DNA of 64,000 bases from Rhodococcoides kyotonense. GTDB lineage: Bacteria > Actinomycetota > Actinomycetes > Mycobacteriales > Mycobacteriaceae. A program made the translations under genes and the position numbers. The stretch's first letter is position 1; every line of letters starts with the position of its first letter. Positions 1 through 64,000 of this stretch are shown here, in pieces. The notes under the pieces are model-generated. The model did no database searches and was not told the origin of the DNA. It worked only from the letters and a program-made list of their open reading frames with translations. The stretch is taken from assembly GCF_900188125.1 (NCBI RefSeq), contig NZ_FZOW01000015.1, positions 62,001-126,000 of the forward strand, written 5' to 3'.

Positions 1-568
1 CAGCCGCATCGGATTCTTCGGGTGAGCTGTCGAGGCTCATCCACCGGTTCACGCGGTCGAGGAAGAAGTCGCTTCGCTCGGGTGGCAGATCCAGCATCTG
101 GACGATGATGTTCGCCGGAACGGGTTGCGCGAGAACACGGAGCAGGTCGACAGGACCGTCGGCTTTCTCCATATCGTCGAAGCAGTCGTCGAGCAGTGCG
201 TCCAGGTACGGCCGGAGGCCGCGCACGTGCTTGACCATGAAATCCGCCGTCAGCATGAGCCGTTGACGGTCGTGTTCCGGCGGATCGAGGCGCGCGAAGT
301 TCTTCTGTCCGGAGCGCTGCGCCACGGCTGTCTTGCTTGACTGAGGGAATCCCTCGGCGGAGGTGTCGGAACTCAGTGTCGTGTTGCCGAGGAGTTCGCG
401 GATCTGGTCGTATTTCGTCGCCAACCAGACTGACGACCCGTCCCAGAGACCGACTTTGGTCAGCGGCGTCTCGTCGCGGATCTCGGCCAGCTTGGGGGGA
501 GGCTGCATAGGGCAGGTCCGCGCGAACGGCCATTGATGCTGTGGGCTTTCGACTGTCTCGTGAGTCAT
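1..568 (-). CDS. cytochrome P450, N-terminal part (cut by window edge)
   Basis: This reading frame is open from an ATG at 568 to the left edge and gives 189 residues. The LDPPEHDRQRL segment is the usual bacterial P450 sequence ahead of and into the C helix, and the flanking text (VWLATKYDQIRELL, IIVQMLDLPPERSDFF) also fits class I P450s. The I-helix acid/Thr motif and the heme-ligand Cys lie outside the window. A P450 would hydroxylate the growth substrate using electrons from a ferredoxin; a 3Fe-4S ferredoxin (10581-10817) and a ferredoxin reductase (3194-4402) lie in the same regulon. The promoter region carries the first TATAG-type operator (611-627). The family is secure; the substrate is unknown. 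Confidence 0.9.
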   Translation of the reverse strand, partial: MTHETVESPQHQWPFARTCPMQPPPKLAEIRDETPLTKVGLWDGSSVWLATKYDQIRELLGNTTLSSDTSAEGFPQSSKTAVAQRSGQKNFARLDPPEHDRQRLMLTADFMVKHVRGLRPYLDALLDDCFDDMEKADGPVDLLRVLAQPVPANIIVQMLDLPPERSDFFLDRVNRWMSLDSSPEESDAA

Positions 569-610
569 GTCTTACACTTCCTACGTGCCGTGAAGTACAC
601 CATACATCGG

Positions 611-627
611 TACTATAGCGATACTAA
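611..627. promoter_or_regulatory. operator site A of the TATAGCTATA regulon
   Basis: On the minus strand this reads TTAGTATCGCTATAGTA, almost the same as site B (TTAGTATCACTATAAAT). It lies 43 bp upstream of the P450 start at 568. It is one of six similar AT-rich, imperfectly palindromic sites, each upstream of a transcription unit in the first 17.6 kb. The binding protein is unknown; the FadR-type regulator at 2308-3099 is the nearest candidate. Confidence 0.5.
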
Positions 628-666
628 TTTGGTAGTTGCCAGTTGGTTCGATAGACCTGCGGATTG

Positions 667-2031
667 TCAGGCGGGCAACGCTTCTCGCGCGGTTTCCCGC
701 ATTCGAATGCAGGCAATGAGCGAGATCGCGGCGGCGAACATGATCATGTAGGCAGGAACATACAAGCTGTCAGTGAGGCCGCGCAGGAACTGGGCGATGA
801 AAGGTGCGCTCCCCCCGAACAGTGCGGCAACGACGCCGACTGCAATTCCTTGGCCGGTATAGCGCACCTTGGTCGGGAACATCTCGGCCTGAGCGATGAG
901 CATGGTCGAAGCTGCGAACGAACCGGGGATCACCAGCATTATCTGGCCCACGAGCGCGAGACCGAGGGAGCCCTGCGTCATCAGCCAGAACGCGGGCATG
1001 GCCATGGCGATCAGACCGAGCGTGGCGATGAAGAAACTGGGGCGGCGGCCGAAGCGATCGGAGAACAATCCGGTCGCCGGGATCAAAACGATATAGGTCA
1101 GCGTGGCCACGCCGAGTACGACGTAGGACTCTCCCTTGGTCAGTCCTACTCCGTCGGAGGTGAGGTATGTCGGGAGGTAGCTGAGAATGATGTAGAAGGC
1201 GAGGGTGTGCACCACACCGATTCCGGCAGCGAGCGCGATCTGACGGTAGCGCTTGACAACTGCCACCGAGTTCTTCTCGGGTTCGACGTTACCGGGCAAG
1301 GCCGCGGTGCGTTCCGCTGCCTCTTGGACCGCCACGAACATCGGGGTTTCTTCGAGTTTGGTGCGAATGTAGATACCCACGATGCCCAGTGGCAGTGCAA
1401 CCAAGAATGCAATGCGCCACCCCCAACTTTGCATCTGTTCCGGGGTCAGGGCCGCATTGAGAAGAGCTGCTGTCAGCAGACCGGTCATCAGCGCCGCCGT
1501 CGTGGCAACCTGCAGCCAGCTCACGAGAAAACCGCGTCGGCCATGCGGTGCGTACTCGGCGATGAAGGCTGCGGCTCCGGTGACTTCTCCGCCGGCCGAC
1601 AATCCCTGGACCAGGCGCAGGAGGATCAGGAGGATGGGCGCAGCGATCCCGACAGTGTCGAAGCTGGGCAGCAATCCGACCAGCACCGTCGACACGGTCA
1701 TGGTGTTGAGGATGATGACCAAGGTCCGCTTACGTCCGATTCGGTCTCCGACTGCGCCCCAGAGGAGTCCACCAACCGGACGCGCGAAGAACGCAACAGA
1801 GAAGACGGCGAACGTCGAGAGCAGCGCCGTCGAACTGTCGGTCGTTGCGAAGAACACCGAGGCGATCGTGGACGCCAGGAACCCGTAGACCGCCAGGTCG
1901 TAATACTCAACGAATGTTCCGACGGCCGCCGCCGCGACCACGCGGGTCAGCGTTCGCTCGCTGGCGGCCACCGGTACTTGTTCACCTCCTACACCACTTG
2001 GCGCAACCGGAGAGTTGTCTGTGTTCGTCAT
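667..2031 (-). CDS. MFS transporter, metabolite:H+ symporter (MHS) type
   Basis: The 454-residue protein has about twelve hydrophobic segments. It shows the MHS-type EYYDLAVYG at 42-50, the loop 2-3 signature GDRIGRKR at 95-102 and a related SDRFGRRP in the second half, so it belongs to the sugar/metabolite symporter branch of the major facilitator superfamily (ShiA/ProP/KgtP-like). Such proteins usually import organic acids or betaines with protons. It lies between the P450 and the GntR gene, all on the same strand, and has its own operator-like site 141 bp upstream (2168-2184), so it probably brings in the compound degraded by this regulon. The substrate cannot be read from the sequence. 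Confidence 0.9.
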   Translation of the reverse strand: MTNTDNSPVAPSGVGGEQVPVAASERTLTRVVAAAAVGTFVEYYDLAVYGFLASTIASVFFATTDSSTALLSTFAVFSVAFFARPVGGLLWGAVGDRIGRKRTLVIILNTMTVSTVLVGLLPSFDTVGIAAPILLILLRLVQGLSAGGEVTGAAAFIAEYAPHGRRGFLVSWLQVATTAALMTGLLTAALLNAALTPEQMQSWGWRIAFLVALPLGIVGIYIRTKLEETPMFVAVQEAAERTAALPGNVEPEKNSVAVVKRYRQIALAAGIGVVHTLAFYIILSYLPTYLTSDGVGLTKGESYVVLGVATLTYIVLIPATGLFSDRFGRRPSFFIATLGLIAMAMPAFWLMTQGSLGLALVGQIMLVIPGSFAASTMLIAQAEMFPTKVRYTGQGIAVGVVAALFGGSAPFIAQFLRGLTDSLYVPAYMIMFAAAISLIACIRMRETAREALPA

Positions 2032-2167
2032 GTTCGAATGGCCTCTCGTGCCTGGTGTGCAATAACCGACAACTGCCCATATGCGTTGTAGTGCGCTCGG
2101 GGCGGCCGATACCCAACGTGTGAACGTCTCGATCGGGGCATGTCAGTGTGACATCGACCATACTGCC

Positions 2168-2184
2168 TTAGTATCACTATAAAT
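2168..2184. promoter_or_regulatory. operator site B of the TATAGCTATA regulon
   Basis: The sequence TTAGTATCACTATAAAT matches site A in 13 consecutive positions apart from one purine change, and matches the right half of sites C, D and E (CTATAAAT). It lies upstream of the minus-strand MHS transporter, which implies a leader of roughly 100 nt if it overlaps the promoter. Confidence 0.5.
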
Positions 2185-2251
2185 GCTATGGAAATTTTGA
2201 AAAAAATTTCTTGCACGCAAGCGCAGGCGGAACGACTGGCCGTCGAACAAC

Positions 2252-2280
2252 GAGAGCCGCTGCTTACCGCAGCGGCTCTC
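2252..2280. terminator. hairpin terminator after the GntR gene
   Basis: A perfect 12-bp stem, GAGAGCCGCTGC with GCAGCGGCTCTC, encloses the 5-nt loop TTACC. Outer GTCGAAC/GTTCGAC arms extend it with a small bulge. It starts 28 bp past the stop of the minus-strand regulator gene (2308). There is no clear U tract, which is common in actinobacteria. Confidence 0.75.
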
Positions 2281-2307
2281 GTTCGACTCTATGGAATTGG
2301 CCGGTCG

Positions 2308-3099
2308 TCAGCCCCAGGCGATACGTGAATCGAGGAAGCCGGGGGCAACACTGCGCACTCGCTCGACATAGAAGTCCATGTGCGAGCGCATCAACGCTTC
2401 GGCCCTGTCCGGCTGGCCGGCGAGAATGGCTTCGCCGATCACCTTGTGCTCGTTGCAGATTCCGGGACCCGCGGCTTCTCTGGCGATTCCGTCATTGACG
2501 ATGCGGCTGGTGTACAGATCCTTGAGCGCCGTTGCGACGAGATCGAGCACTCGATTACCCGTCATGGTGGCAAGCACGTAGTGGAACTCGTTCGCAGCAT
2601 CGATGTACGCAGAGTCGTCGGCCTTGGATGCTTCTTCTGCGCGCAGCGCTTCGCGTAGCCGGAGCTCGTCTTCATCCGACATATTCTCCGCAGCCATCCG
2701 TGCCACTTTCGGCTCGAGGAACAAACGGGTCTGCACCAACTCTTCGATCTTCGCACCACGAAGGCCCAGGTACAGCGAAAGCGTGCGACCGACCTCGCGA
2801 GGATCGACGGCGGCGATCTGGGGGCCACCGCGAGGACCGAGCTTGAGCTTGATCATGCCGTGTATCTCCAGCATGCGTAACGCCTCACGCACCGAGTTCC
2901 GGCCGACCTGGAAGCGCTCCGCCATGGCCTGCTCGTTCGGAAGGCGGTCCCCCGGGGCCATGCGGTCGCGAATGATGTCCTCGACAAGCGCGCTTGCGAT
3001 TCGCTCCGACACCTTGGTCGCACGCGAAAGCGGCGTCGCCGACGGCGCAAGACGCGAGAGGGGCTCGTCGACATCGGAGACTGTGCGATTGGTAGCCAT
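2308..3099 (-). CDS. GntR-family regulator, FadR subfamily (FCD domain)
   Basis: This is a 263-residue protein. Residues about 28-95 form the winged helix-turn-helix; LPNEQAMAERFQVGRNSVREA is the DNA-recognition region. Residues about 105-240 are an all-helical FCD ligand domain with the usual acidic and His residues (FHYVLATMTGN, EHKVIGEAI, MRSHMDF) that bind a metal and a carboxylate effector. FadR-type proteins are usually repressors released by an organic acid or acyl-CoA. It has no strong copy of the TATAG-type operator in front of its own gene but is the only regulator in the first 17 kb, so it is the candidate controller of that regulon (inference). Confidence 0.9.
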   Translation of the reverse strand: MATNRTVSDVDEPLSRLAPSATPLSRATKVSERIASALVEDIIRDRMAPGDRLPNEQAMAERFQVGRNSVREALRMLEIHGMIKLKLGPRGGPQIAAVDPREVGRTLSLYLGLRGAKIEELVQTRLFLEPKVARMAAENMSDEDELRLREALRAEEASKADDSAYIDAANEFHYVLATMTGNRVLDLVATALKDLYTSRIVNDGIAREAAGPGICNEHKVIGEAILAGQPDRAEALMRSHMDFYVERVRSVAPGFLDSRIAWG

Positions 3100-3193
3100 A
3101 CATTGACGTTACCGTCTCACGCCGTTGGATGCCTATAGAGACACACCCTCGACGCGAACGGGCTCCTACATGGCCGAACGCCGATCACGCTTG

Positions 3194-4402
3194 CTACGCA
3201 CGGACCTTGGCTACCGGCATACTCAAACTGTCCGCCGATGCGCCGTCCAAGATCTGCTTGCGGAACGACATCACCGCGGTCCCTGCGTTGATTCCCGCAA
3301 CGCACGTGACGCGGCCGCCGATCGAATAGGCCACCACCAGGCGGTCGCCGTCGCGCTCGAGAACGTCCACTCGATCGTGACCGATCGTGGTGCCGATGCT
3401 CTGAAGCCGCATTCCATATTGATCGGACCAGAAGTACGGCGCCGACGAGAAGCCGTCCAGCTCGTGATCGCCGAGCAGCCTACGCGCCGCGTACGTGCCC
3501 TGTTCGATTGCGTTGGTCCAGTGCTCGACCCGCATTCGCCTGTCGTACAACGGATTCCACCAGCTTGCCACGTCCCCGGCGGCAACGATGTCCGTTGCAC
3601 CCTCCACCGCGCAGGTGGAGTCGCAGCGCACACCGTCGGTGAGATCGAGACCCGCCCCTGCCAACCAGTCCACCGCAGGCGCGGATCCGATGGCGACCAG
3701 GACGATGTCCGCGTCTACGAACCGGCCGTCGTCGAGGCGGACTCCGCACACAGCCCCATCCAACCCCGCCGCGAGTTCGGCCACCGTCGCCTCGCACAGA
3801 ATCTCTATGTCTCGGCTGCGATGCATCGTGGCCATGTGGTCGCTGAACACATCTCCCAGCACCCGGCCGAGTGGACGAGGCGAGGCTTCCAGCACGGTCA
3901 CCGTCTTACCCATCTCGCGAACCACTGCTGCGACCTCGAGCCCGATGAACCCGCCGCCGACGATGGCCACCGAGGATGCACCGCGCAACGCCTCGGCCAT
4001 GCGGTGGGCATCATCGAAGTTGCGCAGGGTGTGCACCCCATCCAGCTGCGGAGTGAACGGACTGCGCCGGGCGTCGACACCGGTAGCGATGACCAGTCCG
4101 TCGTAGGACAGCTCGCGGCGGCCGTCCGGCCCGTCGACCGCCACGTGCCGGGCAGAGGTATCGAGGCCGGTGAGCCTGACACCGGTGACTCGGTCCAAAG
4201 GAAGGTCGTCGGGCCACTTCACCGCAATACTGGTGCCATCGGCCTTGCCGTTCAACAATCCCTTCGACACCTCGGGACGTCGGTAAGGGTCACGAACATC
4301 GCGATCCACCAGAGTGACAGTGCCGGTGAAGCCAGATTTACGCAATTGACGGGCGGCACTGAGCCCTGCGATGGACGCTCCGGCAATGACGATGTTCTTC
4401 AT
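3194..4402 (-). CDS. NAD(P)H:ferredoxin reductase, FAD-dependent (putidaredoxin/rhodocoxin reductase type)
   Basis: The 402-residue protein carries an FAD-binding GASIAGLSAA at 8-17 (Ala-Ser in place of the usual Gly), the NAD-binding GGGFIGLEVA at 149-158, ATG motifs near 106 and the late FAD motif ending in AAGDVA. The C-terminal domain contains YFWSDQYG, typical of the BphA4/putidaredoxin reductase family. It would pass electrons from NAD(P)H to the small ferredoxin at 10581-10817 and on to the P450 at 1-568. It is the last gene of a minus-strand set below the MmgE/PrpD gene, with a 45-bp gap. Confidence 0.9.
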   Translation of the reverse strand: MKNIVIAGASIAGLSAARQLRKSGFTGTVTLVDRDVRDPYRRPEVSKGLLNGKADGTSIAVKWPDDLPLDRVTGVRLTGLDTSARHVAVDGPDGRRELSYDGLVIATGVDARRSPFTPQLDGVHTLRNFDDAHRMAEALRGASSVAIVGGGFIGLEVAAVVREMGKTVTVLEASPRPLGRVLGDVFSDHMATMHRSRDIEILCEATVAELAAGLDGAVCGVRLDDGRFVDADIVLVAIGSAPAVDWLAGAGLDLTDGVRCDSTCAVEGATDIVAAGDVASWWNPLYDRRMRVEHWTNAIEQGTYAARRLLGDHELDGFSSAPYFWSDQYGMRLQSIGTTIGHDRVDVLERDGDRLVVAYSIGGRVTCVAGINAGTAVMSFRKQILDGASADSLSMPVAKVRA

Positions 4403-4447
4403 GATTTCTCCGTTGGTGTGAATGGAACGAGCAAAGTGAGTCAGTGT

Positions 4448-5812
4448 CTACGCCCGGAGGGCAAGTGCCCTGCTCAACTGGGCGACAGGAATGTCGTCCT
4501 TGAGACGCTGGACCAAATTCAGCACCGCTTCGGCCGCCTCCACGCCTGTCTGTGGTCCGACGTCCGACAGGAACCGAGAGCGAATCTCGGCAGCGTCCGG
4601 AAACACCGTGCCGGAGACGTCGGCATCGAGAGTCGTCTGCCCACCCGTCGCTTCGATCTCGACGGACACCGATCCGTCCGTCGACGGAACGAGGTCGATC
4701 TTGGCAGCAACAGCGGTGATGCTCGGGTCGTCGAAGTGGTCACGGAAGAACGCTGCACTCTCGACGGGTGCACCGCACAAGGCCGCAGCGGCAGTGAAAC
4801 GCGCGGACATCTGCGCCTGCAGCATCGTTGAGAAGGGGGCCTCGCGGCTTACTCCAGGACTGAGCAGGCCATTGCTTCCTGCGCTGGGTCGTCGCACGGT
4901 CACCCGAACGATGTCGCTGGCCTTCAACGTGGATGGGGCAGTGTCGACGATCAACGCGACCGTCTCCTGATTCTGCAGGCACGCTGCGAACCGTTTGGTG
5001 CCCACTTTGGTGACCGCGGAGTAATTTCGTTCCTCGGTCAAGGCTTCTGCCGAACCAGGTTCGCCGCCGTAGGTTTCGAAGAATCCGAATTCTCCTTCGA
5101 GGCTGTGCGCGGCAGTGACTGCGCCGGACTTGGCCAGCTGCGCCGCGAGCAACCCGTTTCGTGCGCCGATACCGGAGTGAAAATACGGCTCCATGGTGCC
5201 CTCGAAGATGCCCTGGTTGATTCCTGCCGCCATGTTCGCTGATATAGCGAGCGCACTCGAGATTGCTGCCGGACCGAGGTTCCAGACCCCGGCAGCTGCG
5301 CCGGCGGCACCGAAGGGCGCCAAGACCCCCACGGGACGGAATCGGCGGCGGCCGATTCCGTCTGGACTGGCCGCTCCCACCCTGCTCACAGTGTCGTATC
5401 CCATGATGATGCCGCGGAGCAACGACCGTCCGCCTGCATCGGCGATCTCGGCGGCGGCGAGAGCCGCCGGTATCACGTAGGTCCCGGGGTGACTACCTTC
5501 GCGCAGTCCGCCGGGTCCGCAATCTTCTTTGAGGCTGCTGTGCCCCACGACCGCGTTTGCAAATGCCGCATCGGGACCGGAGACTCCTGTCGCCCGGCCG
5601 ATCACGGTGCAAGCACCAGAGTTTGGCGCCACCGTTTTCCAGGCAAGCGAGGCGCCGGGAAGGTCCCTGCCGGTGATGGAAATGCGGAAGGCATGCAGCA
5701 GGAGCGATTCGGCGCCGAGGACGGCGTCGGAGTTCAGTTCGCCGGCCGTGGCGTGCAATGTCCTGGCTAACGAAGCGGTCAGCCCTGTACCCGTATCCAC
5801 GACGGCGGTCAT
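4448..5812 (-). CDS. MmgE/PrpD family protein
   Basis: This 454-residue protein has the full length and sequence texture of the MmgE/PrpD family (2-methylcitrate dehydratase, cis-aconitate decarboxylase and relatives), with the family-like stretches HSSLKEDCGPGG and GINQGIFEGTMEPYFHSG. Members remove water or CO2 from branched tricarboxylates, or act on related small acids. The ATG at 5812 overlaps the stop of the upstream CitE-like gene by four bases (ATGA), so the two are translationally coupled. With CitE-like lyases, a CaiB CoA transferase and a MaoC hydratase in the same regulon, it may make or remove a methylene-succinate-type intermediate (inference). Confidence 0.85.
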   Translation of the reverse strand: MTAVVDTGTGLTASLARTLHATAGELNSDAVLGAESLLLHAFRISITGRDLPGASLAWKTVAPNSGACTVIGRATGVSGPDAAFANAVVGHSSLKEDCGPGGLREGSHPGTYVIPAALAAAEIADAGGRSLLRGIIMGYDTVSRVGAASPDGIGRRRFRPVGVLAPFGAAGAAAGVWNLGPAAISSALAISANMAAGINQGIFEGTMEPYFHSGIGARNGLLAAQLAKSGAVTAAHSLEGEFGFFETYGGEPGSAEALTEERNYSAVTKVGTKRFAACLQNQETVALIVDTAPSTLKASDIVRVTVRRPSAGSNGLLSPGVSREAPFSTMLQAQMSARFTAAAALCGAPVESAAFFRDHFDDPSITAVAAKIDLVPSTDGSVSVEIEATGGQTTLDADVSGTVFPDAAEIRSRFLSDVGPQTGVEAAEAVLNLVQRLKDDIPVAQLSRALALRA

Positions 5813-6711
5813 GCGCTGACCGGGGCCGTGCGCCCTGCTCGAGCAAGCACCAGGCTTGCGACCCGGTGATCGGGCAGGGTGATCACTCGTCCGTCCAGAA
5901 CTGCTGCAGGGTCGCCGTTGCTCACTGCAGCCTCGTAGGCCTCACACACGGCAAGCGCACGGGTTATCTCGTCGTCCGTGGGAGTAAGCGCGTCGTTGAT
6001 GATGGGAAGATGCTTCGGCGATACCGCGATACACGCTGTGTAGCCGATGTCGGACCACGACCGCACGAACGAGCGCACCTTCTCCAGATCTCGATACTCG
6101 GGAATCAACGTGCCCCCGGTGCAGAACAGTCCGTGAGCGGCGGCTGCGATGGCAATTTTGGAACGAGCATATTGAGTGGCGGGGGCGTACAGGTCGTCGC
6201 CGGCGTCATTGAACGGTCGGGATCCCACATCGGCGGCGTAATCGACGTAACCGAAGTGCAGACCGACCACGCCCTCCTTGCTAGCGATATCGTCGAGTCG
6301 CAGCACCGATTTCGCGGTCTCGATCATTACGTGCATTCCCCGCACGACACCCGCCTGTTCCATGACGGAACGGACTTCGTCGATCTCTTCGCCCGTCTCG
6401 GTCTTGGGGTAACTGATCAGGAAGTCTCCATCGGCTGCTGCCAGCGCCGCCAGGTCGTCACGACCCCACTGAGTCGACAGATTGTTGACGCGCACAATGA
6501 CGTGTCTCCCACCGAAGTACGCAGGATCACCGAGGGCCTCGATGATACGAGTACGAGCTACAGGCTTGTTGACGGGTGTCGTCGAGTCTTCCAAATCCAG
6601 CATGATTGCGTCGGATTCGGCAGTGGGTACCTTTGCCCAGAACTTCTCGTTCAGGATCGGTACTTCGAGGAGGCTGCGCATGCTGGCGTAGCGGTGTCGC
6701 GCGGTGGTCAT
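5809..6711 (-). CDS. HpcH/HpaI aldolase / CitE-like CoA-ester lyase
   Basis: The 300-residue protein has the CitE barrel landmarks MLDLEDST (substrate and Mg2+ site), VRVNNLSTQWG, ISYPKTE and the metal-binding Glu in MIETAKS. Family members split citramalyl-CoA, malyl-CoA, citryl-ACP or HMG-CoA-like esters by retro-aldol reaction. I chose the ATG at 6711 because GGGAGA stands five bases before it; an in-frame TTG at 6723 overlaps that ribosome site. It lies between the alpha/beta hydrolase and the MmgE/PrpD gene. The loop HFGYVDYAADVG departs from the usual GPGD-type sequence, so the substrate may be unusual. A second CitE-like gene is at 9712-10584. Confidence 0.85.
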   Translation of the reverse strand: MTTARHRYASMRSLLEVPILNEKFWAKVPTAESDAIMLDLEDSTTPVNKPVARTRIIEALGDPAYFGGRHVIVRVNNLSTQWGRDDLAALAAADGDFLISYPKTETGEEIDEVRSVMEQAGVVRGMHVMIETAKSVLRLDDIASKEGVVGLHFGYVDYAADVGSRPFNDAGDDLYAPATQYARSKIAIAAAAHGLFCTGGTLIPEYRDLEKVRSFVRSWSDIGYTACIAVSPKHLPIINDALTPTDDEITRALAVCEAYEAAVSNGDPAAVLDGRVITLPDHRVASLVLARAGRTAPVSA

Positions 6712-6734
6712 GATGTCTCCCAACTATTCGGCGA

Positions 6735-7577
6735 TCAGCTGTCTGCGAGGAAAGTGCTGAGAACTTCGTTGAACTCGTCCGGCGCCTCGCGGGGGACGTA
6801 GTGGCCGGTGTCGAACCAACGAACACTCGAGTTGGGCATTGCCTGAAGCATCTTCTCGACAACCTTCTCGTCGAGCACGTTGCTTCGCTTGCCCACCATC
6901 AGCAGAGTGGGCATCGTGAGAAACTCGGACATCTTCCACAGGTAGTCCACGTCCGGTAGGCTCGCCGACCCGGTGATCCACTGAACGTCCGGGTCAGCCT
7001 TGGGGACCAGCTTGCCCGCCCAATTTCGTCGAAGCTGATGCGCGACGTGCAGGTCGATGAAATCCTCGCGCCATTCCGGGTGGAAGCCCACATAGAATTC
7101 GCGCGCCTCGGCTTCGCTGCGGAATCCGCGCAGATTCGTCGTAGCCTGGATGAACTCTCGCATCGCGACCGCACCGGACGGTGAGTTGGCTGGGCCTGCG
7201 TCCGAGAGCGCGAGCCGCAGGACAGTTTCCGGCCGTTCGCCTGCCACTGCGATCGCCACCCGTACCCCCGCGGAGTGCCCGACCAGATTCACCGGACCCA
7301 AGCCGAGAGCAGAGATCACTCTGTGGACGTCCCCGGCCATCGAGCGCACCCGGTATCCGGCCTTCGACCAGTCGGTGTCACCGTGACCGCGCATGTCCAT
7401 GGCGATGACGTGGTAGCGATCCGCGAGTTCGGCAGCGATGGGGTCCCAGGTGTGACACTGGACGTTCAACCCGTGCAAGAGGAGTACCGGTTCGGCGTTC
7501 GGCGAGCCCCATTCGGTGTAGTGGACTCGCAAGCCGTCCACGTCGAGCCAACCGTCTTCGTACGTCCGATCTGTCAC
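6735..7577 (-). CDS. alpha/beta hydrolase
   Basis: The 280-residue protein has the oxyanion-hole segment LLLHGLN at 32-38, the nucleophile elbow GHSAG (Ser102) and a late FDTGHYVPREAP that supplies the catalytic His. It resembles C-C bond or lactone/ester hydrolases of degradation pathways. The start is a GTG at 7577, and operator site C begins 24 bp upstream, shared with the divergent crotonase gene. It heads the minus-strand operon hydrolase, CitE-like, MmgE/PrpD, ferredoxin reductase. A lactone or vinylogous ester released by the pathway is a plausible substrate (inference). Confidence 0.85.
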   Translation of the reverse strand: MTDRTYEDGWLDVDGLRVHYTEWGSPNAEPVLLLHGLNVQCHTWDPIAAELADRYHVIAMDMRGHGDTDWSKAGYRVRSMAGDVHRVISALGLGPVNLVGHSAGVRVAIAVAGERPETVLRLALSDAGPANSPSGAVAMREFIQATTNLRGFRSEAEAREFYVGFHPEWREDFIDLHVAHQLRRNWAGKLVPKADPDVQWITGSASLPDVDYLWKMSEFLTMPTLLMVGKRSNVLDEKVVEKMLQAMPNSSVRWFDTGHYVPREAPDEFNEVLSTFLADS

Positions 7578-7600
7578 GCCAAGCCCCTTCTATGCAACCT

Positions 7601-7616
7601 ATTTATAGCTATATTA
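7601..7616. promoter_or_regulatory. operator site C of the TATAGCTATA regulon (divergent promoter)
   Basis: The sequence ATTTATAGCTATATTA contains the perfect 10-bp palindrome TATAGCTATA at 7604-7613. It sits between the divergently transcribed hydrolase (start 7577) and crotonase (start 7705) genes, where one bound dimer could control both. Site D is nearly identical. Confidence 0.6.
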
Positions 7617-7704
7617 GCTACCCTCTAGGAGGTCCTTGTCAACCCCCGACACCTCCGAAGCGCAGGTGTTCGGAGGCATACTGAGCAAAAGGAAGGCGCG
7701 ATCG

Positions 7705-8466
7705 ATGACGGAAATGCAGCAATGGCAGAGTGTCGCGGTGTCGCACCGAGATGGAGTGACACAGTTGAGATTTCACACCAAAGGTGGCCCGATGGTGTGG
7801 AGCGCGCAGGCCCACCGCGATCTGACCGATGCCTTTCGGTGGGTCGGTACTCACCGCGCGACGAAGGTGGTTCTGATGACCGGCACGGGAGACACCTTCT
7901 GCTCCGAGATCGACGTCCACGGATTCGCGGACATGAGCTGGGACGATGTGTGGTGGGAGGGGCGCCGCATGTTGACCGGCCTCGACGACATCGATGTTCC
8001 GGTCGTATCGGTGGTCAATGGACCCGCCACGATCCACTCGGAGATCGCCGTGATGGGCGACATCGTCCTCGCGGCGGATCACGCTGTTTTCGCTGACCGT
8101 GCCCACTTCGCGGTTCGCAACACCGTCCCAGGAGACGGGGTCAATCTGATCTGGGGCGAGCTGCTCGGCCCGACCAGGGCGAAGTACTTTCTGCTGACCG
8201 GGGAAGCGATCGATGCCGCAGAGGCCAAGCGTCTGGGCGTGGTCAACGAAGTGCTGCCCGTGGACAGAGTGCAGGACCGCGCGTGGGAGCTGAGCCAGCA
8301 GCTCGCGGAGCGAAGCCTGCCGGTCCTGCGTTACACCAAAGCTGCCATCACCATCGGTTTTCGGCGTGGACTTGCCGAGAACATCAGTCACGGACTCGGG
8401 GTGCAAGGATCCGGGCACTGGTCGCGCGGTGGCGTGCGTGCAGAGAAGTACTCATCCGAATCGTAG
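7705..8466 (+). CDS. crotonase-family beta-diketone hydrolase, 6-oxocamphor hydrolase-like
   Basis: The protein has 253 residues from the ATG at 7705, preceded by AGGAAGG; a TTG at 7636 in the same frame has AGGAGG only three bases away and is less likely. It is a crotonase-fold protein, but its texture follows 6-oxocamphor hydrolase (OCH) of Rhodococcus, as I remember that sequence, more than an enoyl-CoA hydratase: HTKGGPMVW, TGTGDTFCSEID, VVNGPA, IVLAADHAVF, VPGDG and YFLLTGE all have close OCH counterparts. OCH residues Trp40, His45, His145 and Asp154 correspond to Trp32, His37, His134 and Asp144. The OCH Glu244 position appears to be Gln. OCH cleaves a cyclic beta-diketone by a retro-Claisen reaction. 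It faces the hydrolase operon across operator site C. Confidence 0.85.
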   Translation: MTEMQQWQSVAVSHRDGVTQLRFHTKGGPMVWSAQAHRDLTDAFRWVGTHRATKVVLMTGTGDTFCSEIDVHGFADMSWDDVWWEGRRMLTGLDDIDVPVVSVVNGPATIHSEIAVMGDIVLAADHAVFADRAHFAVRNTVPGDGVNLIWGELLGPTRAKYFLLTGEAIDAAEAKRLGVVNEVLPVDRVQDRAWELSQQLAERSLPVLRYTKAAITIGFRRGLAENISHGLGVQGSGHWSRGGVRAEKYSSES

Positions 8467-8477
8467 GCGCGAAAGCA

Positions 8478-8512
8478 CGCCGGCCCGGGAGCAATTCACT
8501 CCCGGGCCGGCG
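8478..8512. terminator. bidirectional hairpin terminator
   Basis: A perfect 14-bp stem, CGCCGGCCCGGGAG with CTCCCGGGCCGGCG, encloses a 7-nt loop. It fills the 55-bp gap between the converging crotonase (stop 8466) and acyl-CoA dehydrogenase (stop 8522) genes, so it can end both transcripts. Confidence 0.85.
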
Positions 8513-8521
8513 CAGAAGCTC

Positions 8522-9694
8522 TTACAGAGCGTGCTTTTCCAACAGTCTGCGTGCAATCAGTACCTGTTGAATCTCATTGGTGCCCTCGCCCAGGATCAGC
8601 AGAGGCGCGTCGCGGTAGAGGCGCTCTACGATGTACTCCTGCGAGTACCCATATCCCCCGTGGATGCGCATGGCCTCGACGGTGCATTCGTGCGCGGTCT
8701 CGGTTGCGAACAGCTTGGCCATTCCGGCCTCCAGGTCGGCGCGCTCGCCGCGTGCTTTACGTTCCGCGGCGTCGAGAACCATCAGTTCGCTGGCTTTGAT
8801 CTTGGTGCCCATCTGCGCGAGCTTGAGCTGAATCGCCTGATGCTCGCTGATGCTCTTACCGAAGGTTTCACGCTGCTGCGCGTATCGAATCGCTGCTTCG
8901 AAAGCGCACGTGGCAAGCCCGACCGCCCGCGCGGCCACATTGACACGGCCCAACTCGACTGCCGCCATGAAATACTTGAACCCACGGTTCAAGCCCGCAT
9001 CACCGCCGAGGACGGCCGAACGGTCGACGACAAACCCGTCGAACACCAGCTCGGTGGACTCGACCCCCTTGTATCCGAGCTTCTTCAACTGCGGAGGAAC
9101 GATCAAGCCCGGCTGATCGTGAACATCGGCTTCCTTCTCCACGATGAAGGCCGACATGCCGCGATGCCGGGGTTCTGCCTCCGGATCGGTCACCGCAAGC
9201 AGGACGACCATACCGGCACGCAACCCGTTGGTAGCCCACATCTTCTGACCATCGATTCGGAAGCCGGCCTCTATCTCGGTTGCCTTGGTGCGGATCGCCT
9301 GCACATCGGATCCCGCGTGTGGTTCGGTCATCGAGTAGGCAGAACGCAGTTCACCAGTGGCCATACGAGGCAGGTAGCGCTCGCGTTGCTCCTCGGTGCC
9401 GTAGTTCTCGATCATCCATGCCGCCATGAAGTGCGTGTTCACCACTCCGGCAAGCGATATCCAACCGCGCGAGAGTTCTTTGATCACCAGCGCGTAGGTC
9501 ACAAGATCAAGTCCCAGGCCGCCGTACTGCTCAGGAATAGTGATTCCGAACAGGCCCAAGTCGCGGAGCGTGCCGACCATCGCCTCGGGGAACTCGTCCC
9601 GGTGATCGAAATCGGAGGCATAGGGAAGAACTTCGCGATCCACGAACTCGCGAACCACCTTCACCATGTCCTGTTGCTCGGTCGTCAATTCCAT
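8522..9694 (-). CDS. acyl-CoA dehydrogenase
   Basis: This 390-residue protein is full length. It shows YSMTEPHAGSDVQAIRT (FAD and substrate binding), MWATNG, the IHGGYGYSQEY segment and a late GEGTNEIQ that supplies the glutamate base. Homologues oxidise acyl-CoA to 2-enoyl-CoA with electron-transferring flavoprotein as acceptor. Close relatives include short- and branched-chain enzymes. It is the last gene of the long minus-strand operon that begins with an amidohydrolase at 13426; the gap to the CitE-like gene is 17 bp. It ends at the shared terminator with the crotonase gene. Confidence 0.92.
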   Translation of the reverse strand: MELTTEQQDMVKVVREFVDREVLPYASDFDHRDEFPEAMVGTLRDLGLFGITIPEQYGGLGLDLVTYALVIKELSRGWISLAGVVNTHFMAAWMIENYGTEEQRERYLPRMATGELRSAYSMTEPHAGSDVQAIRTKATEIEAGFRIDGQKMWATNGLRAGMVVLLAVTDPEAEPRHRGMSAFIVEKEADVHDQPGLIVPPQLKKLGYKGVESTELVFDGFVVDRSAVLGGDAGLNRGFKYFMAAVELGRVNVAARAVGLATCAFEAAIRYAQQRETFGKSISEHQAIQLKLAQMGTKIKASELMVLDAAERKARGERADLEAGMAKLFATETAHECTVEAMRIHGGYGYSQEYIVERLYRDAPLLILGEGTNEIQQVLIARRLLEKHAL

Positions 9695-9711
9695 CGAAAA
9701 GCCCTTCTTAC

Positions 9712-10584
9712 TTAGTGCGCCGCAGGTGAACGGCGAGGTAACTGGTTCGTCGACCCGGGGTGGGACAGCATCGAGCGCGCATGCCGGACGACGGGAGCGT
9801 CGACCAGCCGGCCGTCGACCACTGCCGTTCCCGAACCCCGCGCGGAGGCATCATCGAAAGCGGCCACAACAGCACGTGCCCAGTCGATTTCTGACTGCGA
9901 CGGACTGAACGCGGTGTTGACCGGCTCCGCCTGACATGGGTGAATGCACGCCTTTCCGCCGAACCCGATGGATCGAGCGAATGTGGACTCGTCGATCAAC
10001 TCGTCGATGGCACGCGGGGCAAGATGAACGACATCGAACGGTGGAAGAATGCCCGCGGCAGCCGAATCGACCACCAAGCTCGACCGCGCGAAAAGAAGTT
10101 CTAACCCGTCCGACCTTGGCTTCCAACGCAATTCGGCACCGAGGTCGGCTCCACCGAGCATCAACGCGCTCACCCGTGGATGCAGACCGATCTCGTAGGC
10201 CTGGCGTAACCCGACCGCAGTTTCCACCAGGGCGATGACTGGCACACCGTCGGCCCCCACTGCACTGATACTGTCCGCCGTCGCCTTCGGCACTACGATC
10301 GCATCCAGGTCAAGGGTTCGTGTCAGCGCCAAATCCTCCCGCCCCCAGTCGGTGTCGAGACCATTGATGCGAACCATCCGCCGCATGTGCGTTCCGGCAG
10401 CGGCGAACTCCGTTCGGACGATGCCGCGGGCTGCGTCTTTTCGATCCGGTGCAACCGCGTCCTCGAGGTCGGCGATGACACCGTCGGCAGCGCTCGCCAA
10501 TGCACTTCGCAACTTGCGTGCATCGTCGCCAGGAGCGAAGAGCAATGACCGTACGCCTTGGAGCGATGTCTCGGTCACCGTCAC
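9712..10584 (-). CDS. HpcH/HpaI aldolase / CitE-like CoA-ester lyase (second copy)
   Basis: The 290-residue protein begins at the GTG at 10584, which overlaps the ferredoxin stop as GTGA. It has the standard CitE motifs RSLLFAPGDD, VIADLEDAV, MVRINGLDTDWG, VPKA, ALVETAVG and FGGKACIHPCQ near the C-terminus, so it is nearer the canonical (citramalyl/malyl/beta-methylmalyl)-CoA lyase form than the copy at 5809-6711. It would split a 3-hydroxy-3-carboxyacyl-CoA to acetyl- or propionyl-CoA and an oxo acid. It is coupled to the ferredoxin and acyl-CoA dehydrogenase genes. Confidence 0.88.
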   Translation of the reverse strand: MTVTETSLQGVRSLLFAPGDDARKLRSALASAADGVIADLEDAVAPDRKDAARGIVRTEFAAAGTHMRRMVRINGLDTDWGREDLALTRTLDLDAIVVPKATADSISAVGADGVPVIALVETAVGLRQAYEIGLHPRVSALMLGGADLGAELRWKPRSDGLELLFARSSLVVDSAAAGILPPFDVVHLAPRAIDELIDESTFARSIGFGGKACIHPCQAEPVNTAFSPSQSEIDWARAVVAAFDDASARGSGTAVVDGRLVDAPVVRHARSMLSHPGSTNQLPRRSPAAH

Positions 10585-10817
10585 TCGCCCAGTTCGTGAA
10601 TGCACGCACCCGGACAGATGTCCATGGCGTCGCGCACCGCGTCTACGGCCGCGTCGGGCACGTCGGCCCCGACCCCCTCGCCGCCGTCGTCCAACGCCGC
10701 ACCGGTGCTGTCGATCACGGTGGCGAGTCCCGAGTCGAGGATGGTGAACAGCTCAGGTGCGATCAACTCGCATTGACCGGACCCGGTGCATTCGATCTGG
10801 TCGACGAAAATTTTCAT
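10581..10817 (-). CDS. ferredoxin, 3Fe-4S type
   Basis: This 78-residue protein starts at the ATG at 10817, which overlaps the Rieske gene stop (ATGA). Cys10, Cys16 and Cys68 (CTGSGQC and CPGAC) fit a single 3Fe-4S cluster as in P450 ferredoxins. The usual cluster-adjacent His is Ser13 here, and residues 38-58 form an acidic insertion (ALDDGGEG). It probably shuttles electrons from the reductase at 3194-4402 to the P450 at 1-568, although it could also serve the Rieske-linked chemistry encoded beside it. Confidence 0.9.
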   Translation of the reverse strand: MKIFVDQIECTGSGQCELIAPELFTILDSGLATVIDSTGAALDDGGEGVGADVPDAAVDAVRDAMDICPGACIHELGE

Positions 10818-11248
10818 CGAACTACCTCTCTCGGTGTCGGTCGATTGAGAGCGCAGTACACTTCTCCGTCCTCGACGAAGACCTCGAAGACAGGCACCCG
10901 CCCCTTGACTGCACCTGCGACGCTCTCCCCGGTGTCGACATGGAACTCGTATGCATGCCAGGGGCATTGAACGACGAGTCCGTCGTGGTCGTACACGTAC
11001 TGGTTGGGCTCCGACGGAACCATCGTGCCTGCGAGTTTGCCCTGACACATCGGTCCGCCCTGGTGCGGGCATTTGTTGCCGATGGCGTACACCGAATGCT
11101 CCGTACGGATGATGCCGACCTCGCGACCCTCCAACTGCACGGTACGTATCTGGTTCAGCGGGAACCCGTCCAAGCTTCCGACCGGGTGCGCGGGCTTACG
11201 ATTCCCCGCTGGTGCGGTAGCTTCCGAAGTCTTCTGGTCGATCTTCAT
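10814..11248 (-). CDS. Rieske [2Fe-2S] protein, ferredoxin-like
   Basis: The 144-residue protein carries a complete Rieske motif: Cys60-Pro-His62 and Cys95-Pro-Trp-His98. At this length it is a stand-alone Rieske ferredoxin or small subunit; it has no mononuclear iron domain of a ring-hydroxylating oxygenase, and none is encoded in the window. It directly abuts the amidohydrolase gene (TGAATG) with GGAGG as ribosome site and overlaps the ferredoxin gene by four bases. Its partner is unknown. It may be an electron carrier, or it may work with the amidohydrolases beside it. Confidence 0.88.
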   Translation of the reverse strand: MKIDQKTSEATAPAGNRKPAHPVGSLDGFPLNQIRTVQLEGREVGIIRTEHSVYAIGNKCPHQGGPMCQGKLAGTMVPSEPNQYVYDHDGLVVQCPWHAYEFHVDTGESVAGAVKGRVPVFEVFVEDGEVYCALNRPTPREVVR

Positions 11249-12271
11249 TCAGACCTCCGACGTGAGCGGTAAGGCAAGGGCAGCAGCGCCGTTGCGTTCG
11301 AGCCGTGCAGACCACCCGGCACCCAATTCCGCTTCGACGTCGGCGATCTGATCACCGTGGTGCGGACTGTGGGATCCGTACACGATGCGGCCCAGGAGGT
11401 CGTCAGTGAAGTCGTTCTCCCAATTCTCGATGTTTGCAATTTCTCCGACGGGCCAGGTACTGAACCACATGCTCGTGAGAACCTGCTGACTGGGCGGTTC
11501 TGTCACCCAGGGGATGTCGTGGCGGAACGTGCGCCATTCACGATCGAGGCGCCACAGGAACGACGGTAGCCACGAGAACCCGAATCCCGTGAACAGGATG
11601 CGCAAATCGGGAAAGCGGACGAGCGCGCCCTCGTAGGCGAGACTGGTGATGTTCGATTCGGCCAGGTGCGGCATTATCGTCAGCCGTGACAACGCGTTCG
11701 CATGTACCCCGCCGGCGAGCGCCGGGGCGCCGGCGTAACGCCCTTCCACCCCAGAGAAGTGAATGACCAGAGGCAGTCCGGTCTCGACGCAGGCCGCGTA
11801 GATCGGGTCCCACGCCGGCGAACCGAGCAGGGTGGTAGTCAGAGGAACTGCCACCCCGCCGATGGAGCCGGCGGCGGCACGCCGTCGAATCTCGGCGGCC
11901 GACCACTCCACGTCATACGCGGTCACCACCGCCAGGGGCAGCGCAGTTTCGCTCTTCCAGTGCTGGGCTCCGTACGAGTTGACGGCCTCGAGGAAGACTC
12001 TCGCTGCTTGCTGATCCGCCCACCCGTTGACGGTCAGACCGTGGTGTGGCAGCAGCAGACTCAAGGAACCGGAAGGAGTTGGCGTCCCTTCCTTTCCCGA
12101 ATCGGCAGCATCGTGCTGAAACCGATCGGACACTCGCACGTGGTCGCCGGCGAGGGCAACCGATTCGACCCACTCGTCGCGTTCGAAGTGCTTGCTCCAC
12201 GACAGCGACATGTAGGGAAACAGGTCGCGGTACGAATCGATCGACACGTGCCGATCGGTATCGATGATCAT
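11249..12271 (-). CDS. amidohydrolase, COG2159 (ACMSD-like) type, copy 1
   Basis: The 340-residue protein starts MIIDTDRHV, which resembles the first metal-binding strand of TIM-barrel amidohydrolases of the decarboxylase/hydrolase branch (ACMSD, gamma-resorcylate decarboxylase). Later segments LVIHFSGVEG, LAYEGALVRFPDLRILFTGFG and YGSHSPHHGD follow the same fold; the last contains the His/Asp pair expected near the end of the barrel. It is paralogous to the next gene: both share FPYMSLSW/FPYVSASW and a WLPSFLWRLDREW/WLSSLLPRMDYLW segment. Possible reactions are a decarboxylation or hydrolysis of a carboxylate or lactone; I cannot tell which. Confidence 0.85.
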   Translation of the reverse strand: MIIDTDRHVSIDSYRDLFPYMSLSWSKHFERDEWVESVALAGDHVRVSDRFQHDAADSGKEGTPTPSGSLSLLLPHHGLTVNGWADQQAARVFLEAVNSYGAQHWKSETALPLAVVTAYDVEWSAAEIRRRAAAGSIGGVAVPLTTTLLGSPAWDPIYAACVETGLPLVIHFSGVEGRYAGAPALAGGVHANALSRLTIMPHLAESNITSLAYEGALVRFPDLRILFTGFGFSWLPSFLWRLDREWRTFRHDIPWVTEPPSQQVLTSMWFSTWPVGEIANIENWENDFTDDLLGRIVYGSHSPHHGDQIADVEAELGAGWSARLERNGAAALALPLTSEV

Positions 12272-12325
12272 GATGAGATGCTCCGTTCCCTCTGCCCTGC
12301 CGGCAGAGGACGTGTTGTCGAAAAG

Positions 12326-13426
12326 TCAGTGAGTGGACCGCAGTACGCGATCACCGAAGACGCGAACCGCATTTTCGTAGGACACCCCGGTACGCATCGA
12401 TTTGGGGATTCGCCGGATCACGAAGTCCGGATCGTCGGTGTCGTAGTGGGGGTAGTCGGAGCTGAACAACAGCATCCGGTCGATGTCCTTGATACGGAAC
12501 AGTGACTCGAGTTCCGCGCGGGTGTCCGGCTCGTCGAGTGGCTGCGTGGTGAAAGTGAAATGCTCCGCGACATACGCGCTGGGGGCCTTCTTGATCAACG
12601 GCGCAGCGTCGGGATCCTGCTCCCACAGGTAGTCCATCCGGGGCAGCAGGCTCGACAGCCAGCTGAATCCCCATTCGACCATGACCACCTGGAGGTCCGG
12701 GAATCGTTCGAACGCACCGTTAGTGACCATGTCGACGACGTTCGCTGCTCCGACCTGAGTCAGAATTACGTGCCGTTCACCATACGAGCGGGGGACGCCG
12801 CCGGCAGGCCCTTGCGAAGTGGTGTAACACCCTTCGTTGCCGGTCTGGTGCAGCACGATGGGCAACCCCACTTCACTTGCCGCTTCGTAGATCGGGTCGA
12901 ACCATTGCGAGCCCATCATCTGCTCGTTGAGCAGTAGCTGAATTCCGATCACTCCGACATCGTGTCCGCGGCGGCGGATCTCGGCAGCAGCCATGATCGG
13001 ATCATGCGGCGACACGCTGATAGCGAGATTGAATCGGGTGTCGTAGTCCACCCAGGTCTCGAGGAAGTAATCGTTGACCCCAGCACAAAACGCACCTGCA
13101 GCCGAAGCGTCGCTCCACGTGGTGACGCCGTAGGGCTCCTGCGGGAGCAGCAACGCCGACGCGATGTTGAACGGGCTCATGTGGTTTTCGAGCGTGAAGT
13201 CACGGTCGGATCCGGCCGGCCCCCCCGACTCCGGGACCGCGTCCATCCGGTAGGTGCGGTTGGGATGGTTGTAGCGGTCACGAGCGCGTGCGTACATCCG
13301 TGCACCGCGCGTCTCGAAGTGCCGCCGCCACGATGCCGAGACATACGGGAAGATGGACTCGACTCCCTTGACCAACGGGTGAACGTCGCAATCGACGAGC
13401 GGTGGCCTGTCCTGGTGGATCGTCAC
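12326..13426 (-). CDS. amidohydrolase, COG2159 (ACMSD-like) type, copy 2
   Basis: The 366-residue protein runs from the GTG at 13426, which has GAAAGGA in front; a longer reading frame begins at 13471. VDCDVHPLVKG at the N-terminus is the metal-binding first strand, and LLFSSDYPHYDTDDPDFV near the C-terminus holds the final Asp/His region. It is the first gene of the operon that runs down to the acyl-CoA dehydrogenase at 8522, and operator site D lies about 70 bp upstream. Two different COG2159 proteins in one operon suggest either two successive steps or a heteromeric enzyme. Confidence 0.86.
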   Translation of the reverse strand: MTIHQDRPPLVDCDVHPLVKGVESIFPYVSASWRRHFETRGARMYARARDRYNHPNRTYRMDAVPESGGPAGSDRDFTLENHMSPFNIASALLLPQEPYGVTTWSDASAAGAFCAGVNDYFLETWVDYDTRFNLAISVSPHDPIMAAAEIRRRGHDVGVIGIQLLLNEQMMGSQWFDPIYEAASEVGLPIVLHQTGNEGCYTTSQGPAGGVPRSYGERHVILTQVGAANVVDMVTNGAFERFPDLQVVMVEWGFSWLSSLLPRMDYLWEQDPDAAPLIKKAPSAYVAEHFTFTTQPLDEPDTRAELESLFRIKDIDRMLLFSSDYPHYDTDDPDFVIRRIPKSMRTGVSYENAVRVFGDRVLRSTH

Positions 13427-13494
13427 GAGATGAATCCTTTCCTGCCATTTCGCTGTGCGGTGAGAGGCCACCGTGGCGGCGGTGCTACGTCCCT

Positions 13495-13511
13495 ATTTAT
13501 AGCTATAATAG
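13495..13511. promoter_or_regulatory. operator site D of the TATAGCTATA regulon (divergent promoter)
   Basis: The sequence ATTTATAGCTATAATAG contains the perfect palindrome TATAGCTATA at 13498-13507 and differs from site C by one base over its first 14 positions. It lies between the amidohydrolase operon (start 13426, minus) and the CoA transferase (start 13560, plus). Confidence 0.6.
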
Positions 13512-13559
13512 CCGTAGTATTCAGTCTTGTCGCATAAACAGGGAAAGTCGGTGTGAACT

Positions 13560-14852
13560 ATGTCGGTTCGGATCAGTCCCGACCACGAGAGAGCCGCCCG
13601 CACGCTGCTACGGGACCGCAGCCGGGCGCGAGTACTGGTCGCCATGTCTCCTCAGCAACCGGACGCTCTGGTAGGCGCAGTGATCGCAGTCGCCGCCGAA
13701 TCTGAAATCGAACTGGAACTGATCGTTGCCGATCTCACCGGTGCGTTCGGCTTCCTCGACGCGAGCGGAGTCGAAGCGGTGATCAAAGGGGAATTACGAA
13801 TCACCTCGATAGCCGGTGCCATTCCGCGCTTGCTCAGCGACTATGTGGACCACGTGCCCACCTCACTGTGGGACGTCGACAGGTCGATTGCATCGGGCGC
13901 CTTTGCGATCGACATCGTCCTCGCTCGCGTCGCCGCAGGATCGACGAACGAAGATGTTTCTCTGGGCTCGATGATCGGATACATGCCCTCTGCCTTGAGC
14001 ACATCCGCCTCTGTCGGGTTCGAAGTGGTCGAGAGCGGGCCGCGCGGTGCGCATGCGCCATTCGACATCCCGATCGATCGAGCCACAGCACTGGTGCGAG
14101 CAGAGAATCCGACGACGGAATCGGAGACCGCCAAGCGAGCGCCTTCCCCCGAACACAGACGGATCGGCAACCAGGTCGCAACCTTGATCCCCGATGGTGC
14201 CACGATCCAGTTCGGTCTGGGGGCAGTACCCACTGCTGTGATTGGAGCGTTGCACGACAAGCGTGACCTCGGGGTGCACTCGGGAATCATGGCTGCGCCC
14301 CTGCTGGAGTTGATGGACTCGGGAGTAATCTCCGGCGCCGAAAAGTCCCGCGATCGTGGCATCCACGTCGCGACCGGAGTGCTGGCTGCAAATCTACCTG
14401 CATCGCGCTGGGGTGCATCCTTGCGGCTGGCTCCGGTATCCGAGACACACTCACCGACAACGCTTCTGGGGCACGATCGTCTGTGGGCCGTGAACTCGGC
14501 GTTCGAGATCGACCTCACGGGCCAGGTCAACGCCGAATATGCCGGCGCGTTCCGGATTGCCTCCGGGGGCGGACAGACCGACTTCATGCGGGCTGCGCAC
14601 GTCAGCGAAGGTGGCGGTGCAATTCTCGCCATCACATCCAGGACCAAACACGGTGAATCGCGCATTCGTCAATTCACCGAGCCTCATGTTCGGGTGACGC
14701 TATCGGGAAACGATGTCGACTTCGTCGTGACTGAATTCGGAGTGGCGCAGTTGCGGGATCGCAGTGCAGACGAACGGCGTTCTGCTCTGATTTCGGTTGC
14801 TCATCCAAGGGATCGACCGAACCTTGCACATGGAAAGGGCCGCATCCCCTGA
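13560..14852 (+). CDS. acetyl-CoA hydrolase / 4-hydroxybutyrate CoA-transferase family protein
   Basis: The 430-residue protein has the family's two-domain layout. IQFGLGAVPTAV and LGVHSGIMAAPLLELMDSG form the acyl-CoA binding region. The segment ending NAEY is followed by GGQTDFMRAA, and FVVTEFGVAQLRD stands near the C-terminus as in the whole family. In these enzymes a glutamate forms a glutamyl-CoA thioester while CoA is moved between carboxylates or hydrolysed. It is transcribed alone from the divergent site D promoter and ends at a strong double hairpin. It may activate a pathway acid at the expense of acetyl- or succinyl-CoA. Confidence 0.88.
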   Translation: MSVRISPDHERAARTLLRDRSRARVLVAMSPQQPDALVGAVIAVAAESEIELELIVADLTGAFGFLDASGVEAVIKGELRITSIAGAIPRLLSDYVDHVPTSLWDVDRSIASGAFAIDIVLARVAAGSTNEDVSLGSMIGYMPSALSTSASVGFEVVESGPRGAHAPFDIPIDRATALVRAENPTTESETAKRAPSPEHRRIGNQVATLIPDGATIQFGLGAVPTAVIGALHDKRDLGVHSGIMAAPLLELMDSGVISGAEKSRDRGIHVATGVLAANLPASRWGASLRLAPVSETHSPTTLLGHDRLWAVNSAFEIDLTGQVNAEYAGAFRIASGGGQTDFMRAAHVSEGGGAILAITSRTKHGESRIRQFTEPHVRVTLSGNDVDFVVTEFGVAQLRDRSADERRSALISVAHPRDRPNLAHGKGRIP

Positions 14853-14872
14853 GGTTGGGGGGATGCGGCCCT
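14836..14872. terminator. hairpin terminator overlapping the CoA-transferase stop codon
   Basis: A perfect 14-bp stem (AGGGCCGCATCCCC with GGGGATGCGGCCCT) encloses a 9-nt loop, and the TGA stop of the CoA-transferase gene lies in the loop. It is immediately followed by a second hairpin from the converging SDR gene. Confidence 0.85.
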
Positions 14873-14875
14873 CGG

Positions 14876-14904
14876 CTGCAGGGTAGGTGAGCCTTACCCT
14901 GCAG
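14876..14904. terminator. hairpin terminator overlapping the SDR stop codon
   Basis: A 10-bp stem, CTGCAGGGTA with TACCCTGCAG, surrounds a 9-nt loop and covers the end of the minus-strand SDR gene (stop at 14894). With the previous hairpin it separates two converging transcripts. Confidence 0.75.
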
Positions 14905-15763
14905 TCGAATCGGGGGTTGAAGACAAGTACGGGAGCATCACGATCGGCATGACTTCTGTGGTGCCGGCGTCGACGGCCACTGTGGAGGCAGTGACGTACT
15001 TTGATTCGTCTGTCGCAAAGAACAGCGCCGTGTAGGCGACATCCCAGGCCGTCCCCTCAGTTCCGGAAAGACCGGCCTGAGCGCGCGTATGGCGAGCGTT
15101 GACTGCATTGTCCCAGCCCCCTCCGCTGTAGCCGAGACCCATCGGGATCGCCACATGGCCGGGTGCCACGGTATTTACCCGGATTCCACTGCGCCCGTGC
15201 GTGAATGCGAGGGACTTGGCCATTCCGATCATTCCGGCCTTGGCCGCGGAATACGCCACTCCTGCGCCACCGCGTAGCCCGGCGATGGATCCGATCATGA
15301 CAATCGACCCGCGACCACCGCGCGTCATATGCGGAATGACCGCATCGCACATCAGCTGAGCGCCGCGCAGGTTGATGTCGATCACCCGCCTCCACAGCTC
15401 GTCGGATCTCTTCGACTCGTCGGGTGCGATCGCTGCGTTGTTGATCAACACGTCGACACTCCCGAACTTGTCCATCGCGAGTTCCGCTACACGCTGTGCC
15501 CCCTGGATGTCGGTGATGTCGGTGATCGACACCTCCGCTACCCCGCCCAGAGCTTGAACAGCTCGCAGAGTGTGATTGGCGCGGTCGCCGTCGACATCGA
15601 CGATGACGACCTTGGCTCCTTCGAGCGCGAACAGGATCGCCATGGCCGCCCCGGTCCCCGCCAGCTCGCCGTGCGAGCCAGCTCCAGTAACGATCGCGGT
15701 ACGGCCTCTCAGGCGATTGTTTCTGGGAAGCTCCGGAACCGTCAGTCCCACAGCATCGCTCAT
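14894..15763 (-). CDS. short-chain dehydrogenase/reductase
   Basis: The 289-residue protein has a Rossmann fold with an expanded glycine loop, TGAGSHGELAGTGAAM, about four residues longer than the usual TGxxxGxG. VIVDVDGDRA places an Asp after strand 2, which favours NAD(H). NNAAIAP, the IGSIAG strand and the YSAAK catalytic Tyr/Lys pair are intact. It follows the CaiB gene with a 34-bp gap and is driven from operator site E. In this regulon it could oxidise the alcohol made by the P450, but it could equally act on a CoA thioester. Confidence 0.88.
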   Translation of the reverse strand: MSDAVGLTVPELPRNNRLRGRTAIVTGAGSHGELAGTGAAMAILFALEGAKVVIVDVDGDRANHTLRAVQALGGVAEVSITDITDIQGAQRVAELAMDKFGSVDVLINNAAIAPDESKRSDELWRRVIDINLRGAQLMCDAVIPHMTRGGRGSIVMIGSIAGLRGGAGVAYSAAKAGMIGMAKSLAFTHGRSGIRVNTVAPGHVAIPMGLGYSGGGWDNAVNARHTRAQAGLSGTEGTAWDVAYTALFFATDESKYVTASTVAVDAGTTEVMPIVMLPYLSSTPDSTAG

Positions 15764-15797
15764 TCGAACCGCCGTCCTCGCACCCGATGCTTCACCG

Positions 15798-16997
15798 TCA
15801 GATCACCCCGCCGGCCGCAAGCTTCTCGATGTCGTCGGAGTTGCGGCCCAAGTAGTCTCCGAAAACGGTCTTGTTGTCGGCTCCGAGAGCAGGGGCAGTG
15901 TGACGCACCGCGCCCGGATGGTTGGTCATCCGCGGAATGACTCCCTGCATCTTGACGGTGCCCAGGTCGGCGTCCTCGACCTCGACGACGTTCCCGCGTT
16001 CACGGAACGTCGGATCGTCCAGGATGTCCTTGACCGAGTAGATGGGCGAGGCAACAACGCCGAGGTCGATCATCGTCTTGGTGCACTCGGCGAGGGGACG
16101 CTTCGAGATCCACTCTGCAACAAGACCATCCAAGCGCTCGCGTCGTTCGGCTTGCATCGCGGACGTCGCATAGTCCTCGATTGGCTCGCCGACCAGTTGC
16201 GCGACATTCTGCACCGATCGAGGCGTACCCGAAGTAACGGTCAGCCACTGGCCATCGCCGGTCTTGAACGTGTTGATGACCGCGGCAGGTGCGGCGGCGA
16301 GCCTGTTGCCGACGCGTTCGGGAACCTCACCGAGCTGATCGTAGAAGATGACCTGCCACTCGATGAGGCGGAACAGCCCGTCGTACAGTGCGAGATCGAT
16401 CCACTCTCCGTTGAAGTCGGCATCGTGATCTCGGCGGTACAGTGCAGCCTGGATGGCAAATGCACCCATCAGTCCCGTAACAGAGTCTCCGTGTGAGAAA
16501 CCTGTGTGCACCGGCGGGCCGTCGGGGAAACCAGTGATGTTCACGACGCCGCTCATTGCTTCGCCGACCTTGCCGAACCCCGGCTGATCGCGACGAGTCG
16601 ATGTCGCACCGTAGCCAGTCACCTGCAGCACGACGATCTTATTGTTCACTGCCTGCAGCGACGCATAGTCCAGGCCCCACTTCTTGAGTGTCGATACCCG
16701 GAAGTTGGTGATGACCACGTCGGCCCACTCCGTCAGCTCGCGTGCCATGTCGCGGCCTGCCTCGGTTCGTAGGTTGAGCGTGACCGACTTCTTGTTACGC
16801 GCGGACACCTTCCACCACAGGTGCGTGCCGTCACGATGGGGGCCGGCCGCACGCTGAGGATCGCCGATGCCGGGATCTTCCACGTGTACGACCTCGGCAC
16901 CGAGATCAGCAAGCAGGGTGCCAGCGAGTGGGCCCGCGATCACGTGTGCGAACTCGACCACTTTGAGTCCGGCGAGGGCGCCTTTTTGTAAAACCAC
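15798..16997 (-). CDS. CaiB/BaiF family CoA transferase (family III)
   Basis: The 399-residue protein starts at the GTG at 16997, with GGAGG five bases upstream. It has LKVVEFAHVIAGPLAGTLLADLGAEVVHVE at its N-terminus, the catalytic-Asp region LALYDGLFRL, and GTPRSVQNVAQLVGEP in the small domain. Family III enzymes move CoA from a donor thioester to a carboxylate, or within a molecule (as in mesaconyl-CoA C1-C4 transfer). Operator site E lies 37 bp upstream, and a MaoC hydratase is the next gene upstream, a pairing known from the mesaconate and itaconate pathways. Confidence 0.9.
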   Translation of the reverse strand: MVLQKGALAGLKVVEFAHVIAGPLAGTLLADLGAEVVHVEDPGIGDPQRAAGPHRDGTHLWWKVSARNKKSVTLNLRTEAGRDMARELTEWADVVITNFRVSTLKKWGLDYASLQAVNNKIVVLQVTGYGATSTRRDQPGFGKVGEAMSGVVNITGFPDGPPVHTGFSHGDSVTGLMGAFAIQAALYRRDHDADFNGEWIDLALYDGLFRLIEWQVIFYDQLGEVPERVGNRLAAAPAAVINTFKTGDGQWLTVTSGTPRSVQNVAQLVGEPIEDYATSAMQAERRERLDGLVAEWISKRPLAECTKTMIDLGVVASPIYSVKDILDDPTFRERGNVVEVEDADLGTVKMQGVIPRMTNHPGAVRHTAPALGADNKTVFGDYLGRNSDDIEKLAAGGVI

Positions 16998-17033
16998 GAA
17001 TACCTCCGAAGAACGAGTGAACCACATCTCAGT

Positions 17034-17050
17034 TAAGTATGGCTATAAAT
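17034..17050. promoter_or_regulatory. operator site E of the TATAGCTATA regulon
   Basis: The sequence TAAGTATGGCTATAAAT matches site B (TTAGTATCACTATAAAT) except at four positions. It lies in the 80-bp gap between the MaoC stop (17078) and the CaiB start (16997), so CaiB and the SDR probably have their own promoter. Confidence 0.5.
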
Positions 17051-17077
17051 AAGGTCTTTGGTCAACCCCCTGGCCCC

Positions 17078-17599
17078 CTACGCCAATGGCCCGTCCTTCG
17101 CAGCCGGGAAGTAATCCTGGCCGATCCCGGACTCCCTGCCCGGGATGAGGGCCGATCGCTGCCAACTCATGACGGTCTCTCCGCCTTGATTCAGTCCGCG
17201 AGTGCGCATCTCGACGATCCCGTAACCCGGCCGTGATGCACTGGGGCGCGAACCCGTGCAGACACTCTCTGCGTAGATGGTGTCTCCGACATACACAGGG
17301 CGTGTGAGCGCCAGGTCGGTCAATCCGAGGTTGGCTACCGCGTTCTGGCTCATGTCGAGCACCGAGAGACCGAGAACCAAGGCAATGGTCAGCCCTGAAT
17401 TCACGAGAATCTTGCCCTGAGACACCGGATTTCGCGACGCATAGTCCGCATTGAAGTGGTTCTGATTCAAATTACAGGTGAGGAGCGTGAACCAGGTGCA
17501 GTCAGCTTCGTTGATCGTACGACCCAACGGGTGCTGATATACGTCCCCGACCGCGAAGTCTTCGAAGTAGCGTCCGAGCCCTGCCTTATGCATAGTCAT
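17078..17599 (-). CDS. MaoC-family hydratase, mesaconyl/itaconyl-CoA hydratase-like
   Basis: This is a 173-residue hot-dog protein. The segment RYFEDFAVGDVYQHPLGRTINEAD followed by LLTCNLNQNHFNADYA carries the catalytic hydratase-2 Asn/His arrangement in the form typical of mesaconyl-C1-CoA and itaconyl-CoA hydratases. The start ATG at 17599 (or ATG 17593) has no recognisable ribosome site and lies only about five bases from operator-like site F, so the message may be leaderless. It stands directly upstream of the CaiB gene. With CaiB and the CitE lyases it could complete a CoA-transfer, hydration, cleavage sequence (inference). Confidence 0.87.
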   Translation of the reverse strand: MTMHKAGLGRYFEDFAVGDVYQHPLGRTINEADCTWFTLLTCNLNQNHFNADYASRNPVSQGKILVNSGLTIALVLGLSVLDMSQNAVANLGLTDLALTRPVYVGDTIYAESVCTGSRPSASRPGYGIVEMRTRGLNQGGETVMSWQRSALIPGRESGIGQDYFPAAKDGPLA

Positions 17600-17603
17600 T
17601 GTG

Positions 17604-17622
17604 TATAGGTACCATAGATATA
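17604..17622. promoter_or_regulatory. operator-like site F, upstream of MaoC
   Basis: TATAGGTACCATAGATATA is the weakest of the six sites: the TATAG and CATA halves are spaced around GGTACC rather than joined as TATAGCTATA. It lies immediately upstream of the MaoC start. Confidence 0.35.
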
Positions 17623-17935
17623 GTTAAACCCTGTTGGCTTCGGTCAACACACCGATGAGTCACACAGGAACGGCATCCGAGCGACACCTATAAGTCCGGT
17701 CCGGTGGCCGATGGGGCACTCAGTCATGCCCGTGCACCTGCGCATCCCCTACGCTCGGACTACTCGAGAACACTCACCGTCGGATCGAAGAAAACTCGCC
17801 CCTTCCCCTTCTCGTTGCGGTGATGGGAGTATGTGAGCTCGCGGACAAAGCCCTTCGAAATGCGCACCCCCGGTGCGGGCGGTTACAGCTCCCTGCCGAC
17901 CGATCAACCAAGTCACCGAGTTCGTCGATAATCGA
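17623..17935. other. non-coding stretch before the aldehyde dehydrogenase remnant
   Basis: No reading frame with protein-like sequence, strong hairpin or repeat stands out here. It separates the MaoC promoter from a degraded gene and may itself be decayed coding sequence. Confidence 0.4.
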
Positions 17936-17939
17936 CATC

Positions 17940-18684
17940 AAGCTGCTGTTTTGCTCGAGGCTTCGGAGCTCAAACCGCTAGCCGCTCTGATGCTCGCGCG
18001 ATTGAGCGACGAGTGCGGCCCATCCCGGTGTAGTCAACATCGTCCCGGGCTTCGATCACAGCGCGGAAGCCGCTCGGGCACGGCACACCGTGCCGACAAG
18101 ATCGCGCTGATCGGCGCGGTCGAGACCGGCCACTTCATCGGCCATGCCGCCGTCGACACGATGAAACGCGTGAGCCTGGAACTCGGAGGAAATCGCCGAC
18201 TTTCGTGCTGGCCGACGCCGACGTCGCTAACCAGGGAGTGTGCCACGCACCCTTAACCAATATGGGCTGGCGAGGTGTGGACTACGGAGTCCCGAGCAAT
18301 TCGTGCACGCGGACCTCTGCAATCAGGTGCTCGCAAGGATCGTCGGACGCATCGACGCGCTCGAGGTCGACACCGGCTTTGCATCGGGAATCGATATGGG
18401 CCACTGATCAGCGCAGCACACCGCGACAAGGTCGATGGACTCGTTCAGCGGGCCATTGCCGATGGCGCACTGGTGCATTCAGCTTCCAAAAGTGTTGCCT
18501 CGGAGACTTTCTTCTATCCTCCCACGGTCGTAGTCGACGCATCACGCACATCGGAGATCTCGACGCAGGAAGTCTTCGGACCGGTCCTCGTCGATCATCG
18601 ATACACCGACGACGACATCGCGGCCTTGGCGAACGACTCCGGGTTCGGCTTGGCTGCAGGGATTTTCGGTCGAGACCTCGGGTG
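17940..18684 (+). pseudogene. aldehyde dehydrogenase remnant (multiple frameshifts, both ends missing)
   Basis: Joining frames gives recognisable aldehyde dehydrogenase sequence: LEASELKPLAALMLARLSDE, then PGVVNIVPGFDHSAEAA, DKIALIGAVETGHFIGHAA, VDTMKRVSLELGG, FVLADADVANQGVCHA, EQFVHADL and GPLISAAHRDKVDGLVQ, ending in STQEVFGPVLVDHR and FGLAAGIFGRDL. At least four changes of frame are needed, the N-terminal third is absent, and the text stops before the C-terminal strand. The catalytic Cys region is disturbed. The gene is therefore dead. Two intact but different aldehyde dehydrogenases lie at 31087-32553 and 42131-43603. Confidence 0.85.
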
Positions 18685-18788
18685 ATCATGCGACTGACAG
18701 ATGCGCGCGATGCAGGAAGCGTGGGGAGTGCCGATCCAAAACGCCTGAAACCAGAAGTGCCTCAAGTTCCGTTGACGACCGCTCCCAG

Positions 18789-19151
18789 CTATGGATTCTG
18801 CTGCTTGTTCGAAGGAGAGATCGTCCTGTAAACCGCTCGTGTGAGGTTGCTGGTTTCCGGGAGAATCCGACGAGTCCACGGGCTCGGGCTGGCAATCTTT
18901 CGGTATTCCGGAGTTTCAAGGACCTGAGGATCGTCCAGGACATAAAGCGCAAGGTATCGCGGACTTCCCTCAACGGCCTGAAATCGTGCGCCCCATTGAA
19001 ATCCAGGGCATGCCATACGCTCCGGAAAGTGTTCTTCCCAGTACCACTTGTTGAACTCCTCTTCGCACTCCGGAGCGACATCCATCGAGGCGAGCAGCAG
19101 CCCGGAACCTTGCAGGGAGTACGTTCGATGCGCGCTGGACAAATCTGTCAT
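18789..19151 (-). CDS. EthD-like / dimeric alpha-beta barrel small protein
   Basis: This 120-residue protein contains EEEFNKWYWEEHFPERMACPGF followed by the RYLALYVLDDPQVLETPEY strand-helix pattern seen in small ferredoxin-like (DABB/EthD-type) proteins linked to degradation clusters. Such proteins may be cofactor-free enzymes or accessory factors; the exact role is unknown. Its ATG at 19151 shares one base with the TAA of the upstream hydrolase (TAATG), so the two are translationally coupled. It is the last gene of the minus-strand set that begins with the dehydroquinase-like gene. Confidence 0.8.
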   Translation of the reverse strand: MTDLSSAHRTYSLQGSGLLLASMDVAPECEEEFNKWYWEEHFPERMACPGFQWGARFQAVEGSPRYLALYVLDDPQVLETPEYRKIASPSPWTRRILPETSNLTRAVYRTISPSNKQQNP

Positions 19152-19987
19152 TAGCTTTCCATTCCAATCTGCCTTGAATTATCAGGCTCGCGCCAACGGT
19201 TTTGAAGCAGCGCAGCAATTTCGTCTGCGTGATCAAGCAGCAATTGATGGGTACCGCCGGCGATGACAACCGGCGGGCGCTTCGAGCCGGAAACCCGAGC
19301 GAGTTCAGCGACCACAGCGGGAGGTGTCGAGACATCGTCTTCTCCTGCGATACACAGGGTGTCGATTGCCGTTGGAATGGGCCCCGGTGTCGCGAACGAT
19401 TCCATCGCGGCCCAGCTAGCGGCCCAACTCTCGGGGTTCATCTCGCGTAGAACCTGAGCGGCGTACTCCACTGAGGCGCTGGGACCAGCGAGTGCATGTC
19501 CCGAAAACCACCTGGCCAAGGTTTCATCGACTACTGCCGCCATACCGGACCGTCTCGCGGAATTCCCTCGAACTCCGATACCAGGCACTGCGGTTGGTGG
19601 ACCGGCGATGAGGGTGACACTCGACCACATCTCCGGGTGGGTGGCTGTGGCGATGCGCGCGACTACTGATCCCATCGACGTCCCGACAAGGTGTACGCGT
19701 TCTCCTCGAAGCTGTCGGGCGAGTTCGACGACGTCGGCGGCCATCCGGCCGAGGTCGATAGTGTGTACCGGCGCATCGGATGCCCCGTGCCCTCGGAGGT
19801 CCGGTGCAAATGTCTCGAACTCGCCTGTTTCGGCTAGCCCCAATCCCAGCGGGCCAAAGGATCTGCCGTCCAGTCCCAGTGAGTGCAACCCGATTACCTT
19901 TGATGCAGCGTCACCGGTGCCGTAGCGATGGACGAGGGTGCATGCGCTGCCCAAGTCCATCGCTTGGCTTGTAGTGCTCACCATCAT
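19151..19987 (-). CDS. alpha/beta hydrolase, enol-lactonase-like
   Basis: The 278-residue protein has LHSLGLDGRSF (oxyanion side), FAPDLRGHGASDAP, the nucleophile elbow GTSMGS, a late acidic position in IAGEDDVSTPP and the catalytic-His segment GGTHQLLLDHADE. The layout is like 3-oxoadipate enol-lactonase and related ring-fission hydrolases. It overlaps the transporter gene by four bases (ATGA) and the EthD-like gene by one. A cyclic ester or enol-lactone is a plausible substrate (inference). Confidence 0.85.
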   Translation of the reverse strand: MMVSTTSQAMDLGSACTLVHRYGTGDAASKVIGLHSLGLDGRSFGPLGLGLAETGEFETFAPDLRGHGASDAPVHTIDLGRMAADVVELARQLRGERVHLVGTSMGSVVARIATATHPEMWSSVTLIAGPPTAVPGIGVRGNSARRSGMAAVVDETLARWFSGHALAGPSASVEYAAQVLREMNPESWAASWAAMESFATPGPIPTAIDTLCIAGEDDVSTPPAVVAELARVSGSKRPPVVIAGGTHQLLLDHADEIAALLQNRWREPDNSRQIGMES

Positions 19988-21306
19988 CTGGCGTGTGTTG
20001 TCGGGTTCGATGCTTCCGCCTTAACGGATTTCCATTTGCTTGCCCGAGTGAGCGCAAAGGTACAGGCGAACGCAACGACGGAGACTACGACGATGTAGCC
20101 GGTTATTGCCCAGGTCGAGCCAGTCGTGTTCATCAGGAGTTGCGCGACGAAGGGGGCCGTGCCGCCGATGATGGTGGTCGGGAGAGCTTGAGTCAGTGCG
20201 ACCCCGGTGTAGCGGGCCAGCGGCGGGAACTGATCGGAGAACACGCCTGCTTGAGGTGCCTGTATCGGGGCGTGAGCAAGTGCGAGGTACAGAGTGAATG
20301 CAATTCCGACGATCACCACCGAACCTTGATCGAGCAGTGTGAAAAAGAAAGTAGAGATCACCACTGCCGCGGTGATACCGGTCAGCAGTACCGCTCGGGG
20401 GCCGAATTTGTCGGCAAACCACCCTGCACCTCCGATGCACGCTGTGTAGATGACCGAAGCGATCATCAGCGCATTGAGAACGGATGTGCGCGGGAGTCCA
20501 CCGTCGTTGACGGCGTAACTGAGCCCGAACGTCGAGATAGTGTAGTAGACAACGTTGCCCGCAGCGGCAACTCCTGTGCCGAGCGCAATCGGTCGCCAAT
20601 GGTTGCGTAGGATCGATCCGAGCGAAGGCTTTGTGGTTGCAACGGATTTGGCCTTGACGAACTCAGCGCTGTCTGTTATCTGCCGCCTGATCCAGTACGT
20701 CAAACCGAACAACACAATGCTGAAGAGGAAAGGTAGTCGCCAGCCCCACGTCAGGAAGTTGTCACCGGAGATACTCGAGCTGATGCTGGTGGCCAAAGTC
20801 GCCAGGACGATACCGAAGGCACCCATCTGCACGATGCTGCCCATCATGTAGCGGCGCCCAGGCTTGGCGTGTTCGACCAGAGTCAGTGCTGCACCGGCCC
20901 ACTCTCCACCGAGCGCTAGTCCCTGCAGCATCCGGAAGATCACCAGGAGAAGTGGAGCGAAGACGCCGATCTGTTCGTAGGTCGGGAGTACGCCGATGCC
21001 AAGGCTTGCGGCAGCCATGAGCGACAGCGAAAAAACGAGCGTTCGCTGTCGCCCTATGCGGTCACCGAGCCGACCCAGCAGGATGCTTCCGAGTGGCCTG
21101 GCCAGGAATCCGACCGCCAGGGTCGCGAAGGACGCAAGCAATCCGGCCCCGGACGAGTATGTGGGAAAAAATACTTCGTTGAAGACCAAGGCGGCCATCG
21201 TGCTGTAGAGCAGGAAGTCGTATAGCTCGATGGTGCTGGCGGCGAAGCCTGCGAGAGCCGCGCGGCGCTGCATGCTCGTGGAATTGGGTGTGACTGTGTC
21301 ATTCAT
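19984..21306 (-). CDS. MFS transporter, metabolite:H+ symporter (MHS) type (second copy)
   Basis: This is a 440-residue transporter with about twelve membrane segments. It has the MHS hallmarks TIELYDFLLYS near residue 20, LLGRLGDRIGRQR in the loop 2-3 region, GGEWAGAALTLVEHA and ADKFGPRAVL in the second half. It is only distantly similar to the transporter at 667-2031. Its place between the dehydroquinase-like and hydrolase genes, in one overlapping set, suggests that it imports their substrate, perhaps a hydroxylated cyclic acid as in ShiA-type shikimate carriers (inference). Confidence 0.9.
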   Translation of the reverse strand: MNDTVTPNSTSMQRRAALAGFAASTIELYDFLLYSTMAALVFNEVFFPTYSSGAGLLASFATLAVGFLARPLGSILLGRLGDRIGRQRTLVFSLSLMAAASLGIGVLPTYEQIGVFAPLLLVIFRMLQGLALGGEWAGAALTLVEHAKPGRRYMMGSIVQMGAFGIVLATLATSISSSISGDNFLTWGWRLPFLFSIVLFGLTYWIRRQITDSAEFVKAKSVATTKPSLGSILRNHWRPIALGTGVAAAGNVVYYTISTFGLSYAVNDGGLPRTSVLNALMIASVIYTACIGGAGWFADKFGPRAVLLTGITAAVVISTFFFTLLDQGSVVIVGIAFTLYLALAHAPIQAPQAGVFSDQFPPLARYTGVALTQALPTTIIGGTAPFVAQLLMNTTGSTWAITGYIVVVSVVAFACTFALTRASKWKSVKAEASNPTTHAR

Positions 21307-21331
21307 GTCGCGCTTCCGGGTAGGGAGAATT

Positions 21332-21871
21332 TTACTTCTCGGTCGGGGCTAGGAAATCGACATCGTCGAGTGACAGCGCGAGAGACACCAGCGCACCGAC
21401 ATAACTGTACTGCCGCATCCCCATGCACACGCCAGTAGCCGTGGGCGTGAAAACTGATTCGGCGCGCCCGAAGATGGGTCCCCGCGATGACGTCGCGCTG
21501 CCTTCGGCGTTGGCGAAATGGACCTCTACGTACGGCCTCTGCGTCTCCAGCAGAGCGTGCCGGGTCGCCGACCCATGGATTGTCAGGCCAGCGGGGTTGA
21601 TGACGTAAGCGTCGGTGTGTGCAGCCGATCCGTGGATGTACTCGAGGATCGCCCCCTCGTAGTTCGAGGAGAAGATTTCGAGTTCCACGCCGAGTGTTTC
21701 CGCCCAACCGGCAACGAATTTGTGCAGCGATTCGAGCGACTCGATGGGGCCGTACATGCGTTTGCTCCGTGCACCGAGGTTGGACATGTTGGGCCCATCG
21801 ATCAGGGCAATGCGATGGCGGCGGGCCGCCACCGGACGCAGAAGCGAGGTTGCTGGTTCTGTGCTGTTCAC
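21332..21871 (-). CDS. type II 3-dehydroquinate dehydratase-like protein with altered active site
   Basis: The 179-residue protein starts at the GTG at 21871, preceded by AAAGGA; a longer frame to ATG 21946 would run into an operator. It keeps the AroQ pattern: DGPN at 25-28, GARSKRMYGP with the Arg/Tyr pair (Arg35, Tyr40), EIFSSNYEGAILEYIH, YVINPAGLT and YVEVHFAN. Two active-site segments differ from AroQ. The usual THTSVA reads TIHGSA, and the conserved RExFR that closes over the substrate is replaced by a longer SATSSRGPIFGR stretch. It may therefore dehydrate another cyclic beta-hydroxy ketone rather than serve shikimate synthesis. Confidence 0.8.
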   Translation of the reverse strand: MNSTEPATSLLRPVAARRHRIALIDGPNMSNLGARSKRMYGPIESLESLHKFVAGWAETLGVELEIFSSNYEGAILEYIHGSAAHTDAYVINPAGLTIHGSATRHALLETQRPYVEVHFANAEGSATSSRGPIFGRAESVFTPTATGVCMGMRQYSYVGALVSLALSLDDVDFLAPTEK

Positions 21872-21935
21872 GATGTTCCTTTGTTTGAGGGTTCTGTGAT
21901 GCCCCGCTATGCAAAAGCTTCCGATAGGTCGATCA

Positions 21936-21947
21936 AGTGTCGACACT
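21936..21947. promoter_or_regulatory. palindromic operator AGTGTCGACACT (copy 1)
   Basis: A perfect 12-bp palindrome 65 bp upstream of the dehydroquinase-like gene start. A second copy with one end base changed lies at 22134-22145. TGTCGACA is a typical shape for FCD-type GntR operators, and such a regulator is encoded at 25048-25812. Confidence 0.55.
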
Positions 21948-22099
21948 AAGTAGATCTTGACAGCTTCACCTGCGGGCTGCTTGCTGCATCACTGCCGCGA
22001 TAAATGGAGAGGTGAGTCACACATCTACCTGCGATGAGGACAGTTATACCTGATAGATTCGCCGAAGTGAAGCCCTCCATTAGCGGCTCACTCAATCGA

Positions 22100-22145
22100 G
22101 ACACGTGTCGATGGCGATCCGACAATGCGGCAAAGTGTCGACACA
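22100..22145. promoter_or_regulatory. second operator AGTGTCGACACA and adjacent GACACGTGTC palindrome
   Basis: The copy AGTGTCGACACA (22134-22145) lies 74 bp before the DUF35 gene. A separate perfect 10-bp palindrome GACACGTGTC (22100-22109) stands 25 bp away. Together with copy 1 they occupy the 347-bp divergent promoter region, which otherwise shows no gene. Confidence 0.5.
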
Positions 22146-22218
22146 ATTAGGCTTCCGGGGCTAACATCGGATCACCGTCCCCTGGGTATCTCAGCCCACA
22201 TTCGTAGGAGCATTCGTA

Positions 22219-22635
22219 GTGACAAGCACCCGATCAGCGGCCCCGTCCCAACCCTTCTCGGATACACATTGGGTCGGCCGGCTGCCCGCGGCTTCTTCCC
22301 CCGATGGACCTCGACTCGCCGGTGTCCAGTGCGTCCGGTGCCGTACGCGGTTCTACCCACCCCGACCTGTCTGCACAGAGTGCCTCTCGGAGGAGATGGA
22401 ACCTCACCTTGTGGGACCACTCGGCACTCTGTACTCCTGGACCACCGTTCACGTTTCGACGTCTCGCCAGGTCCCGTACACGATCGGTTATGTCGATTTT
22501 CCGGGTGACCTGCGGGTACTCGGCGAGATCGGAGGGGAAATAGACAGCTTGTCCATGGATGCGACCGTGACGCTGCGCGCGGATGCGGACGGCACCTGGT
22601 CCTTCAGCCCGATCGCTACAGGAGACTTCCGATGA
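22219..22635 (+). CDS. DUF35 OB-fold / zinc-ribbon protein
   Basis: The 138-residue protein starts at a GTG with AGGAG upstream. A zinc ribbon (Cys38, Cys41, Cys52, Cys55: CVRC and CTEC) is followed by an OB-fold with LGTLYSWTTVHVSTS, VPYTIGYVDFPGDLRVLGEI and ATVTLRADADG. DUF35 proteins bind acyl-CoA and form complexes with non-decarboxylating thiolase-fold enzymes. The stop overlaps the start of the thiolase gene (ATGA), so the two very probably form one complex. It is the first gene of the plus-strand operon DUF35, thiolase, CaiB, GntR. Confidence 0.88.
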   Translation: MTSTRSAAPSQPFSDTHWVGRLPAASSPDGPRLAGVQCVRCRTRFYPPRPVCTECLSEEMEPHLVGPLGTLYSWTTVHVSTSRQVPYTIGYVDFPGDLRVLGEIGGEIDSLSMDATVTLRADADGTWSFSPIATGDFR

Positions 22636-23777
22636 ACAGCGTCCATGTAGTCGGCGCCGGAATGATTGCCTTCGGCCGACACAAGGAGTCGACGTACTCG
22701 GGACTGGCAGTCCCGGCAGTCCTGGCGGCATTGAAGTCGTCAGGTATCGACCGTAAAGAGATCGATTCGGTGTTCTGCGCAAGTAGCTTCGCCGGATTGC
22801 TACCGGGACAGCGCGTGACGAGAGACCTTGGCATAGCGGGGATTCCTGTCGTCAATGTCGAGAACGCGTGCTCCGGTGGCGCAACGGCGCTTCACCTTGC
22901 CCACGCTGCCGTCGCCCAGGGCAAGAGCCGCATCGCTCTTGTCGTCGGCGTAGAGAAGTTGACTCAGTTCGGCGGCGGTGCCATACCGCTGTCCAGCGAA
23001 GATGTCGAGGCTCGGGCTGGACTCGTGATGCCTGCCGTGTACGCAATGCGCGCACGGCGGTACATGCACGAACGCGGCGCCAGCGAACAGGACCTGGCCG
23101 AGGTCGCTGTCAAGGCCCGTCGACACGGAGCATTGAATCCGTACGCTCGGTTCCAGTCCGAGACGACAGTTGACGAGGTTCTCACTTCGCGACCCATTGC
23201 AGACCCGCTGACGTTGCTCCAGTGCTGCCCAACTTGCGACGGTGCCGCCGCAGTCCTGGTGGTGTCCGACGATGTTCGTCGAACTCTTTCCCAGGCAGCC
23301 ATTCGGATCATGTCCTCGGTGCTCCACTCGGGAAGTCTGGCGCTCGGCTATCGGGACATGCTGCGACCCGAAATAACCATGCACAGTGCGCGCGATGCGT
23401 ACGCAGACGCAGGGCTGACCGCCACTGACCTCGACGTAGTCGAACTCCACGATGCGTTCACCGTCGCGGAACTCGTCTACTACGAAGCCCTGGGTTTGTG
23501 CGAAACGGGAGAAGCCGTCGAAATGCTCCGATCGGGTGCCACATCGCTCGGTGGCGAGGTCGCTGTCAACCCAGGGGGTGGCCTGCTCTCTCGCGGTCAC
23601 CCGGTAGGGGCCTCTGGCGTCGCGCAGGTCGCGGAAGTCTTCTGGCAGCTCACCGATCAAGCAGGTGAACGTCAGGTCGCCAACGCCCGTCACGCAATGA
23701 CCCACGTCACCGGAGGCGGACTGTCGTGGCTGGACCACGGATCATGCTGTATTCACATTTTCGAAGGCGAGGCATAG
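22632..23777 (+). CDS. thiolase family protein (SCP2/lipid-transfer type)
   Basis: The 381-residue protein has the nucleophilic-Cys region VENACSGGATALH (Cys80) intact, DVVELHDAFTVAE in the middle, and NPGGGLLSRGHPVGASGVAQ near the C-terminus with the catalytic His of SCP2-type thiolases. Unlike the fused enzyme at 54697-56367 it keeps the Cys, so a true thiolysis (3-oxoacyl-CoA + CoA) is possible. It is overlapped by the DUF35 partner gene upstream and followed two bases later by the CaiB gene. Confidence 0.9.
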   Translation: MNSVHVVGAGMIAFGRHKESTYSGLAVPAVLAALKSSGIDRKEIDSVFCASSFAGLLPGQRVTRDLGIAGIPVVNVENACSGGATALHLAHAAVAQGKSRIALVVGVEKLTQFGGGAIPLSSEDVEARAGLVMPAVYAMRARRYMHERGASEQDLAEVAVKARRHGALNPYARFQSETTVDEVLTSRPIADPLTLLQCCPTCDGAAAVLVVSDDVRRTLSQAAIRIMSSVLHSGSLALGYRDMLRPEITMHSARDAYADAGLTATDLDVVELHDAFTVAELVYYEALGLCETGEAVEMLRSGATSLGGEVAVNPGGGLLSRGHPVGASGVAQVAEVFWQLTDQAGERQVANARHAMTHVTGGGLSWLDHGSCCIHIFEGEA

Positions 23778-23779
23778 AG

Positions 23780-25051
23780 ATGTCAGAGGAGAACCACGAC
23801 GCACGCCCCACCGGTCCGCTTTCCAAAATCATTGTGCTCGATCTGACGACATTTTTGTCAGGCCCGTCAGCGACGCAACTGCTCGGCGACCTCGGCGCGG
23901 ATGTGATCAAGCTCGAACCGCTCTGTGGAGACATGACACGGACCATCCCGCCGTACAGCGTCGGCCCGGACAGTGCGTACTACCTCGCCAACAACCGCAA
24001 CAAGCGATGCATCGCAGTCGATCTCAAGCGAGAAGCAGGCCATAGGATCCTGACATCGTTACTCGACCAGGTCGACGTGGTGGTCGAGAACTTCCGGCCT
24101 GGTGTCCTCGAGCGCCTTGGCTTGGACGTCGACGCAATCCAGGCCGAGCGCCCCGCTCTCATCTGGGTGTCGATCAGCGGGTTCGGTCAGGACGGGCCGA
24201 TGTCGCGCCTTCCTGCATACGACATGATCGTCCAGGCACAATCCGGAGTGATGAGTCTGACCGGCGAACCGGGTGGCCCTCCAGTACGACTGGGAATCCC
24301 CGCCGGCGACGTCGTAGCCGGCCTCTACTCAGTGATCGGACTGCTGGCAGCGCTGATAGCGCGCAAAGAATCCGGTCGCGGACGTTGGGTCGACGCAGCA
24401 ATGCTCGACGGCCAACTCGCGATGCTGTCGTACCAAGCTGTATACAGCATGGTCGGAAACATGACACCCGGACCGCAGGGCAGTAGGCATGATTCGATTC
24501 CTACCTATCGAACGTTCACCGGTTCCGACAGCCGCGAATTTGCAGTCACCGCAAACACCGAACGAATGTGGCACGCATTGTGCGAGGCGATAGGTGTGCC
24601 CGATCTTCCCCTCGACGAACGGTTCCACTCCCCAGCCCGTCGTTTGGCCAACCGAGAAGCCCTGTGGGAGATAGTCGAACCACGGTTTCTGTCCACAACA
24701 GCAGCAGAGTGGGTGTCGATCCTCAACGCCAAGGGAGTCCCGGCAGGTCTGATCAAGACCGTGCCCGAGGCCCTGGCTGATGCCCGAGATGCCGACCGAG
24801 GGATGGTGCGACGGATGACCCACGCCGATGGCCGCACGGTCGAAGTGCTCGGCAGCCCCGTCATGTTCCGCAACGAAGACCCTCCAGAATTTCGCTACCC
24901 TCCAGCGCTCGGCGAACATTCCGAGCAGGTCCTGACAGAGCTGCTCGGATACGCCCCTGAGGAGATACGACTTCTCACCGAAGCCGGAGTCGTCGTGTCT
25001 CCGAACGCGGCGACCGATGAAGCACAGTTCGCCGAGGCGGGGAACCCGTGA
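23780..25051 (+). CDS. CaiB/BaiF family CoA transferase
   Basis: The 423-residue protein starts at the ATG at 23780, two bases after the thiolase stop, with GAAGGCGAGG upstream; an earlier in-frame start at 23726 would lie inside the thiolase gene. The N-terminal SKIIVLDLTTFLSGPSATQ, LGDLGADVIKLEPLCGD and NNRNKRCIAVDLKREAG, and the later AMLDGQLAMLS (catalytic Asp) are standard. It would make the CoA ester later cleaved by the thiolase. Its TGA overlaps the GTG of the regulator gene. Confidence 0.9.
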   Translation: MSEENHDARPTGPLSKIIVLDLTTFLSGPSATQLLGDLGADVIKLEPLCGDMTRTIPPYSVGPDSAYYLANNRNKRCIAVDLKREAGHRILTSLLDQVDVVVENFRPGVLERLGLDVDAIQAERPALIWVSISGFGQDGPMSRLPAYDMIVQAQSGVMSLTGEPGGPPVRLGIPAGDVVAGLYSVIGLLAALIARKESGRGRWVDAAMLDGQLAMLSYQAVYSMVGNMTPGPQGSRHDSIPTYRTFTGSDSREFAVTANTERMWHALCEAIGVPDLPLDERFHSPARRLANREALWEIVEPRFLSTTAAEWVSILNAKGVPAGLIKTVPEALADARDADRGMVRRMTHADGRTVEVLGSPVMFRNEDPPEFRYPPALGEHSEQVLTELLGYAPEEIRLLTEAGVVVSPNAATDEAQFAEAGNP

Positions 25052-25812
25052 ATCAGGTGGGTACCATCCTCGACATGGAGCCTCCATCGCCAACATCCGA
25101 CCCGCCACCGCGCGAGCCTGGATTCGAGCTTCCACCCGGGCTGCTTCAACGGTTTCTCGACAACGGTGAACGCCGCGATTCGTTGGTTCTCGTCATCGCG
25201 GAATGGGTCGCGAAGGAGATAATCACGGGGTCACTCCTACCCGGCGCCGACCTCAACTCCGTCGACTTGGCGGCACGCTTCTCCACCAGCCGCACGCCAG
25301 TTCGCGAAGCCCTCAATCTGCTCGACCGAGAGGGCCTCATCGAATTGACTGCCCGACGTAGACCACGGGTCGCGACACTCGATGCGGGACAGATCGAATC
25401 CGCCTACCACCTGCTCAGCAACCTGTTCGGAATGGTCGCCGAGGAGGTCGCATCGAAATCCGACGGAACAGACCTCAGCCCTCTCGACGTTCAAATGCAG
25501 CGTATGCAGGTTGCGTACCGCACGAACGACGTCGATTCGTACTTCTGGGCGAACGTCGACTTCCACGACACATGCGGAGAGATCGCCGACAATTCGATGC
25601 TCAAACGGACCGTCGACTCGCTCGGACTTCGTGTCCTACGCTTCAGACACCGCACTCTAACCGTCCCCGGACAGTTGAAACCCTCGGTCGACGATCATGC
25701 GCGACTGCTCCGCGCGTTTCGCGAGCGGGATATCGAACTCGCTGGTGCACTGAGCCGATCACTCGTGCGGCACTCGTTGCGCACACTCCAAGGCACCATC
25801 GGACGTGAATAG
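25048..25812 (+). CDS. GntR-family regulator (FCD domain)
   Basis: The 254-residue protein has a winged helix at about 40-105 (LVIAEWVAKEIITGSLLPGA, then FSTSRTPVREALNLLDREGL) followed by a shorter helical ligand domain with FHDTCGEIADN and SVDDHARLLRAF. The start is the GTG at 25048, coupled to CaiB; an ATG at 25075 is the alternative. Being the last gene of its operon, it probably regulates the operon through the TGTCGACA palindromes upstream of 22219 and the divergent dehydroquinase-like operon (inference). Confidence 0.88.
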   Translation: MNQVGTILDMEPPSPTSDPPPREPGFELPPGLLQRFLDNGERRDSLVLVIAEWVAKEIITGSLLPGADLNSVDLAARFSTSRTPVREALNLLDREGLIELTARRRPRVATLDAGQIESAYHLLSNLFGMVAEEVASKSDGTDLSPLDVQMQRMQVAYRTNDVDSYFWANVDFHDTCGEIADNSMLKRTVDSLGLRVLRFRHRTLTVPGQLKPSVDDHARLLRAFRERDIELAGALSRSLVRHSLRTLQGTIGRE

Positions 25813-26461
25813 CACTGGCCGACTTCGGGCCGCGGTCGTCGCACATGTCACTGTTATCGAGACTGCGACCGCCCCAATCAGGCTGCGGTCGGGTCATTCG
25901 GCCGCCTCAACATCCTAAGCATCAAAGGCGGTCCTTTCACGATGGGTTGTGTGGTGCCGCGTGATGATGAATTCATTTCCGTGATCACTTCAACCTAGGT
26001 CGAAGTATCTTATCGGTAGAGCGCAGGAGGGTGCACCGACGACTTGGACGAGATGACCGCCGCAATTGCGAAATGACCGGTTACCGAGTTACACCTCGAG
26101 GTGGTGGACTGCGCCGTGCAGTCACACGATGGCACGCGAAGGCGTACGTGTTTGATCGCGCAGATTGAGACTCGCTTGTCGAGAAAGTTTAGGGTGACCC
26201 GACCAGAATAAAAAAGTAAACGGGGACGAAGACTTACGCAATGCAACGACCGAGCCGGTCTCTAGGTGCTCACACTTCCTCGAAGGTGGAGCCGCACCCG
26301 AGTGAGTAGTCCACGGAATGCTGGACCGGTACCTGGGTTCAGCATTCCGTGAATATCAGATCAGGGCGGATCATTGTTTTCGTAAGGACTACGCTAGGAT
26401 AGATCATCGGCTATAGCCTTGCTGTACACTCCTGTAGTCTACCGATGCACCAGCCCTTGGC
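25813..26461. other. 649-bp gene-free stretch of falling GC
   Basis: No convincing coding sequence is visible between the GntR gene and the alcohol dehydrogenase gene. GC falls from about 60% to the mid-forties along the stretch. It contains one long inverted repeat (26312-26351) and AT-rich text around 26205-26220. It may be a junction of acquired DNA. Confidence 0.5.
26312..26351. repeat. long inverted repeat / hairpin, possible terminator
   Basis: Perfect 12-bp arms CACGGAATGCTG and CAGCATTCCGTG face each other. With one G-T pair the stem grows to about 16 bp around the loop GGTACCT. It lies 110 bp past the stop of the minus-strand alcohol dehydrogenase gene and has no U tract. It could be that gene's terminator or the scar of a mobile element. 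Confidence 0.55.
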
Positions 26462-27481
26462 TCAGCTCAGTGATACTACGACCTTGCTGGACTTACTTGC
26501 ATTACCAGCCAGCTCGATAGCGTATGCAACATCTTTAAACGGGATTACGTCGCCGACAATTCGTGCATACTTTTCGGTATTTTTCGCGATGTCTCGGGCA
26601 ACCGTGAACATTTCTCCGGACGGATGCCCCATCGAATGGACGATAGTTAATTCCGATGGAATGAGCATTTGAAAATCTACCGGTACGGACTCGTGGTAGA
26701 TCGCAACGATGCCAAAAACCGCCCCTAATTTGGGACCCGCGAACACGGTCTGAGCAACAGCCGGCACGCCAGCCGCGTCGATGTAGATGTCCGTGTCAGG
26801 CAGTCCAGGGCGACCGAAAGCGTCGGAGCCGGTCCCGTGAAGGTCTACGAGACGACTTCGAACATCGTGCCGACTCGAATCGATTGTTGCGTCTGCTCCC
26901 AGTTCCATAGCCACCTCGAGCCTGGTTGGTTGAACGTCAGCGACAACGACATGCGAAACACCGTAATGCTTGAGAGCCAGCAATGCACCTAGTCCGACAG
27001 GCCCCGCACCGAACACTATCGCTTTGTGCTCTGGCCGCGGATTAGTCTTGTCGACGACGCGTCGAGCGACAGCGAGCGGTTCAGCCAATGCAGCGACGTG
27101 CCATGGCACATGCTTAGGAACTACCGAAAAATTCTTACCTTCTTTTGCTCCGCGGACAACAATTACCTCACTCAGCGCTCCCTGCGGACCACCTCCACCA
27201 ATAATTGCGTCACGCACACCTGTCGGGTCGATGACGACATGATCACCTACTTCGACTGTGGTCACTTCGGCGCCCACCTCGATTACCTCACCTGCAGGTT
27301 CGTGGCCCAATGCCGTCTGCTCGGCACCGGCGACAACACTCCCCTGCTTCAGGGTATGCGGATCAGCCCCACAGATGCCACAAGCCATGACCCTGACCAA
27401 AAGATCATCTGGGCCTGCCTGAGGCTCGGATACTTGCAGAACTTCGAGCTTTCCCGGCCCGGTGACGAATACACTCTTCAA
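26462..27481 (-). CDS. zinc-binding alcohol dehydrogenase (MDR family) lacking the structural zinc lobe
   Basis: The 339-residue protein starts at the TTG at 27481, with GGAG seven bases upstream; the frame stays open to 27652 but the extra text is not protein-like. Cys37 in ACGICGAD, His60 and Glu61 in GHEPAGEV form the catalytic zinc site. FGAGPVGLGALLALKHYG with VVVADVQPTRLE is the NAD site. The four-Cys structural zinc lobe, expected after VVIDPTG, is replaced by RDAIIGGGGPQGALSE. Two lines counted in this gene are 43% GC, against about 63% elsewhere, so the gene was probably acquired. It would oxidise a secondary alcohol or polyol. Confidence 0.87.
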   Translation of the reverse strand: MKSVFVTGPGKLEVLQVSEPQAGPDDLLVRVMACGICGADPHTLKQGSVVAGAEQTALGHEPAGEVIEVGAEVTTVEVGDHVVIDPTGVRDAIIGGGGPQGALSEVIVVRGAKEGKNFSVVPKHVPWHVAALAEPLAVARRVVDKTNPRPEHKAIVFGAGPVGLGALLALKHYGVSHVVVADVQPTRLEVAMELGADATIDSSRHDVRSRLVDLHGTGSDAFGRPGLPDTDIYIDAAGVPAVAQTVFAGPKLGAVFGIVAIYHESVPVDFQMLIPSELTIVHSMGHPSGEMFTVARDIAKNTEKYARIVGDVIPFKDVAYAIELAGNASKSSKVVVSLS

Positions 27482-27792
27482 CGCAAAACTCCATTCCGAC
27501 TGATTCGAGAAACGGGGTGCTGGATCGCATCTTGCCTCGGTACCGACGCAACATCCGTATCCGTACGTCACTGTACAGTTAGTTGAGTTTTGGCGCGGCC
27601 GGATGTTCGAAGCAGGAAGTTTGCACCAACTAGGCTGGCCGATCGAGTGCAATCCTGTCGGCCTCGGCTAGGGCGCTGATCCACCGCTGCCGACGCGCTG
27701 CAATTTCTCGATAGCCGCCTGGGGGCAAGCTCAGTCGGTCTGCCCGAAATATCGTCGTACCAAGACCATTCAAACCACCGGATCCACTACCC
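27482..27792. other. gene-free stretch before the CaiB-like gene
   Basis: About 310 bp with no convincing gene. A minus-strand frame ending near 27630 reads GGYREIAARRQRWISALAEA, which looks like a real helix and may be the tail of a lost gene, but it has no family features. The stretch ends at a perfect 22-bp palindrome. Confidence 0.4.
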
Positions 27793-27814
27793 TTCTGCTG
27801 TGTACACAGCAGAA
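27793..27814. promoter_or_regulatory. perfect 22-bp palindrome over the CaiB-like gene start
   Basis: The half site TTCTGCTGTGT is followed at once by its exact reverse complement, with no spacer. The GTG start codon proposed for the next gene (27800) lies inside it and there is no ribosome site upstream. It is most likely an operator covering a promoter or a leaderless start; a GntR- or LacI-type dimer would fit the TGTGTACACA centre. Confidence 0.6.
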
Positions 27815-28984
27815 CCCGCACACGACTGGTCCGATAGCGGCGTGTTGACACTCACCGGGCGACAGGATGGCTTCCCCGTAATGCCACCCGGTAACGCCGC
27901 TTCGATTGCCCGCCAGCTCTCGTCGTACCTCAAGGCTGTCACCGATTCAACTGCGCACCCAATACACGTCGACGGCGGTGCTTTGCTAGCCGAACGGGCT
28001 GCATTCACTCGATGGACTCGCCAAGGACGACGCTCAGTAGGTGGACACACCCGGTTGATTCGAGCGTCGGACGGGTGGACCGTTCTGTCCTGTGCTCGTC
28101 CGGACGATCACGCGCTTCTCGGGGCGATGATCGGCGTCGATATGGGTGACCGTGATCCTTGGACACCTGTCGAGGCATGGGCAGCCGATCATACATCTGC
28201 GGAATTGGATACTCGTGTCGAGTTGCTCGGTCTGGCCGGAGGGGTCGTGCACGATGCGGAGCCAACGCCGAGCGTCGTTCCCAACTTGGAAGCCAGGGTC
28301 AGGTCCGTCGTAGGTGCGGTGCTGGTCGATTTCAGTGCACTGTGGGCGGGACCTCTATGTGCTCATCTGCTCGGCTTGGCGGGTGCACGAGTAATCAAGG
28401 TCGAAACTCCGCAGCGACCAGACGGTGCGCGTGGCGGAAATCAACAGTTCTACGACCTGCTTCATGCCGGACACGAGTCGGTTGTACTCGACCCTTCCGT
28501 ACCTTCTGATCGCGGAGCCCTGCTCGAATTGGTAGAGCGCGCGGACATCATTGTCGAAGCGTCTCGCCCTCGGGCCCTGCAGCGTTTCGGTCTCCACGCA
28601 GCAGAATTCGTCGACAAAGGGGCGATCTGGGTTTCGATCACCGCACGGGGCCGGTCCATCGATCGAATCGGGTTCGGCGACGACATCGCAGCGTCGAGCG
28701 GTCTCGTCGCCCGAGACCAAAACGGCGACCCATTGTTCGTGGGTGACGCCATCGCAGATCCACTCACGGGGCTAACGGCTGCCGCGGCGGTATTCTCCAC
28801 TGCGCCCGGCCACGGTCGGTTGATCGACCTTTCGATGAGCGACGTCGTTCGTTCGACTCTGGGACCCGTGGCTCACTCCGAGGCGTCGACGCCCCGCCCG
28901 CCTCGACACAGGATCTCGGCAGTTTGCGCTCCGGCAAGTGGGGCCGACACAACATCCGTCCTCAGTGATTTCGGGATACAATGA
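27800..28984 (+). CDS. CaiB-like CoA transferase with permuted domain order
   Basis: The 394-residue protein has a typical CaiB N-terminal core only at about 165-350: AVLVDFSALWAGPLCAHLLG, ARVIKVETPQRPDG, YDLLHAGHESVVLDP and DLSMSDVVRS at the catalytic-Asp position. Ahead of it, at about 80-115, lies GGHTRLIRASDGWTVLSCARPDDHALLG, which in ordinary CaiB proteins belongs to the domain after the core. It thus looks circularly permuted, or like the joined halves of two copies. The start is uncertain: GTG 27800, or ATG 27881 with AGGATGG upstream. It overlaps the amidohydrolase gene by four bases. Confidence 0.78.
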   Translation: MYTAEPAHDWSDSGVLTLTGRQDGFPVMPPGNAASIARQLSSYLKAVTDSTAHPIHVDGGALLAERAAFTRWTRQGRRSVGGHTRLIRASDGWTVLSCARPDDHALLGAMIGVDMGDRDPWTPVEAWAADHTSAELDTRVELLGLAGGVVHDAEPTPSVVPNLEARVRSVVGAVLVDFSALWAGPLCAHLLGLAGARVIKVETPQRPDGARGGNQQFYDLLHAGHESVVLDPSVPSDRGALLELVERADIIVEASRPRALQRFGLHAAEFVDKGAIWVSITARGRSIDRIGFGDDIAASSGLVARDQNGDPLFVGDAIADPLTGLTAAAAVFSTAPGHGRLIDLSMSDVVRSTLGPVAHSEASTPRPPRHRISAVCAPASGADTTSVLSDFGIQ

Positions 28985-30384
28985 ACGCCTCGGTTTGGAT
29001 CGTCCGCGATGCCGAGGTCGACGGCGTAGCGAACACCGACATTCGAATCGACAATGGCAGGATCGCCGAGGTCGGACACGGACTGCCGTCCAAAGGAATG
29101 CCCGTCGTCGACGCGGACGGTTGCGCCGTGATTCCGGGCCTGACGGACCACCACATACACCTACACGCGATGGCTGCGGCGGAAAAGTCGGTGCAGTGTG
29201 GACCGCCAGACGTCAGCGATTTCGACGACCTCGCGCAAGCTCTTGCGTCCGCGCCCGTTGATCGAGATGGATGGATACGCGGTATTGGTTACGCAGAAAG
29301 TGTAGCCGGAGCGCTCGATCGATTCGCTCTCGACAAGATGCAACCAAACCGCAAAGTACGAATTCAGCATCGGAGCGGTGCACTTTGGATGATGAACACT
29401 CTCGCCGCCGAGAACATCGATCTCGCCGGTTCGACCCTCATCGGAGTCGAGCGAGATTCCGAAGGCGCGGCGAACGGGCGTCTGTGGCGGGCAGACGGTT
29501 GGCTGCGCGAGCGGCTACCGCACGCGCAGCCTCCCAACCTGCGTGAAGTAGGACGTACGTTGAGCCTGTTCGGGATCACTTCCGTCACAGACGCCACCCC
29601 CGATTTAAGCATGCAAACAGTCGAAAGCCTCAGCAAGGCAGTGGATTCGAGAGAAATTCCACAGCGCGTGCATATCCTCGGAGCTCCCCTCGGGTTCGTC
29701 GACGGCGATGCGAAGGGCCTGGTGAAGGCCGGCCCGTACAAGATCGTACTGGGCGACTCCGACCTCCCCGACTACGACCAACTGGTCGACAGGATCGAAA
29801 CCGTTCACCGAGCGGGCAGACCCGTTGCCGTCCACTGCGTTTCGGCTGCAGCTCTCGTCCTGCTGCTCGCCGCGCTCGAACACGCGGGCCCCCTCACCGG
29901 CGACCGGATAGAGCACGCCTCGATCGTTCCGGTCGACTGCGTCCCGACACTCCGACGGATGGGCGTGCGCATCGTCACGCAGCCGGGCTTCATTGCAGAC
30001 AGGGGCGACCGCTACCTGCGAGAGGTCGACGGACGCGATCACGCCGATTTGTACCGCTGCAATTCCCTCCTACAGGCAGCAGTCCCGGTCGCATTGTCCA
30101 GCGACGCACCTTACGGACCTCTGGACCCGTGGGCAGTGATCGTTGCCGCAATGCGACGGCGGACCCAGTCCGGCTCGATCCTCGGACCGTCCGAGCGAGT
30201 TTCCGCCGCCGCTGCGCTCGATGCGTACCTCGGACCGGCACACGACCCGGGCGGGCACCCCAGTCGCCTGACAGTGGGGCGACCCGCCGACTTCGTCGTA
30301 CTGTCGGCCCCCATCGAAGAAATACTTGCCTCACCTGGAGCGGATGCTGTGCGCGAGACTTACGTCGGCGGGATTCGGGCCTGA
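28981..30384 (+). CDS. amidohydrolase family 3 (YtcJ-like)
   Basis: The 467-residue protein has a small beta domain (IRIDNGRIAEVG) and the metal-binding strand VIPGLTDHHIHLHAMA, then GRPVAVHCVSAAAL, DRIEHASIVP and LSSDAPYGPLDP, the His and Asp ligands of a TIM-barrel amidohydrolase, and a C-terminal ADFVVL closing segment. YtcJ-type enzymes hydrolyse amides or N-formyl groups; substrates are seldom known. The ATGA overlap with the CaiB-like gene makes a two-gene operon under the 22-bp palindrome. An amide-bond step is unexpected among CoA-pathway genes, so a lactone or other ester substrate is possible. Confidence 0.86.
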   Translation: MNASVWIVRDAEVDGVANTDIRIDNGRIAEVGHGLPSKGMPVVDADGCAVIPGLTDHHIHLHAMAAAEKSVQCGPPDVSDFDDLAQALASAPVDRDGWIRGIGYAESVAGALDRFALDKMQPNRKVRIQHRSGALWMMNTLAAENIDLAGSTLIGVERDSEGAANGRLWRADGWLRERLPHAQPPNLREVGRTLSLFGITSVTDATPDLSMQTVESLSKAVDSREIPQRVHILGAPLGFVDGDAKGLVKAGPYKIVLGDSDLPDYDQLVDRIETVHRAGRPVAVHCVSAAALVLLLAALEHAGPLTGDRIEHASIVPVDCVPTLRRMGVRIVTQPGFIADRGDRYLREVDGRDHADLYRCNSLLQAAVPVALSSDAPYGPLDPWAVIVAAMRRRTQSGSILGPSERVSAAAALDAYLGPAHDPGGHPSRLTVGRPADFVVLSAPIEEILASPGADAVRETYVGGIRA

Positions 30385-31077
30385 CGTACCGCACGCGAAC
30401 GCAGTGCATGGGATCGGGCTCTCGTTCGGTGTTTACTGGCTTCGTGATTTTCCAAGACAGTTATCCGTACAGTGATGTAACTTTAGCGGCATGACACCTC
30501 AACGCGAGTAGTCCAAGGCACGAACCGAGACCGAATGCGCTGCGCCGATCCTCAGTTGGACGCGTCGCGCACACCAAAGGCCGACTGCCACAACCGGCCG
30601 GTGAAGGCAGTACGCCTGCCTTCACCTCGACAGGCTGCCCTCGCACGTCACTACCCAGAGCCAATGCGCAAATACACTCGCCGAGACAGGCACGACTAGT
30701 TGCACCTGGCTTGCGTTCGTGAGCAGGCCAGCGCGGCCGACGCCGCGGACAGCACTGGCCGTTAGTCGCGGAGGGACCTTGAGCAGATCGCCCTACGCGA
30801 AGATCGTCACAACGATTCCAAAAACATTCCTGCGCAGCAGGTTCAATAGCCCCGGGGCACGGCCGGAAGTATACCGAGCACCGTCGATGCACCTGAGGAA
30901 TTTCGCAAGTTGAACGACAATTCAATCAATTATTCTTCTTGCCATATCGACTGAGTCTGTGTAATTTCTAGTGATCTACACCTCACTGAACGCAATTTCT
31001 GCTTCGGCTAAACACGTACTCGTCCGTCTCGATTGGATGTACACCGTCGCCATCGGAATCCGATGGCGCCAACCATC
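30385..31077. other. 693-bp gene-free stretch with one hairpin
   Basis: No frame on either strand gives convincing protein. A minus-strand frame of 154 codons at 30461-30925 is rich in Cys, Arg and Pro without family features. The only clear structure is the hairpin at 30600-30626. The last 150 bp are AT-rich and must hold the promoter of the P450 operon. Confidence 0.5.
30600..30626. terminator. hairpin, candidate terminator of the amidohydrolase operon
   Basis: A perfect 11-bp stem (GGTGAAGGCAG with CTGCCTTCACC) encloses the loop TACGC. It is 215 bp past the amidohydrolase stop with no other gene between. The distance is long for a terminator, so the role is tentative. Confidence 0.5.
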
Positions 31078-31086
31078 AGGAGTTCC

Positions 31087-32553
31087 ATGACCATCCCAGA
31101 ACACCTCATGCTCATCGACGGTGAACTAGTCCAAGCGTCGGAGGGGCGGGTTTTCGAGAACATCAACCCCGCGACCGAGGATGTCATCGGTACTGCACCC
31201 GATGCGTCCGCTGCGGACATCGAGAGAGCGATTCTGGCTGCGCGACGTGCCTTCGACACGACATCGTGGTCCACGGATCACGCATTCCGTCGCCAATGCC
31301 TGATTCAGTTACAGCAAGGGCTGGAAAAGAATCGCGAAACGCTTCGCCCGATGATCATTGCCGAGACCGGTGCGCCGGTGATGACCACTCATCAGATTCA
31401 ACTCGACGATTGCATCCGGTTCATCGGACACTATGTCGACCTCCTCGAGACCTACGGGTTCGAGCGAGCTCTTCCCGACAAGATCGACGAACCCGCGCCG
31501 ACGACGCGATACGTCCGCCGGGAGGCCGCAGGGGTGGTTGCTGCAATCACACCGTGGAACGTTCCGCTCTACCTCAACATTGCAAAGATCGCAGGAGCGC
31601 TGGCCGCAGGGTGCACGGTGATTCTCAAGCCCGCTCCTGACACTCCTTACAGCGCACTGGTACTCGGCGAAATCGCGGCCGCTCACACCGACATCCCCCC
31701 GGGCGTTTTCAACGTGGTCACACCGTTGCGCAGTGAGGATGCCGCGGTCTTGACTTCACATCCCGCAGTCGACGCAATCACGTTCACCGGGTCGACTGCT
31801 ACGGGCCGTCGCGTGATGGCCTCGGCATCGCCAACCCTCAAGCGCCTCACACTCGAACTCGGCGGAAAGTCACCGGCCATCATCCTGGACGACGCTGACT
31901 TGGGTGAGGCAATACCAATGCTCGCCGGCAGTATCTGCTACCACGCGGGCCAAGGTTGCACGACCCTCACCCGAATCCTGGTGCCACACAGCCGCTTGGG
32001 CGAAGCGACCGACATGGCAGTGGCAATCATGAGCCAGATTCCCTGGGGCGACCCGAACGACCCTGCCAACATGATGGGGCCTGTTGCGAACGCGAACCAG
32101 AAGGCGTCGATCCTGCGGTACTACGACATCGCACAGAACACCGGCCGGGTAGTACTCGGCGGCAAGCCGACGTCTCGTTTCGATCGAGGGTACTGGGTCG
32201 AACCCACCCTGCTCACCGATGTCGACCCCATGTCCCCCGTTCCACAGGAGGAGGTCTTCGGCCCGTTGTTGACAATGATCGGTTTCGACGACGACGACGA
32301 CGCAATCGCCATCGCCGACAACACTATCTACGGCCTTTCGGCGATGGTGTACAGCTCCGATCTCGACCGTGCACTCCGAGTGGGAAACCGTCTGCGAAGC
32401 GGGACGGTCGGAATCAACGGAGCTCAATGGTTCGACACGAATTCGCCCTTCGGCGGCTACAAGCAAAGCGGACTCGGCCGCGAATGGGGTACCGACGGTC
32501 TGGAGGACTTTCTCGAGGTGAAGACGATCGCACACCCGAAAGTTCGAAGCTAG
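31087..32553 (+). CDS. aldehyde dehydrogenase
   Basis: The 488-residue protein starts at the ATG at 31087 with AGGAG upstream. It has the NAD(P)-site text ITPWNVPLYLNIAK, FTGSTATGRRV, the catalytic Glu257 in LELGGKSP, the nucleophile Cys291 in GQGCTTLTRI, EEVFGPLL and the C-terminal PFGGYKQSGLGREWG. All key residues are present. It is the first gene of the operon with the mycofactocin-type SDR and the P450, so alcohol to aldehyde to acid after P450 hydroxylation is a natural order. Confidence 0.93.
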   Translation: MTIPEHLMLIDGELVQASEGRVFENINPATEDVIGTAPDASAADIERAILAARRAFDTTSWSTDHAFRRQCLIQLQQGLEKNRETLRPMIIAETGAPVMTTHQIQLDDCIRFIGHYVDLLETYGFERALPDKIDEPAPTTRYVRREAAGVVAAITPWNVPLYLNIAKIAGALAAGCTVILKPAPDTPYSALVLGEIAAAHTDIPPGVFNVVTPLRSEDAAVLTSHPAVDAITFTGSTATGRRVMASASPTLKRLTLELGGKSPAIILDDADLGEAIPMLAGSICYHAGQGCTTLTRILVPHSRLGEATDMAVAIMSQIPWGDPNDPANMMGPVANANQKASILRYYDIAQNTGRVVLGGKPTSRFDRGYWVEPTLLTDVDPMSPVPQEEVFGPLLTMIGFDDDDDAIAIADNTIYGLSAMVYSSDLDRALRVGNRLRSGTVGINGAQWFDTNSPFGGYKQSGLGREWGTDGLEDFLEVKTIAHPKVRS

Positions 32554-32642
32554 CACTTCTCCGTAACTCCAGAAGTCGGCCGCCACCCGCGGCACGAACA
32601 AGACACGACCTGGTCGCTCCCGCGGCCGAAAGGATCTCCATC

Positions 32643-33509
32643 ATGAGCAAGGGAAGAGTCGAAGGCAAGGTCGCCTTCGTTACCGGCGCAGCGCGTGGAC
32701 AAGGACGTAGTCATGCTGTCCGTCTTGCGGAGGAAGGCGCTGACATCATCGCAGTAGACCTGTGTCAGGACATCGCAAGCAACTCGTATGCACTCTCGCG
32801 CACGGAGGATCTGCAGGAGACCACAAGGTTGGTCGAGAAGGTCGACCGTCGTATCGTCGCAATCGAGGCGGACGTTCGCGAGTTCGCGCAGCTGAACGAC
32901 GCCGTCTGTGCCGGCATCGCTGAGTTGGGTCACCTGGACATCGTGGTTGCGAACGCAGGCATCGCCCCGATGGGTGCAACGGATCAACTACAGGGCTGGA
33001 TCGATGTGGTGGGAGTCAACCTGATCGGTGTCCTGAACACCGTGCACGCCGCACTTCCTCATCTGCCCGAAGGATCATCGATCATCGCAACTGGCTCGGC
33101 AGCGGCCTATATGCCCAACGACATCGTCGACCAACCCGGCAAGGATCCGGGTGGCAACGGTTACATCGTCGCAAAGCAAGGCTTGTCCGCCTACATGCAC
33201 GAGTTGGCACGCAATCTTTCCCCCAGACTGATTCGCGCCAATGTCGTCCACCCCACCAATTGCGACACGAACATGCTGCAGAGCGATGCTATGTACCGCG
33301 CGTTTCGGCCCGACCTCGAGAATCCGACGAGGGAAGATGCCATCCCCGCGTTTCCGGCGCAGCAGGCAATGCCTGTTCCGTGGGTCGATCCGGTCGACAT
33401 CAGCAATGCGGTTGTCTACCTCGCGTCCGATGAATCGCGCTACGTGACAGGCATGCAGATGCGGATCGACGCCGGCTCCTACCTCAAGAACCACTCGTTC
33501 CACTTCTAG
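32643..33509 (+). CDS. SDR, mycofactocin-coupled type (carveol dehydrogenase-like)
   Basis: The 288-residue protein starts at the ATG at 32643 after GAAAGGA. FVTGAARGQGRSHAVRLAEEGADIIAVDLC is followed by an insertion containing RTEDLQETTRLVEKVDRRIVAIEADVRE. That insertion is the mark of the mycofactocin-dependent SDR subfamily, whose NAD is buried and is reoxidised by the peptide cofactor mycofactocin. GSAAAYM and YIVAKQG supply the Ser and the Tyr/Lys. Known members act on carveol and other terpene or steroid alcohols. No mycofactocin biosynthesis gene is in the window. Confidence 0.88.
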   Translation: MSKGRVEGKVAFVTGAARGQGRSHAVRLAEEGADIIAVDLCQDIASNSYALSRTEDLQETTRLVEKVDRRIVAIEADVREFAQLNDAVCAGIAELGHLDIVVANAGIAPMGATDQLQGWIDVVGVNLIGVLNTVHAALPHLPEGSSIIATGSAAAYMPNDIVDQPGKDPGGNGYIVAKQGLSAYMHELARNLSPRLIRANVVHPTNCDTNMLQSDAMYRAFRPDLENPTREDAIPAFPAQQAMPVPWVDPVDISNAVVYLASDESRYVTGMQMRIDAGSYLKNHSFHF

Positions 33510-33530
33510 AGATTCGAAAGGACTGGACTC

Positions 33531-33722
33531 ATGAAGGTTCACGTCGAACCCCAACTCTGCCAGGGCCATACCATCTGCTCGATGGTGGCACCAGAGATGT
33601 TCATACTCGACGACGAGGACGGCCACGCGTCGGCCGTCGCGGGTGACACACCTGCCGATCAGGTCAAAAACGTTCAGGAGGCCATCAAGTCGTGCCCTGA
33701 GCGTGCCATAGTCGAGTTCTGA
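33531..33722 (+). CDS. ferredoxin, 3Fe-4S type (P450 partner)
   Basis: The 63-residue protein has Cys10, Cys16 and Cys55 with His13 between the first two (CQGHTIC), the CX2HX2C pattern of single 3Fe-4S ferredoxins found beside actinobacterial P450s. It lies 11 bp before the P450 gene. It is distinct from the 78-residue ferredoxin at 10581-10817, which has Ser at the His position. Confidence 0.93.
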   Translation: MKVHVEPQLCQGHTICSMVAPEMFILDDEDGHASAVAGDTPADQVKNVQEAIKSCPERAIVEF

Positions 33723-33733
33723 AAGGGCCCACA

Positions 33734-35104
33734 ATGACCACAGACGACATCAGCTCTTCCGTTGATCACAAGAAGTGCCCGATCGACTTCGACCGACACG
33801 CTCCTGGATATCGAAAGGAGTTCGTCGCGATCACCGACGACCTCCATTCCCGGTGCCCGGTCGCGTGGACCGAAGCCTACGACGGGCACTGGGTAGCCAG
33901 CGACATGCCCGAGTTGTTCGAGATAGCACGCCGATCGGACGTTCTGTCCAACGACAACGACTACGAGGGACTGAGGAAGGGATACAAGGGAATCAACATC
34001 CCCGCTCCCGAGGGTCGCGAGTCACGCGGTGGCTTCCTCGAACTGGATCCACCCGAGCAGCAGGACTATCGCAAGGCGCTCAATCCCTATCTGTCTCCTG
34101 CTGCGGTGGCTCGATGGGTGCCCGTTATCGACGAGATCACTCGTGCGTGCATCGACGATCGGATCGAGTCGGGTTCGATCGATTTCATCGACGACCTCGC
34201 CAACATCGTTCCCGCAGTGGCGACAATGGGCCTGCTCGGAATGCCACTCGCGGATTACGAGCGCTACGTCGAGCCGGTGCATGCCTCGGTCTACACCCCG
34301 TACACCTCGCCCGAAATCGTTGGAGTCTTCGAACGTCTCAACGACGCGATGGACCATATGTCGAACCTCGTTCTGGCGATGAAGGACGACCCGAATCCCC
34401 GACCCGGGCTCGCACTCGCACTGCTGAACGCACGGGTCGTGGACGAACCCATCGGTCACAAAGCGATCATGGAAACGTTGGGACTACTGGTCGGCGGAGG
34501 CTTCGACACGACAACCGCACTCACCTCCCATGCATTGGAATGGTTGTCCGAGCACCCAAGTGAGCGAACTCGACTGCACGACAACCTCGAGACCATGATC
34601 GACTCGGCGACCGAGGAATTCCTGCGCTTCTACACTCCTGCTCCCGGTGACGGCCGAACCTTCGCGGAGGATGTCGAGATCAGCGGTGCCCACTTCAAGG
34701 AGGGCGACAGGTTGTGGTTGTCCTGGGCGATGGCCAACAGGAACGCGGAGATCTTCCCTAACCCCCATGAGGTCGATTTAGAGCGGAGCGGGAATCGGCA
34801 CGCCAGTTTCGGTCTCGGCCAGCACCGCTGCATCGGATCGAATGTAGCTCGAAATCTGTTCAAACGCATGCTTACTCAGGTGCTCGATCGTATGCCGGAC
34901 TATGTGTGTGACCCCTCGGGAAGCGTCCACTACCAAACCATCGGTGTAATCAACGGAATGCGCAATCTGCCGGCAACGTTCACTCCGGGAAAGCGGTTGG
35001 GTGCGGGGCTGAACGAGACGATCGGTCGTCTGCAGATCCTTGTGGACGAACAGCGTCTCGGAGAACCCGTAACCAAGCGCAGGTCTCGAGGCGAGGGAGA
35101 CTGA
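33734..35104 (+). CDS. cytochrome P450
   Basis: The 456-residue protein is complete: LELDPPEQQDYRK in the C-helix region, the I-helix motif GGGFDTTTA (Thr for proton delivery), EEFLRF as the ExxR, and the heme loop FGLGQHRCIGSNVAR with the thiolate Cys366. It is cytosolic, with no membrane anchor. It is flanked by a ferredoxin gene upstream and shares one base with a ferredoxin-reductase gene downstream (TGATG). The acidic, polar C-terminal extension after the usual end (about 35 residues, ending KRRSRGEGD) is longer than typical. The substrate is unknown; the alcohol and aldehyde dehydrogenases in the operon suggest oxidation of a methyl or methylene group. Confidence 0.95.
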   Translation: MTTDDISSSVDHKKCPIDFDRHAPGYRKEFVAITDDLHSRCPVAWTEAYDGHWVASDMPELFEIARRSDVLSNDNDYEGLRKGYKGINIPAPEGRESRGGFLELDPPEQQDYRKALNPYLSPAAVARWVPVIDEITRACIDDRIESGSIDFIDDLANIVPAVATMGLLGMPLADYERYVEPVHASVYTPYTSPEIVGVFERLNDAMDHMSNLVLAMKDDPNPRPGLALALLNARVVDEPIGHKAIMETLGLLVGGGFDTTTALTSHALEWLSEHPSERTRLHDNLETMIDSATEEFLRFYTPAPGDGRTFAEDVEISGAHFKEGDRLWLSWAMANRNAEIFPNPHEVDLERSGNRHASFGLGQHRCIGSNVARNLFKRMLTQVLDRMPDYVCDPSGSVHYQTIGVINGMRNLPATFTPGKRLGAGLNETIGRLQILVDEQRLGEPVTKRRSRGEGD

Positions 35105-36780
35105 TGACGTACGTCATCCTGCAGTCGTGCTGCAACGACGCTTCCTGTGTTGCGGTCTGTCCTGTCAACTGTATTCATCCGACCCCGGACGAGCCGGGGT
35201 TCATGAGTGCGGAAATGCTGCATATCGACCCCGATACGTGCATCGACTGCGGAGCCTGTGTCGACGAATGCCCGGTCGATGCGATCCGAGCCGAAGACGA
35301 TCTCACCGAAGATCAGGACGACTATCTGGACCTCAATGCCAAGTACTTCGAGCGTGCAAATGACGTGGACGCGAAGAGTCCTGAGCCGAGAACTTGGAGG
35401 AAGTCCGACTACTCCGGCCTCCGCGTCGCAATCGTAGGATCAGGTCCTGCAGCGTTCTATGCGGCCTTGGACCTGTACGGGATGAAAGCCGCAAAGATCC
35501 ACATGTTCGATCGGCTGCTGTCCCCGTACGGTTTGGCGCGCTTCGGGGTTGCACCGGATCATCAGTCAACCAAAGCCGTGATCGACATGTTTCGGTCACT
35601 CGGCAAGCGAGACAATTTCGAACTCAGCCTGGGTGTCGATGTGGGCAAACACGTATCCCACGACGAATTGCTCGCCCACCACGATGCCGTGATCTATGCG
35701 GTCGGCGCATCGTCGGACCGTCGATTGAACATCGAGGGCGAAGACCTCCCAGGAAGCCACGCTGCAACCGAATTCGTCGCTTGGTACAACGGCCACCCTG
35801 ACTACGCTGATCGACAGTTCGATTTGACCGGCAAGCACGCAGTGGTGATCGGCAACGGCAACGTCGCTCTCGACGTCGCCCGCGTTCTACTGTCGGATCA
35901 CAGTCGGCTCGCCAAGACCGACATCGCGCGCCACGCCCTGGAATCGCTGCGTAAGAGCAACATTCGTCAAGTCACGTTGATCGGTCGGCGAGGCGTCGCA
36001 CAAGCGGCTTACACCAACCCGGAGATGCTCGCGTTGTTGTCCATGGACGACATCGAGGTCATCGTCGAGTCCGAGGAAGTTGCCACGGACGAGGTCACCC
36101 GAACGGTACTTGAGCATCCCGAAACGGACTCGAGCGTCCACGCCAAGGTTCGGTATGCGCAAGCGGCCGCATCGCGTCCGCGCGGAAGCGGATCCAAGCG
36201 ACTCGTCCTGCGGTACAGGGCATCGCCGGTAGCGATCGAGGGATCCTCTCGAGTGGAAGCGGTGAAGCTGGTCCGCAACCGACTGGAAATCGGAGAAGAC
36301 GGAACTGTTGTCGCGGTGGCAACTGACCACAGCGAAAGAATCGAAGCGGAAATCGTCTTCAGGTCGATCGGATATCGAGGGCTTCCGGTCGATGCTCTAC
36401 CGTTCGACAGTCGCAAGGGAACAGTCCCCAACGTCGACGGCCGCGTAATCGACCCCGACGGCGGCCTCCCGATGGCGGGTGTCTACGTCACCGGCTGGAT
36501 AAAGCGAGGACCGACCGGAGTGATCGGCACCAACAAGAAGTGCGCAACCGAAACCGTGGATGCACTACTTAACGACTACTCCGATGGTGTTCTGACTGCC
36601 TCACCGCATCGACCTGCCGACATTCTGGCCCTTGTGCGCGAACGCAACCCGGAAGCATTGAGGTTCGATGATTGGTCTCTCATCGACCGCGCCGAACGCG
36701 ACGCAGGGAAGGCCGAAAATCGTCCTCGAGTCAAATTCGTCGACGTCGCTTCCATGATGAACGTCGTCCGATCGAGATGA
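35104..36780 (+). CDS. FprB-like ferredoxin/ferredoxin-NADP reductase fusion
   Basis: The 558-residue protein has a 7Fe/8Fe-type ferredoxin domain at 1-60 (Cys15, Cys19, Cys23 and Cys46, Cys49, Cys52, Cys56), then an adrenodoxin-reductase domain with VAIVGSGPAAFYAALDL, LSPYGLARFGVAPDH, VVIGNGNVALDVAR and the late YVTGWIKRGPTGVIGTN. This is the layout of mycobacterial FprB. It would take NADPH electrons to the 3Fe-4S ferredoxin or directly to the P450. It overlaps the P450 gene by one base. Confidence 0.93.
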   Translation: MTYVILQSCCNDASCVAVCPVNCIHPTPDEPGFMSAEMLHIDPDTCIDCGACVDECPVDAIRAEDDLTEDQDDYLDLNAKYFERANDVDAKSPEPRTWRKSDYSGLRVAIVGSGPAAFYAALDLYGMKAAKIHMFDRLLSPYGLARFGVAPDHQSTKAVIDMFRSLGKRDNFELSLGVDVGKHVSHDELLAHHDAVIYAVGASSDRRLNIEGEDLPGSHAATEFVAWYNGHPDYADRQFDLTGKHAVVIGNGNVALDVARVLLSDHSRLAKTDIARHALESLRKSNIRQVTLIGRRGVAQAAYTNPEMLALLSMDDIEVIVESEEVATDEVTRTVLEHPETDSSVHAKVRYAQAAASRPRGSGSKRLVLRYRASPVAIEGSSRVEAVKLVRNRLEIGEDGTVVAVATDHSERIEAEIVFRSIGYRGLPVDALPFDSRKGTVPNVDGRVIDPDGGLPMAGVYVTGWIKRGPTGVIGTNKKCATETVDALLNDYSDGVLTASPHRPADILALVRERNPEALRFDDWSLIDRAERDAGKAENRPRVKFVDVASMMNVVRSR

Positions 36781-36810
36781 CTCATTCCCACATCGAGAGA
36801 GAGACCGACG

Positions 36811-38007
36811 ATGCAAACTCCCATCGTGATCGTAGGAGCAGGACTGGGCGGATCTCGCGTGGCCTCGGAGCTCAGGGACAATGGCTTCGAGGGACCCATC
36901 GTACTGATTGGTGAGGAAACGCATGCGCCGTACGACCGACCGCCGCTCTCCAAAGCACTGTTACTGGGAACTGTGGATCAAGTCGACCTCAATCCCACCG
37001 AGTTCTACGAGCAGAACAGAATCGAGTTACGCACCGGCACACGGGTGACAGCGGTCGATCCGGTGGCCAAGACCGTCACAGTGGAACCCGCCTACGGTGG
37101 ATCTTCTGAGGCCGTGGCGTACTCGTCGTTGGTACTTGCAACCGGACTTAAGCCTCGAATGCTGCCCTTTGCACTCGATCGCGTGGGTGTGCACGTCCTT
37201 CGTACTATCGACGACGCGCGATCACTGCGGGCCGCCAGTAAATCCGCTACCCACGCTGTCATCGTGGGTGCCGGGTTCATAGGGTGCGAAGTGGCCGCCA
37301 GCTTGCGAACCCGCGGACTGAGCGTGACAGTGGTGGAAGCGTCCCGAGCACCCCTGTCGGCGGCACTCGGCATACAGGTCGGCACAATGGTCGGTCGATT
37401 GCACGCGGCCGAGGGCGTGGACCTCCGCACCGGTGTCGGAATCACCGGAATCATCGGGGAGCAACGCGTCACCGGTGTGACGCTGTCCGACGGTGACGAA
37501 ATCCGCGCCGACATCGTCGTCCTCGGTATCGGGTCGACTCCGGTGGTCGACTTGGTTGCCGGGTCCGGTATCGAGATCGCAGATTCTGCGGTAGGAGGTG
37601 GGATTTCATGTGATGCCAACGGTCACGCCTCGGTCCCCGACGTCTACGCCGTGGGCGATGTAGCGAACTGGCGTGACAACGCGGGCTCGCCAGCGCGCGT
37701 CGAGCACTGGAACAACGTCGTAGCGCAAGCAACGACAGTTGCGGCAACAATTCTCGATATCGCACCGGACGACCGGCCTGCTGTGTCCTACTTCTGGAGC
37801 GACCAGTTCGACCTCAAACTTCAGGCGCTCGGCCATCCCGGCGTCGGAGACGACGTCCACGTAGTCTCCGACGAGGGTGGTAAATTCGTCGTACTCTACA
37901 GCCGAGAGGGAAAGTTGACGGCGGTTGTCGGCGTGGGCAAACCGGCCGCGGTCATGAAGATGCGATCACATGTTATCGCTCGAACCCCTATACACGACCT
38001 CGTGTGA
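36811..38007 (+). CDS. NAD(P)H:ferredoxin reductase, FAD-dependent (second copy)
   Basis: The 398-residue protein has IVIVGAGLGGSRVA at 5-18, PYDRPPLSKALLLG, LVLATGLKPR, VIVGAGFIGCEVAASL, VYAVGDVANW and YFWSDQFDLKLQALG, all typical of the putidaredoxin-reductase family. It follows the FprB-like gene by 30 bp in the same operon, so one P450 and one ferredoxin have two possible reductases. It is a homologue of the reductase at 3194-4402, with a canonical GAGLGG where that one has GASIAG. Confidence 0.93.
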   Translation: MQTPIVIVGAGLGGSRVASELRDNGFEGPIVLIGEETHAPYDRPPLSKALLLGTVDQVDLNPTEFYEQNRIELRTGTRVTAVDPVAKTVTVEPAYGGSSEAVAYSSLVLATGLKPRMLPFALDRVGVHVLRTIDDARSLRAASKSATHAVIVGAGFIGCEVAASLRTRGLSVTVVEASRAPLSAALGIQVGTMVGRLHAAEGVDLRTGVGITGIIGEQRVTGVTLSDGDEIRADIVVLGIGSTPVVDLVAGSGIEIADSAVGGGISCDANGHASVPDVYAVGDVANWRDNAGSPARVEHWNNVVAQATTVAATILDIAPDDRPAVSYFWSDQFDLKLQALGHPGVGDDVHVVSDEGGKFVVLYSREGKLTAVVGVGKPAAVMKMRSHVIARTPIHDLV

Positions 38008-38029
38008 CGTAGGTGCGTTGGCGGCGGTC

Positions 38030-38440
38030 TCAGTCGGCCGCCACCGTCACCGTGACGTCGATGTTCCCTCTGACTGCGTTCGAGTACGGGCACAACCGAT
38101 GTGCCTCGTCAGCAATCTGCTGTGCGACATCGGCACTCAAATTGGGCACACTGACTTCGATCTCGACAGCAAGCCCGAAGGTGCCGTCGTCGAGCTGCCC
38201 CAACGACACACGGCAGCCCACCGCCGAGTCGCCGATGTCCACTTTGCGGCGACCTCCTGCCAACCGAAGCGCAGAATGGAAGCACGCGGCATATCCGACG
38301 GCAAAGAGCTGCTCGGGATTGGTTCCTGTTCCACTTCCTGGCATCGACATTTCAACATCCAACGCACCGTCCGACGTGCGACCGTGGCCGCGTCGACCGT
38401 CACCGGTGGACAGAGCTTCTGCGGTGTACATCATCTTCAT
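38030..38440 (-). CDS. ohr: organic hydroperoxide resistance protein (Ohr)
   Basis: This 136-residue OsmC/Ohr-fold protein has the two redox Cys, Cys53 (GYAACFHSAL) and Cys117 (HRLCPYSNAV), and the NPEQLF segment typical of Ohr. It reduces organic and fatty-acid hydroperoxides with lipoyl-thiol donors. It starts 11 bp after the LLM flavoprotein gene and is the last gene of the minus-strand set, so it may protect against peroxides made by the flavin enzymes or by autoxidised terpenes (inference). Confidence 0.92.
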   Translation of the reverse strand: MKMMYTAEALSTGDGRRGHGRTSDGALDVEMSMPGSGTGTNPEQLFAVGYAACFHSALRLAGGRRKVDIGDSAVGCRVSLGQLDDGTFGLAVEIEVSVPNLSADVAQQIADEAHRLCPYSNAVRGNIDVTVTVAAD

Positions 38441-38451
38441 CGGTATACCTT

Positions 38452-39411
38452 TCAGTTCGTGGCGGCTCGTTTGCCGTACGTGGTATTTCCCCGAGTGAGA
38501 ACCGATGCGACCTCACGGCCGAATACATCGATGGTTTCGAGGTTCGCGAGGTCATGCAGGCGGACGATGCACAATTCGATTCCACGATCGAATTCCGCAG
38601 CGAACTTCTGCACAAGTTCTGCGGGAGTGCCGATCATTGCGGGTCCCCAGCCGGATTCAGGCAATCGGCGATGTGTTCTTTCGACGACCTTCGCTCGCTG
38701 CGCTTCGTCGGTGATCATACCCACCGCGTATTGCGCAGACACGCGGGCATTCCCCGCACGCCGTGCAAGATCTTCCAGTCGAGTACGTGCGGCTCCAGGG
38801 CAATTCCACCAATCAGCCAACTCGGCTACGATCGGCATGGTCAACTGCCGGCCTGCTCCACCGATGTGAATCGGAATCGAGCCGTTGACAGGCCTTGGCA
38901 GCCCGAATGCACCGGACAGTCGAAAGTGCTTGCCCTCGTAATCGAAGGGTTCGCCTGAAAACATCGCTCGGACAATCTCGATCGTCTCGGCCAGTTGTTC
39001 CGAACGACAACGGGGAGAGTCGTATTCGATACCGAACATGTCGAATTCGGATTCGATCGATCCCCAACCCAAGCCGAGCTCGAACCGACCTCCCGCGATC
39101 CTATCGACCGTGGCCGCCATCTTGGCCAGGACAGCAGGATGCCGAAATGGGTTGCATCCGACGAGATGACCCAGCCGAATTCTTCCGGTGGCCACTGCGA
39201 TGGCAGAGATCAATGTCCAACTCTCCAACGCATCAGCCCGATTCGCTGCAGGGGCGAACAGATGATCCATCAGCCAGAACGACTGAAAACCGGAGTGTTC
39301 CGCACGAACAGCCGCGTCGATCACTGCTTGGAAGTCGAGCCCTACCTGCGGTACGAATATCCCGAAGCCGCCGCCGAAAGTCGGAAACCGAGCCGATTCT
39401 TCGAAGCTCAT
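38452..39411 (-). CDS. LLM-class flavin-dependent oxidoreductase (luciferase-like)
   Basis: The 319-residue TIM-barrel protein has GIFVPQVGLDFQAVIDAAV, FWLMDHLF, RIRLGHLVGCNPFRHPAVLAKMAATVD and RFELGLGWG, the standard bacterial-luciferase-type sequence. Members use FMNH2 (monooxygenases, including Baeyer-Villiger types) or F420. PIHIGGAGRQLT near the middle is the phosphate-binding loop and fits either. It lies between the TetR and Ohr genes. It may oxidise a ketone intermediate, but the cofactor cannot be settled by eye. Confidence 0.88.
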   Translation of the reverse strand: MSFEESARFPTFGGGFGIFVPQVGLDFQAVIDAAVRAEHSGFQSFWLMDHLFAPAANRADALESWTLISAIAVATGRIRLGHLVGCNPFRHPAVLAKMAATVDRIAGGRFELGLGWGSIESEFDMFGIEYDSPRCRSEQLAETIEIVRAMFSGEPFDYEGKHFRLSGAFGLPRPVNGSIPIHIGGAGRQLTMPIVAELADWWNCPGAARTRLEDLARRAGNARVSAQYAVGMITDEAQRAKVVERTHRRLPESGWGPAMIGTPAELVQKFAAEFDRGIELCIVRLHDLANLETIDVFGREVASVLTRGNTTYGKRAATN

Positions 39412-39484
39412 ACTATCCGACAGTAGTTCGAAACTCGGCCTATGACAATGGCTTCATTCCTTTGAATTCTGATTCACGAAGGGA

Positions 39485-40075
39485 TCAGACGTGAACGAAC
39501 AGTGCCCGATGCAATATCGCTCGTCCAATCCGAACTGATTCGGCCGCGTCACCTTCGACTCTTTCCGCCAATGGGCGCGCCATGTGCAGCGCGATCATCA
39601 GATCCTCGGCCCCTACCCCGTCGACGACGAGACCGGCCGAACGCCCCGCGGCAAGCAACGATTCGAACGCTGCCGCAGTCCGACGCGACAGCGCGGTGAA
39701 CCATTCGATGTCGGCGCCGGAGAGCACATGAACGAAACTTCGTTCGTCGATGATCATGTCGAGCACGTCCTCGAAGAGCTTGATGATTCCGTCGGGACGT
39801 CCCGCCAGGTCACTTGCCAGTTGCTCGATTCGCGCAACGTTGTCCTCGAACACCATGGCCGCGAGTTCCTCACGTGTCGTGAAGTTGCGGTACAGCGTCG
39901 TCCGACTAACTTCGGCGATGCGCGCGACCTCCTCCAACGCGACGTCGGGCCCCTTCGCGGCGAAGGCTTGGCGGGCGGCGGAGAGCAGTCGTTCTCGATT
40001 GCGCACAGCATCGGTGCGCTTGGACCTGTTGGAATCGACCGACGGCATGTCAGGAACATTACCGGTTGCGTCCAT
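39485..40075 (-). CDS. TetR/AcrR family regulator
   Basis: The 196-residue protein has an N-terminal helix-turn-helix at about 27-75 (LLSAARQAFAAKGPDVALEE, then VARIAEVSRTTLYRNFTTREELAAMVF) and a helical ligand domain with no recognised signature. It lies between the KstD-like and LLM genes and probably represses this set. The start could also be ATG 40048. A TTCAAT-GT-ATTGAA site upstream of the aldehyde dehydrogenase gene (43678-43691) is one possible operator. Confidence 0.88.
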   Translation of the reverse strand: MDATGNVPDMPSVDSNRSKRTDAVRNRERLLSAARQAFAAKGPDVALEEVARIAEVSRTTLYRNFTTREELAAMVFEDNVARIEQLASDLAGRPDGIIKLFEDVLDMIIDERSFVHVLSGADIEWFTALSRRTAAAFESLLAAGRSAGLVVDGVGAEDLMIALHMARPLAERVEGDAAESVRIGRAILHRALFVHV

Positions 40076-40320
40076 CGAGTCCGGTACCGACTATCCGTAC
40101 ATCGACGTTCATTTCGGCGAGCGGCTGTCGTACCCAGCATTCTGCATCAGTCCTGATCAGGAAACTCGACGCTGATCAGCCGTAAGTCTGCCGAGTACGC
40201 GAGCGGCGAAGGCATCGCAACAGCCTCGGATGGGCGGACACAGTCGACCACCAGGTGGCCATACCTTGAATGTCCACCTCAACACGACACATCGCCGGGG
40301 CGCACGGACGCGAGTCGCCC

Positions 40321-42003
40321 TCAGACTATTTTTAGTTCGTCCGCACGACCCGCTTCCATGGCACTGGCAGCATGTCGAGCCGCAACGTACCCGAATGCCA
40401 TGGTGTACGAGATACTCGCTCCTGCACCGAAATACGTTCTCCCCAGGACTGTTGCAGTGATATTTCCGGTCGCGTACAACCCGGCAATCGGCGATCCATT
40501 CTCTCCGATCACGCGTGAGAACTCATCGGCAACCAAGCCGCCACCTGTCCCTGCATCGGAAGGAAAGATTTGAACCGCATAGAACGGGCCCCTCGCCACC
40601 GGTCCCAGCGCCGGGTTCGGCTTGTGGGCCGGATCGCCCAGCGCTCGGTTGTACGCCGACACACCACGTCCGAACTCGGGATCGAGCCCATTCTCGGCAT
40701 GCGCGTTGAAAGTCGAAATGGTGTCGACCAAATTGTCCCCATCCACGTCGATGAGTTTGGCCAGATCTTCGATGGTTTCCGCCTTCTTCACCCACCCGTT
40801 CGTGAACCATTCCTTCGGCATGTGTCCCGGGAGGCCTATCCCCGCAGCGTAGCGACGGCGGTATGCATCATCGGTGATTGCCCAACACGGCGCGGCGTCG
40901 TGGTCGTACATTGCGACGGCCACATCACCCATCGCTGAGGATTCGTTGACAAAACGCTTCCCCTCTCGATTGACCAGAATCCCACCTGGCCGTTGACGCG
41001 ACTGACCCATCGTCGAGGCTCCGAGTTCGGCAATGGTGGACGGAAGCCACCAGGCGTTGTCCATGAGGTCGATGCCTGCACCCGCTGCAATACCCATTTC
41101 GAGAACCTCGCCAGTGTCTCCGGGATTGGCAATGGACAAGCTGCCGTCGTTGACGCCGCCGCTGTACTTACGGCGCATGTCGGCGTTGTGCGCAAACCCA
41201 CCGGCTGCCAGGAGAACACCCTCACGGCCCTGGACCGAGATCGACTTTCCTTCATGGACAATTCGAGCGCCGACCACCCGTCCGCCGTCGAGAATCAACT
41301 GCTCGACCGGTGACTCGGTCCAGACCTCGATGCCATCATCAAGGGCCATGCGTAATAGCTGCCCGATGATTGCGGCACCGTTGGTCAACATCTTTCTTCC
41401 TCGTATCTTCGAGACGACTGTACGAAGAAAGACACGTGCGGCAACGAGAAACGCAGCGACCGACCGATTGAAGTACTGAATGGAACGGAGCTCGTTCGTC
41501 TTGACGACCAAACCGATGTGCTGCGCCATGCCCGGCATGATTCTGTCGCGCCAGTCCTTGCCCAGTAAGTCGGCGTTCCACGGCTGGGACTCGATCGAAC
41601 GTCCACGATCGACTCCACCCGGCAATTCGGAGTAGTAGTCGCTGTATCCGTCTGCACGGACGAACTCGACACCACGTCTTCGCATCAGGCCGACCAAGTC
41701 GTTGCCCGCGGTGACGTACGCGCGCCGCCGGGCCAACGGATTGGTCCGATCGGGATCACCGAGTGTGGATTGCATGTACAGGAGCGAATCGTCCATCGAG
41801 TCCGCGACGCCTTCCTCCTGCATCAACACGTTGTTCGGCACCCACATCACCCCACCGGACATAGCCGTAGAGCCACCGACGAGTGCTTGCTTTTCCACAA
41901 CCAGGGGTTGGAGGCCGGCCTCCTTGGCTGCTATTGCGGCCGACAGTCCGCCGCCGCCGCTTCCGACGATCAGAAAGTCGACGCTGTGGTCCCACTCGGT
42001 CAT
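40321..42003 (-). CDS. FAD-binding dehydrogenase, 3-oxosteroid 1-dehydrogenase (KstD)-like
   Basis: The 560-residue flavoprotein has VGSGGGGLSAAIAAKEAG at 13-30, LVGGSTAMSGG (FAD pyrophosphate region), VLLAAGGFAHN and the C-terminal YATGNITATVLGRTYFGAGASI, as in the fumarate reductase/KstD family. KstD-type enzymes introduce a C=C bond next to a ring ketone. It starts at ATG 42003 with GGAG upstream and follows the aldehyde dehydrogenase gene. The substrate may be a steroid or a smaller cyclic ketone; the family alone does not decide. Confidence 0.9.
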   Translation of the reverse strand: MTEWDHSVDFLIVGSGGGGLSAAIAAKEAGLQPLVVEKQALVGGSTAMSGGVMWVPNNVLMQEEGVADSMDDSLLYMQSTLGDPDRTNPLARRRAYVTAGNDLVGLMRRRGVEFVRADGYSDYYSELPGGVDRGRSIESQPWNADLLGKDWRDRIMPGMAQHIGLVVKTNELRSIQYFNRSVAAFLVAARVFLRTVVSKIRGRKMLTNGAAIIGQLLRMALDDGIEVWTESPVEQLILDGGRVVGARIVHEGKSISVQGREGVLLAAGGFAHNADMRRKYSGGVNDGSLSIANPGDTGEVLEMGIAAGAGIDLMDNAWWLPSTIAELGASTMGQSRQRPGGILVNREGKRFVNESSAMGDVAVAMYDHDAAPCWAITDDAYRRRYAAGIGLPGHMPKEWFTNGWVKKAETIEDLAKLIDVDGDNLVDTISTFNAHAENGLDPEFGRGVSAYNRALGDPAHKPNPALGPVARGPFYAVQIFPSDAGTGGGLVADEFSRVIGENGSPIAGLYATGNITATVLGRTYFGAGASISYTMAFGYVAARHAASAMEAGRADELKIV

Positions 42004-42130
42004 TTCTGCTCCTGATTGTGCACGGGTGCCGGCCCGATGCCGTTGTAGTTGGAAAGTGAAACCGGCTCCTCTGCGGGTGTCGACACCGCCGAGGAGCCAG
42101 TGGTCCTGGTGGCCCTAGTGGTTCGAAATG

Positions 42131-43603
42131 TCAGATACTGATACCGACCAGCTTGGTATCCAAGTACTCGTTTATGCCTTCTGCCGCGCCTTCACGTCCC
42201 AGACCGCTCTCTTTGACGCCACCGAACGGCGCTGCGGCAGACGTCGGATTTATGTCGTTGATACCGACCATTCCGAAGTTGAGCTTTTCCGTTACACGAA
42301 GAGCACGGGAGAGGTCTCGGGTGTATACGTAAGAGGCAAGTCCGTAGTCGGTATCGTTCGCCATCTCGATCACCTCCGATTCTTCGTCAAAAATCGTCAC
42401 TGCCGCAACAGGTCCGAACGTTTCCTCTCGGTAAATCTCCATGTCCGGTGTGACACCGGTGAGAATCGTCGGAGCGTAGAAGTAGCCCTGGTCGAACTTG
42501 TCTCCGGTCAAGCGTCGACCGCCCACGGCAATCGTTGCGCCCTTGCTGGTGGCGTCGTCGACCTGGCGCTGCATCCGATCCAGCGACGGCGCGTCGATCA
42601 AGGGGCCGACGCCGCTGCTGGGCTCGAGACCATTTCCCGGCTGCAACTTCGACGTTCGCGCGACCAAAGTCTCGATGAACTTCTCGGCGATGGAGCGATG
42701 CACGAAGATTCGGTTCGGACTGATGCAAGCCTGACCGGTGTTGAGGAACTTGACCAACGTCGCACCCTTGGCGGCATGCACCGGATCGGCATCCTCGAAC
42801 ACGATGAACGGAGCGTGTCCACCGAGTTCGAGCGACACACGCTTGACTGTGGATGCAGCCTCTTTGGCGAGAAGCTTGCCTACATCGGTCGACCCTGTGA
42901 ACGCGATCTTGCGTACCGCTTTGCTGGCGAAGACGGTCTCGCTGAACGATCGCGCACTCTGTGTAGTGACGAGATTCGCGACGCCCGCAGGAATCCCGGC
43001 GTCCTCGAAGATCTTGAACACAGCGATCGCGGTGAGTGGGGTGTTCTTGGCCGGCTTGAGCACTACCGGGCACCCGGCAGCGAAGGCCGGTGCGACCTTG
43101 CGCGTGATCATCGAGATCGGGTAGTTCCACGGGGTTACAGCAGCGACGACGCCGACCGGCTGGCGCAGAGCCAGGAACCGCTGGTCGGGCCGCGCCGACG
43201 GAATGGTCGATCCGTACACTCGTTTGGCCTCTTCGGCGAACCAGATCAGAAAGTCGGCCGCGTACTTGACTTCGGTCCGTGCAGCCTTGAGGGGTTTACC
43301 CTGTTCCATGGTCATCAATACCGCCAGGTCGTCCGCACGCTCCAACATCAATCGATGTGCGGTGTGCAGGAAATCGGCACGCTGGTACGCAGTGAGCGTG
43401 GCGAAACCCGGAAATGCCCGCTCGGCAGCATCGATCGCGTTTTGCACGTCGGACGCCTGACCTGAGGCAACCGAGGCAAGCACGTCACCGGTCGCAGGGT
43501 TCGTCACATCGAAGTAGGCCCCAGTAGCGCCTGTACTCCATTTTCCGTCGATATACAGCGATTCCCGAGTGACACTCGGATCCTCGAACAACGGCAATGA
43601 CAT
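42131..43603 (-). CDS. NAD(P)-dependent succinate-semialdehyde dehydrogenase-type aldehyde dehydrogenase
   Basis: The 490-residue protein starts at the ATG at 43603 with GGAGA upstream; the frame is open to 43666. It has AVTPWNYPISMITRK, FTGSTDVGKLL, LELGGHAPFIVFEDAD (catalytic Glu), NTGQACISPNRI (nucleophile Cys), EETFGPVAA and the end PFGGVKESGLGREGA. The sequence is of the GabD type, which oxidises succinate semialdehyde, glutarate semialdehyde or related omega-oxo acids. It is the first gene of the minus-strand set with the KstD-like, TetR, LLM and Ohr genes. Confidence 0.92.
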   Translation of the reverse strand: MSLPLFEDPSVTRESLYIDGKWSTGATGAYFDVTNPATGDVLASVASGQASDVQNAIDAAERAFPGFATLTAYQRADFLHTAHRLMLERADDLAVLMTMEQGKPLKAARTEVKYAADFLIWFAEEAKRVYGSTIPSARPDQRFLALRQPVGVVAAVTPWNYPISMITRKVAPAFAAGCPVVLKPAKNTPLTAIAVFKIFEDAGIPAGVANLVTTQSARSFSETVFASKAVRKIAFTGSTDVGKLLAKEAASTVKRVSLELGGHAPFIVFEDADPVHAAKGATLVKFLNTGQACISPNRIFVHRSIAEKFIETLVARTSKLQPGNGLEPSSGVGPLIDAPSLDRMQRQVDDATSKGATIAVGGRRLTGDKFDQGYFYAPTILTGVTPDMEIYREETFGPVAAVTIFDEESEVIEMANDTDYGLASYVYTRDLSRALRVTEKLNFGMVGINDINPTSAAAPFGGVKESGLGREGAAEGINEYLDTKLVGISI

Positions 43604-43918
43604 AGGAATCTCCAAGAGTAGCTTCAGGAACGGCCGACCTGACCGCGAAGAGAGCATACCCCCCAATGTCCGTGTGCTTCAATGTATTGAACACAAATTC
43701 AATCGAAGCACAGTGATATGTATCGAATCTACATTCTGTTCGAACGCCGGTGCATGGGATGATTTCTCCGAGGAGGACCTAGCGACGACCGAGCGGAATG
43801 CTCGGGCGTCGAATACGAAGACTTCGTTCACGACGGTCATCCACCGACAAGCCGATGCACTCGAACCGAACCTCATCGACGACAACACGCTTCGCACGCG
43901 ATCTTCTGAAAGGCAACA
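43604..43918. promoter_or_regulatory. divergent promoter region with TTCAAT-GT-ATTGAA site
   Basis: This 315-bp gap between the divergent aldehyde dehydrogenase and SDR genes holds no convincing gene. The inverted repeat TTCAATGTATTGAA (43678-43691) has perfect 6-bp arms and lies 75 bp upstream of the dehydrogenase; a third TTCAAT follows at 43698. It is a candidate operator for a TetR protein. Confidence 0.4.
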
Positions 43919-44668
43919 ATGAAGCTGAAAGACAAAACCGCTGTGGTGACCGGAGCAACGGCTGGGATCGGATTGGCGATCGCACAACGCTTAGCCGAGG
44001 AGGGTGCCCACGTCTATTTCACCGGACGCAGCACCGAACGCCTCGACGAGGCCAAAGCCCGCATCGGAGACCGAGCAACCGGCGTACAGGCCGACGTGAC
44101 CGTCGCCGAGGACCTGGACCGACTGTACGCACTTATCGTGTCCGACGGTCGGCGGGTGGACATCGTAGTGGCGAATGCGGGAGGCGGAGACAACCTACCT
44201 CTCGAGCAAGTGACGTTGGAACACTACAACTCCATATTCAACACCAACGTCCGCGGGACGCTCTTCACGATCCAGAAGGCGCTACCGCTCTTGGAAACCG
44301 GCGCGTCGATCGTGCTTCTCAGTTCGGTCGCTGCGGACAGCGGGTCGCACGGTCTCGGCGTGTATGCCGCATCGAAGGCAGCGGTCCGTTCGTTTGCACG
44401 CACATGGGCGAACGAGTTGAAAAGCAAGGGAATTCGAGTGAATGCCATTGCTCCTGGCGCCATCGACACGCCAGGACTCGCCGCGGCGGTCAGCGTCGGT
44501 GGCGCACAGATCACCGAGATGTTCGACATGATCGGCCAGCACACCCCGCTCGGAAGGGTCGGCGCCGGCCACGAAGTCGCCGATGCTGCGCTCTATCTCG
44601 CGAGTTCGGACAGCAGTTACACCACTGGGTCCGTCATCTACGTCGACGGCGGGCAGAGCCAGATCTAG
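43919..44668 (+). CDS. short-chain dehydrogenase/reductase
   Basis: The 249-residue protein has the classic TGATAGIGLAIA glycine motif at 11-22, FTGRSTERL after strand 2 (Arg, suggesting NADP(H)), VANAGG, LLSSVAAD and the catalytic YAASK. It is complete and ends with VDGGQSQI. It is transcribed alone, divergently from the aldehyde dehydrogenase, and ends at a strong hairpin. It could be a 3-oxoacyl reductase or an alcohol dehydrogenase. Confidence 0.9.
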   Translation: MKLKDKTAVVTGATAGIGLAIAQRLAEEGAHVYFTGRSTERLDEAKARIGDRATGVQADVTVAEDLDRLYALIVSDGRRVDIVVANAGGGDNLPLEQVTLEHYNSIFNTNVRGTLFTIQKALPLLETGASIVLLSSVAADSGSHGLGVYAASKAAVRSFARTWANELKSKGIRVNAIAPGAIDTPGLAAAVSVGGAQITEMFDMIGQHTPLGRVGAGHEVADAALYLASSDSSYTTGSVIYVDGGQSQI

Positions 44669-44688
44669 CGCGGACAATGTGTGGCGCA

Positions 44689-44734
44689 CGAGAACTGCGG
44701 TGGACCTGCACGGACAGATCGACCGCAGTTCTCG
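44689..44734. terminator. bidirectional hairpin terminator
   Basis: A perfect 13-bp stem (CGAGAACTGCGGT with ACCGCAGTTCTCG) encloses a 20-nt loop, in the 79-bp gap between two converging SDR genes (stops at 44668 and 44748). Confidence 0.75.
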
Positions 44735-44747
44735 GCTCCTCGAGAGG

Positions 44748-45560
44748 TCAGAAGTATTGCGCTCCACCGTCGACGGTAACGTGCTCGGCCGTCATGAAGG
44801 CCGATTCGTCCGAAGCCAGAAACGCAACGATATTGGCGATCTCGTCAGGCTCGGCTGCGTACTTCTGAAGCATCGACGTGTTCATCGTTGCCAATCGAGG
44901 ATTGGACTTGTTGGTCTCCTCCAGCCGTGCCTGCATGCTCCCCGATCCCATCGGCGACATAACGGCCCCGGGATGGACGCTGTTGACCCGAACTCCGTAG
45001 TGACCGAGCTCGGCTGCAAATCCACGAGTCATGCCGACCAACGCGTGTTTGCTCGTCGTGTACGGAATCATGAAGGGCTGCATCTTCTTGCCCGAGGACG
45101 AACTGATCACAATGACTGAACCGCTGCCCTGACGCGTCAGATGGGGTGCAGCGGCCATGATGGTGTTCCACACCCCGGTTACGTTGATGTCCATCGTGTC
45201 TTTGAAGACCTGAGGAGTCGTCTCGTCCCAGGTGACCGGAATACAGATTCCGGCATTGGCGACGACCACATCCACGCTGCCAAGCTCCGAGACCACGCCG
45301 TCGACGAAAGACTTCATCGTGTCCAGATCTCGGACATCGCCCTGTCGCACGACCGCTTTACGACCTTCCCCCTCGATCAGAGCCACAGTTTCGGCGAGGT
45401 CTTCGTGGGTGGCTGACAGGTACGGAACACCGGGGAGCGGGCCGGCAAGGTCGATCCCCGCGATGTCGGCACCTTCCCTGGCGAGCCGCACAGCGTGCGC
45501 CCTTCCCTGTCCGCGAGCGATCCCGGTAATGAGGGCAACTTTGTTCTCGAGCCGTGCCAT
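44748..45560 (-). CDS. SDR, mycofactocin-coupled type (second copy)
   Basis: The 270-residue protein reads LITGIARGQGRAHAVRLAREGADIAGIDL, then the subfamily insertion ATHEDLAETVALIEGEGRKAVVRQGDVRD, VANAGI, VISSSSGK and the catalytic YTTSK. The insertion and the RGQGRAHAVRLA text assign it, like 32643-33509, to the mycofactocin-dependent dehydrogenases. It is the last gene of the minus-strand operon CaiB, small DUF3263-like protein, SDR. Its substrate is probably a secondary alcohol of the compound degraded by region 4. Confidence 0.88.
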   Translation of the reverse strand: MARLENKVALITGIARGQGRAHAVRLAREGADIAGIDLAGPLPGVPYLSATHEDLAETVALIEGEGRKAVVRQGDVRDLDTMKSFVDGVVSELGSVDVVVANAGICIPVTWDETTPQVFKDTMDINVTGVWNTIMAAAPHLTRQGSGSVIVISSSSGKKMQPFMIPYTTSKHALVGMTRGFAAELGHYGVRVNSVHPGAVMSPMGSGSMQARLEETNKSNPRLATMNTSMLQKYAAEPDEIANIVAFLASDESAFMTAEHVTVDGGAQYF

Positions 45561-45567
45561 GGTCTAC

Positions 45568-45867
45568 CTACTCTCGATGATCGGATCCGACCACGGCCCC
45601 TCGTCGTCGGCAGACGTCGAGCACCTTTAGCCGGATGTTTTCTGGCCCTGTAAAACTATTGTCCGAGGCAAACGAGTGAAGGCGTTCGAAAAACACCCGC
45701 TCGCCCACTCCGAACCGTATGAAGATCTCCTCGGACGGGCCACCGCCGAAGTCCAACCACGGAAGCACGAAGTCCATCATGTGCCGCTGGTCTCCACCGA
45801 CTCGGGCGGCCTTCGTTCCGATCGACACATTGATCAACTCCCATCGCGTTTCGGTGTGGCAAGCCAC
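45568..45867 (-). CDS. small protein, DUF3263-like
   Basis: A 99-codon frame from the GTG at 45867, five bases after the CaiB stop, or about 71 residues from an internal ATG preceded by GGTGGAG. The text MMDFVLPWLDFGGGPSEEIF, IRFGVGERVFFERLHSFAS resembles the small actinobacterial DUF3263 family (a helix, then FG-S/G-x-x-x-FF). No function is known for that family. It fills the gap between CaiB and the SDR, which both flank it within ten bases, so it is probably expressed. I am moderately sure it is a real gene. Confidence 0.6.
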   Translation of the reverse strand: MACHTETRWELINVSIGTKAARVGGDQRHMMDFVLPWLDFGGGPSEEIFIRFGVGERVFFERLHSFASDNSFTGPENIRLKVLDVCRRRGAVVGSDHRE

Positions 45868-45871
45868 GTGA

Positions 45872-47101
45872 CTAGGTGATCGCTCCGGCGATCTTCAGTT
45901 CCAGAATTCTCTCGTCGTCCAGCCCTAACTCCCGGAGTATTTCGTCGGTGTGCTCGGCGAACTGGGGCGCGCGGTCCGGAGTGGCTGGGGATTCGTCGAA
46001 CTGAACCGGAGACGTCACGAGTTCGCGTGACACTCCATCGACGTCCAGGACAGTTGCCACATGGCCGTTCGCCCTCAACTGCACGTCTTGACCGGCCTCG
46101 AGCGCATTCTGCACCGGACTCCATTGCCCCTCGAGCGTTGCGAACTTCTGCAACCAATGAGTGAGGGGCTTTTGTGCGATCTCCTTCGCCACGATTCCCG
46201 CAGCTTCGCGCCAGTTCTCCATCAGTTCGGCCGTTGTCGCGAACGACGTGTGCTCGATCAGATCCGCGCGATCGAGGTGCGTGACGAAGTCTGCCCAGTA
46301 CTTCCCCGGTTGCAGCATGCACAGATTGACGAAACGCCCGTCCGACGTTTCGTAGATGCCGACGAGTGGGTTCCCTGGAGCGCCTGGCCCCTCGCTCGGA
46401 TCGCGCCCTTGCATGACCGGCCCACCGTTGAGCGCGATGTCTATCGAAAGCGCGTTCGCCCACGCCCCACTGGCCAGAAGCGAGACATCGACAACGGACG
46501 GCTCCCCTGTCCGTTCGCGGGCGAACAAGGCTGCCGCAATCCCTCCCGCGATGTTCAATCCACCGATGGTGTCACCCCATGCAGGTCCCGGCTGGTTCAC
46601 CACACTGCCGAGACTCGGCGGCGTCGCTCCCATGGCGTTTCCTCCTCGACACCAGAAGGAGGGCGAATCGTAGCCACCGTTCTCGGACTCGGGCCCGCGT
46701 GCACCCCAAGCACTTCCCCGCACATAAATGATGCTCGGGTTGATCGCGCGGATGTCGTCGACGTCGATCTTCAAGCGTCGACGCGCTGCGGGCAGGAAGT
46801 TGGTCACGAACACGTCGCTGTTGCGCACTATGTCGTAGAGAACCTCGCGGGCTTCGTCCTTCTCCAGCGAGAGGCCGATGCCCCGCTTGCTGCGGTTCGG
46901 ATGCTCCATTATCGGAGAGAATCCGCCGAACGACTCCATCCCACCGAGGTTTCCCAATCCTCGCTGCGCATCTCCACTGACAGCGTGCTCGACCTTGATG
47001 ACGTCTGCGCCCCAGTCAGCCAGTACTGCGCCGGACACCGGCACATAGGTAAATTGAGCCACTTCGACCACTCGGACACCGTTCATCGGCCTGGTTGGCA
47101 T
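45872..47101 (-). CDS. CaiB/BaiF family CoA transferase
   Basis: The 409-residue protein starts at the ATG at 47101 after GGGAG. VRVVEVAQFTYVPVSGAVLA, DWGADVIKVEHAVSGDAQRG, NRSKRGIGLSLEKDEAREVL, DVSLLASGAWA (catalytic Asp) and GDTIGGLNIAGGIAAALFA follow the family throughout. CaiB would activate a carboxylic acid intermediate. It heads the operon with the DUF3263-like and mycofactocin-type SDR genes. Confidence 0.9.
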   Translation of the reverse strand: MPTRPMNGVRVVEVAQFTYVPVSGAVLADWGADVIKVEHAVSGDAQRGLGNLGGMESFGGFSPIMEHPNRSKRGIGLSLEKDEAREVLYDIVRNSDVFVTNFLPAARRRLKIDVDDIRAINPSIIYVRGSAWGARGPESENGGYDSPSFWCRGGNAMGATPPSLGSVVNQPGPAWGDTIGGLNIAGGIAAALFARERTGEPSVVDVSLLASGAWANALSIDIALNGGPVMQGRDPSEGPGAPGNPLVGIYETSDGRFVNLCMLQPGKYWADFVTHLDRADLIEHTSFATTAELMENWREAAGIVAKEIAQKPLTHWLQKFATLEGQWSPVQNALEAGQDVQLRANGHVATVLDVDGVSRELVTSPVQFDESPATPDRAPQFAEHTDEILRELGLDDERILELKIAGAIT

Positions 47102-47461
47102 GTTTTCTCCCTACCGCGATCGAATCGCGCATTCTTGAAACTGAGGTCTACGTCACTCGGACTCTATAAGCGCTGCAATGTTCTAGCAAGACGTTCATAA
47201 GTATGAATTTTGATTCATTTCTTCCCGGACCGGACCGTGAGTAGTATTCCGAATACTAGTTCATGATTCTGAACCTACCGGAAGAGCGTGTGGTACTACT
47301 GATCACGGAACGGCTGGCTTCCACTTGCTGACAGGCGCAGGCCGAAAACACCACAGCGGTCACGTACAACCGGATTTCGCTTGCCGAACGTACTCTCGAC
47401 CTCGCAACCGACATTCGGCGAGGTCCGACTGCAGTGGCCGGACTCGACGAAAGGGTGTCGC
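47102..47461. promoter_or_regulatory. divergent promoter region with a 17-bp palindrome
   Basis: This 360-bp gap separates CaiB (minus) and the VOC protein (plus) and holds no gene. TAGTATTC-C-GAATACTA (47242-47258) is a perfect palindrome with one central base. It is followed at once by GTTCA-N6-TGAAC (47259-47274), which uses the half-sites of the TGAAC regulon in everted order. Both may be operators. Confidence 0.5.
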
Positions 47462-48367
47462 ATGACACTAGGAAAGATTTTTCATCTGATTCACATGACC
47501 GGTGATCTGCCAGCGCTCGAGGCATGGTACGACGATGTGTTCAGTGTCCGGCGCGGATGGATGGACAACAACTACCTCGACTGGGAGCGAAGAGACGCCT
47601 CGCTGGTCGCGTTGGCCGACGTAGTCATCGAACCACTGGCTCCAGCGTTCAGAGAAAGCGACTGGGCCGACTACCCGCTCGGCAGGTTCTACAACCGGTT
47701 CGGCAATCATTGGCACTCGATCGCATGGTACTGCGACGACGCGCTCCCCTACTGGCATCTTCTGCGCGAGAACAACATACGAATCCTCGGTACTGCAGGC
47801 GCATCGGCGGACGAACCACCGTCCGCGGACGCGACACTGTTCACTCACCCCAGGGACACCATTGCTCAGCTGGAGATAGAGCCGCCGAGAGATTTCGCAA
47901 ATCTGGACCCACGGAGACGGTCGGACTACGACCCGATGTGGTGGGTGACCAATCACCCCTTGGGCCTGTACGGCCTGTCCTACACTACGGTTCTCACCAA
48001 GGATCTTGAGCGAGGCAAGCACATCTTCGTAGACATTCTCGGCGGCGAACTACTCGAGGTCTCGTCGTCGGCGCTGACGGGAACCGACGACGTGTACGTC
48101 GCAGTCGGCGAATCCGTCGTGCAGTTGTCCTCGCCCACCACCGAGGACACGATCGCATCAAGAGACATGACCGCGAATGGCGAGATTCACCACGCCGCAT
48201 GCTTCCGTGTCGCTGACCTGGACAAAGCCGAAGTATATCTCGCATCCAAGGGGATCAAGACCTCGAGTCGCGACCACGAAACGATCCTGAGCGACCCCGC
48301 CACGACACATGGCGTGCCGTTCCGTTGGACCACGCGACTGATCCCCGGAGGAACCTTCGATCAGTAG
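47462..48367 (+). CDS. VOC-superfamily (glyoxalase/extradiol dioxygenase fold) protein
   Basis: The 301-residue protein starts at the ATG at 47462 with AAAGGG upstream. The N-terminal module (KIFHLIHMTGDLPALEAWYDDVF) and the C-terminal one (LYGLSYTTVLTKDLERGKHIFVDILGGE, then GEIHHAACFRVADLDKAEVYL) are two VOC repeats. Candidate metal ligands include His in HLIHMT and HHAACF and late acidic residues, but the full triad of an extradiol dioxygenase is not obvious. It could be an epimerase-, lyase- or dioxygenase-type enzyme. It is transcribed alone. Confidence 0.82.
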   Translation: MTLGKIFHLIHMTGDLPALEAWYDDVFSVRRGWMDNNYLDWERRDASLVALADVVIEPLAPAFRESDWADYPLGRFYNRFGNHWHSIAWYCDDALPYWHLLRENNIRILGTAGASADEPPSADATLFTHPRDTIAQLEIEPPRDFANLDPRRRSDYDPMWWVTNHPLGLYGLSYTTVLTKDLERGKHIFVDILGGELLEVSSSALTGTDDVYVAVGESVVQLSSPTTEDTIASRDMTANGEIHHAACFRVADLDKAEVYLASKGIKTSSRDHETILSDPATTHGVPFRWTTRLIPGGTFDQ

Positions 48368-48384
48368 TACCGTTCGAACGGTAT

Positions 48385-48416
48385 GGCGTCGGCAGGCCGT
48401 CAGGCCCGCCGACGCC
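48385..48416. terminator. hairpin terminator spanning the TetR stop
   Basis: The arms GGCGTCGGCAGGCC and GGCCCGCCGACGCC form a 14-bp stem with a single A-C mismatch around the loop GTCA. It ends the VOC transcript and overlaps the last codons of the converging TetR gene. A 14-bp palindrome, ACCGTTCGAACGGT (48369-48382), stands just before it. Confidence 0.8.
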
Positions 48417-49380
48417 GTGCTGCCGACTCCTCCAGATACGACGGCGTCCTCGACGAAAAAGTATCACGCACGAAGTTCAGGAACTCCTCCGTGTCTTCCG
48501 GCCAGTCCTCGCCCGTAGATTTAGGCGAAAGCGAACTCACGAGTATGAACGAGCTGAGCACCGCGTGATACAGGCTGGCGAGTGCTTGGGGTGAGCCCGG
48601 CCGCAGGGTCCCCTCTTCGTGACCCTTTTCGAATACGCCTACCAGAAATACGAACACACGCTCACCATAGTGGTGCCATGGCTCGGGTACCACGGTTCCA
48701 CGAGACCGGGCGATCCTCGACAGCTCCGCCGTCAATGCGCCCCAGGCCGGGTGCTCCTGCGCATTCCGAATTTGGATTTCTGCCAGGGTGACCAGTCGTT
48801 CGTCAGCGGGTACCGAATCCGGTACCAGTTTATGAATTGCTTCGAGACCGATGCTTCTACGCATCAGAACCTGTTCGTACAAGCTGTCCTTGTTCTCGAA
48901 GAACGAGTAGATGGAACCTACGGAGAACTCGCACCGCGCTGCCACATCCTTGAGACCGGTTTCGTAGTAGCCATTCTCGGCGAACAACTCCTCGGCGGTA
49001 TCGAGGATCTGTTCCCTGGACAACTCGATTCGTTGCAGCCGCCGAGCCTCCCGAGGGCTTTGCGGCGCATCGGTTGCCCCGACGGCGGCAGGGTCCGGCT
49101 CCACCGCGGTCACGCCTACAGATGAGTCCTTGGTGCCCGATGCCCTGCGTGGGGCCGTTTTGGCGGCCGACTTCTTCGGCGCAACCTTTCTCGGAGCGGT
49201 CTTGTTGGGTGCAGATTCGACAGCAGCAGTGGAGGAAGCGACAGATTTCGCCGGTGACTTCCGCGCACTCTTTCTCGGAGTTGCCGTCTTACCGGGAGCC
49301 TTCGTCACCACGGCCGCACCAGTATCTTGCGTCGTCGTACTGCTCGTTTTTCCCGACACCGTTGACTGCCTGACCACCAT
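48400..49380 (-). CDS. TetR family regulator with histone-H1-like N-terminal tail
   Basis: The 326-residue protein starts at the ATG at 49380, with GAGGAGG five bases upstream. Residues about 27-84 form a Lys/Arg/Ala/Pro/Ser-rich tail (KAPGKTATPRKSARKSPAK, APRKVAPKKSAAKTAPRR) like histone H1 or the C-terminal tails of mycobacterial HupB. The TetR helix-turn-helix follows at about 118-170 (EQILDTAEELFAENGYYETG, FSVGSIYSFFENKDSLYEQV). The rest is closely related to the TetR at 52437-53195, which has no basic tail. The tail may add non-specific DNA binding. A TGAAC-type site lies 57 bp upstream. Confidence 0.9.
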   Translation of the reverse strand: MVVRQSTVSGKTSSTTTQDTGAAVVTKAPGKTATPRKSARKSPAKSVASSTAAVESAPNKTAPRKVAPKKSAAKTAPRRASGTKDSSVGVTAVEPDPAAVGATDAPQSPREARRLQRIELSREQILDTAEELFAENGYYETGLKDVAARCEFSVGSIYSFFENKDSLYEQVLMRRSIGLEAIHKLVPDSVPADERLVTLAEIQIRNAQEHPAWGALTAELSRIARSRGTVVPEPWHHYGERVFVFLVGVFEKGHEEGTLRPGSPQALASLYHAVLSSFILVSSLSPKSTGEDWPEDTEEFLNFVRDTFSSRTPSYLEESAARRRRA

Positions 49381-49436
49381 GCCCACCTCCTCGCATCGTT
49401 CACCCACCTGACCGATTCAACGCCATTCCGGCAAAT

Positions 49437-49450
49437 TGAACGATCGTTGT
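49437..49450. promoter_or_regulatory. TGAAC-N4-GTTCA regulon site (weak copy)
   Basis: TGAACGATCGTTGT keeps the left half-site and three bases of the right; it also contains the perfect palindrome AACGATCGTT. It lies 57 bp before the tailed TetR gene, which fits autoregulation. Confidence 0.4.
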
Positions 49451-49531
49451 AAAAAATGAGCGTACCTCAGCGACACACGAAAGTACGGTGACGACACCGC
49501 ACCGGCAGGCAAGCCTCGACCACTCGCCGAC

Positions 49532-50335
49532 TTACTTCGGCCCGAATCCGGCACCTCGTAACAGCGGCGCAATCGATCCCAGGTCCGCCCCGGTCGCCGC
49601 GGCCACCGCATGCACGACATCGACGTCCTTATTCAGAAACTCCGCAACCGATCGGCCGAACGACTCGGCGCCACCGCTCGCTTGGACGCCGGCGAGCGCG
49701 TAACTGTCTGCGCTTCCCACCCGAAGGCAGTCGATCATCGTCGATTCGTTCATGCCCAATTCGATTCCGAACGTGGTAGCAGCGGTAATGATCTCGATGT
49801 TCGCCAGGAACACCGCATTGTTGACCAACTTCATCGACTGTCCCGATCCCAACGGTCCCACGTGTCGGATCGGATCGGCATACAGCGACATGATCGGGAC
49901 GGCGTCCGAGACCGCGGGTCGACTGCCTCCGACGAACACTGTGATGCTTCCAGCCGCGATATCGTCGGGACCACCGCTCACCGGTGCATCCACCACCGAG
50001 ATATCCCGTCCAGCCAGCGACGCATCGATCTCCTGGACCGTGTGCGGACTGCCGGTCGTATGCACGATGAGGACGGATCCGGCACTCATCGCGTCCATGA
50101 GGTCGTTGTCGAAGCAGATCTCGCGCACCTGCTCGTCCTTGTGCACACACACAATCACAGCCGAGGCACCAGTTGCGACAGCATCGGCACTGTGCACGGG
50201 TATGGCACCTGCATTCAGGACCGCCTCGGCATTCGCCTCGGACCGAACCAGAACGCGCACGTCCTCACCCGCTGCTGCAAGCCGCGTCACTATTGGCATA
50301 CCCATTCTGCCCGCACCTACGAAACCGATGCTCAC
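49532..50335 (-). CDS. beta-hydroxyacid dehydrogenase (3-hydroxyisobutyrate dehydrogenase family), copy 1
   Basis: The 267-residue protein starts at the GTG at 50335, overlapping the upstream copy's stop as GTGA. IGFVGAGRMGMPIVTRL is the NAD(P) motif, DAPVSGGPDD the substrate-binding motif, and GSGQSMKLVNN carries the catalytic Lys. It is a complete but short member of the family. With the next gene it forms a tandem pair of related enzymes that could act on two hydroxy acids or form one hetero-oligomer. Confidence 0.88.
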   Translation of the reverse strand: MSIGFVGAGRMGMPIVTRLAAAGEDVRVLVRSEANAEAVLNAGAIPVHSADAVATGASAVIVCVHKDEQVREICFDNDLMDAMSAGSVLIVHTTGSPHTVQEIDASLAGRDISVVDAPVSGGPDDIAAGSITVFVGGSRPAVSDAVPIMSLYADPIRHVGPLGSGQSMKLVNNAVFLANIEIITAATTFGIELGMNESTMIDCLRVGSADSYALAGVQASGGAESFGRSVAEFLNKDVDVVHAVAAATGADLGSIAPLLRGAGFGPK

Positions 50336-51246
50336 GACGCCGAGACGCCTTTCCGCGATGTGGCGACGTCGCGCGGATGCTTCAGAAGCCGCAACGCATC
50401 GTCCGCCGCGGCCCACACTGTGTGGCCGGCAGACTCATCTGCACCCGCTGCCACTACCTCGGCGAGAATTCCGACGTCTTTGCGCAGAAGCACGCCGACC
50501 GACTCCGACATCCCCGCGAGATCGCCTCCGCTAGGTCCCACGACCTTCAGGGCGAAGCTACCTGCCGTGCCGTTGGCCATGACGTCGGCCAACCGGTGTG
50601 GGTCTAATCCAAGCGATCTTCCGATTGCGAGGATTCCTGCAGCCGTGCTCAGCTGCGCCGCGAACACCGTGTTGTTCAACAACTTCGTCACTTGGCCTGC
50701 ACCCAGAGAGCCCATATGGGCGATCGGATTCGCGTACGTTTCCAAGATCGGCCTGAAACGATCGACAACCTTGTACTCGCCACCTGTCATCACCAGCAAC
50801 CGCTTCTCCGCCGCCGCAATGCCACCGCCGCTCACGGGCGCGTCTATCAGATCGACACCCACCTCCGCGCACGCCGCAGCGAGCCGGTTGCATGTTTTCG
50901 GGTGGACGGTGCTGTGAATCGCAATCGCACCTCCCGGAGCCATGCCTGCCAACACTCCCGCTTCTCCCGTCACGACCTCTTCGACACCTGCATCATCGGT
51001 GACGCAGATGCACACCAGATCACTGACACGTCCCAGTTCAGTAGGAGTGAGGGCGTAAGCGGCCGACGTGTCCGCGTATTGCGCCAACGTGGAGGCGCTA
51101 CGCGCCCACAGCGTCAGGGTGAACCCGCTCTCGACTATCCGACGAGCCATGGGGCCTCCCTGGCTGCCGAGGCCGATAAACCCGACACGAACGTCGGCGT
51201 CCACCCCCGATGCTTCCGCAGCAGAGTCGGTTACAGGTGCATTCAT
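50332..51246 (-). CDS. beta-hydroxyacid dehydrogenase (3-hydroxyisobutyrate dehydrogenase family), copy 2
   Basis: The 304-residue protein has GFIGLGSQGGPMARRIVESG near residue 22 (Gln in place of the usual Met after GLG), DAPVSGGGIAAAEK and GAGQVTKLLNN with the catalytic Lys. It starts at ATG 51246 after GGGAG and is the first gene of the operon with copy 1 and probably the tailed TetR. An operator site lies at 51299-51312, shared with the divergent MaoC pair. In a pathway releasing propionyl- or isobutyryl-type units, such enzymes oxidise 3-hydroxy acids. Confidence 0.88.
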   Translation of the reverse strand: MNAPVTDSAAEASGVDADVRVGFIGLGSQGGPMARRIVESGFTLTLWARSASTLAQYADTSAAYALTPTELGRVSDLVCICVTDDAGVEEVVTGEAGVLAGMAPGGAIAIHSTVHPKTCNRLAAACAEVGVDLIDAPVSGGGIAAAEKRLLVMTGGEYKVVDRFRPILETYANPIAHMGSLGAGQVTKLLNNTVFAAQLSTAAGILAIGRSLGLDPHRLADVMANGTAGSFALKVVGPSGGDLAGMSESVGVLLRKDVGILAEVVAAGADESAGHTVWAAADDALRLLKHPRDVATSRKGVSAS

Positions 51247-51298
51247 AATTCTCCCGAAATAGGCCCGGTGGCGGCGCAGCCGATGAGTACGGTCGAGA

Positions 51299-51312
51299 TG
51301 AATGATAGTTCA
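51299..51312. promoter_or_regulatory. TGAAC-N4-GTTCA regulon site (divergent promoter)
   Basis: TGAATGATAGTTCA matches the consensus with one change. A second partial site (TGAAC-TGC-GTTCT) begins at 51319. They lie between the beta-hydroxyacid dehydrogenase operon (start 51246) and the MaoC pair (start 51410). Confidence 0.5.
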
Positions 51313-51409
51313 TTTGTGTGAACTGCGTTCTAAAATTGTGGTATCACTATGAACAACTGCTCGTGCGCACACGCAGCCGAGACCATCACGCTTATCCGAA
51401 GGACAGTCC

Positions 51410-51925
51410 GTGACCGAAACCCACATCACCACCGCCATGCGGTCGGTCGTCGGCGTCGAATTTGCCAGTTCGACCAGCTTTCCCATAGCCAAATCCGATA
51501 TCCGCCGGTGGGCCGTTGCGGTGTACTACCCCGATCCGCCTCCTCAGTATTTCTGGGACGACACCATCGACGAAGCTTCCCCCGAGCTCACTGCACCCGC
51601 AGAATTCAATCCCTTTGCATGGATGTCCTCCCACGGGCCCGCGCGCGCGGACGACACGGGGGGTGCCGACGATCCCGACTATCAATTCACGATTCTCGGC
51701 GTCGAAGGGCCAGGCTTGAAATTTCAGGTCAACGGTGGCATGTCGGTCACCTACGGAGTGCCCATGAAGTCCGGTGATGTGATCACCGCGTCGCTGTCCA
51801 TCGCCGAACTCGGCGAACGCACCGGAAGACTCGGCTTGATGCTCCTTAAGACCACCGAAGCCGTGTGGACCAATCAGGACGGCGCCGAGGTCAAGCGCGA
51901 GCGAATGACCATCATCAGCTACTGA
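51410..51925 (+). CDS. MaoC-like hydratase subunit (FAS1-like dehydratase half)
   Basis: The 171-residue protein starts at a GTG after AAGGACAG. It has the hot-dog texture of the non-catalytic partner in split MaoC hydratases (SSTSFPIAKSDIRRWAVAVYYPDPPPQYF, FNPFAWMS, LKFQVNGGMSVTYGVPMKSGDVITA). The N-x4-H hydratase motif is not visible; that lies in the next gene. In steroid degradation the corresponding protein ChsH2 carries a C-terminal DUF35 domain, which is absent here and is instead fused to the aldolase at 54697-56367. Confidence 0.85.
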   Translation: MTETHITTAMRSVVGVEFASSTSFPIAKSDIRRWAVAVYYPDPPPQYFWDDTIDEASPELTAPAEFNPFAWMSSHGPARADDTGGADDPDYQFTILGVEGPGLKFQVNGGMSVTYGVPMKSGDVITASLSIAELGERTGRLGLMLLKTTEAVWTNQDGAEVKRERMTIISY

Positions 51926-51940
51926 AAGCCGAGATCAGCC

Positions 51941-52360
51941 ATGACCGACACCGTCTTCACCCTATCGATCAACGACGAGCTCCCGCCCTTCATCCGCGAA
52001 ACCGGGCTTGCGAACTGGAATCGATTCGCCGCCGTCAACAACGAATTCATCGACATCCACATGGACGACGACGCCGGGCGCGCCGCCGGCTACGACTCGG
52101 CGTTCGGAATGGGCAATCTACTGTGGTCCTACATGCACAGTTCACTACGCCAGTGGCTCGGATCCCGCGGAAGGATACTCGCAGTCAGTTGCCAGTTTCG
52201 CGGTCCGAACACCAAAGGGATGACGCTGACTGTCCGCGGATCCGTCTCCTCGATCCGAGAAGTGGACGACCACCGTGAGGTCACGTTCGATCTGTGGATC
52301 GAGGATCAGCACGGAAACAAGCTGACTCCGGGGAACGCCACCGTCGCTCTGAACCACTGA
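51941..52360 (+). CDS. MaoC-like hydratase subunit (catalytic half)
   Basis: The 139-residue protein contains FAAVNNEFIDIHMDDDAGRA, the hydratase-2 motif with the Asn/His dyad, followed by GYDSAFGMGNLLWSYMHSSL and a RFRGPN-like strand (CQFRGPNTKGMTLTV). It starts 15 bp after the partner gene. Together they should hydrate a 2-enoyl-CoA (as ChsH1-ChsH2 do for a steroid side chain), making the 3-hydroxyacyl-CoA that the Ltp2-like aldolase could cleave. Confidence 0.88.
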   Translation: MTDTVFTLSINDELPPFIRETGLANWNRFAAVNNEFIDIHMDDDAGRAAGYDSAFGMGNLLWSYMHSSLRQWLGSRGRILAVSCQFRGPNTKGMTLTVRGSVSSIREVDDHREVTFDLWIEDQHGNKLTPGNATVALNH

Positions 52361-52380
52361 CCTGCCCAGTAAGAACGAGG

Positions 52381-52420
52381 GAAGCCATAGGCTGCAGATG
52401 TACTCGCTGCCCATGGCTTT
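52381..52420. terminator. hairpin, candidate terminator between MaoC and TetR
   Basis: The arms GAAGCCATAGG and CCCATGGCTTT pair over about 9 bp with one mismatch around an 18-nt loop, in the 76-bp gap between converging genes. Moderate strength. Confidence 0.45.
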
Positions 52421-52436
52421 CGGTCTCCCGACATCA

Positions 52437-53195
52437 TTACTCCGTTAGTATTGCGCTCTCTTCTCTGGGGCGAGTAGAAAACGTATCGTGCAAAAATTGC
52501 AGGAAGCTTTCGGTATCGGTCAACCACATGTCGGCGGATTCGGTCCGTTGCCCCATCGACGTGACTAGTACGAATGCCATCAGCACTGCCTGATACAGAC
52601 GAGCAAGAGTCTCGGGTGACCCGGGGCGCAATGTCCCTTCTCTCTGCCCCTTCTCGATGACCTCGACCAGGAACAGGTGTACCCGCTGACCATGATGGCG
52701 CCAGGGATCAGGCACGACGCCACCTCGTGACCTGGCGATACGCGAGACCTCAGCGGTCAACGCGCCCCACGCCAGGTGTTCGAGAGAATGTTCGACCCAA
52801 ATGTCCGCCAGGGCTATCAGACGGTCGTCTCCAGCCATCGCGTCGGGAAGGCGTTCCCGGATCTCCTCCAGAGCGATACTTCGACGCATCAGTACCTGCT
52901 CGTACAATTTGTCCTTGTTCTCGAAGAAAGAGTAGATCGATCCAACCGAGTACTGGCACCTCACAGCTACGTCTTTCAGACTGGTTTCGTAATATCCACG
53001 CTCGGCGAACAACTCCTCGGCAGTATCCAGGATCTGTTCCTTCGACATCTCGATACGTTGTTGTCGGCGAGCTTCTTTGGGGCTCGGCGGGGCCGTATCG
53101 TTGCTGGGGCGGTCGATCGCGCTCGGTTCACCGGCGCCGATGGCGGGAGTCGTCATTGCCTGGGCATTGTCCGTCTGCGCCCGCGTATTCGTCAC
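52437..53195 (-). CDS. TetR family regulator (paralogue of 48400-49380)
   Basis: The 252-residue protein has the helix-turn-helix at about 50-100 (EQILDTAEELFAERGYYETS, YSVGSIYSFFENKDKLYEQV) and a C-terminal domain very similar to the TetR at 48400-49380 (EVSRIARSRGGVVPDPWRHHG, EGTLRPGSPETLARLYQAVL). The first 40 residues are polar but not basic. It starts at a GTG after GGGAG and is the last gene of the minus-strand operon hydrolase, small protein, ligase, DUF35-aldolase, carboxyltransferase. The two paralogues may share one operator family. Confidence 0.9.
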   Translation of the reverse strand: MTNTRAQTDNAQAMTTPAIGAGEPSAIDRPSNDTAPPSPKEARRQQRIEMSKEQILDTAEELFAERGYYETSLKDVAVRCQYSVGSIYSFFENKDKLYEQVLMRRSIALEEIRERLPDAMAGDDRLIALADIWVEHSLEHLAWGALTAEVSRIARSRGGVVPDPWRHHGQRVHLFLVEVIEKGQREGTLRPGSPETLARLYQAVLMAFVLVTSMGQRTESADMWLTDTESFLQFLHDTFSTRPREESAILTE

Positions 53196-53248
53196 GGCAT
53201 TCTCCCGTCTCTTCTACCTCTGTCCCCTGAGTCGATCGATGCCGCACC

Positions 53249-54700
53249 TCAGGATCGGTGAATCCATCTACGTGTGGCGCCATCCCACCGCACCGAACGC
53301 TCGCCAGGTACTGCGGCCTGAAACGCCTCGACCAACCTGCGACGAACGTCGACCAGAACGGCGGCGCTGACCGGCTCGGGCAATGTGCCGTCGCTGATAC
53401 CGAAGTCCGCCAACTCGGCGCTGCCGATCTTGAGTGCGCGTCCCGCCTCCAGCGAGCGGGACGAGTCGCGCCACAGAATTACCGCTGCCGCTTCCGGGCC
53501 GATCACCGAGAAGACAGAGTCCTTCAGAAGGAACAGCCGATCGGTGTGCGCAAGCGCGATTGCGCCTCCACTTCCGCCCTCGCCCACGCACACACAGACA
53601 CTCGGCGTCGGCAACTCGTCCAGAACTCGCAGAGTCTCCGCAATCTCGCGGGCGATTCCACCTGACTCCGAGATCGGGCCAGGCGCAGCACCAGGTGTAT
53701 CGACCAGCGTAAGGAGCGGAAGAGACAATTTTCCTGCCAGTCGAATTGCACGTTGAGCGAGTCGATACGCCTCGGGGCCCTGTCCTGCCTTCGCGTCTCC
53801 GTGCGCATGCCGATCCATTGCGACGACGATGCATCTCATACCGGACACAGTGGCCAAACCCGCGCGTATCGAGGGATCGGAGCCCTTGAGCTCGACCCAC
53901 GACTCGGTCAGTCCGCCTGCCCATTCCAGCCCGGAGGGGCGCCTCGGCGCCCGAGCCCGCTCGACGGCCGACGCGTGCGAGCCGAGGCGATGCGATTCAC
54001 ATCCGATCACGGACGGCCGATCCACCGGCACCTGCAACGGCGTCTCGACGGCGCCCAGAACCGAGGCGATCCAGCGATCCTTGTCCGTCGAGGCAACGAT
54101 TGCATCGACGAGGCCCGCACGACAGGCAGAGTCTGCGTTGTGTGAGTCAGCGGGAGGGCGCATCCCAGTCATCTCTTCGACGACGCGTGGGCCCGCGAAT
54201 CCGATGGTCGCACCGGGCTCGACCGCACGCACGTCCACCAACGACGCCCACGAGGCGAAGACCCCACCTGCGGTGGGAGAGCCGATATAGCCCAGCGACA
54301 GTAGCCCCGCGGCGGCGTGAGCGTTGAAAGCCGACACGACCCGAGGCATCTGGACGAGCGAAAACATTCCCTCCTGCATGCGAGCGCCACCGGTACGCAC
54401 CGATGCCACCACCGGGAGTCGCTCCCTCGCAGCGCGCCGAAATGCGCGTGACACCTTTTCTCCCACAACCAAACCCATGCTTCCGCCGAAGACGGAGAAA
54501 TCACTGTCGATCACGGCGCACGGCACCCCGCCGACCACCCTGAGTCCGGTCCTCACAGCTTCGCTCGAATGGCTGGCCTTCTCCGCGCGGTAACCGGGGA
54601 ACTCGAGCGGATCACCTGCGACGAGATCACGGTCCCACTCGTCGAGCAGCGCTGTGGTCGAATCCGCGATATCCGACGTCGGAAGCGCCGTCGCGCTCAT
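53249..54700 (-). CDS. acyl-CoA carboxylase carboxyltransferase, fused beta/alpha type (AccD3-like)
   Basis: The 483-residue protein has two crotonase-like carboxyltransferase halves. The N-terminal one has FSVFGGSMGLVVGEKVSRA, RTGGARMQEGMFSLVQM, SPTAGGVFASWASL and EPGATIGFAGPRVVEEM; the C-terminal one has QGPEAYRLAQRAIRLAGKL, TLVDTPGAAPG and VGEGGSGGAIALA. Layout and text resemble mycobacterial AccD3. No biotin carboxylase or biotin carrier is in the window, so it depends on subunits encoded elsewhere or acts as a decarboxylase or other CoA-ester enzyme. It overlaps the aldolase gene by four bases (ATGA). Confidence 0.87.
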   Translation of the reverse strand: MSATALPTSDIADSTTALLDEWDRDLVAGDPLEFPGYRAEKASHSSEAVRTGLRVVGGVPCAVIDSDFSVFGGSMGLVVGEKVSRAFRRAARERLPVVASVRTGGARMQEGMFSLVQMPRVVSAFNAHAAAGLLSLGYIGSPTAGGVFASWASLVDVRAVEPGATIGFAGPRVVEEMTGMRPPADSHNADSACRAGLVDAIVASTDKDRWIASVLGAVETPLQVPVDRPSVIGCESHRLGSHASAVERARAPRRPSGLEWAGGLTESWVELKGSDPSIRAGLATVSGMRCIVVAMDRHAHGDAKAGQGPEAYRLAQRAIRLAGKLSLPLLTLVDTPGAAPGPISESGGIAREIAETLRVLDELPTPSVCVCVGEGGSGGAIALAHTDRLFLLKDSVFSVIGPEAAAVILWRDSSRSLEAGRALKIGSAELADFGISDGTLPEPVSAAVLVDVRRRLVEAFQAAVPGERSVRWDGATRRWIHRS

Positions 54701-56367
54701 TGGTCGACTCGCAGTAACATCGCGCCGCTCGGTGTGAGACCACCACTGCTCACCACACCGACGCGCGCACCGAGCACCTGACGGTCGCCGGCCTCACCCC
54801 TCAGCTGGCTCACCGCCTCGACGAGCAGACCCATTCCATGAGTGCGTCCGTGCGACAACTGTCCTCCATTCGTGTTCAGCGGAAGAACACCGTCGCGCGC
54901 GATGTTCTTGCCGCCGTCCAGGAAGTCCTTTGCCTCGCCGATTCCGCAAAATCCGAGCGCCTCGATCCACGACACACAGTTAAAAGTGAACCCGTCGTAG
55001 AGTTCGGCGACGTCCACATCGCCTGGGCGTAGATCGGTTCTCGACCACAGGTGTGCGGCAGGTCCCAGAACCTGTGGTTCGTGGGTCGAGGTGCTCTGAT
55101 CCCACTCGAGTCGCTCGAGAATCTGGGTTCCCACAGCCTCCACACGAACGGGGGTTCCAGCCAGGTCGCCAGCGGTATCGGCAGCCGAGACGATTACTGC
55201 GACTGCCCCGTCGCAGGGTACGTCGCAATCGTAGAGCCCGAACGGACTCGTGATTGCGCGAGCGCCGAGGTAGTCGTCCATAGTGATGAGATCGCGATAG
55301 ATCGCAGTCGGGTTGAGTGCCGCGTTGGCACGCTGGTTGATGGCGACCCACCCCAGCGTCTCCCTGGTAGTTCCGTACCTCGAAAAGTGTCGATGAGCGG
55401 TCTGCGCCAACGTGTGTGCTGCAGACGTCGCACCGAATGGCATCGACCACCCCATTTGGCCGGAGATGCGGCTCATCCCCGGTTGGGCGAGGCTGCCGTC
55501 GCGGATTAGTTGGTCGTGTGTGGACTGCCAGACTGTACGGAAGCACAGAACGTGCCGCGCAAGTCCCGCCGAAACCGCAAGCATTGCGGCAACAACCGAA
55601 CCGCCGGGCCCGAACGTTTCGCCGCCGCCGTTGTACCAGGTCGGCTTGATTCGCAGCACGGATTCGACCGCCGTGACGCCACCCTCGCTGTGCCCGGTCT
55701 CCACTCCCCCGGCAGGGTACGTCGACAAGCCGTCGATGTCATCGAAGCTCAGACCTGCGTCGGCGACGGCCCGCTCACATGCCTCGATCGTCAATTCCAA
55801 TGGGTCTGCCATGAGTCGGCGTCCCATCCGCGACGAACCGATTCCGCTGAGTACTACATCGTCTTCGAACTTTTTCGTGGACAACATCGGACGGACATGC
55901 TTGGCGTAGTCGCCCGGAGCGATCGTGTCCTCGGGCAACTCGACGGGTTCCAGCCCACCTGCAATGGGCCGAAACAGCGGAAGCCACACGTCCTCCACGT
56001 TCTCGAATACCACTTCCATCGGCATTCCGAGGCGAAGGTCACGCGGTTCGCACTCGACAAGTCGGGTCGTCAGACGGACCGAAGGATCCTCGTCGAGCGC
56101 AACTTCGGCGACGACATACGGCGCCGAAACTCCAGGAATGGCGAATCGCTCGTTCACTGTGAAGCCGAACAGAATTGCTCTACCCGACAGCACCCGATTC
56201 TCGGTATCCGCCCCGCTGCAGTCCGGGCACCGCGGTTTGGGCGGATGGATCAGTGCTGAACACGACCGGCAAGACTGAACTCTCAACCGCCCGTCGCGTC
56301 CCGAGGTCCAGAAGAACTCGGTTTCGGGGAGCACCAGCGGCAACAGGTGTGCTAACTCGTCGGGCAT
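54697..56367 (-). CDS. fusion of DUF35 protein and Ltp2-like thiolase-fold aldolase
   Basis: The 556-residue protein has at 1-135 a DUF35 unit: zinc ribbon Cys33, Cys36, Cys47, Cys50 (CRSC, CPDC) then an OB-fold (GRAILFGFTVNERFAIPGVS, PYVVAEVALDEDPSVRL). From about 172 it is a lipid-transfer-type thiolase fold (ISGIGSSRMGRRL, DVDVAELYDGFTFNCVSWIEALGF, LNTNGGQLSHGRTHGMG). Where a thiolase has its Cys, it reads NGGGETFGPGGS, without Cys. This matches the Ltp2/SCP2-like retro-aldolases of steroid side-chain degradation, which need a DUF35 partner. Here the partner is fused in front. Confidence 0.9.
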   Translation of the reverse strand: MPDELAHLLPLVLPETEFFWTSGRDGRLRVQSCRSCSALIHPPKPRCPDCSGADTENRVLSGRAILFGFTVNERFAIPGVSAPYVVAEVALDEDPSVRLTTRLVECEPRDLRLGMPMEVVFENVEDVWLPLFRPIAGGLEPVELPEDTIAPGDYAKHVRPMLSTKKFEDDVVLSGIGSSRMGRRLMADPLELTIEACERAVADAGLSFDDIDGLSTYPAGGVETGHSEGGVTAVESVLRIKPTWYNGGGETFGPGGSVVAAMLAVSAGLARHVLCFRTVWQSTHDQLIRDGSLAQPGMSRISGQMGWSMPFGATSAAHTLAQTAHRHFSRYGTTRETLGWVAINQRANAALNPTAIYRDLITMDDYLGARAITSPFGLYDCDVPCDGAVAVIVSAADTAGDLAGTPVRVEAVGTQILERLEWDQSTSTHEPQVLGPAAHLWSRTDLRPGDVDVAELYDGFTFNCVSWIEALGFCGIGEAKDFLDGGKNIARDGVLPLNTNGGQLSHGRTHGMGLLVEAVSQLRGEAGDRQVLGARVGVVSSGGLTPSGAMLLRVDQ

Positions 56368-56451
56368 GTCTTTTCCTTTGGACGACGGCGTTCGAAACCG
56401 GCGGTCGGACCCCGAACCGGCAAGAGGTCGTTGAATGTAAGAGACCTGAGA

Positions 56452-57921
56452 TCACAGCAAGCGCCGCAGAAGCTTTCCCGTGTCGGTGCGAGGAAGTTCA
56501 TCGTGAAAGATGACGTCGTCCGGTGTTTTGGACGACCGAAGCTTCGACCGAACCCAGGCACGTACATCATCCACCGACAGCGTCTTGCCGGGATAGAGTA
56601 CGACGTGGGCAGCGATGCGCTGGCCCCAGTCGTCGTCGGCAACACCGACAACACCTGCGTCCGAGACGAATTCGTGCGCCACGATCGACTCCTCGATCTC
56701 GGCCGGTGCGATGTTCTCACCGCCGCGGATGATCGTGTCGTCCATGCGTCCCTCGATGAACACGTACCCGCCGCCGTCCACGTACGCCTGATCGCGGGTG
56801 TGAAACCAACCGTCATCGGACAAAAGGCTTCCTTTGCCGAGGTATTCGCCCGATACCTGGGGGCCTCTGACGCGTAACTCGCCGCGGATGTTGGCTTCGC
56901 ACTGATTGCCGTCTTCGTCGAACACTCCGATGGTGACGCCCGGAACAGGCCTACCCACGGATCCCAACCGCGCGCGCACGGCAGGATCCCCGGAGGCGAA
57001 CGCCTCACGATGCTCGTCCGGTCCCAGCAACGCGATTGTCGATGCAGTCTCCGTCAGACCGTACGCGTTGACGAAGCCAGTGTTCGGAAACGCGTCGAGA
57101 GCCTGCGCCAGTACTGTCACGGGCATCCGTGCTCCACCGTATGAGATCGCCAGTACTGGAGGCGATTTCTGCTCGTGTTCCGTCAGGTAGTCGCAAATTC
57201 GTGCAAGCATCGTGGGAACGACCATGGAGTGAGTAACTCCTTCGGAATCGGCCATGTCCAACCACACTTCCGGATCGAAGCGATCGAGATAGACCAGCCG
57301 CCGCCCGGCGTACAGGTTCGAGAGTAAGTTCGCCACCGCGGCGATATGATACGGCGGAACACTCACCAAGCTGGCCTGTGATGGACCGCCAGCGCCGAAC
57401 TCGACCGTCCCCAGTATGTAGGAGACGAGGTGGCGATTTCGCAGCACGGCCGCCTTCGGTGCCGCTGTGGTTCCGCTGGTGTACAACAGGACCGCGATGG
57501 CCTCTGCGTCCATATCGCGATCTTCCAGTGGCGCCGTTGTCGCGGCCGCATCCAACCACTCGTTGGGTCCGTATACAGCGCCCGCCGTAGTGACTCGACC
57601 CGGCTTGTCCGCGATCACAATCGGACGTTCGAAGCTACCGACCAGCTCGGCCAATTTGTCGTCGGCCAGCCGGTAATTCAGAGGCACGAATGGAATCCCA
57701 GCTCGGGCAGCCGCGAAGAGTGCCACGGGAAGAGCCACACCGTTGACACCGATGAAGAGAATTGCGTCCGACTCTGCCTCGACTGCGAGTCGAGCACCTC
57801 CGCCTGCCATCGATCCCAACTCGCCGTAAGTTGCACGACGAATACGGTTGGAGTGCTCGACAATTGCGGTTTCGTCGGGCCAGCTTGCCGCTGCCATCGA
57901 CAGTAACATTGCGACGTTCAC
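56452..57921 (-). CDS. acyl-CoA ligase (AMP-dependent synthetase)
   Basis: The 489-residue protein starts at the GTG at 57921 after GAAGGG; the frame is open to 58047. It has the adenylation motif LLYTSGTTAAPKA, VSVPPYHIAAVANLL, the NAYGLTETAS motif, GWFHTRDQAYVDGGGYVFIEGRMDD and the C-terminal catalytic-Lys segment LPRTDTGKLLRRLL. It resembles medium-chain or cyclic-acid CoA ligases of actinobacterial degradation clusters (FadD3/FadD13 type). It would activate the carboxylic acid entering region 4. Confidence 0.92.
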   Translation of the reverse strand: MNVAMLLSMAAASWPDETAIVEHSNRIRRATYGELGSMAGGGARLAVEAESDAILFIGVNGVALPVALFAAARAGIPFVPLNYRLADDKLAELVGSFERPIVIADKPGRVTTAGAVYGPNEWLDAAATTAPLEDRDMDAEAIAVLLYTSGTTAAPKAAVLRNRHLVSYILGTVEFGAGGPSQASLVSVPPYHIAAVANLLSNLYAGRRLVYLDRFDPEVWLDMADSEGVTHSMVVPTMLARICDYLTEHEQKSPPVLAISYGGARMPVTVLAQALDAFPNTGFVNAYGLTETASTIALLGPDEHREAFASGDPAVRARLGSVGRPVPGVTIGVFDEDGNQCEANIRGELRVRGPQVSGEYLGKGSLLSDDGWFHTRDQAYVDGGGYVFIEGRMDDTIIRGGENIAPAEIEESIVAHEFVSDAGVVGVADDDWGQRIAAHVVLYPGKTLSVDDVRAWVRSKLRSSKTPDDVIFHDELPRTDTGKLLRRLL

Positions 57922-57959
57922 GTGTGCGCCCTTCGGCCGGTTAGTGATGAATCGGACGG

Positions 57960-58268
57960 TCAGTCGGATGCAGGCAACGGCTTCGGCGCCTTGAGCTGAA
58001 GAGGTCGGTCGCCGAGCGAGAGTCGACCGGCACCTGGGCTGACGCACAGCACCTCGACTGTGCCGTCCGCGTCCTCGTAGCGCTTCCCCATGTCAACTTT
58101 GGCTCCGTCGGACGGGCCACCTGAGGCGGGAACGAGATCCTCGCCGTCACGCACCAGAACGACTCCGTCGCAGGCGATGTCGGCATCGCCCTTGCCCGCC
58201 CGCACTACGACTACCTGCACTGTGGACACTCGGCTACGCAACCGCTCGCCGACCTTGTACTCAGCCAT
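57960..58268 (-). CDS. conserved small protein of unknown function (ligase-linked)
   Basis: The 102-residue protein starts at ATG 58268, overlapping the hydrolase gene by 8 bp. It is all-beta in appearance: YKVGERLRSRVSTVQVVVVRAGKGDADIACDGVVLV, then a short loop, VDMGKRYEDADGTVEVLCVSPGAGRLSLG and LQLKAPKPLPASD. No catalytic motif or membrane segment is visible, and there is a single Cys in IACDG. I do not recognise a named family with certainty, but the sequence has normal codon use and sits inside a tight operon, so it is real. It may be a binding or accessory subunit of the neighbouring ligase or aldolase. Confidence 0.82.
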   Translation of the reverse strand: MAEYKVGERLRSRVSTVQVVVVRAGKGDADIACDGVVLVRDGEDLVPASGGPSDGAKVDMGKRYEDADGTVEVLCVSPGAGRLSLGDRPLQLKAPKPLPASD

Positions 58269-59148
58269 GTGAATCCTCCAATAGTTTTTCGTTTCGGCCG
58301 GCCGATTGTCGGCTCAGCACACATTCCTCGACGAACGCGAGGACTTTCAAGTGGTAGGCCAGTGCGGCGTTCCCCAAACTGACGTTGTGACCGGAACCGA
58401 TCTGTTCATCGACTTCGGTCCGCACCGAGGCCGTGAACAGCGACGACATTCCGACCAGGCCCGGTTCGCCGGACTGCCACCAGGATTCGTGATCACCCAG
58501 CGAGATACGGACGGGGACCGAAACATTCGGGGCAGACCGTGCGAATTCGGCCGGCCAGGCAAGCGCATCCTCGCCGTCGTACGCCGGAGCCCGACTGGAT
58601 ACAGGTTCTTGCTGCGGGTAGAGTCCCGCCGGTTGCCACAGCAATTCCCGCAGCAGGCCGGCGGCCTGCTCGACGTCACTTGTTCCCAACCTGCGTACAG
58701 CGTCGGAACGTCGGTTGTGACGAATGCCGGTTCCCGCCATCTCGATTCCGAGGAGATCCGAACCCCGAGGGTCGACCGCCATGCGAAGGGCGAGGACACA
58801 GCCTTGGGAGTGACCGACGAGAAAGCAACCCGCGCCCCGGTCGAGACCCTGCAACGCAGAATCGACGACACCGTACGACAGTGCAACCTGACGATCGGGA
58901 TCGATCCGCTCACCGAGCATCTCCCGCGAACTGCCGTAACCCGGCCGGTGCGGTGCGATCACAGAGAAGCCGAGCGACGCGCCCACCTGCATCAACGAGT
59001 GCCTCGAATGACCGGGAGCGTCGAAATAGTCCGGCCGTGATGCGCCACCGTGCCATGCCACCACTACAGCCCGAGGGTCCGGAACCGAAGACACTAGCCC
59101 GGACATCGGTATACCGTCCACGTCCACCTGGAAGTTCTCCGGAATCAC
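58261..59148 (-). CDS. alpha/beta hydrolase
   Basis: The 295-residue protein starts at the GTG at 59148, after AAAGGAG; the frame is open to 59211. VVVAWHGGASRPDYFD (oxyanion side), FSVIAPHRPGYGSS, the nucleophile elbow GHSQG and the late GSGHNVSLG with the catalytic His are present. It is the first gene of the six-gene minus-strand operon and is divergent from the SDR at 59313. It may open a lactone or ester so that the ligase can activate the acid (inference). Confidence 0.86.
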   Translation of the reverse strand: MIPENFQVDVDGIPMSGLVSSVPDPRAVVVAWHGGASRPDYFDAPGHSRHSLMQVGASLGFSVIAPHRPGYGSSREMLGERIDPDRQVALSYGVVDSALQGLDRGAGCFLVGHSQGCVLALRMAVDPRGSDLLGIEMAGTGIRHNRRSDAVRRLGTSDVEQAAGLLRELLWQPAGLYPQQEPVSSRAPAYDGEDALAWPAEFARSAPNVSVPVRISLGDHESWWQSGEPGLVGMSSLFTASVRTEVDEQIGSGHNVSLGNAALAYHLKVLAFVEECVLSRQSAGRNEKLLEDSHG

Positions 59149-59251
59149 GCCTTCTCCTTTCACCGTTCGCAGACAATCGTGGCCGTTCAAATAGTGATCC
59201 GACCGGCCCACAGTCCGAACCGGACCGCCTGGAACCGCTGGATCATTTTCC

Positions 59252-59265
59252 TGAGCGTCCGTTCA
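59252..59265. promoter_or_regulatory. TGAAC-N4-GTTCA regulon site (divergent promoter)
   Basis: TGAGCGTCCGTTCA matches the consensus with one change and lies between the hydrolase operon (start 59148, minus) and the SDR (start 59313, plus). Confidence 0.5.
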
Positions 59266-59312
59266 TTTTTTTGTAGACTAGCATGATCGTAGAAGACCGA
59301 AAGGTGAAACGA

Positions 59313-60071
59313 ATGTTCGAGTCGAACGGCAAAGTAGCTCTGATCACTGGCGCCGGGCGAGGAGTCGGCGCCGCTGTCGCAGAGATGCTGGCAGCACACG
59401 GTGCACTCGTTGCGGTGAACGACCTCAACCCCGACAGGGCGGCTTCGATGGTGGAGCGGATCGAGTCCGAGGGAGGCCGAGCTGTCGCGGTGCCGGGAGA
59501 CATCGCCGCCTACACTTCGGTCGAAGAAATTTTCCATCGCATCGCTTCGACGCTCGGGCCGGTCGATTTCCTCGTGAACAACGCCGGTATCCCAACCGCA
59601 GGAATCGAGCTGAGCTATTTCGCGGACACACGGCCCTCGGATTGGCAACCACTGCTGCAGGTCAACGTCGCCGGTGTCCTGAATTGCTGCCACCTGGCCG
59701 TGCCGGCGATGATCGAGAGGAAATGGGGACGCATCATTTCTATCTCCTCGGACTCGGCACGAACCGGTGAATCGATGATGGCCGTGTATGCCGCATCGAA
59801 GGCCGCAGGAGTAGGCCTGATCCGATCACTGTCCAAGGAGCTCGGGCCTCACGGGATTACCTGCAATACACTGTCTTTGGGCACAATTGCCAGTGAGGAC
59901 ACTCGATCGTCTGATCCCGAAAAGGTGGACCGTCACCTGCGCCGCTACCCGATGCGACGTCTCGGTACCGGCGATGACGTTGCTGCGGCCGTACTGTGGC
60001 TGGCCTCCGAATCAGGTGGATGGACCACAGGACAGACGATTCCGGTCAACGGCGGTTTCGCCGCCGGCTGA
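59313..60071 (+). CDS. short-chain dehydrogenase/reductase
   Basis: The 252-residue protein starts at the ATG at 59313 with AAAGG upstream; an earlier ATG at 59283 has none. It has TGAGRGVGAAVAEMLAAHGA, VNDLNPDRA (Asp after strand 2, NAD-type), NNAGIPTA, ISSDSAR and the catalytic YAASK, and ends VNGGFAAG. It stands alone, divergent from the hydrolase operon. It probably oxidises a hydroxyacyl-CoA or alcohol of the region 4 pathway. Confidence 0.9.
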   Translation: MFESNGKVALITGAGRGVGAAVAEMLAAHGALVAVNDLNPDRAASMVERIESEGGRAVAVPGDIAAYTSVEEIFHRIASTLGPVDFLVNNAGIPTAGIELSYFADTRPSDWQPLLQVNVAGVLNCCHLAVPAMIERKWGRIISISSDSARTGESMMAVYAASKAAGVGLIRSLSKELGPHGITCNTLSLGTIASEDTRSSDPEKVDRHLRRYPMRRLGTGDDVAAAVLWLASESGGWTTGQTIPVNGGFAAG

Positions 60072-60092
60072 CCGGAATCGCAGGGCTCCAGC

Positions 60093-61262
60093 TCACCCGA
60101 ATTTCGGCGCCCGAGGCAGGCGAAGATTGTGCTGCGCAACGATGTTGCGCGCGATGTCGGTGGTGCCGCCGTAGATGGCAGTGCCCTGAGCGAAGCGATG
60201 ACTCCACTCCAACTCACCGTCCTCGACTGCGCCTTCCGCACCTCGCGGTAACAGCGCAACCGGACCTACGAGGTCCAGAAGTTCTGCGCTCCTGGAGATG
60301 AGTAGTTCCGAAGAAATGACACGGCCCATCGGCCCAGGGACGTTACGGATCAACTCGACATCGGTGGCGATCTCGGCGAGTTTGTACTTGACGAGCACGT
60401 CGTCGAGCGGAGTGCCGCCATCCGGCGCTGTCGCGTTGGCCCACGACGTGGCGTGCCACAAAAGCTTCTGCAACGTCCAGCCATAGGTCGACCCATTGAG
60501 TTCGGAATATCCGTCGGCCTCCAGCACACCGTGCTCCACCTCGAGCGGCGCGCTCATGACGGCCCAGCCCTGGTCGACCGGTCCGAGGCGGTGGTCGTCG
60601 CCGACGAATACGTTGTCGTAGAAGACCGCGTTGGTGCGTTCGCCACCGAGCGTGTGTACCGGCTGGATTTCGACGCCGGGTCTGTCGAGCGGTACGAGGA
60701 AGATTGTGATGCCGCGATGCTTGGGTGCATCGGGATTACTGCGGGTGACCAAGATGCTGTACTGGCAGTTGTGTGCACCTGTGGTGAACATCTTCGCTCC
60801 GTTGATGATCCAACCGTCATCGGTGCGCGTTGCACGTGTACGCACGCCCGCCAGGTCCGAACCTCCGTCCGGTTCGGTGTACCCCAGGCAGATATTGATG
60901 TCACCGGCCGCAACGCCGGGCAACACTTTCTCTCGCAACGTGTCGGAACCGTAGGCTCGTACCACCGGCACCGTCATCGCCGTCGTGGACAGAGTTACGT
61001 CCGGAACATCTCGGCGACGCCGTTCGGTTGTGAGGATCGCCTCGCGGACGGGATCCAAGCCGGCGCCACCCTCCTCTACGGACCACGTTGGAAGTATCCA
61101 ACCACGCTCCCCCAGCGCCTTGTGCAACGCGTGATTGTGACCCGAACCGGTACGGCGTTCTTCCTCGAACACCTCTTCGGTTGCATGTTCGTCGAAGAAG
61201 TCGCTGACTTCGCGCCAGAACGCGCGCTGAGCTTCGGTCAACTCGATTTTTCCAAAATCCAT
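60093..61262 (-). CDS. acyl-CoA dehydrogenase, subunit with Gly at the usual catalytic-Glu position
   Basis: The 389-residue protein has ICLGYTEPDGGSDLAGVRT, WIINGAKMFTTGAHNCQY and a C-terminal YGGTTDIARNIVAQHNLRLP, where most acyl-CoA dehydrogenases have YEGT with the catalytic Glu. This Gly-containing form is usual in actinobacterial heterotetrameric enzymes such as ChsE1-ChsE2 and FadE28-FadE29, with the base provided from elsewhere. Its gene starts 26 bp after the stop of the other acyl-CoA dehydrogenase gene, so the two products should form one complex. Confidence 0.9.
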   Translation of the reverse strand: MDFGKIELTEAQRAFWREVSDFFDEHATEEVFEEERRTGSGHNHALHKALGERGWILPTWSVEEGGAGLDPVREAILTTERRRRDVPDVTLSTTAMTVPVVRAYGSDTLREKVLPGVAAGDINICLGYTEPDGGSDLAGVRTRATRTDDGWIINGAKMFTTGAHNCQYSILVTRSNPDAPKHRGITIFLVPLDRPGVEIQPVHTLGGERTNAVFYDNVFVGDDHRLGPVDQGWAVMSAPLEVEHGVLEADGYSELNGSTYGWTLQKLLWHATSWANATAPDGGTPLDDVLVKYKLAEIATDVELIRNVPGPMGRVISSELLISRSAELLDLVGPVALLPRGAEGAVEDGELEWSHRFAQGTAIYGGTTDIARNIVAQHNLRLPRAPKFG

Positions 61263-61288
61263 CTGAGGATCTCCCTGTCAGCGGATGG

Positions 61289-62341
61289 TCAGATGCCCGA
61301 GGGCATCGGAAGTGAATCGGCAACCGCGAGGAGTTCGCCTGCAGGCCGTCCCGCCAGCAGAGGCCATCCTTTCGCACGCCGAAAATGCAATGTCATATCG
61401 GACTCGGTCGTGAAGCCGAACCCACCCTGAACATGGATACCGACGGTTGAGGCCTTCGTCGCGGCCGCGCAAGCCGACACGTAGGCCTTTGGAACCAGTT
61501 CTCGTGCGGCCTCGGGCTCATATTCCACATACCAGGCTGCTTTGCGAACGAGATTGCGGCTGCCGGTCGCAAGAATCGCGGCATCGACCAACGAGTGCGA
61601 TATTGCCTGGAAGGTACCGATGAATTGCCCGAACGCTTTTCGACTGCTGGCAAAGTCGACACCGAGCCCCACCGTGGCATCCGCGGATCCGGTCAGCGCG
61701 GCAGCAGTCAACAACTTCCATACCCTGACCGCTTCGGTGAATGCGGCAACCGCATCGTCACCCTGAGCCAGAGTTTCGACGTCGTCTCCGATCGTCCACC
61801 AGGCGGCAGGCTGCCCTCCCAGGTTGGCCGCCTGCTCCACACCATCCGGGGCAGGCACCACAACCAACTCGTCCCCGCGCAGTGCGAGTGCAGCCTGTGC
61901 AATAGCACCGGCAGGCACCAGCTGTCGAGCTCTGTCCGGGTGAAGTGCGACGGTCAGCACGGTCTCACCCGACAGCAGTGGTCCCAGGAGCTCATCCGAT
62001 CGGCCCGCAGGCAACGCAGCCAAGAGGCGCGCTGCCGCAATCGCGTCGACCATCGGAATGGGAGCAAGCGATGCGCCATATTGCTCAGCGACAAGCACCA
62101 GGTCCACAACGGTCGCTCCGTCACCTCCCCTGGACTCGGGGACGGCCATAGTGACAACACCGATGTTCGATGCCTTTGCCCACAGGACCGGGTCGTATCC
62201 GAGCGGCTCGGCAGCCCGAACTACAGAACTCGACGCGACGCTCTGGAAAAAGTCGACGAAAACCTCCCGGACCGCTTCTTGTTGTTCGTCCAACGAATAA
62301 TCGTTGCGTCGTAATTCCTGCGGAAGCAGATCCCTCACCAC
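61289..62341 (-). CDS. acyl-CoA dehydrogenase, partner subunit
   Basis: The frame is open to ATG 62398, but a TGAAC-type operator (62363-62376) would then lie within the first codons. A GTG at 62341 gives 350 residues in line with the family (VRDLLPQELRRNDYSLDEQQ). The protein has the helical N-terminal domain and the C-terminal domain (LGVDFASSRKAFGQFIGTFQ, AISHSLVDAAILATGSRNLV, GFTTESDMTLHFRRAKGW) but a weak FAD/substrate middle segment. This is typical of the second subunit of alpha2-beta2 acyl-CoA dehydrogenases. Confidence 0.87.
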   Translation of the reverse strand: MVRDLLPQELRRNDYSLDEQQEAVREVFVDFFQSVASSSVVRAAEPLGYDPVLWAKASNIGVVTMAVPESRGGDGATVVDLVLVAEQYGASLAPIPMVDAIAAARLLAALPAGRSDELLGPLLSGETVLTVALHPDRARQLVPAGAIAQAALALRGDELVVVPAPDGVEQAANLGGQPAAWWTIGDDVETLAQGDDAVAAFTEAVRVWKLLTAAALTGSADATVGLGVDFASSRKAFGQFIGTFQAISHSLVDAAILATGSRNLVRKAAWYVEYEPEAARELVPKAYVSACAAATKASTVGIHVQGGFGFTTESDMTLHFRRAKGWPLLAGRPAGELLAVADSLPMPSGI

Positions 62342-62362
62342 ATCACCAACTTCGACTTGTTC

Positions 62363-62376
62363 TGAACAATCGTTCA
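62363..62376. promoter_or_regulatory. TGAAC-N4-GTTCA regulon site
   Basis: TGAACAATCGTTCA has perfect 5-bp outer arms. It lies 21 bp upstream of the proposed GTG start of the acyl-CoA dehydrogenase operon. Confidence 0.6.
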
Positions 62377-62470
62377 AACAGTTGTAGCACAAACACATTG
62401 AGATCGGCAGCGATTCGGCAACAGTTCGCGAACTGGAGAAACAGAAGAGTCATTGATTAATTCAATTCCC

Positions 62471-62484
62471 TGAACTAACGTTCA
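62471..62484. promoter_or_regulatory. TGAAC-N4-GTTCA regulon site
   Basis: TGAACTAACGTTCA has perfect 5-bp outer arms and lies 57 bp upstream of the plus-strand thiolase gene (62542). With the site at 62363 it controls the divergent pair. Confidence 0.6.
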
Positions 62485-62541
62485 GAGAAGTTCGTTGCGG
62501 GATCGTTTCGATGCCCGAACGCTCGACCGAATCGAGGAAAC

Positions 62542-63714
62542 ATGAACGACGCAGTGATCGTCAGCGCGGTCCGCACCCCCATTGGCACAGCGTTCAAGGG
62601 CACCTTGGCCGCCACCCCCGCCGAAGATCTCGCGGTTCACATTCTCACGGAGTCCATTCGTCGGTCGTCTCTACCGCCGGAGTCGATCGACGACGTCATC
62701 TTTGCCGAATCCATGTACGGAGGCGGTGACCTCGCCAGACATGCCGCAGTAGCCGCAGGCCTCACCAGAGTGCCAGGGCAGGCGGTAAACCGACATTGCG
62801 CGGGGAGTCTGACCGCCGTCGGCAACGCGGCAGGTTCGCTTCGATCAGGAATGGACGAGGTCATCGTCGCAGGCGGAGTGAACTCCAGCTCACTGACGCC
62901 CAAGGTTATCTGGGCGATTCCGGGAACGAACCGGACCGAAACCCGAATCGCGCCGACATTTCCGTACACCGAGGACGCTGCAGACGACACATCGCTGTCC
63001 GTCGGATGGAATCTTGCACAAAAATACAATCTGTCCCGCGAGCGCATGGACGCCTGGGCCGTGCGCTCTCACGAGCGGGCGGTGGCGGCGATCGACGCCG
63101 GAAAATTCGACGACGAAATCGCGCCGATCAAGGTCACGACCATGGATGGTTCGGTCGTCGAGTTTGCAGTCGACGAGCACCCGCGGCGCACCACGACCCT
63201 GGAGAAGGCGGCCAGGATCAAACCCGTCCACCCCGAGATCGACGGATTTTCGATCACGGCCGCGAACGCCAGCGGCGTCAACGACGCCGCCGCAGCCCTG
63301 ACTCTCACCACCGCAGCGAATGCCGCCGCGCATGGGCTGCAGTCGCTCGGAACCGTGCGAGCCTGGGCATCGGTCGGCGTCGAACCGAAGTACACCGGCG
63401 ACGGAAGCTTGATGGTCATTCCGATCGTCCTCGAGCGAGCCGGTCTGCGGCCACAGGACGTTCACCTCTGGGAAATCAACGAGGCCTTTGCGTCCGTGCC
63501 TGTCTCGGTGTGCCAGGAGCTGGGGCTCGACGAGCAGATAGTCAACATTTATGGCAGCGGATGCAGCCTCGGACATCCGATTGCCGCAAGTGGCGCTCGA
63601 ATGCTCACGACACTCGCACACGAACTCCGTCGGCGCGGAGGCGGGATCGGTGTTGCCGCAATGTGTGCGGGCGGCGGTCAGGGCGGCGCGGTCGTCATCG
63701 AAGTTCAGAGCTGA
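62542..63714 (+). CDS. acetyl-CoA acetyltransferase / 3-oxoacyl-CoA thiolase
   Basis: The 390-residue protein starts at ATG 62542 after GAGGAAAC. It has the two catalytic Cys, Cys86 (NRHCAGSLTAV) and Cys375 (AMCAGGGQGG), the WEINEAFASVPV motif and the His in GCSLGHPIAASGARM. It is therefore a full degradative thiolase of the FadA type and should release acetyl-CoA from a 3-oxoacyl-CoA. It is followed 36 bp later by an SDR gene. Confidence 0.93.
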   Translation: MNDAVIVSAVRTPIGTAFKGTLAATPAEDLAVHILTESIRRSSLPPESIDDVIFAESMYGGGDLARHAAVAAGLTRVPGQAVNRHCAGSLTAVGNAAGSLRSGMDEVIVAGGVNSSSLTPKVIWAIPGTNRTETRIAPTFPYTEDAADDTSLSVGWNLAQKYNLSRERMDAWAVRSHERAVAAIDAGKFDDEIAPIKVTTMDGSVVEFAVDEHPRRTTTLEKAARIKPVHPEIDGFSITAANASGVNDAAAALTLTTAANAAAHGLQSLGTVRAWASVGVEPKYTGDGSLMVIPIVLERAGLRPQDVHLWEINEAFASVPVSVCQELGLDEQIVNIYGSGCSLGHPIAASGARMLTTLAHELRRRGGGIGVAAMCAGGGQGGAVVIEVQS

Positions 63715-63750
63715 ACCAGCGACTCCCAGCACCGTCAAACAAGGAGAATC

Positions 63751-64000
63751 ATGGAACTGAACAACACGTCTGCCCTGGTCTGCGGCGGCGCAGGCGGGTT
63801 CGGCGAAGCTACGGTCCGCCGATTGGTTGCAACAGGTGCACACGTCGTCATCGCAGACCTCGCCGAGGACAAGGGCAGAGCTCTGGAGGCCGAACTCGGC
63901 GCGACAACTCGGTTCGTGTCGACAGACGTCACAGACGAGGACTCCGTTCGCAATGCCGTCGCGATTGCGGCGGACCTCGCCCCCCTGCGGTCGACTGTCG
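63751..64000 (+). CDS. short-chain dehydrogenase, N-terminal part (cut by window edge)
   Basis: From ATG 63751, preceded by AAGGAG, 83 residues are visible. They include the glycine motif CGGAGGFGEATVRRLVATGA and VIADLAEDKG with Asp after strand 2 (NAD type). The text resembles 3-hydroxyacyl-CoA dehydrogenases of the HSD10 type. It follows the thiolase gene and would provide the 3-oxoacyl-CoA for it. The catalytic Tyr/Lys lies outside the window. Confidence 0.88.
   Translation, partial: MELNNTSALVCGGAGGFGEATVRRLVATGAHVVIADLAEDKGRALEAELGATTRFVSTDVTDEDSVRNAVAIAADLAPLRSTV

Follow-up and report, generated by a model that had tools for sequence, protein, structure and literature searches.

A DUF35–thiolase-fold fusion of actinobacteria with an altered aldolase-type active site, a probable carbon–carbon lyase

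Gene content of the locus

The window, the whole 64,000-nucleotide stretch of Rhodococcoides kyotonense DNA analysed here, carries in its interval 51410-62341 a gene in which a DUF35 domain is joined to a thiolase-fold domain, surrounded by genes of acyl-CoA metabolism. The relevant features are as follows.

33734..35104, (+), cytochrome P450, ~20 kb from the fusion
45872..47101, (-), CaiB/BaiF-type CoA-transferase, recurring partner just outside the interval
49532..50416, (-), 3-hydroxyisobutyrate-dehydrogenase-like protein 1, recurring partner just outside the interval
50332..51246, (-), 3-hydroxyisobutyrate-dehydrogenase-like protein 2, recurring partner just outside the interval
51410..51925, (+), FAS1_DH_region hot-dog protein, putative non-catalytic partner
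51941..52360, (+), MaoC/HadB-like hot-dog protein (24.9 bits, under Pfam's 27-bit cut-off)
52437-53195, TetR
53249..54700, (-), AccD/AccA-fused acyl-CoA carboxyltransferase, family match
54697..56367, (-), DUF35–thiolase-fold fusion, one open frame of 556 codons
56452..58047, (-), AMP-binding acyl-CoA ligase, family match
57960..58268, (-), 102-aa protein, no Pfam or NCBIfam match
58261..59211, (-), alpha/beta-hydrolase, family match, three genes upstream of the fusion
59283..60071, (+), short-chain dehydrogenase (SDR)
60093..61262, (-), acyl-CoA dehydrogenase A, ChsE4/Tcur3483-like
61289..62398, (-), acyl-CoA dehydrogenase B, ChsE5/Tcur3481-like
62542..63714, (+), ordinary thiolase (NCBIfam AcCoA-C-Actrans, 360 against a cut-off of 240.55 bits)

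An earlier note had described the interval as an igr-like side-chain degradation module, and the inventory on which it built is sound: the acyl-CoA dehydrogenase (ACAD) pair, the CoA ligase, two single-hot-dog MaoC-like proteins and the fusion are all present as open frames with matching families. The interval also holds the TetR, the carboxyltransferase, the 102-aa protein, the alpha/beta-hydrolase and the SDR, which went unmentioned, while a VOC protein and another TetR lie just outside it. The carboxyltransferase start overlaps the fusion stop (ATGA). Of 104 fused loci (the best 80 of at least 577 relatives plus 24 more), only 2 have this gene type close to the fusion, and relatives of the 102-aa protein (at least 28% identity) lie within 8 kb of 12 of the same 104. 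PDB sequence searches returned no match for the FAS1_DH-type hot-dog protein or for the alpha/beta-hydrolase, hence no substrate hint for the latter.

The closest matches of the ACAD pair are the heteromeric steroid enzymes ChsE4/ChsE5 and Tcur3483/Tcur3481, in keeping with the ChsE-type assignment made earlier, and judged by sequence the pair represents the heteromeric dehydrogenase pair of an igr operon. The MaoC-like protein keeps the His of the HadB motif and has Glu in the Asp column. Neither hot-dog protein carries DUF35, so the MaoC half does stand alone as claimed, and the igr combination of ChsH1 with a ChsH2 bearing a C-terminal DUF35 is absent from the pair. A blastp search (1e-3) of the pair gave no hit to the presumed ChsH1/ChsH2 of this genome, two frames chosen for their location and length and, in the case of ChsH2, for a DUF35 match, which is weak evidence because hot-dog proteins diverge fast.

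Domain structure and occurrence of the fusion

The N-terminal half of the fusion (residues ~18-135) consists of a zinc ribbon, C33/C36/C47/C50, and an OB fold, and the C-terminal half (residues ~168-556) is a thiolase-fold domain without the nucleophilic Cys. Pfam places zf-ChsH2, OB_ChsH2_C and Thiolase_C_1 on the one 556-aa frame, confirming the proposed position of DUF35 at the N-terminus of the aldolase-like domain. The DUF35 is of ChsH2 type, with a Cys-x2-Cys-x10-Cys-x2-Cys ribbon, an OB fold and both Pfam domains above cut-off, and its four Cys are conserved in 61/61 aligned fusions (the window and 60 of the best 80 loci). The best NCBIfam family scores 250.9, below its cut-off of 469. 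Closest among solved chains are 6ok1_A (Ltp2; 2.2e-48) for the thiolase-fold half and 6ok1_B (ChsH2-DUF35; 2.5e-16) for the DUF35 half, and the best-scoring relatives of known reaction are aldolases. Structure prediction, which the earlier note had proposed, gave a model of the fusion chain with pLDDT 89.6 and pTM 0.91 from 70 aligned rows (25 close sequences alone had given a poor one, with pLDDT 42.8). In Foldseek the model ranks 6ok1_A first, with a TM of 0.87 by target length and 0.60 by query length, followed by 6ok1_C, 4u4e and 9myr_A.

The survey of other genomes likewise suggested there confirmed at least 577 stretches by tblastn, of which the best 80 were retained, each aligned from residue 1-10 to 552-556 of the fusion. 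With 24 further fused loci, 104 were examined, or 103 after removal of one duplicate (L057 of the 24-locus set is identical DNA to L150 of the 80-locus set); L152 and L163 have stretches in common. By genus labels assigned by hand, 46 of the best 80 are Mycobacterium, Mycolicibacter or Mycolicibacterium. A frame or assembly artefact as the source of the fusion is ruled out by these end-to-end matches in the best 80 of at least 577 and by the 24 additional loci. The fusion clade is common in actinobacteria, and four opened plasmid records that contain it annotate it solely as 'OB-fold domain-containing protein'.

Active site

The active-site columns of the fusion read Y457-D-G459-F, R508 and H510, the last being replaced by Asn in one plasmid copy (L097). 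When the window fusion and those of 60 of the best 80 loci, 61 rows in all, were aligned with nine thiolase-type rows, the nucleophile column held Cys in 0/61 fusions vs 9/9 thiolase-type rows, bearing out the description of the aldolase as Cys-less. The His of HDxF is Tyr457 and the GHP-type His is Arg508 in 61/61 fusions, while each is His in 8 of 9 thiolase-type rows. An ordinary SCP2-type thiolase, annotated through distant similarity, would account for the fold and the Thiolase_C_1 family, but with the nucleophile missing and both catalytic His columns replaced in every fused row this reading is extremely improbable, and a plain thiolase was rejected on residues.

Measured against Ltp2, the YDHF motif reads YDGF, with the Tyr base kept as Tyr457 and the oxyanion His changed to Gly459, while the second catalytic Tyr (Tyr344) has become Arg508, in each case in 61/61 fusions. 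Two of the three catalytic positions named for TcLtp2 are therefore changed (His296 to Gly, Tyr344 to Arg), and membership of the fusion in Ltp2 was rejected on these two defining residues. The available portion of PMC12329534 names this Tyr as the base of TcLtp2 and CtSal, and it is invariant in a separate alignment of 18/18 fused and 15/15 split (unfused) rows, and Gly459 and Arg508 occur in every fused and split row aligned. As far as aligned residues can tell, the active site of the fusion clade differs from those of thiolases and of both studied aldolases. The earlier label of Ltp2-like aldolase consequently stands in that 6ok1 is closest for both halves, and falls short in the two residue changes and in the separate clade described below.

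These same replacements mean that a C-C reaction other than retro-aldol cleavage is possible. The fusion might be another Claisen- or decarboxylation-type enzyme in which Arg508 binds a substrate carboxylate, a proposal that would suit the loss of the general acid Tyr344 and of the oxyanion-hole His in all fused and split rows aligned, as well as partners that include 3-hydroxyisobutyrate-dehydrogenase-like proteins and a carboxyltransferase. It is nonetheless considered improbable, given that the Tyr base is invariant, the acyl-carrying Cys is gone and the best-scoring relatives of known reaction are aldolases.

Phylogenetic position and origin

In the tree, fusions and split pairs form one clade with support of 100/99, and both Ltp2 rows fall outside it. 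Ltp2 joins this clade with support of only 96/75, a join that the tree tool flags as a meeting of long branches and that may be false; long branches were also flagged for OWN_L093, IpfD, 7yvy, CtSal and others, and the OWN_L093-7yvy join may equally be false. The sequence places the fusion in an uncharacterised clade separate from Ltp2; among characterised proteins, the DUF35-bound aldolases Ltp2 and Sal are closest to this clade.

In 12/16 unfused loci, the aldolase gene closely follows the DUF35 gene on the same strand, an order from which the joining of two adjacent genes would explain the fusion. A transfer of DUF35 from ChsH2, the 'shuffling' that the earlier note had envisaged, was rejected in view of these head-to-tail sister genes and, as weaker evidence, of the window MaoC pair being unmatched to the genome's ChsH1/ChsH2. 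The genome has a separate igr-type set, whose Ltp2 matches 6ok1_A at 3.1e-187 and is ~35% identical to the fusion.

Genomic neighbourhoods

Neighbours within 8 kb of the fusion were counted in the best 80 of at least 577 loci by combined blast and profile searches, single-linkage clustering having been discarded because it merged unrelated frames. A P450 was found in 73/80, a 3-hydroxyisobutyrate-dehydrogenase-like gene in 71/80, an alpha/beta-hydrolase in 65/80 and an ACAD in 41/80, vs 1, 2, 0 and 6 of 40 control windows, which were placed at round coordinates in seven fusion-bearing genomes of the 24-locus set and none of the 80-locus genomes. The profile queries came partly from counted loci (4/8 P450 queries from L108-L110, 2/3 hydrolase queries from L105 and L108). 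MaoC was near the fusion in 1/80 and in 3/24 further loci, one long MaoC query having been omitted from the profiles. For the 65 of the best 80 with both flanks complete, the counts are 64 for P450, 62 for the hydroxyisobutyrate-dehydrogenase-like gene, 54 for the hydrolase, 36 for ACAD and 0 for MaoC. A same-strand P450 lies at most 400 bp upstream of the fusion in 25/80, though in 0/46 of the Mycobacterium, Mycolicibacter and Mycolicibacterium loci among the 80, and a hydrolase relative lies at most 400 bp downstream on the same strand in 64/80. The nearest PDB chains of one neighbouring P450 are a CYP125 ancestor and P450cin, which point to no substrate, and paper searches on the fusion neighbourhood turned up nothing of use.

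The window too has these recurring companion gene types, mostly beyond 51410-62341. It has no P450 within the module, and a link of the P450 at 33734..35104 to the module is suggested solely by the P450 genes that accompany the fusion elsewhere.

The reading as a true igr-like variant, in which one branched side chain is processed step by step by the CoA ligase, the ACAD heteromer, the MaoC pair and the fusion, with the fusion serving as a functional Ltp2 with DUF35 in cis and the other neighbours serving other pathways, can draw on several observations. Another genome of the genus (L054) keeps 16/17 of the window genes tested together at 53-77% identity, the exception being the TetR at 52437; the ACAD pair matches steroid heteromers; an ACAD pair stands directly upstream of the fusion in 2/16 Nocardia loci; and MaoC pairs occur near the fusion in L056, L058 and L113. 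Against this, the rarity of MaoC across the best 80, where a P450, a hydrolase and hydroxyacid dehydrogenases often occur, argues that an igr-like setting does not define the fusion. A Gordonia rhizosphera locus, furthermore, retains the fusion, thiolase, SDR, 102-aa protein, VOC, TetR and one hydroxyisobutyrate-dehydrogenase-like gene, and its 21.7 kb gave no match to an ACAD or a MaoC. The MaoC genes of the window lie on the opposite strand and are unmatched to the presumed ChsH1/ChsH2, the active site is unlike that of Ltp2, and the igr-type set with a close Ltp2 lies elsewhere in the genome. The igr-like variant is regarded as rather unlikely.

Proposed function

The explanation favoured here, with modest confidence, is that the fusion is a self-contained DUF35–thiolase-fold C-C lyase, likely retro-aldol, that arose by adjacent-gene joining, is probably P450-fed in other genomes and acquired a beta-oxidation set in the window lineage. 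From the domain make-up, residues, clade and neighbourhoods we infer the reaction, substrate, step order and DUF35 role as follows. The fusion would cleave a branched or ring-borne 3-hydroxyacyl-CoA, with Tyr457 taking the proton of the beta-hydroxyl and Arg508, backbone amides and perhaps His510 holding or protonating the thioester enolate. The DUF35 in cis would pack against the thiolase domain, perhaps contributing to the shape of the substrate cleft. Elsewhere the hydroxyl is probably introduced by the nearby-encoded P450 rather than by a hydratase, and the products would be processed by the alpha/beta-hydrolase and the 3-hydroxyisobutyrate-dehydrogenase-like enzymes. The window lineage would have gained the heteromeric ACAD and the MaoC pair and could form the same hydroxyl by ordinary beta-oxidation; ACADs within 8 kb in 41/80 make a dehydrogenase route possible outside the window too.

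More tentatively, a hydratase-free route can be imagined in which the P450 hydroxylates the beta-position of a branched or cyclic acid that is, or later becomes, CoA-bound, and the fused lyase with its new Tyr/Gly/Arg site cleaves it at once. If so, the gene that carries DUF35 would follow the origin of the hydroxyl: in routes that add water, DUF35 would sit on the hydratase (ChsH2, Shy), and in routes with an oxygenase it would be free or aldolase-fused (IpfE, the fusion clade). A one-chain DUF35-aldolase would offer simpler means of C-C cutting or making than the multi-protein steroid complexes, and would allow the part of DUF35 in catalysis to be tested cleanly.

Comparison with known systems

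The steroid side-chain aldolase Ltp2-ChsH2(DUF35) (6ok1) resembles the fusion in its thiolase fold, C4-zinc DUF35, Tyr base in YDxF and lack of a used acyl-carrying Cys. Its DUF35, however, resides on the hydratase ChsH2, and its His296 and Tyr344 are Gly and Arg in the fusion. With DUF35 in cis, none need come from a hydratase, as the earlier note had anticipated. A catalytic role for the fused DUF35 is put forward only as a proposal, because, according to the accessible part of PMC11321319, neither Ltp2 nor its hydratase seems to depend much on DUF35 for activity.

The bile-acid aldolase Sal-Shy (9myr) shares the thiolase fold with DUF35 and a YDxY/F motif, but, according to the available portion of PMC12329534, uses Tyr302/Cys304, where the fusion has Gly, and its DUF35 belongs to the MaoC protein Shy and has a Cys3His1 zinc site, unlike the Cys4 site in cis of the fusion. 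BbsA-BbsB, the archaeal thiolase/HMGS complex and PhlABC, known from hits in the search of solved chains and from that portion, are also thiolase folds with a DUF35 partner, although these are separate chains with thiolase/acyltransferase chemistry per depositors.

IpfD-IpfE of ibuprofen breakdown (pIBU218) likewise pairs a thiolase-fold protein with a separate DUF35, adjoined by CoA ligase and ring dioxygenase genes, and releases propionyl-CoA according to the accessible parts of PMC9195938 and PMC11347016. Unlike the fusion, IpfD has Tyr at the Ltp2 Tyr344 column and Ala in place of Gly/His, and it falls on a long branch outside the fused/split clade. In Mycolicibacterium neoaurum, the text available for PMC10398937 describes a hydratase-free DUF35 protein, ChsH4, in one operon with the Sal-like aldolase Atf1 (56% identical to Sal1), the two being separate proteins rather than a fusion. 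A hydratase-free DUF35 partner is thus already known from ChsH4-Atf1 and IpfE-IpfD.

Gene content of the region

In the 6.3 Mb genome that contains the window, the open frames and Pfam families across 51410-62398 agree with the gene list of the earlier note, which had placed there an igr-like side-chain degradation module. This includes a gene joining a DUF35 domain and a Cys-less thiolase-fold domain in one protein, here called the fusion.

54697-56367, minus strand: fusion, a single 556-codon frame (Pfam zf-ChsH2 20-55, OB_ChsH2_C 59-122, Thiolase_C_1 442-547)
53249-54700, minus strand: carboxyltransferase, AccD and AccA halves joined, 483 aa
57960-58268, minus strand: 102-aa protein, no family match

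The carboxyltransferase, downstream of the fusion, starts within its stop (54697-54700) and is common to only 2 of 104 fused loci (the best 80 of at least 577, and 24 further ones). The 102-aa protein turns up again next to acyl-CoA ligases and, in some actinobacterial loci, in the vicinity of the fusion. Outside the interval first described, 45872-51246 holds a CaiB CoA-transferase, VOC, TetR and two 3-hydroxyisobutyrate-dehydrogenase-like (HIBDH-like) genes, the CaiB and HIBDH-like genes recurring next to the fusion in other genomes.

Elsewhere in the window, 22632-25051 (plus strand) carries a second thiolase-fold gene, BbsB-like at 343.4 bits, under its cut-off of 750, with the Cys kept, and after it a CaiB-type CoA-transferase gene that overlaps its end. 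An FAD protein (40321-42003, minus strand) is similar in sequence to the 3-ketosteroid-delta-1-dehydrogenase PRK12844 (718.7 against a cut-off of 789 bits) and also resembles 4-oxocyclohexene-carboxylate dehydrogenase families; close to it are a P450 (33734-35104), a mycofactocin-type SDR (31956-33509) and two ferredoxin-reductase-like genes (35104-38007).

Relatives, structure and active site

The closest solved chain to the fusion by sequence is TcLtp2 (6ok1_A; 2.2e-48, residues 172-553), and the best for its N-terminal part is the DUF35 partner of TcLtp2 (6ok1_B; 2.5e-16, residues 10-135). The nearest protein relative among the matches listed is from Gordonia rhizosphera (77%). A model built from 70 aligned rows (mean pLDDT 89.6, pTM 0.91) suggests packing of one domain on the other within the single chain, and 6ok1_A is its top Foldseek hit (TM 0.87 by target length). 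The genome’s own Ltp2 is a separate gene (L091; 3.1e-187 to 6ok1_A), about 35% identical to the fusion; beside it lie frames of 303 aa (matching DUF35) and 126 aa, taken for ChsH2 and ChsH1, and others resembling acyl-CoA dehydrogenases (ACADs), taken for ACADs. Another DUF35 and YDAF-type thiolase-fold pair of this genome (L092, C24, 8994-10655) adjoins the uncharacterised 4u4e in the tree.

With the residue roles of the TcLtp2 active site as reference (PMC12329534, in excerpt), the Tyr base is kept in the fusion (Tyr457), whereas Gly459 replaces His296 and Arg508 replaces Tyr344. These letters are identical in 18/18 fused and 15/15 split rows aligned (split relatives having separate DUF35 and thiolase-fold genes), and in all 61 fused rows (the window and 60 of the 80 loci) of a larger alignment. 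IpfD has Tyr, Ala and Tyr at these columns, and CtSal Tyr, Cys and Gln. In this larger alignment the nucleophile column holds Cys in 9/9 thiolase-type relatives and in no fused row, bearing out the earlier description of the domain as Cys-less. The four zinc Cys of DUF35 are invariant in all 61, as is His510, which is Asn in a plasmid copy (L097).

Origin of the fusion

A tree of 46 rows including fused, split and Ltp2 pair members unites the fused and split ones in a single clade (support 100/99), with the Ltp2 pair as the next join (96/75), where the tool flags long branches meeting. All but one of the 21 fused rows cluster (100/99), and the exception, L075, falls among split rows; the fusion therefore arose at least twice or was undone. 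Of 16 split loci, 12 have the DUF35 gene immediately upstream of the thiolase-fold gene in the same orientation, with the DUF35 stop at most 24 bases from where the thiolase part starts by extrapolation; in 2 it is found downstream and in 2 on the other strand. Joining of adjacent genes therefore suffices as the origin, and the shuffling of DUF35 from ChsH2, as formerly proposed, is not needed. The clade also has an unfused proteobacterial member on a Sphingobium sp. V4 plasmid (L181, 9016-10548), with DUF35 and YDGF-type lyase genes nearly end to end in a record that is unannotated.

Gene neighbourhood

Loci with each family within 8 kb of the fusion, by profiles built from small query sets, and 40 control windows of 17.65 kb from seven of the genomes behind the 24 further loci. 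The P450 count may lean upward because half of its queries were drawn from three of the 80 loci, and the MaoC count downward because MaoC domains are short.
Family; best 80 of at least 577; 24 further; 40 controls
P450; 73; 19; 1
HIBDH-like; 71; 18; 2
alpha/beta-hydrolase; 65; 15; 0
ACAD; 41; 17; 6
CaiB; 29; 11; 2
ALDH; 27; 10; 2
crotonase; 13; 4; 4
MaoC; 1; 3; 0

At split loci (n=15) the counts are P450 3, HIBDH-like 1, MaoC 5 and ACAD 8. Scored individually by blast at 40% identity among the best 80 of at least 577 loci, HIBDH-like 2 recurs in 69 (12 of 13 genera), the hydrolase in 64 (8), HIBDH-like 1 in 49 (9) and a Nocardia-type P450 in 26 (10). On the same strand within 400 bp, a P450 stands upstream in 25 of these 80, with none in the 46 Mycobacterium, Mycolicibacter and Mycolicibacterium loci among them, and the hydrolase downstream in 64.

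The closest matches of the window’s ACAD pair are the steroid heteromers ChsE4/ChsE5 (4x28) and Tcur3483/Tcur3481 (6wy8, 6wy9). In its MaoC pair, the FAS1_DH-type member has no match among PDB sequences, and the second resembles HadB weakly, retaining the His but carrying Glu in place of Asp. Among the 104 fused loci (80 best, 24 further), ACADa and ACADb recur in 3 each (at least 40% identity), MaoC2 in 3 and MaoC1 in 2. A second genome of the genus (L054) has 16 of the 17 window genes tested in one place, at 53-77% identity; HIBDH-like 2 is in two pieces there, and no counterpart of the TetR gene at 52437 was found. In the Gordonia rhizosphera locus (L100), by contrast, just seven of the 17 are retained, and neither ACAD nor MaoC is among them. 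Two Nocardia loci have an ACAD pair directly upstream of the fusion, and a MaoC pair is within its reach at L056, L058 and L113. The igr-like set proposed around the fusion is therefore real, and complete only in this lineage in this sample.

Proposed reaction and comparison with known systems

Retro-aldol cleavage of a 3-hydroxyacyl-CoA is favoured as the putative reaction of the fusion by its invariant Tyr, by its lack of the Cys and by the known enzymes closest to it. P450 genes close to the fusion across many genera point to oxygenation as one way of making the beta-hydroxyl; the window’s own ACAD and MaoC sets would offer a hydration route instead of or besides it. As a guess, the carboxyltransferase coupled to the fusion could take up the released acyl-CoA.

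Among the matches listed from the open-access PMC literature, no paper on a DUF35-thiolase fusion or its gene neighbourhood was found; one of those listed, PMC12502768, contains both 'DUF35' and 'fusion'. A DUF35 partner separate from the hydratase is already known in ChsH4-Atf1 (PMC10398937, in part) and in IpfE, and DUF35 stands at the N-terminus of Shy (PMC11321319, in part). According to passages of the respective papers, DUF35 shapes the cleft of Sal (PMC12329534) and does not appear important for Ltp2 activity (PMC11321319).

Ibuprofen breakdown offers a parallel, as ipfD and ipfE adjoin ring-dioxygenase genes and a CoA ligase gene. There, the dioxygenase places hydroxyls before IpfDE acts. 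The IpfD/IpfE product releases propionyl-CoA, as given in sections of PMC9195938 and PMC11347016.
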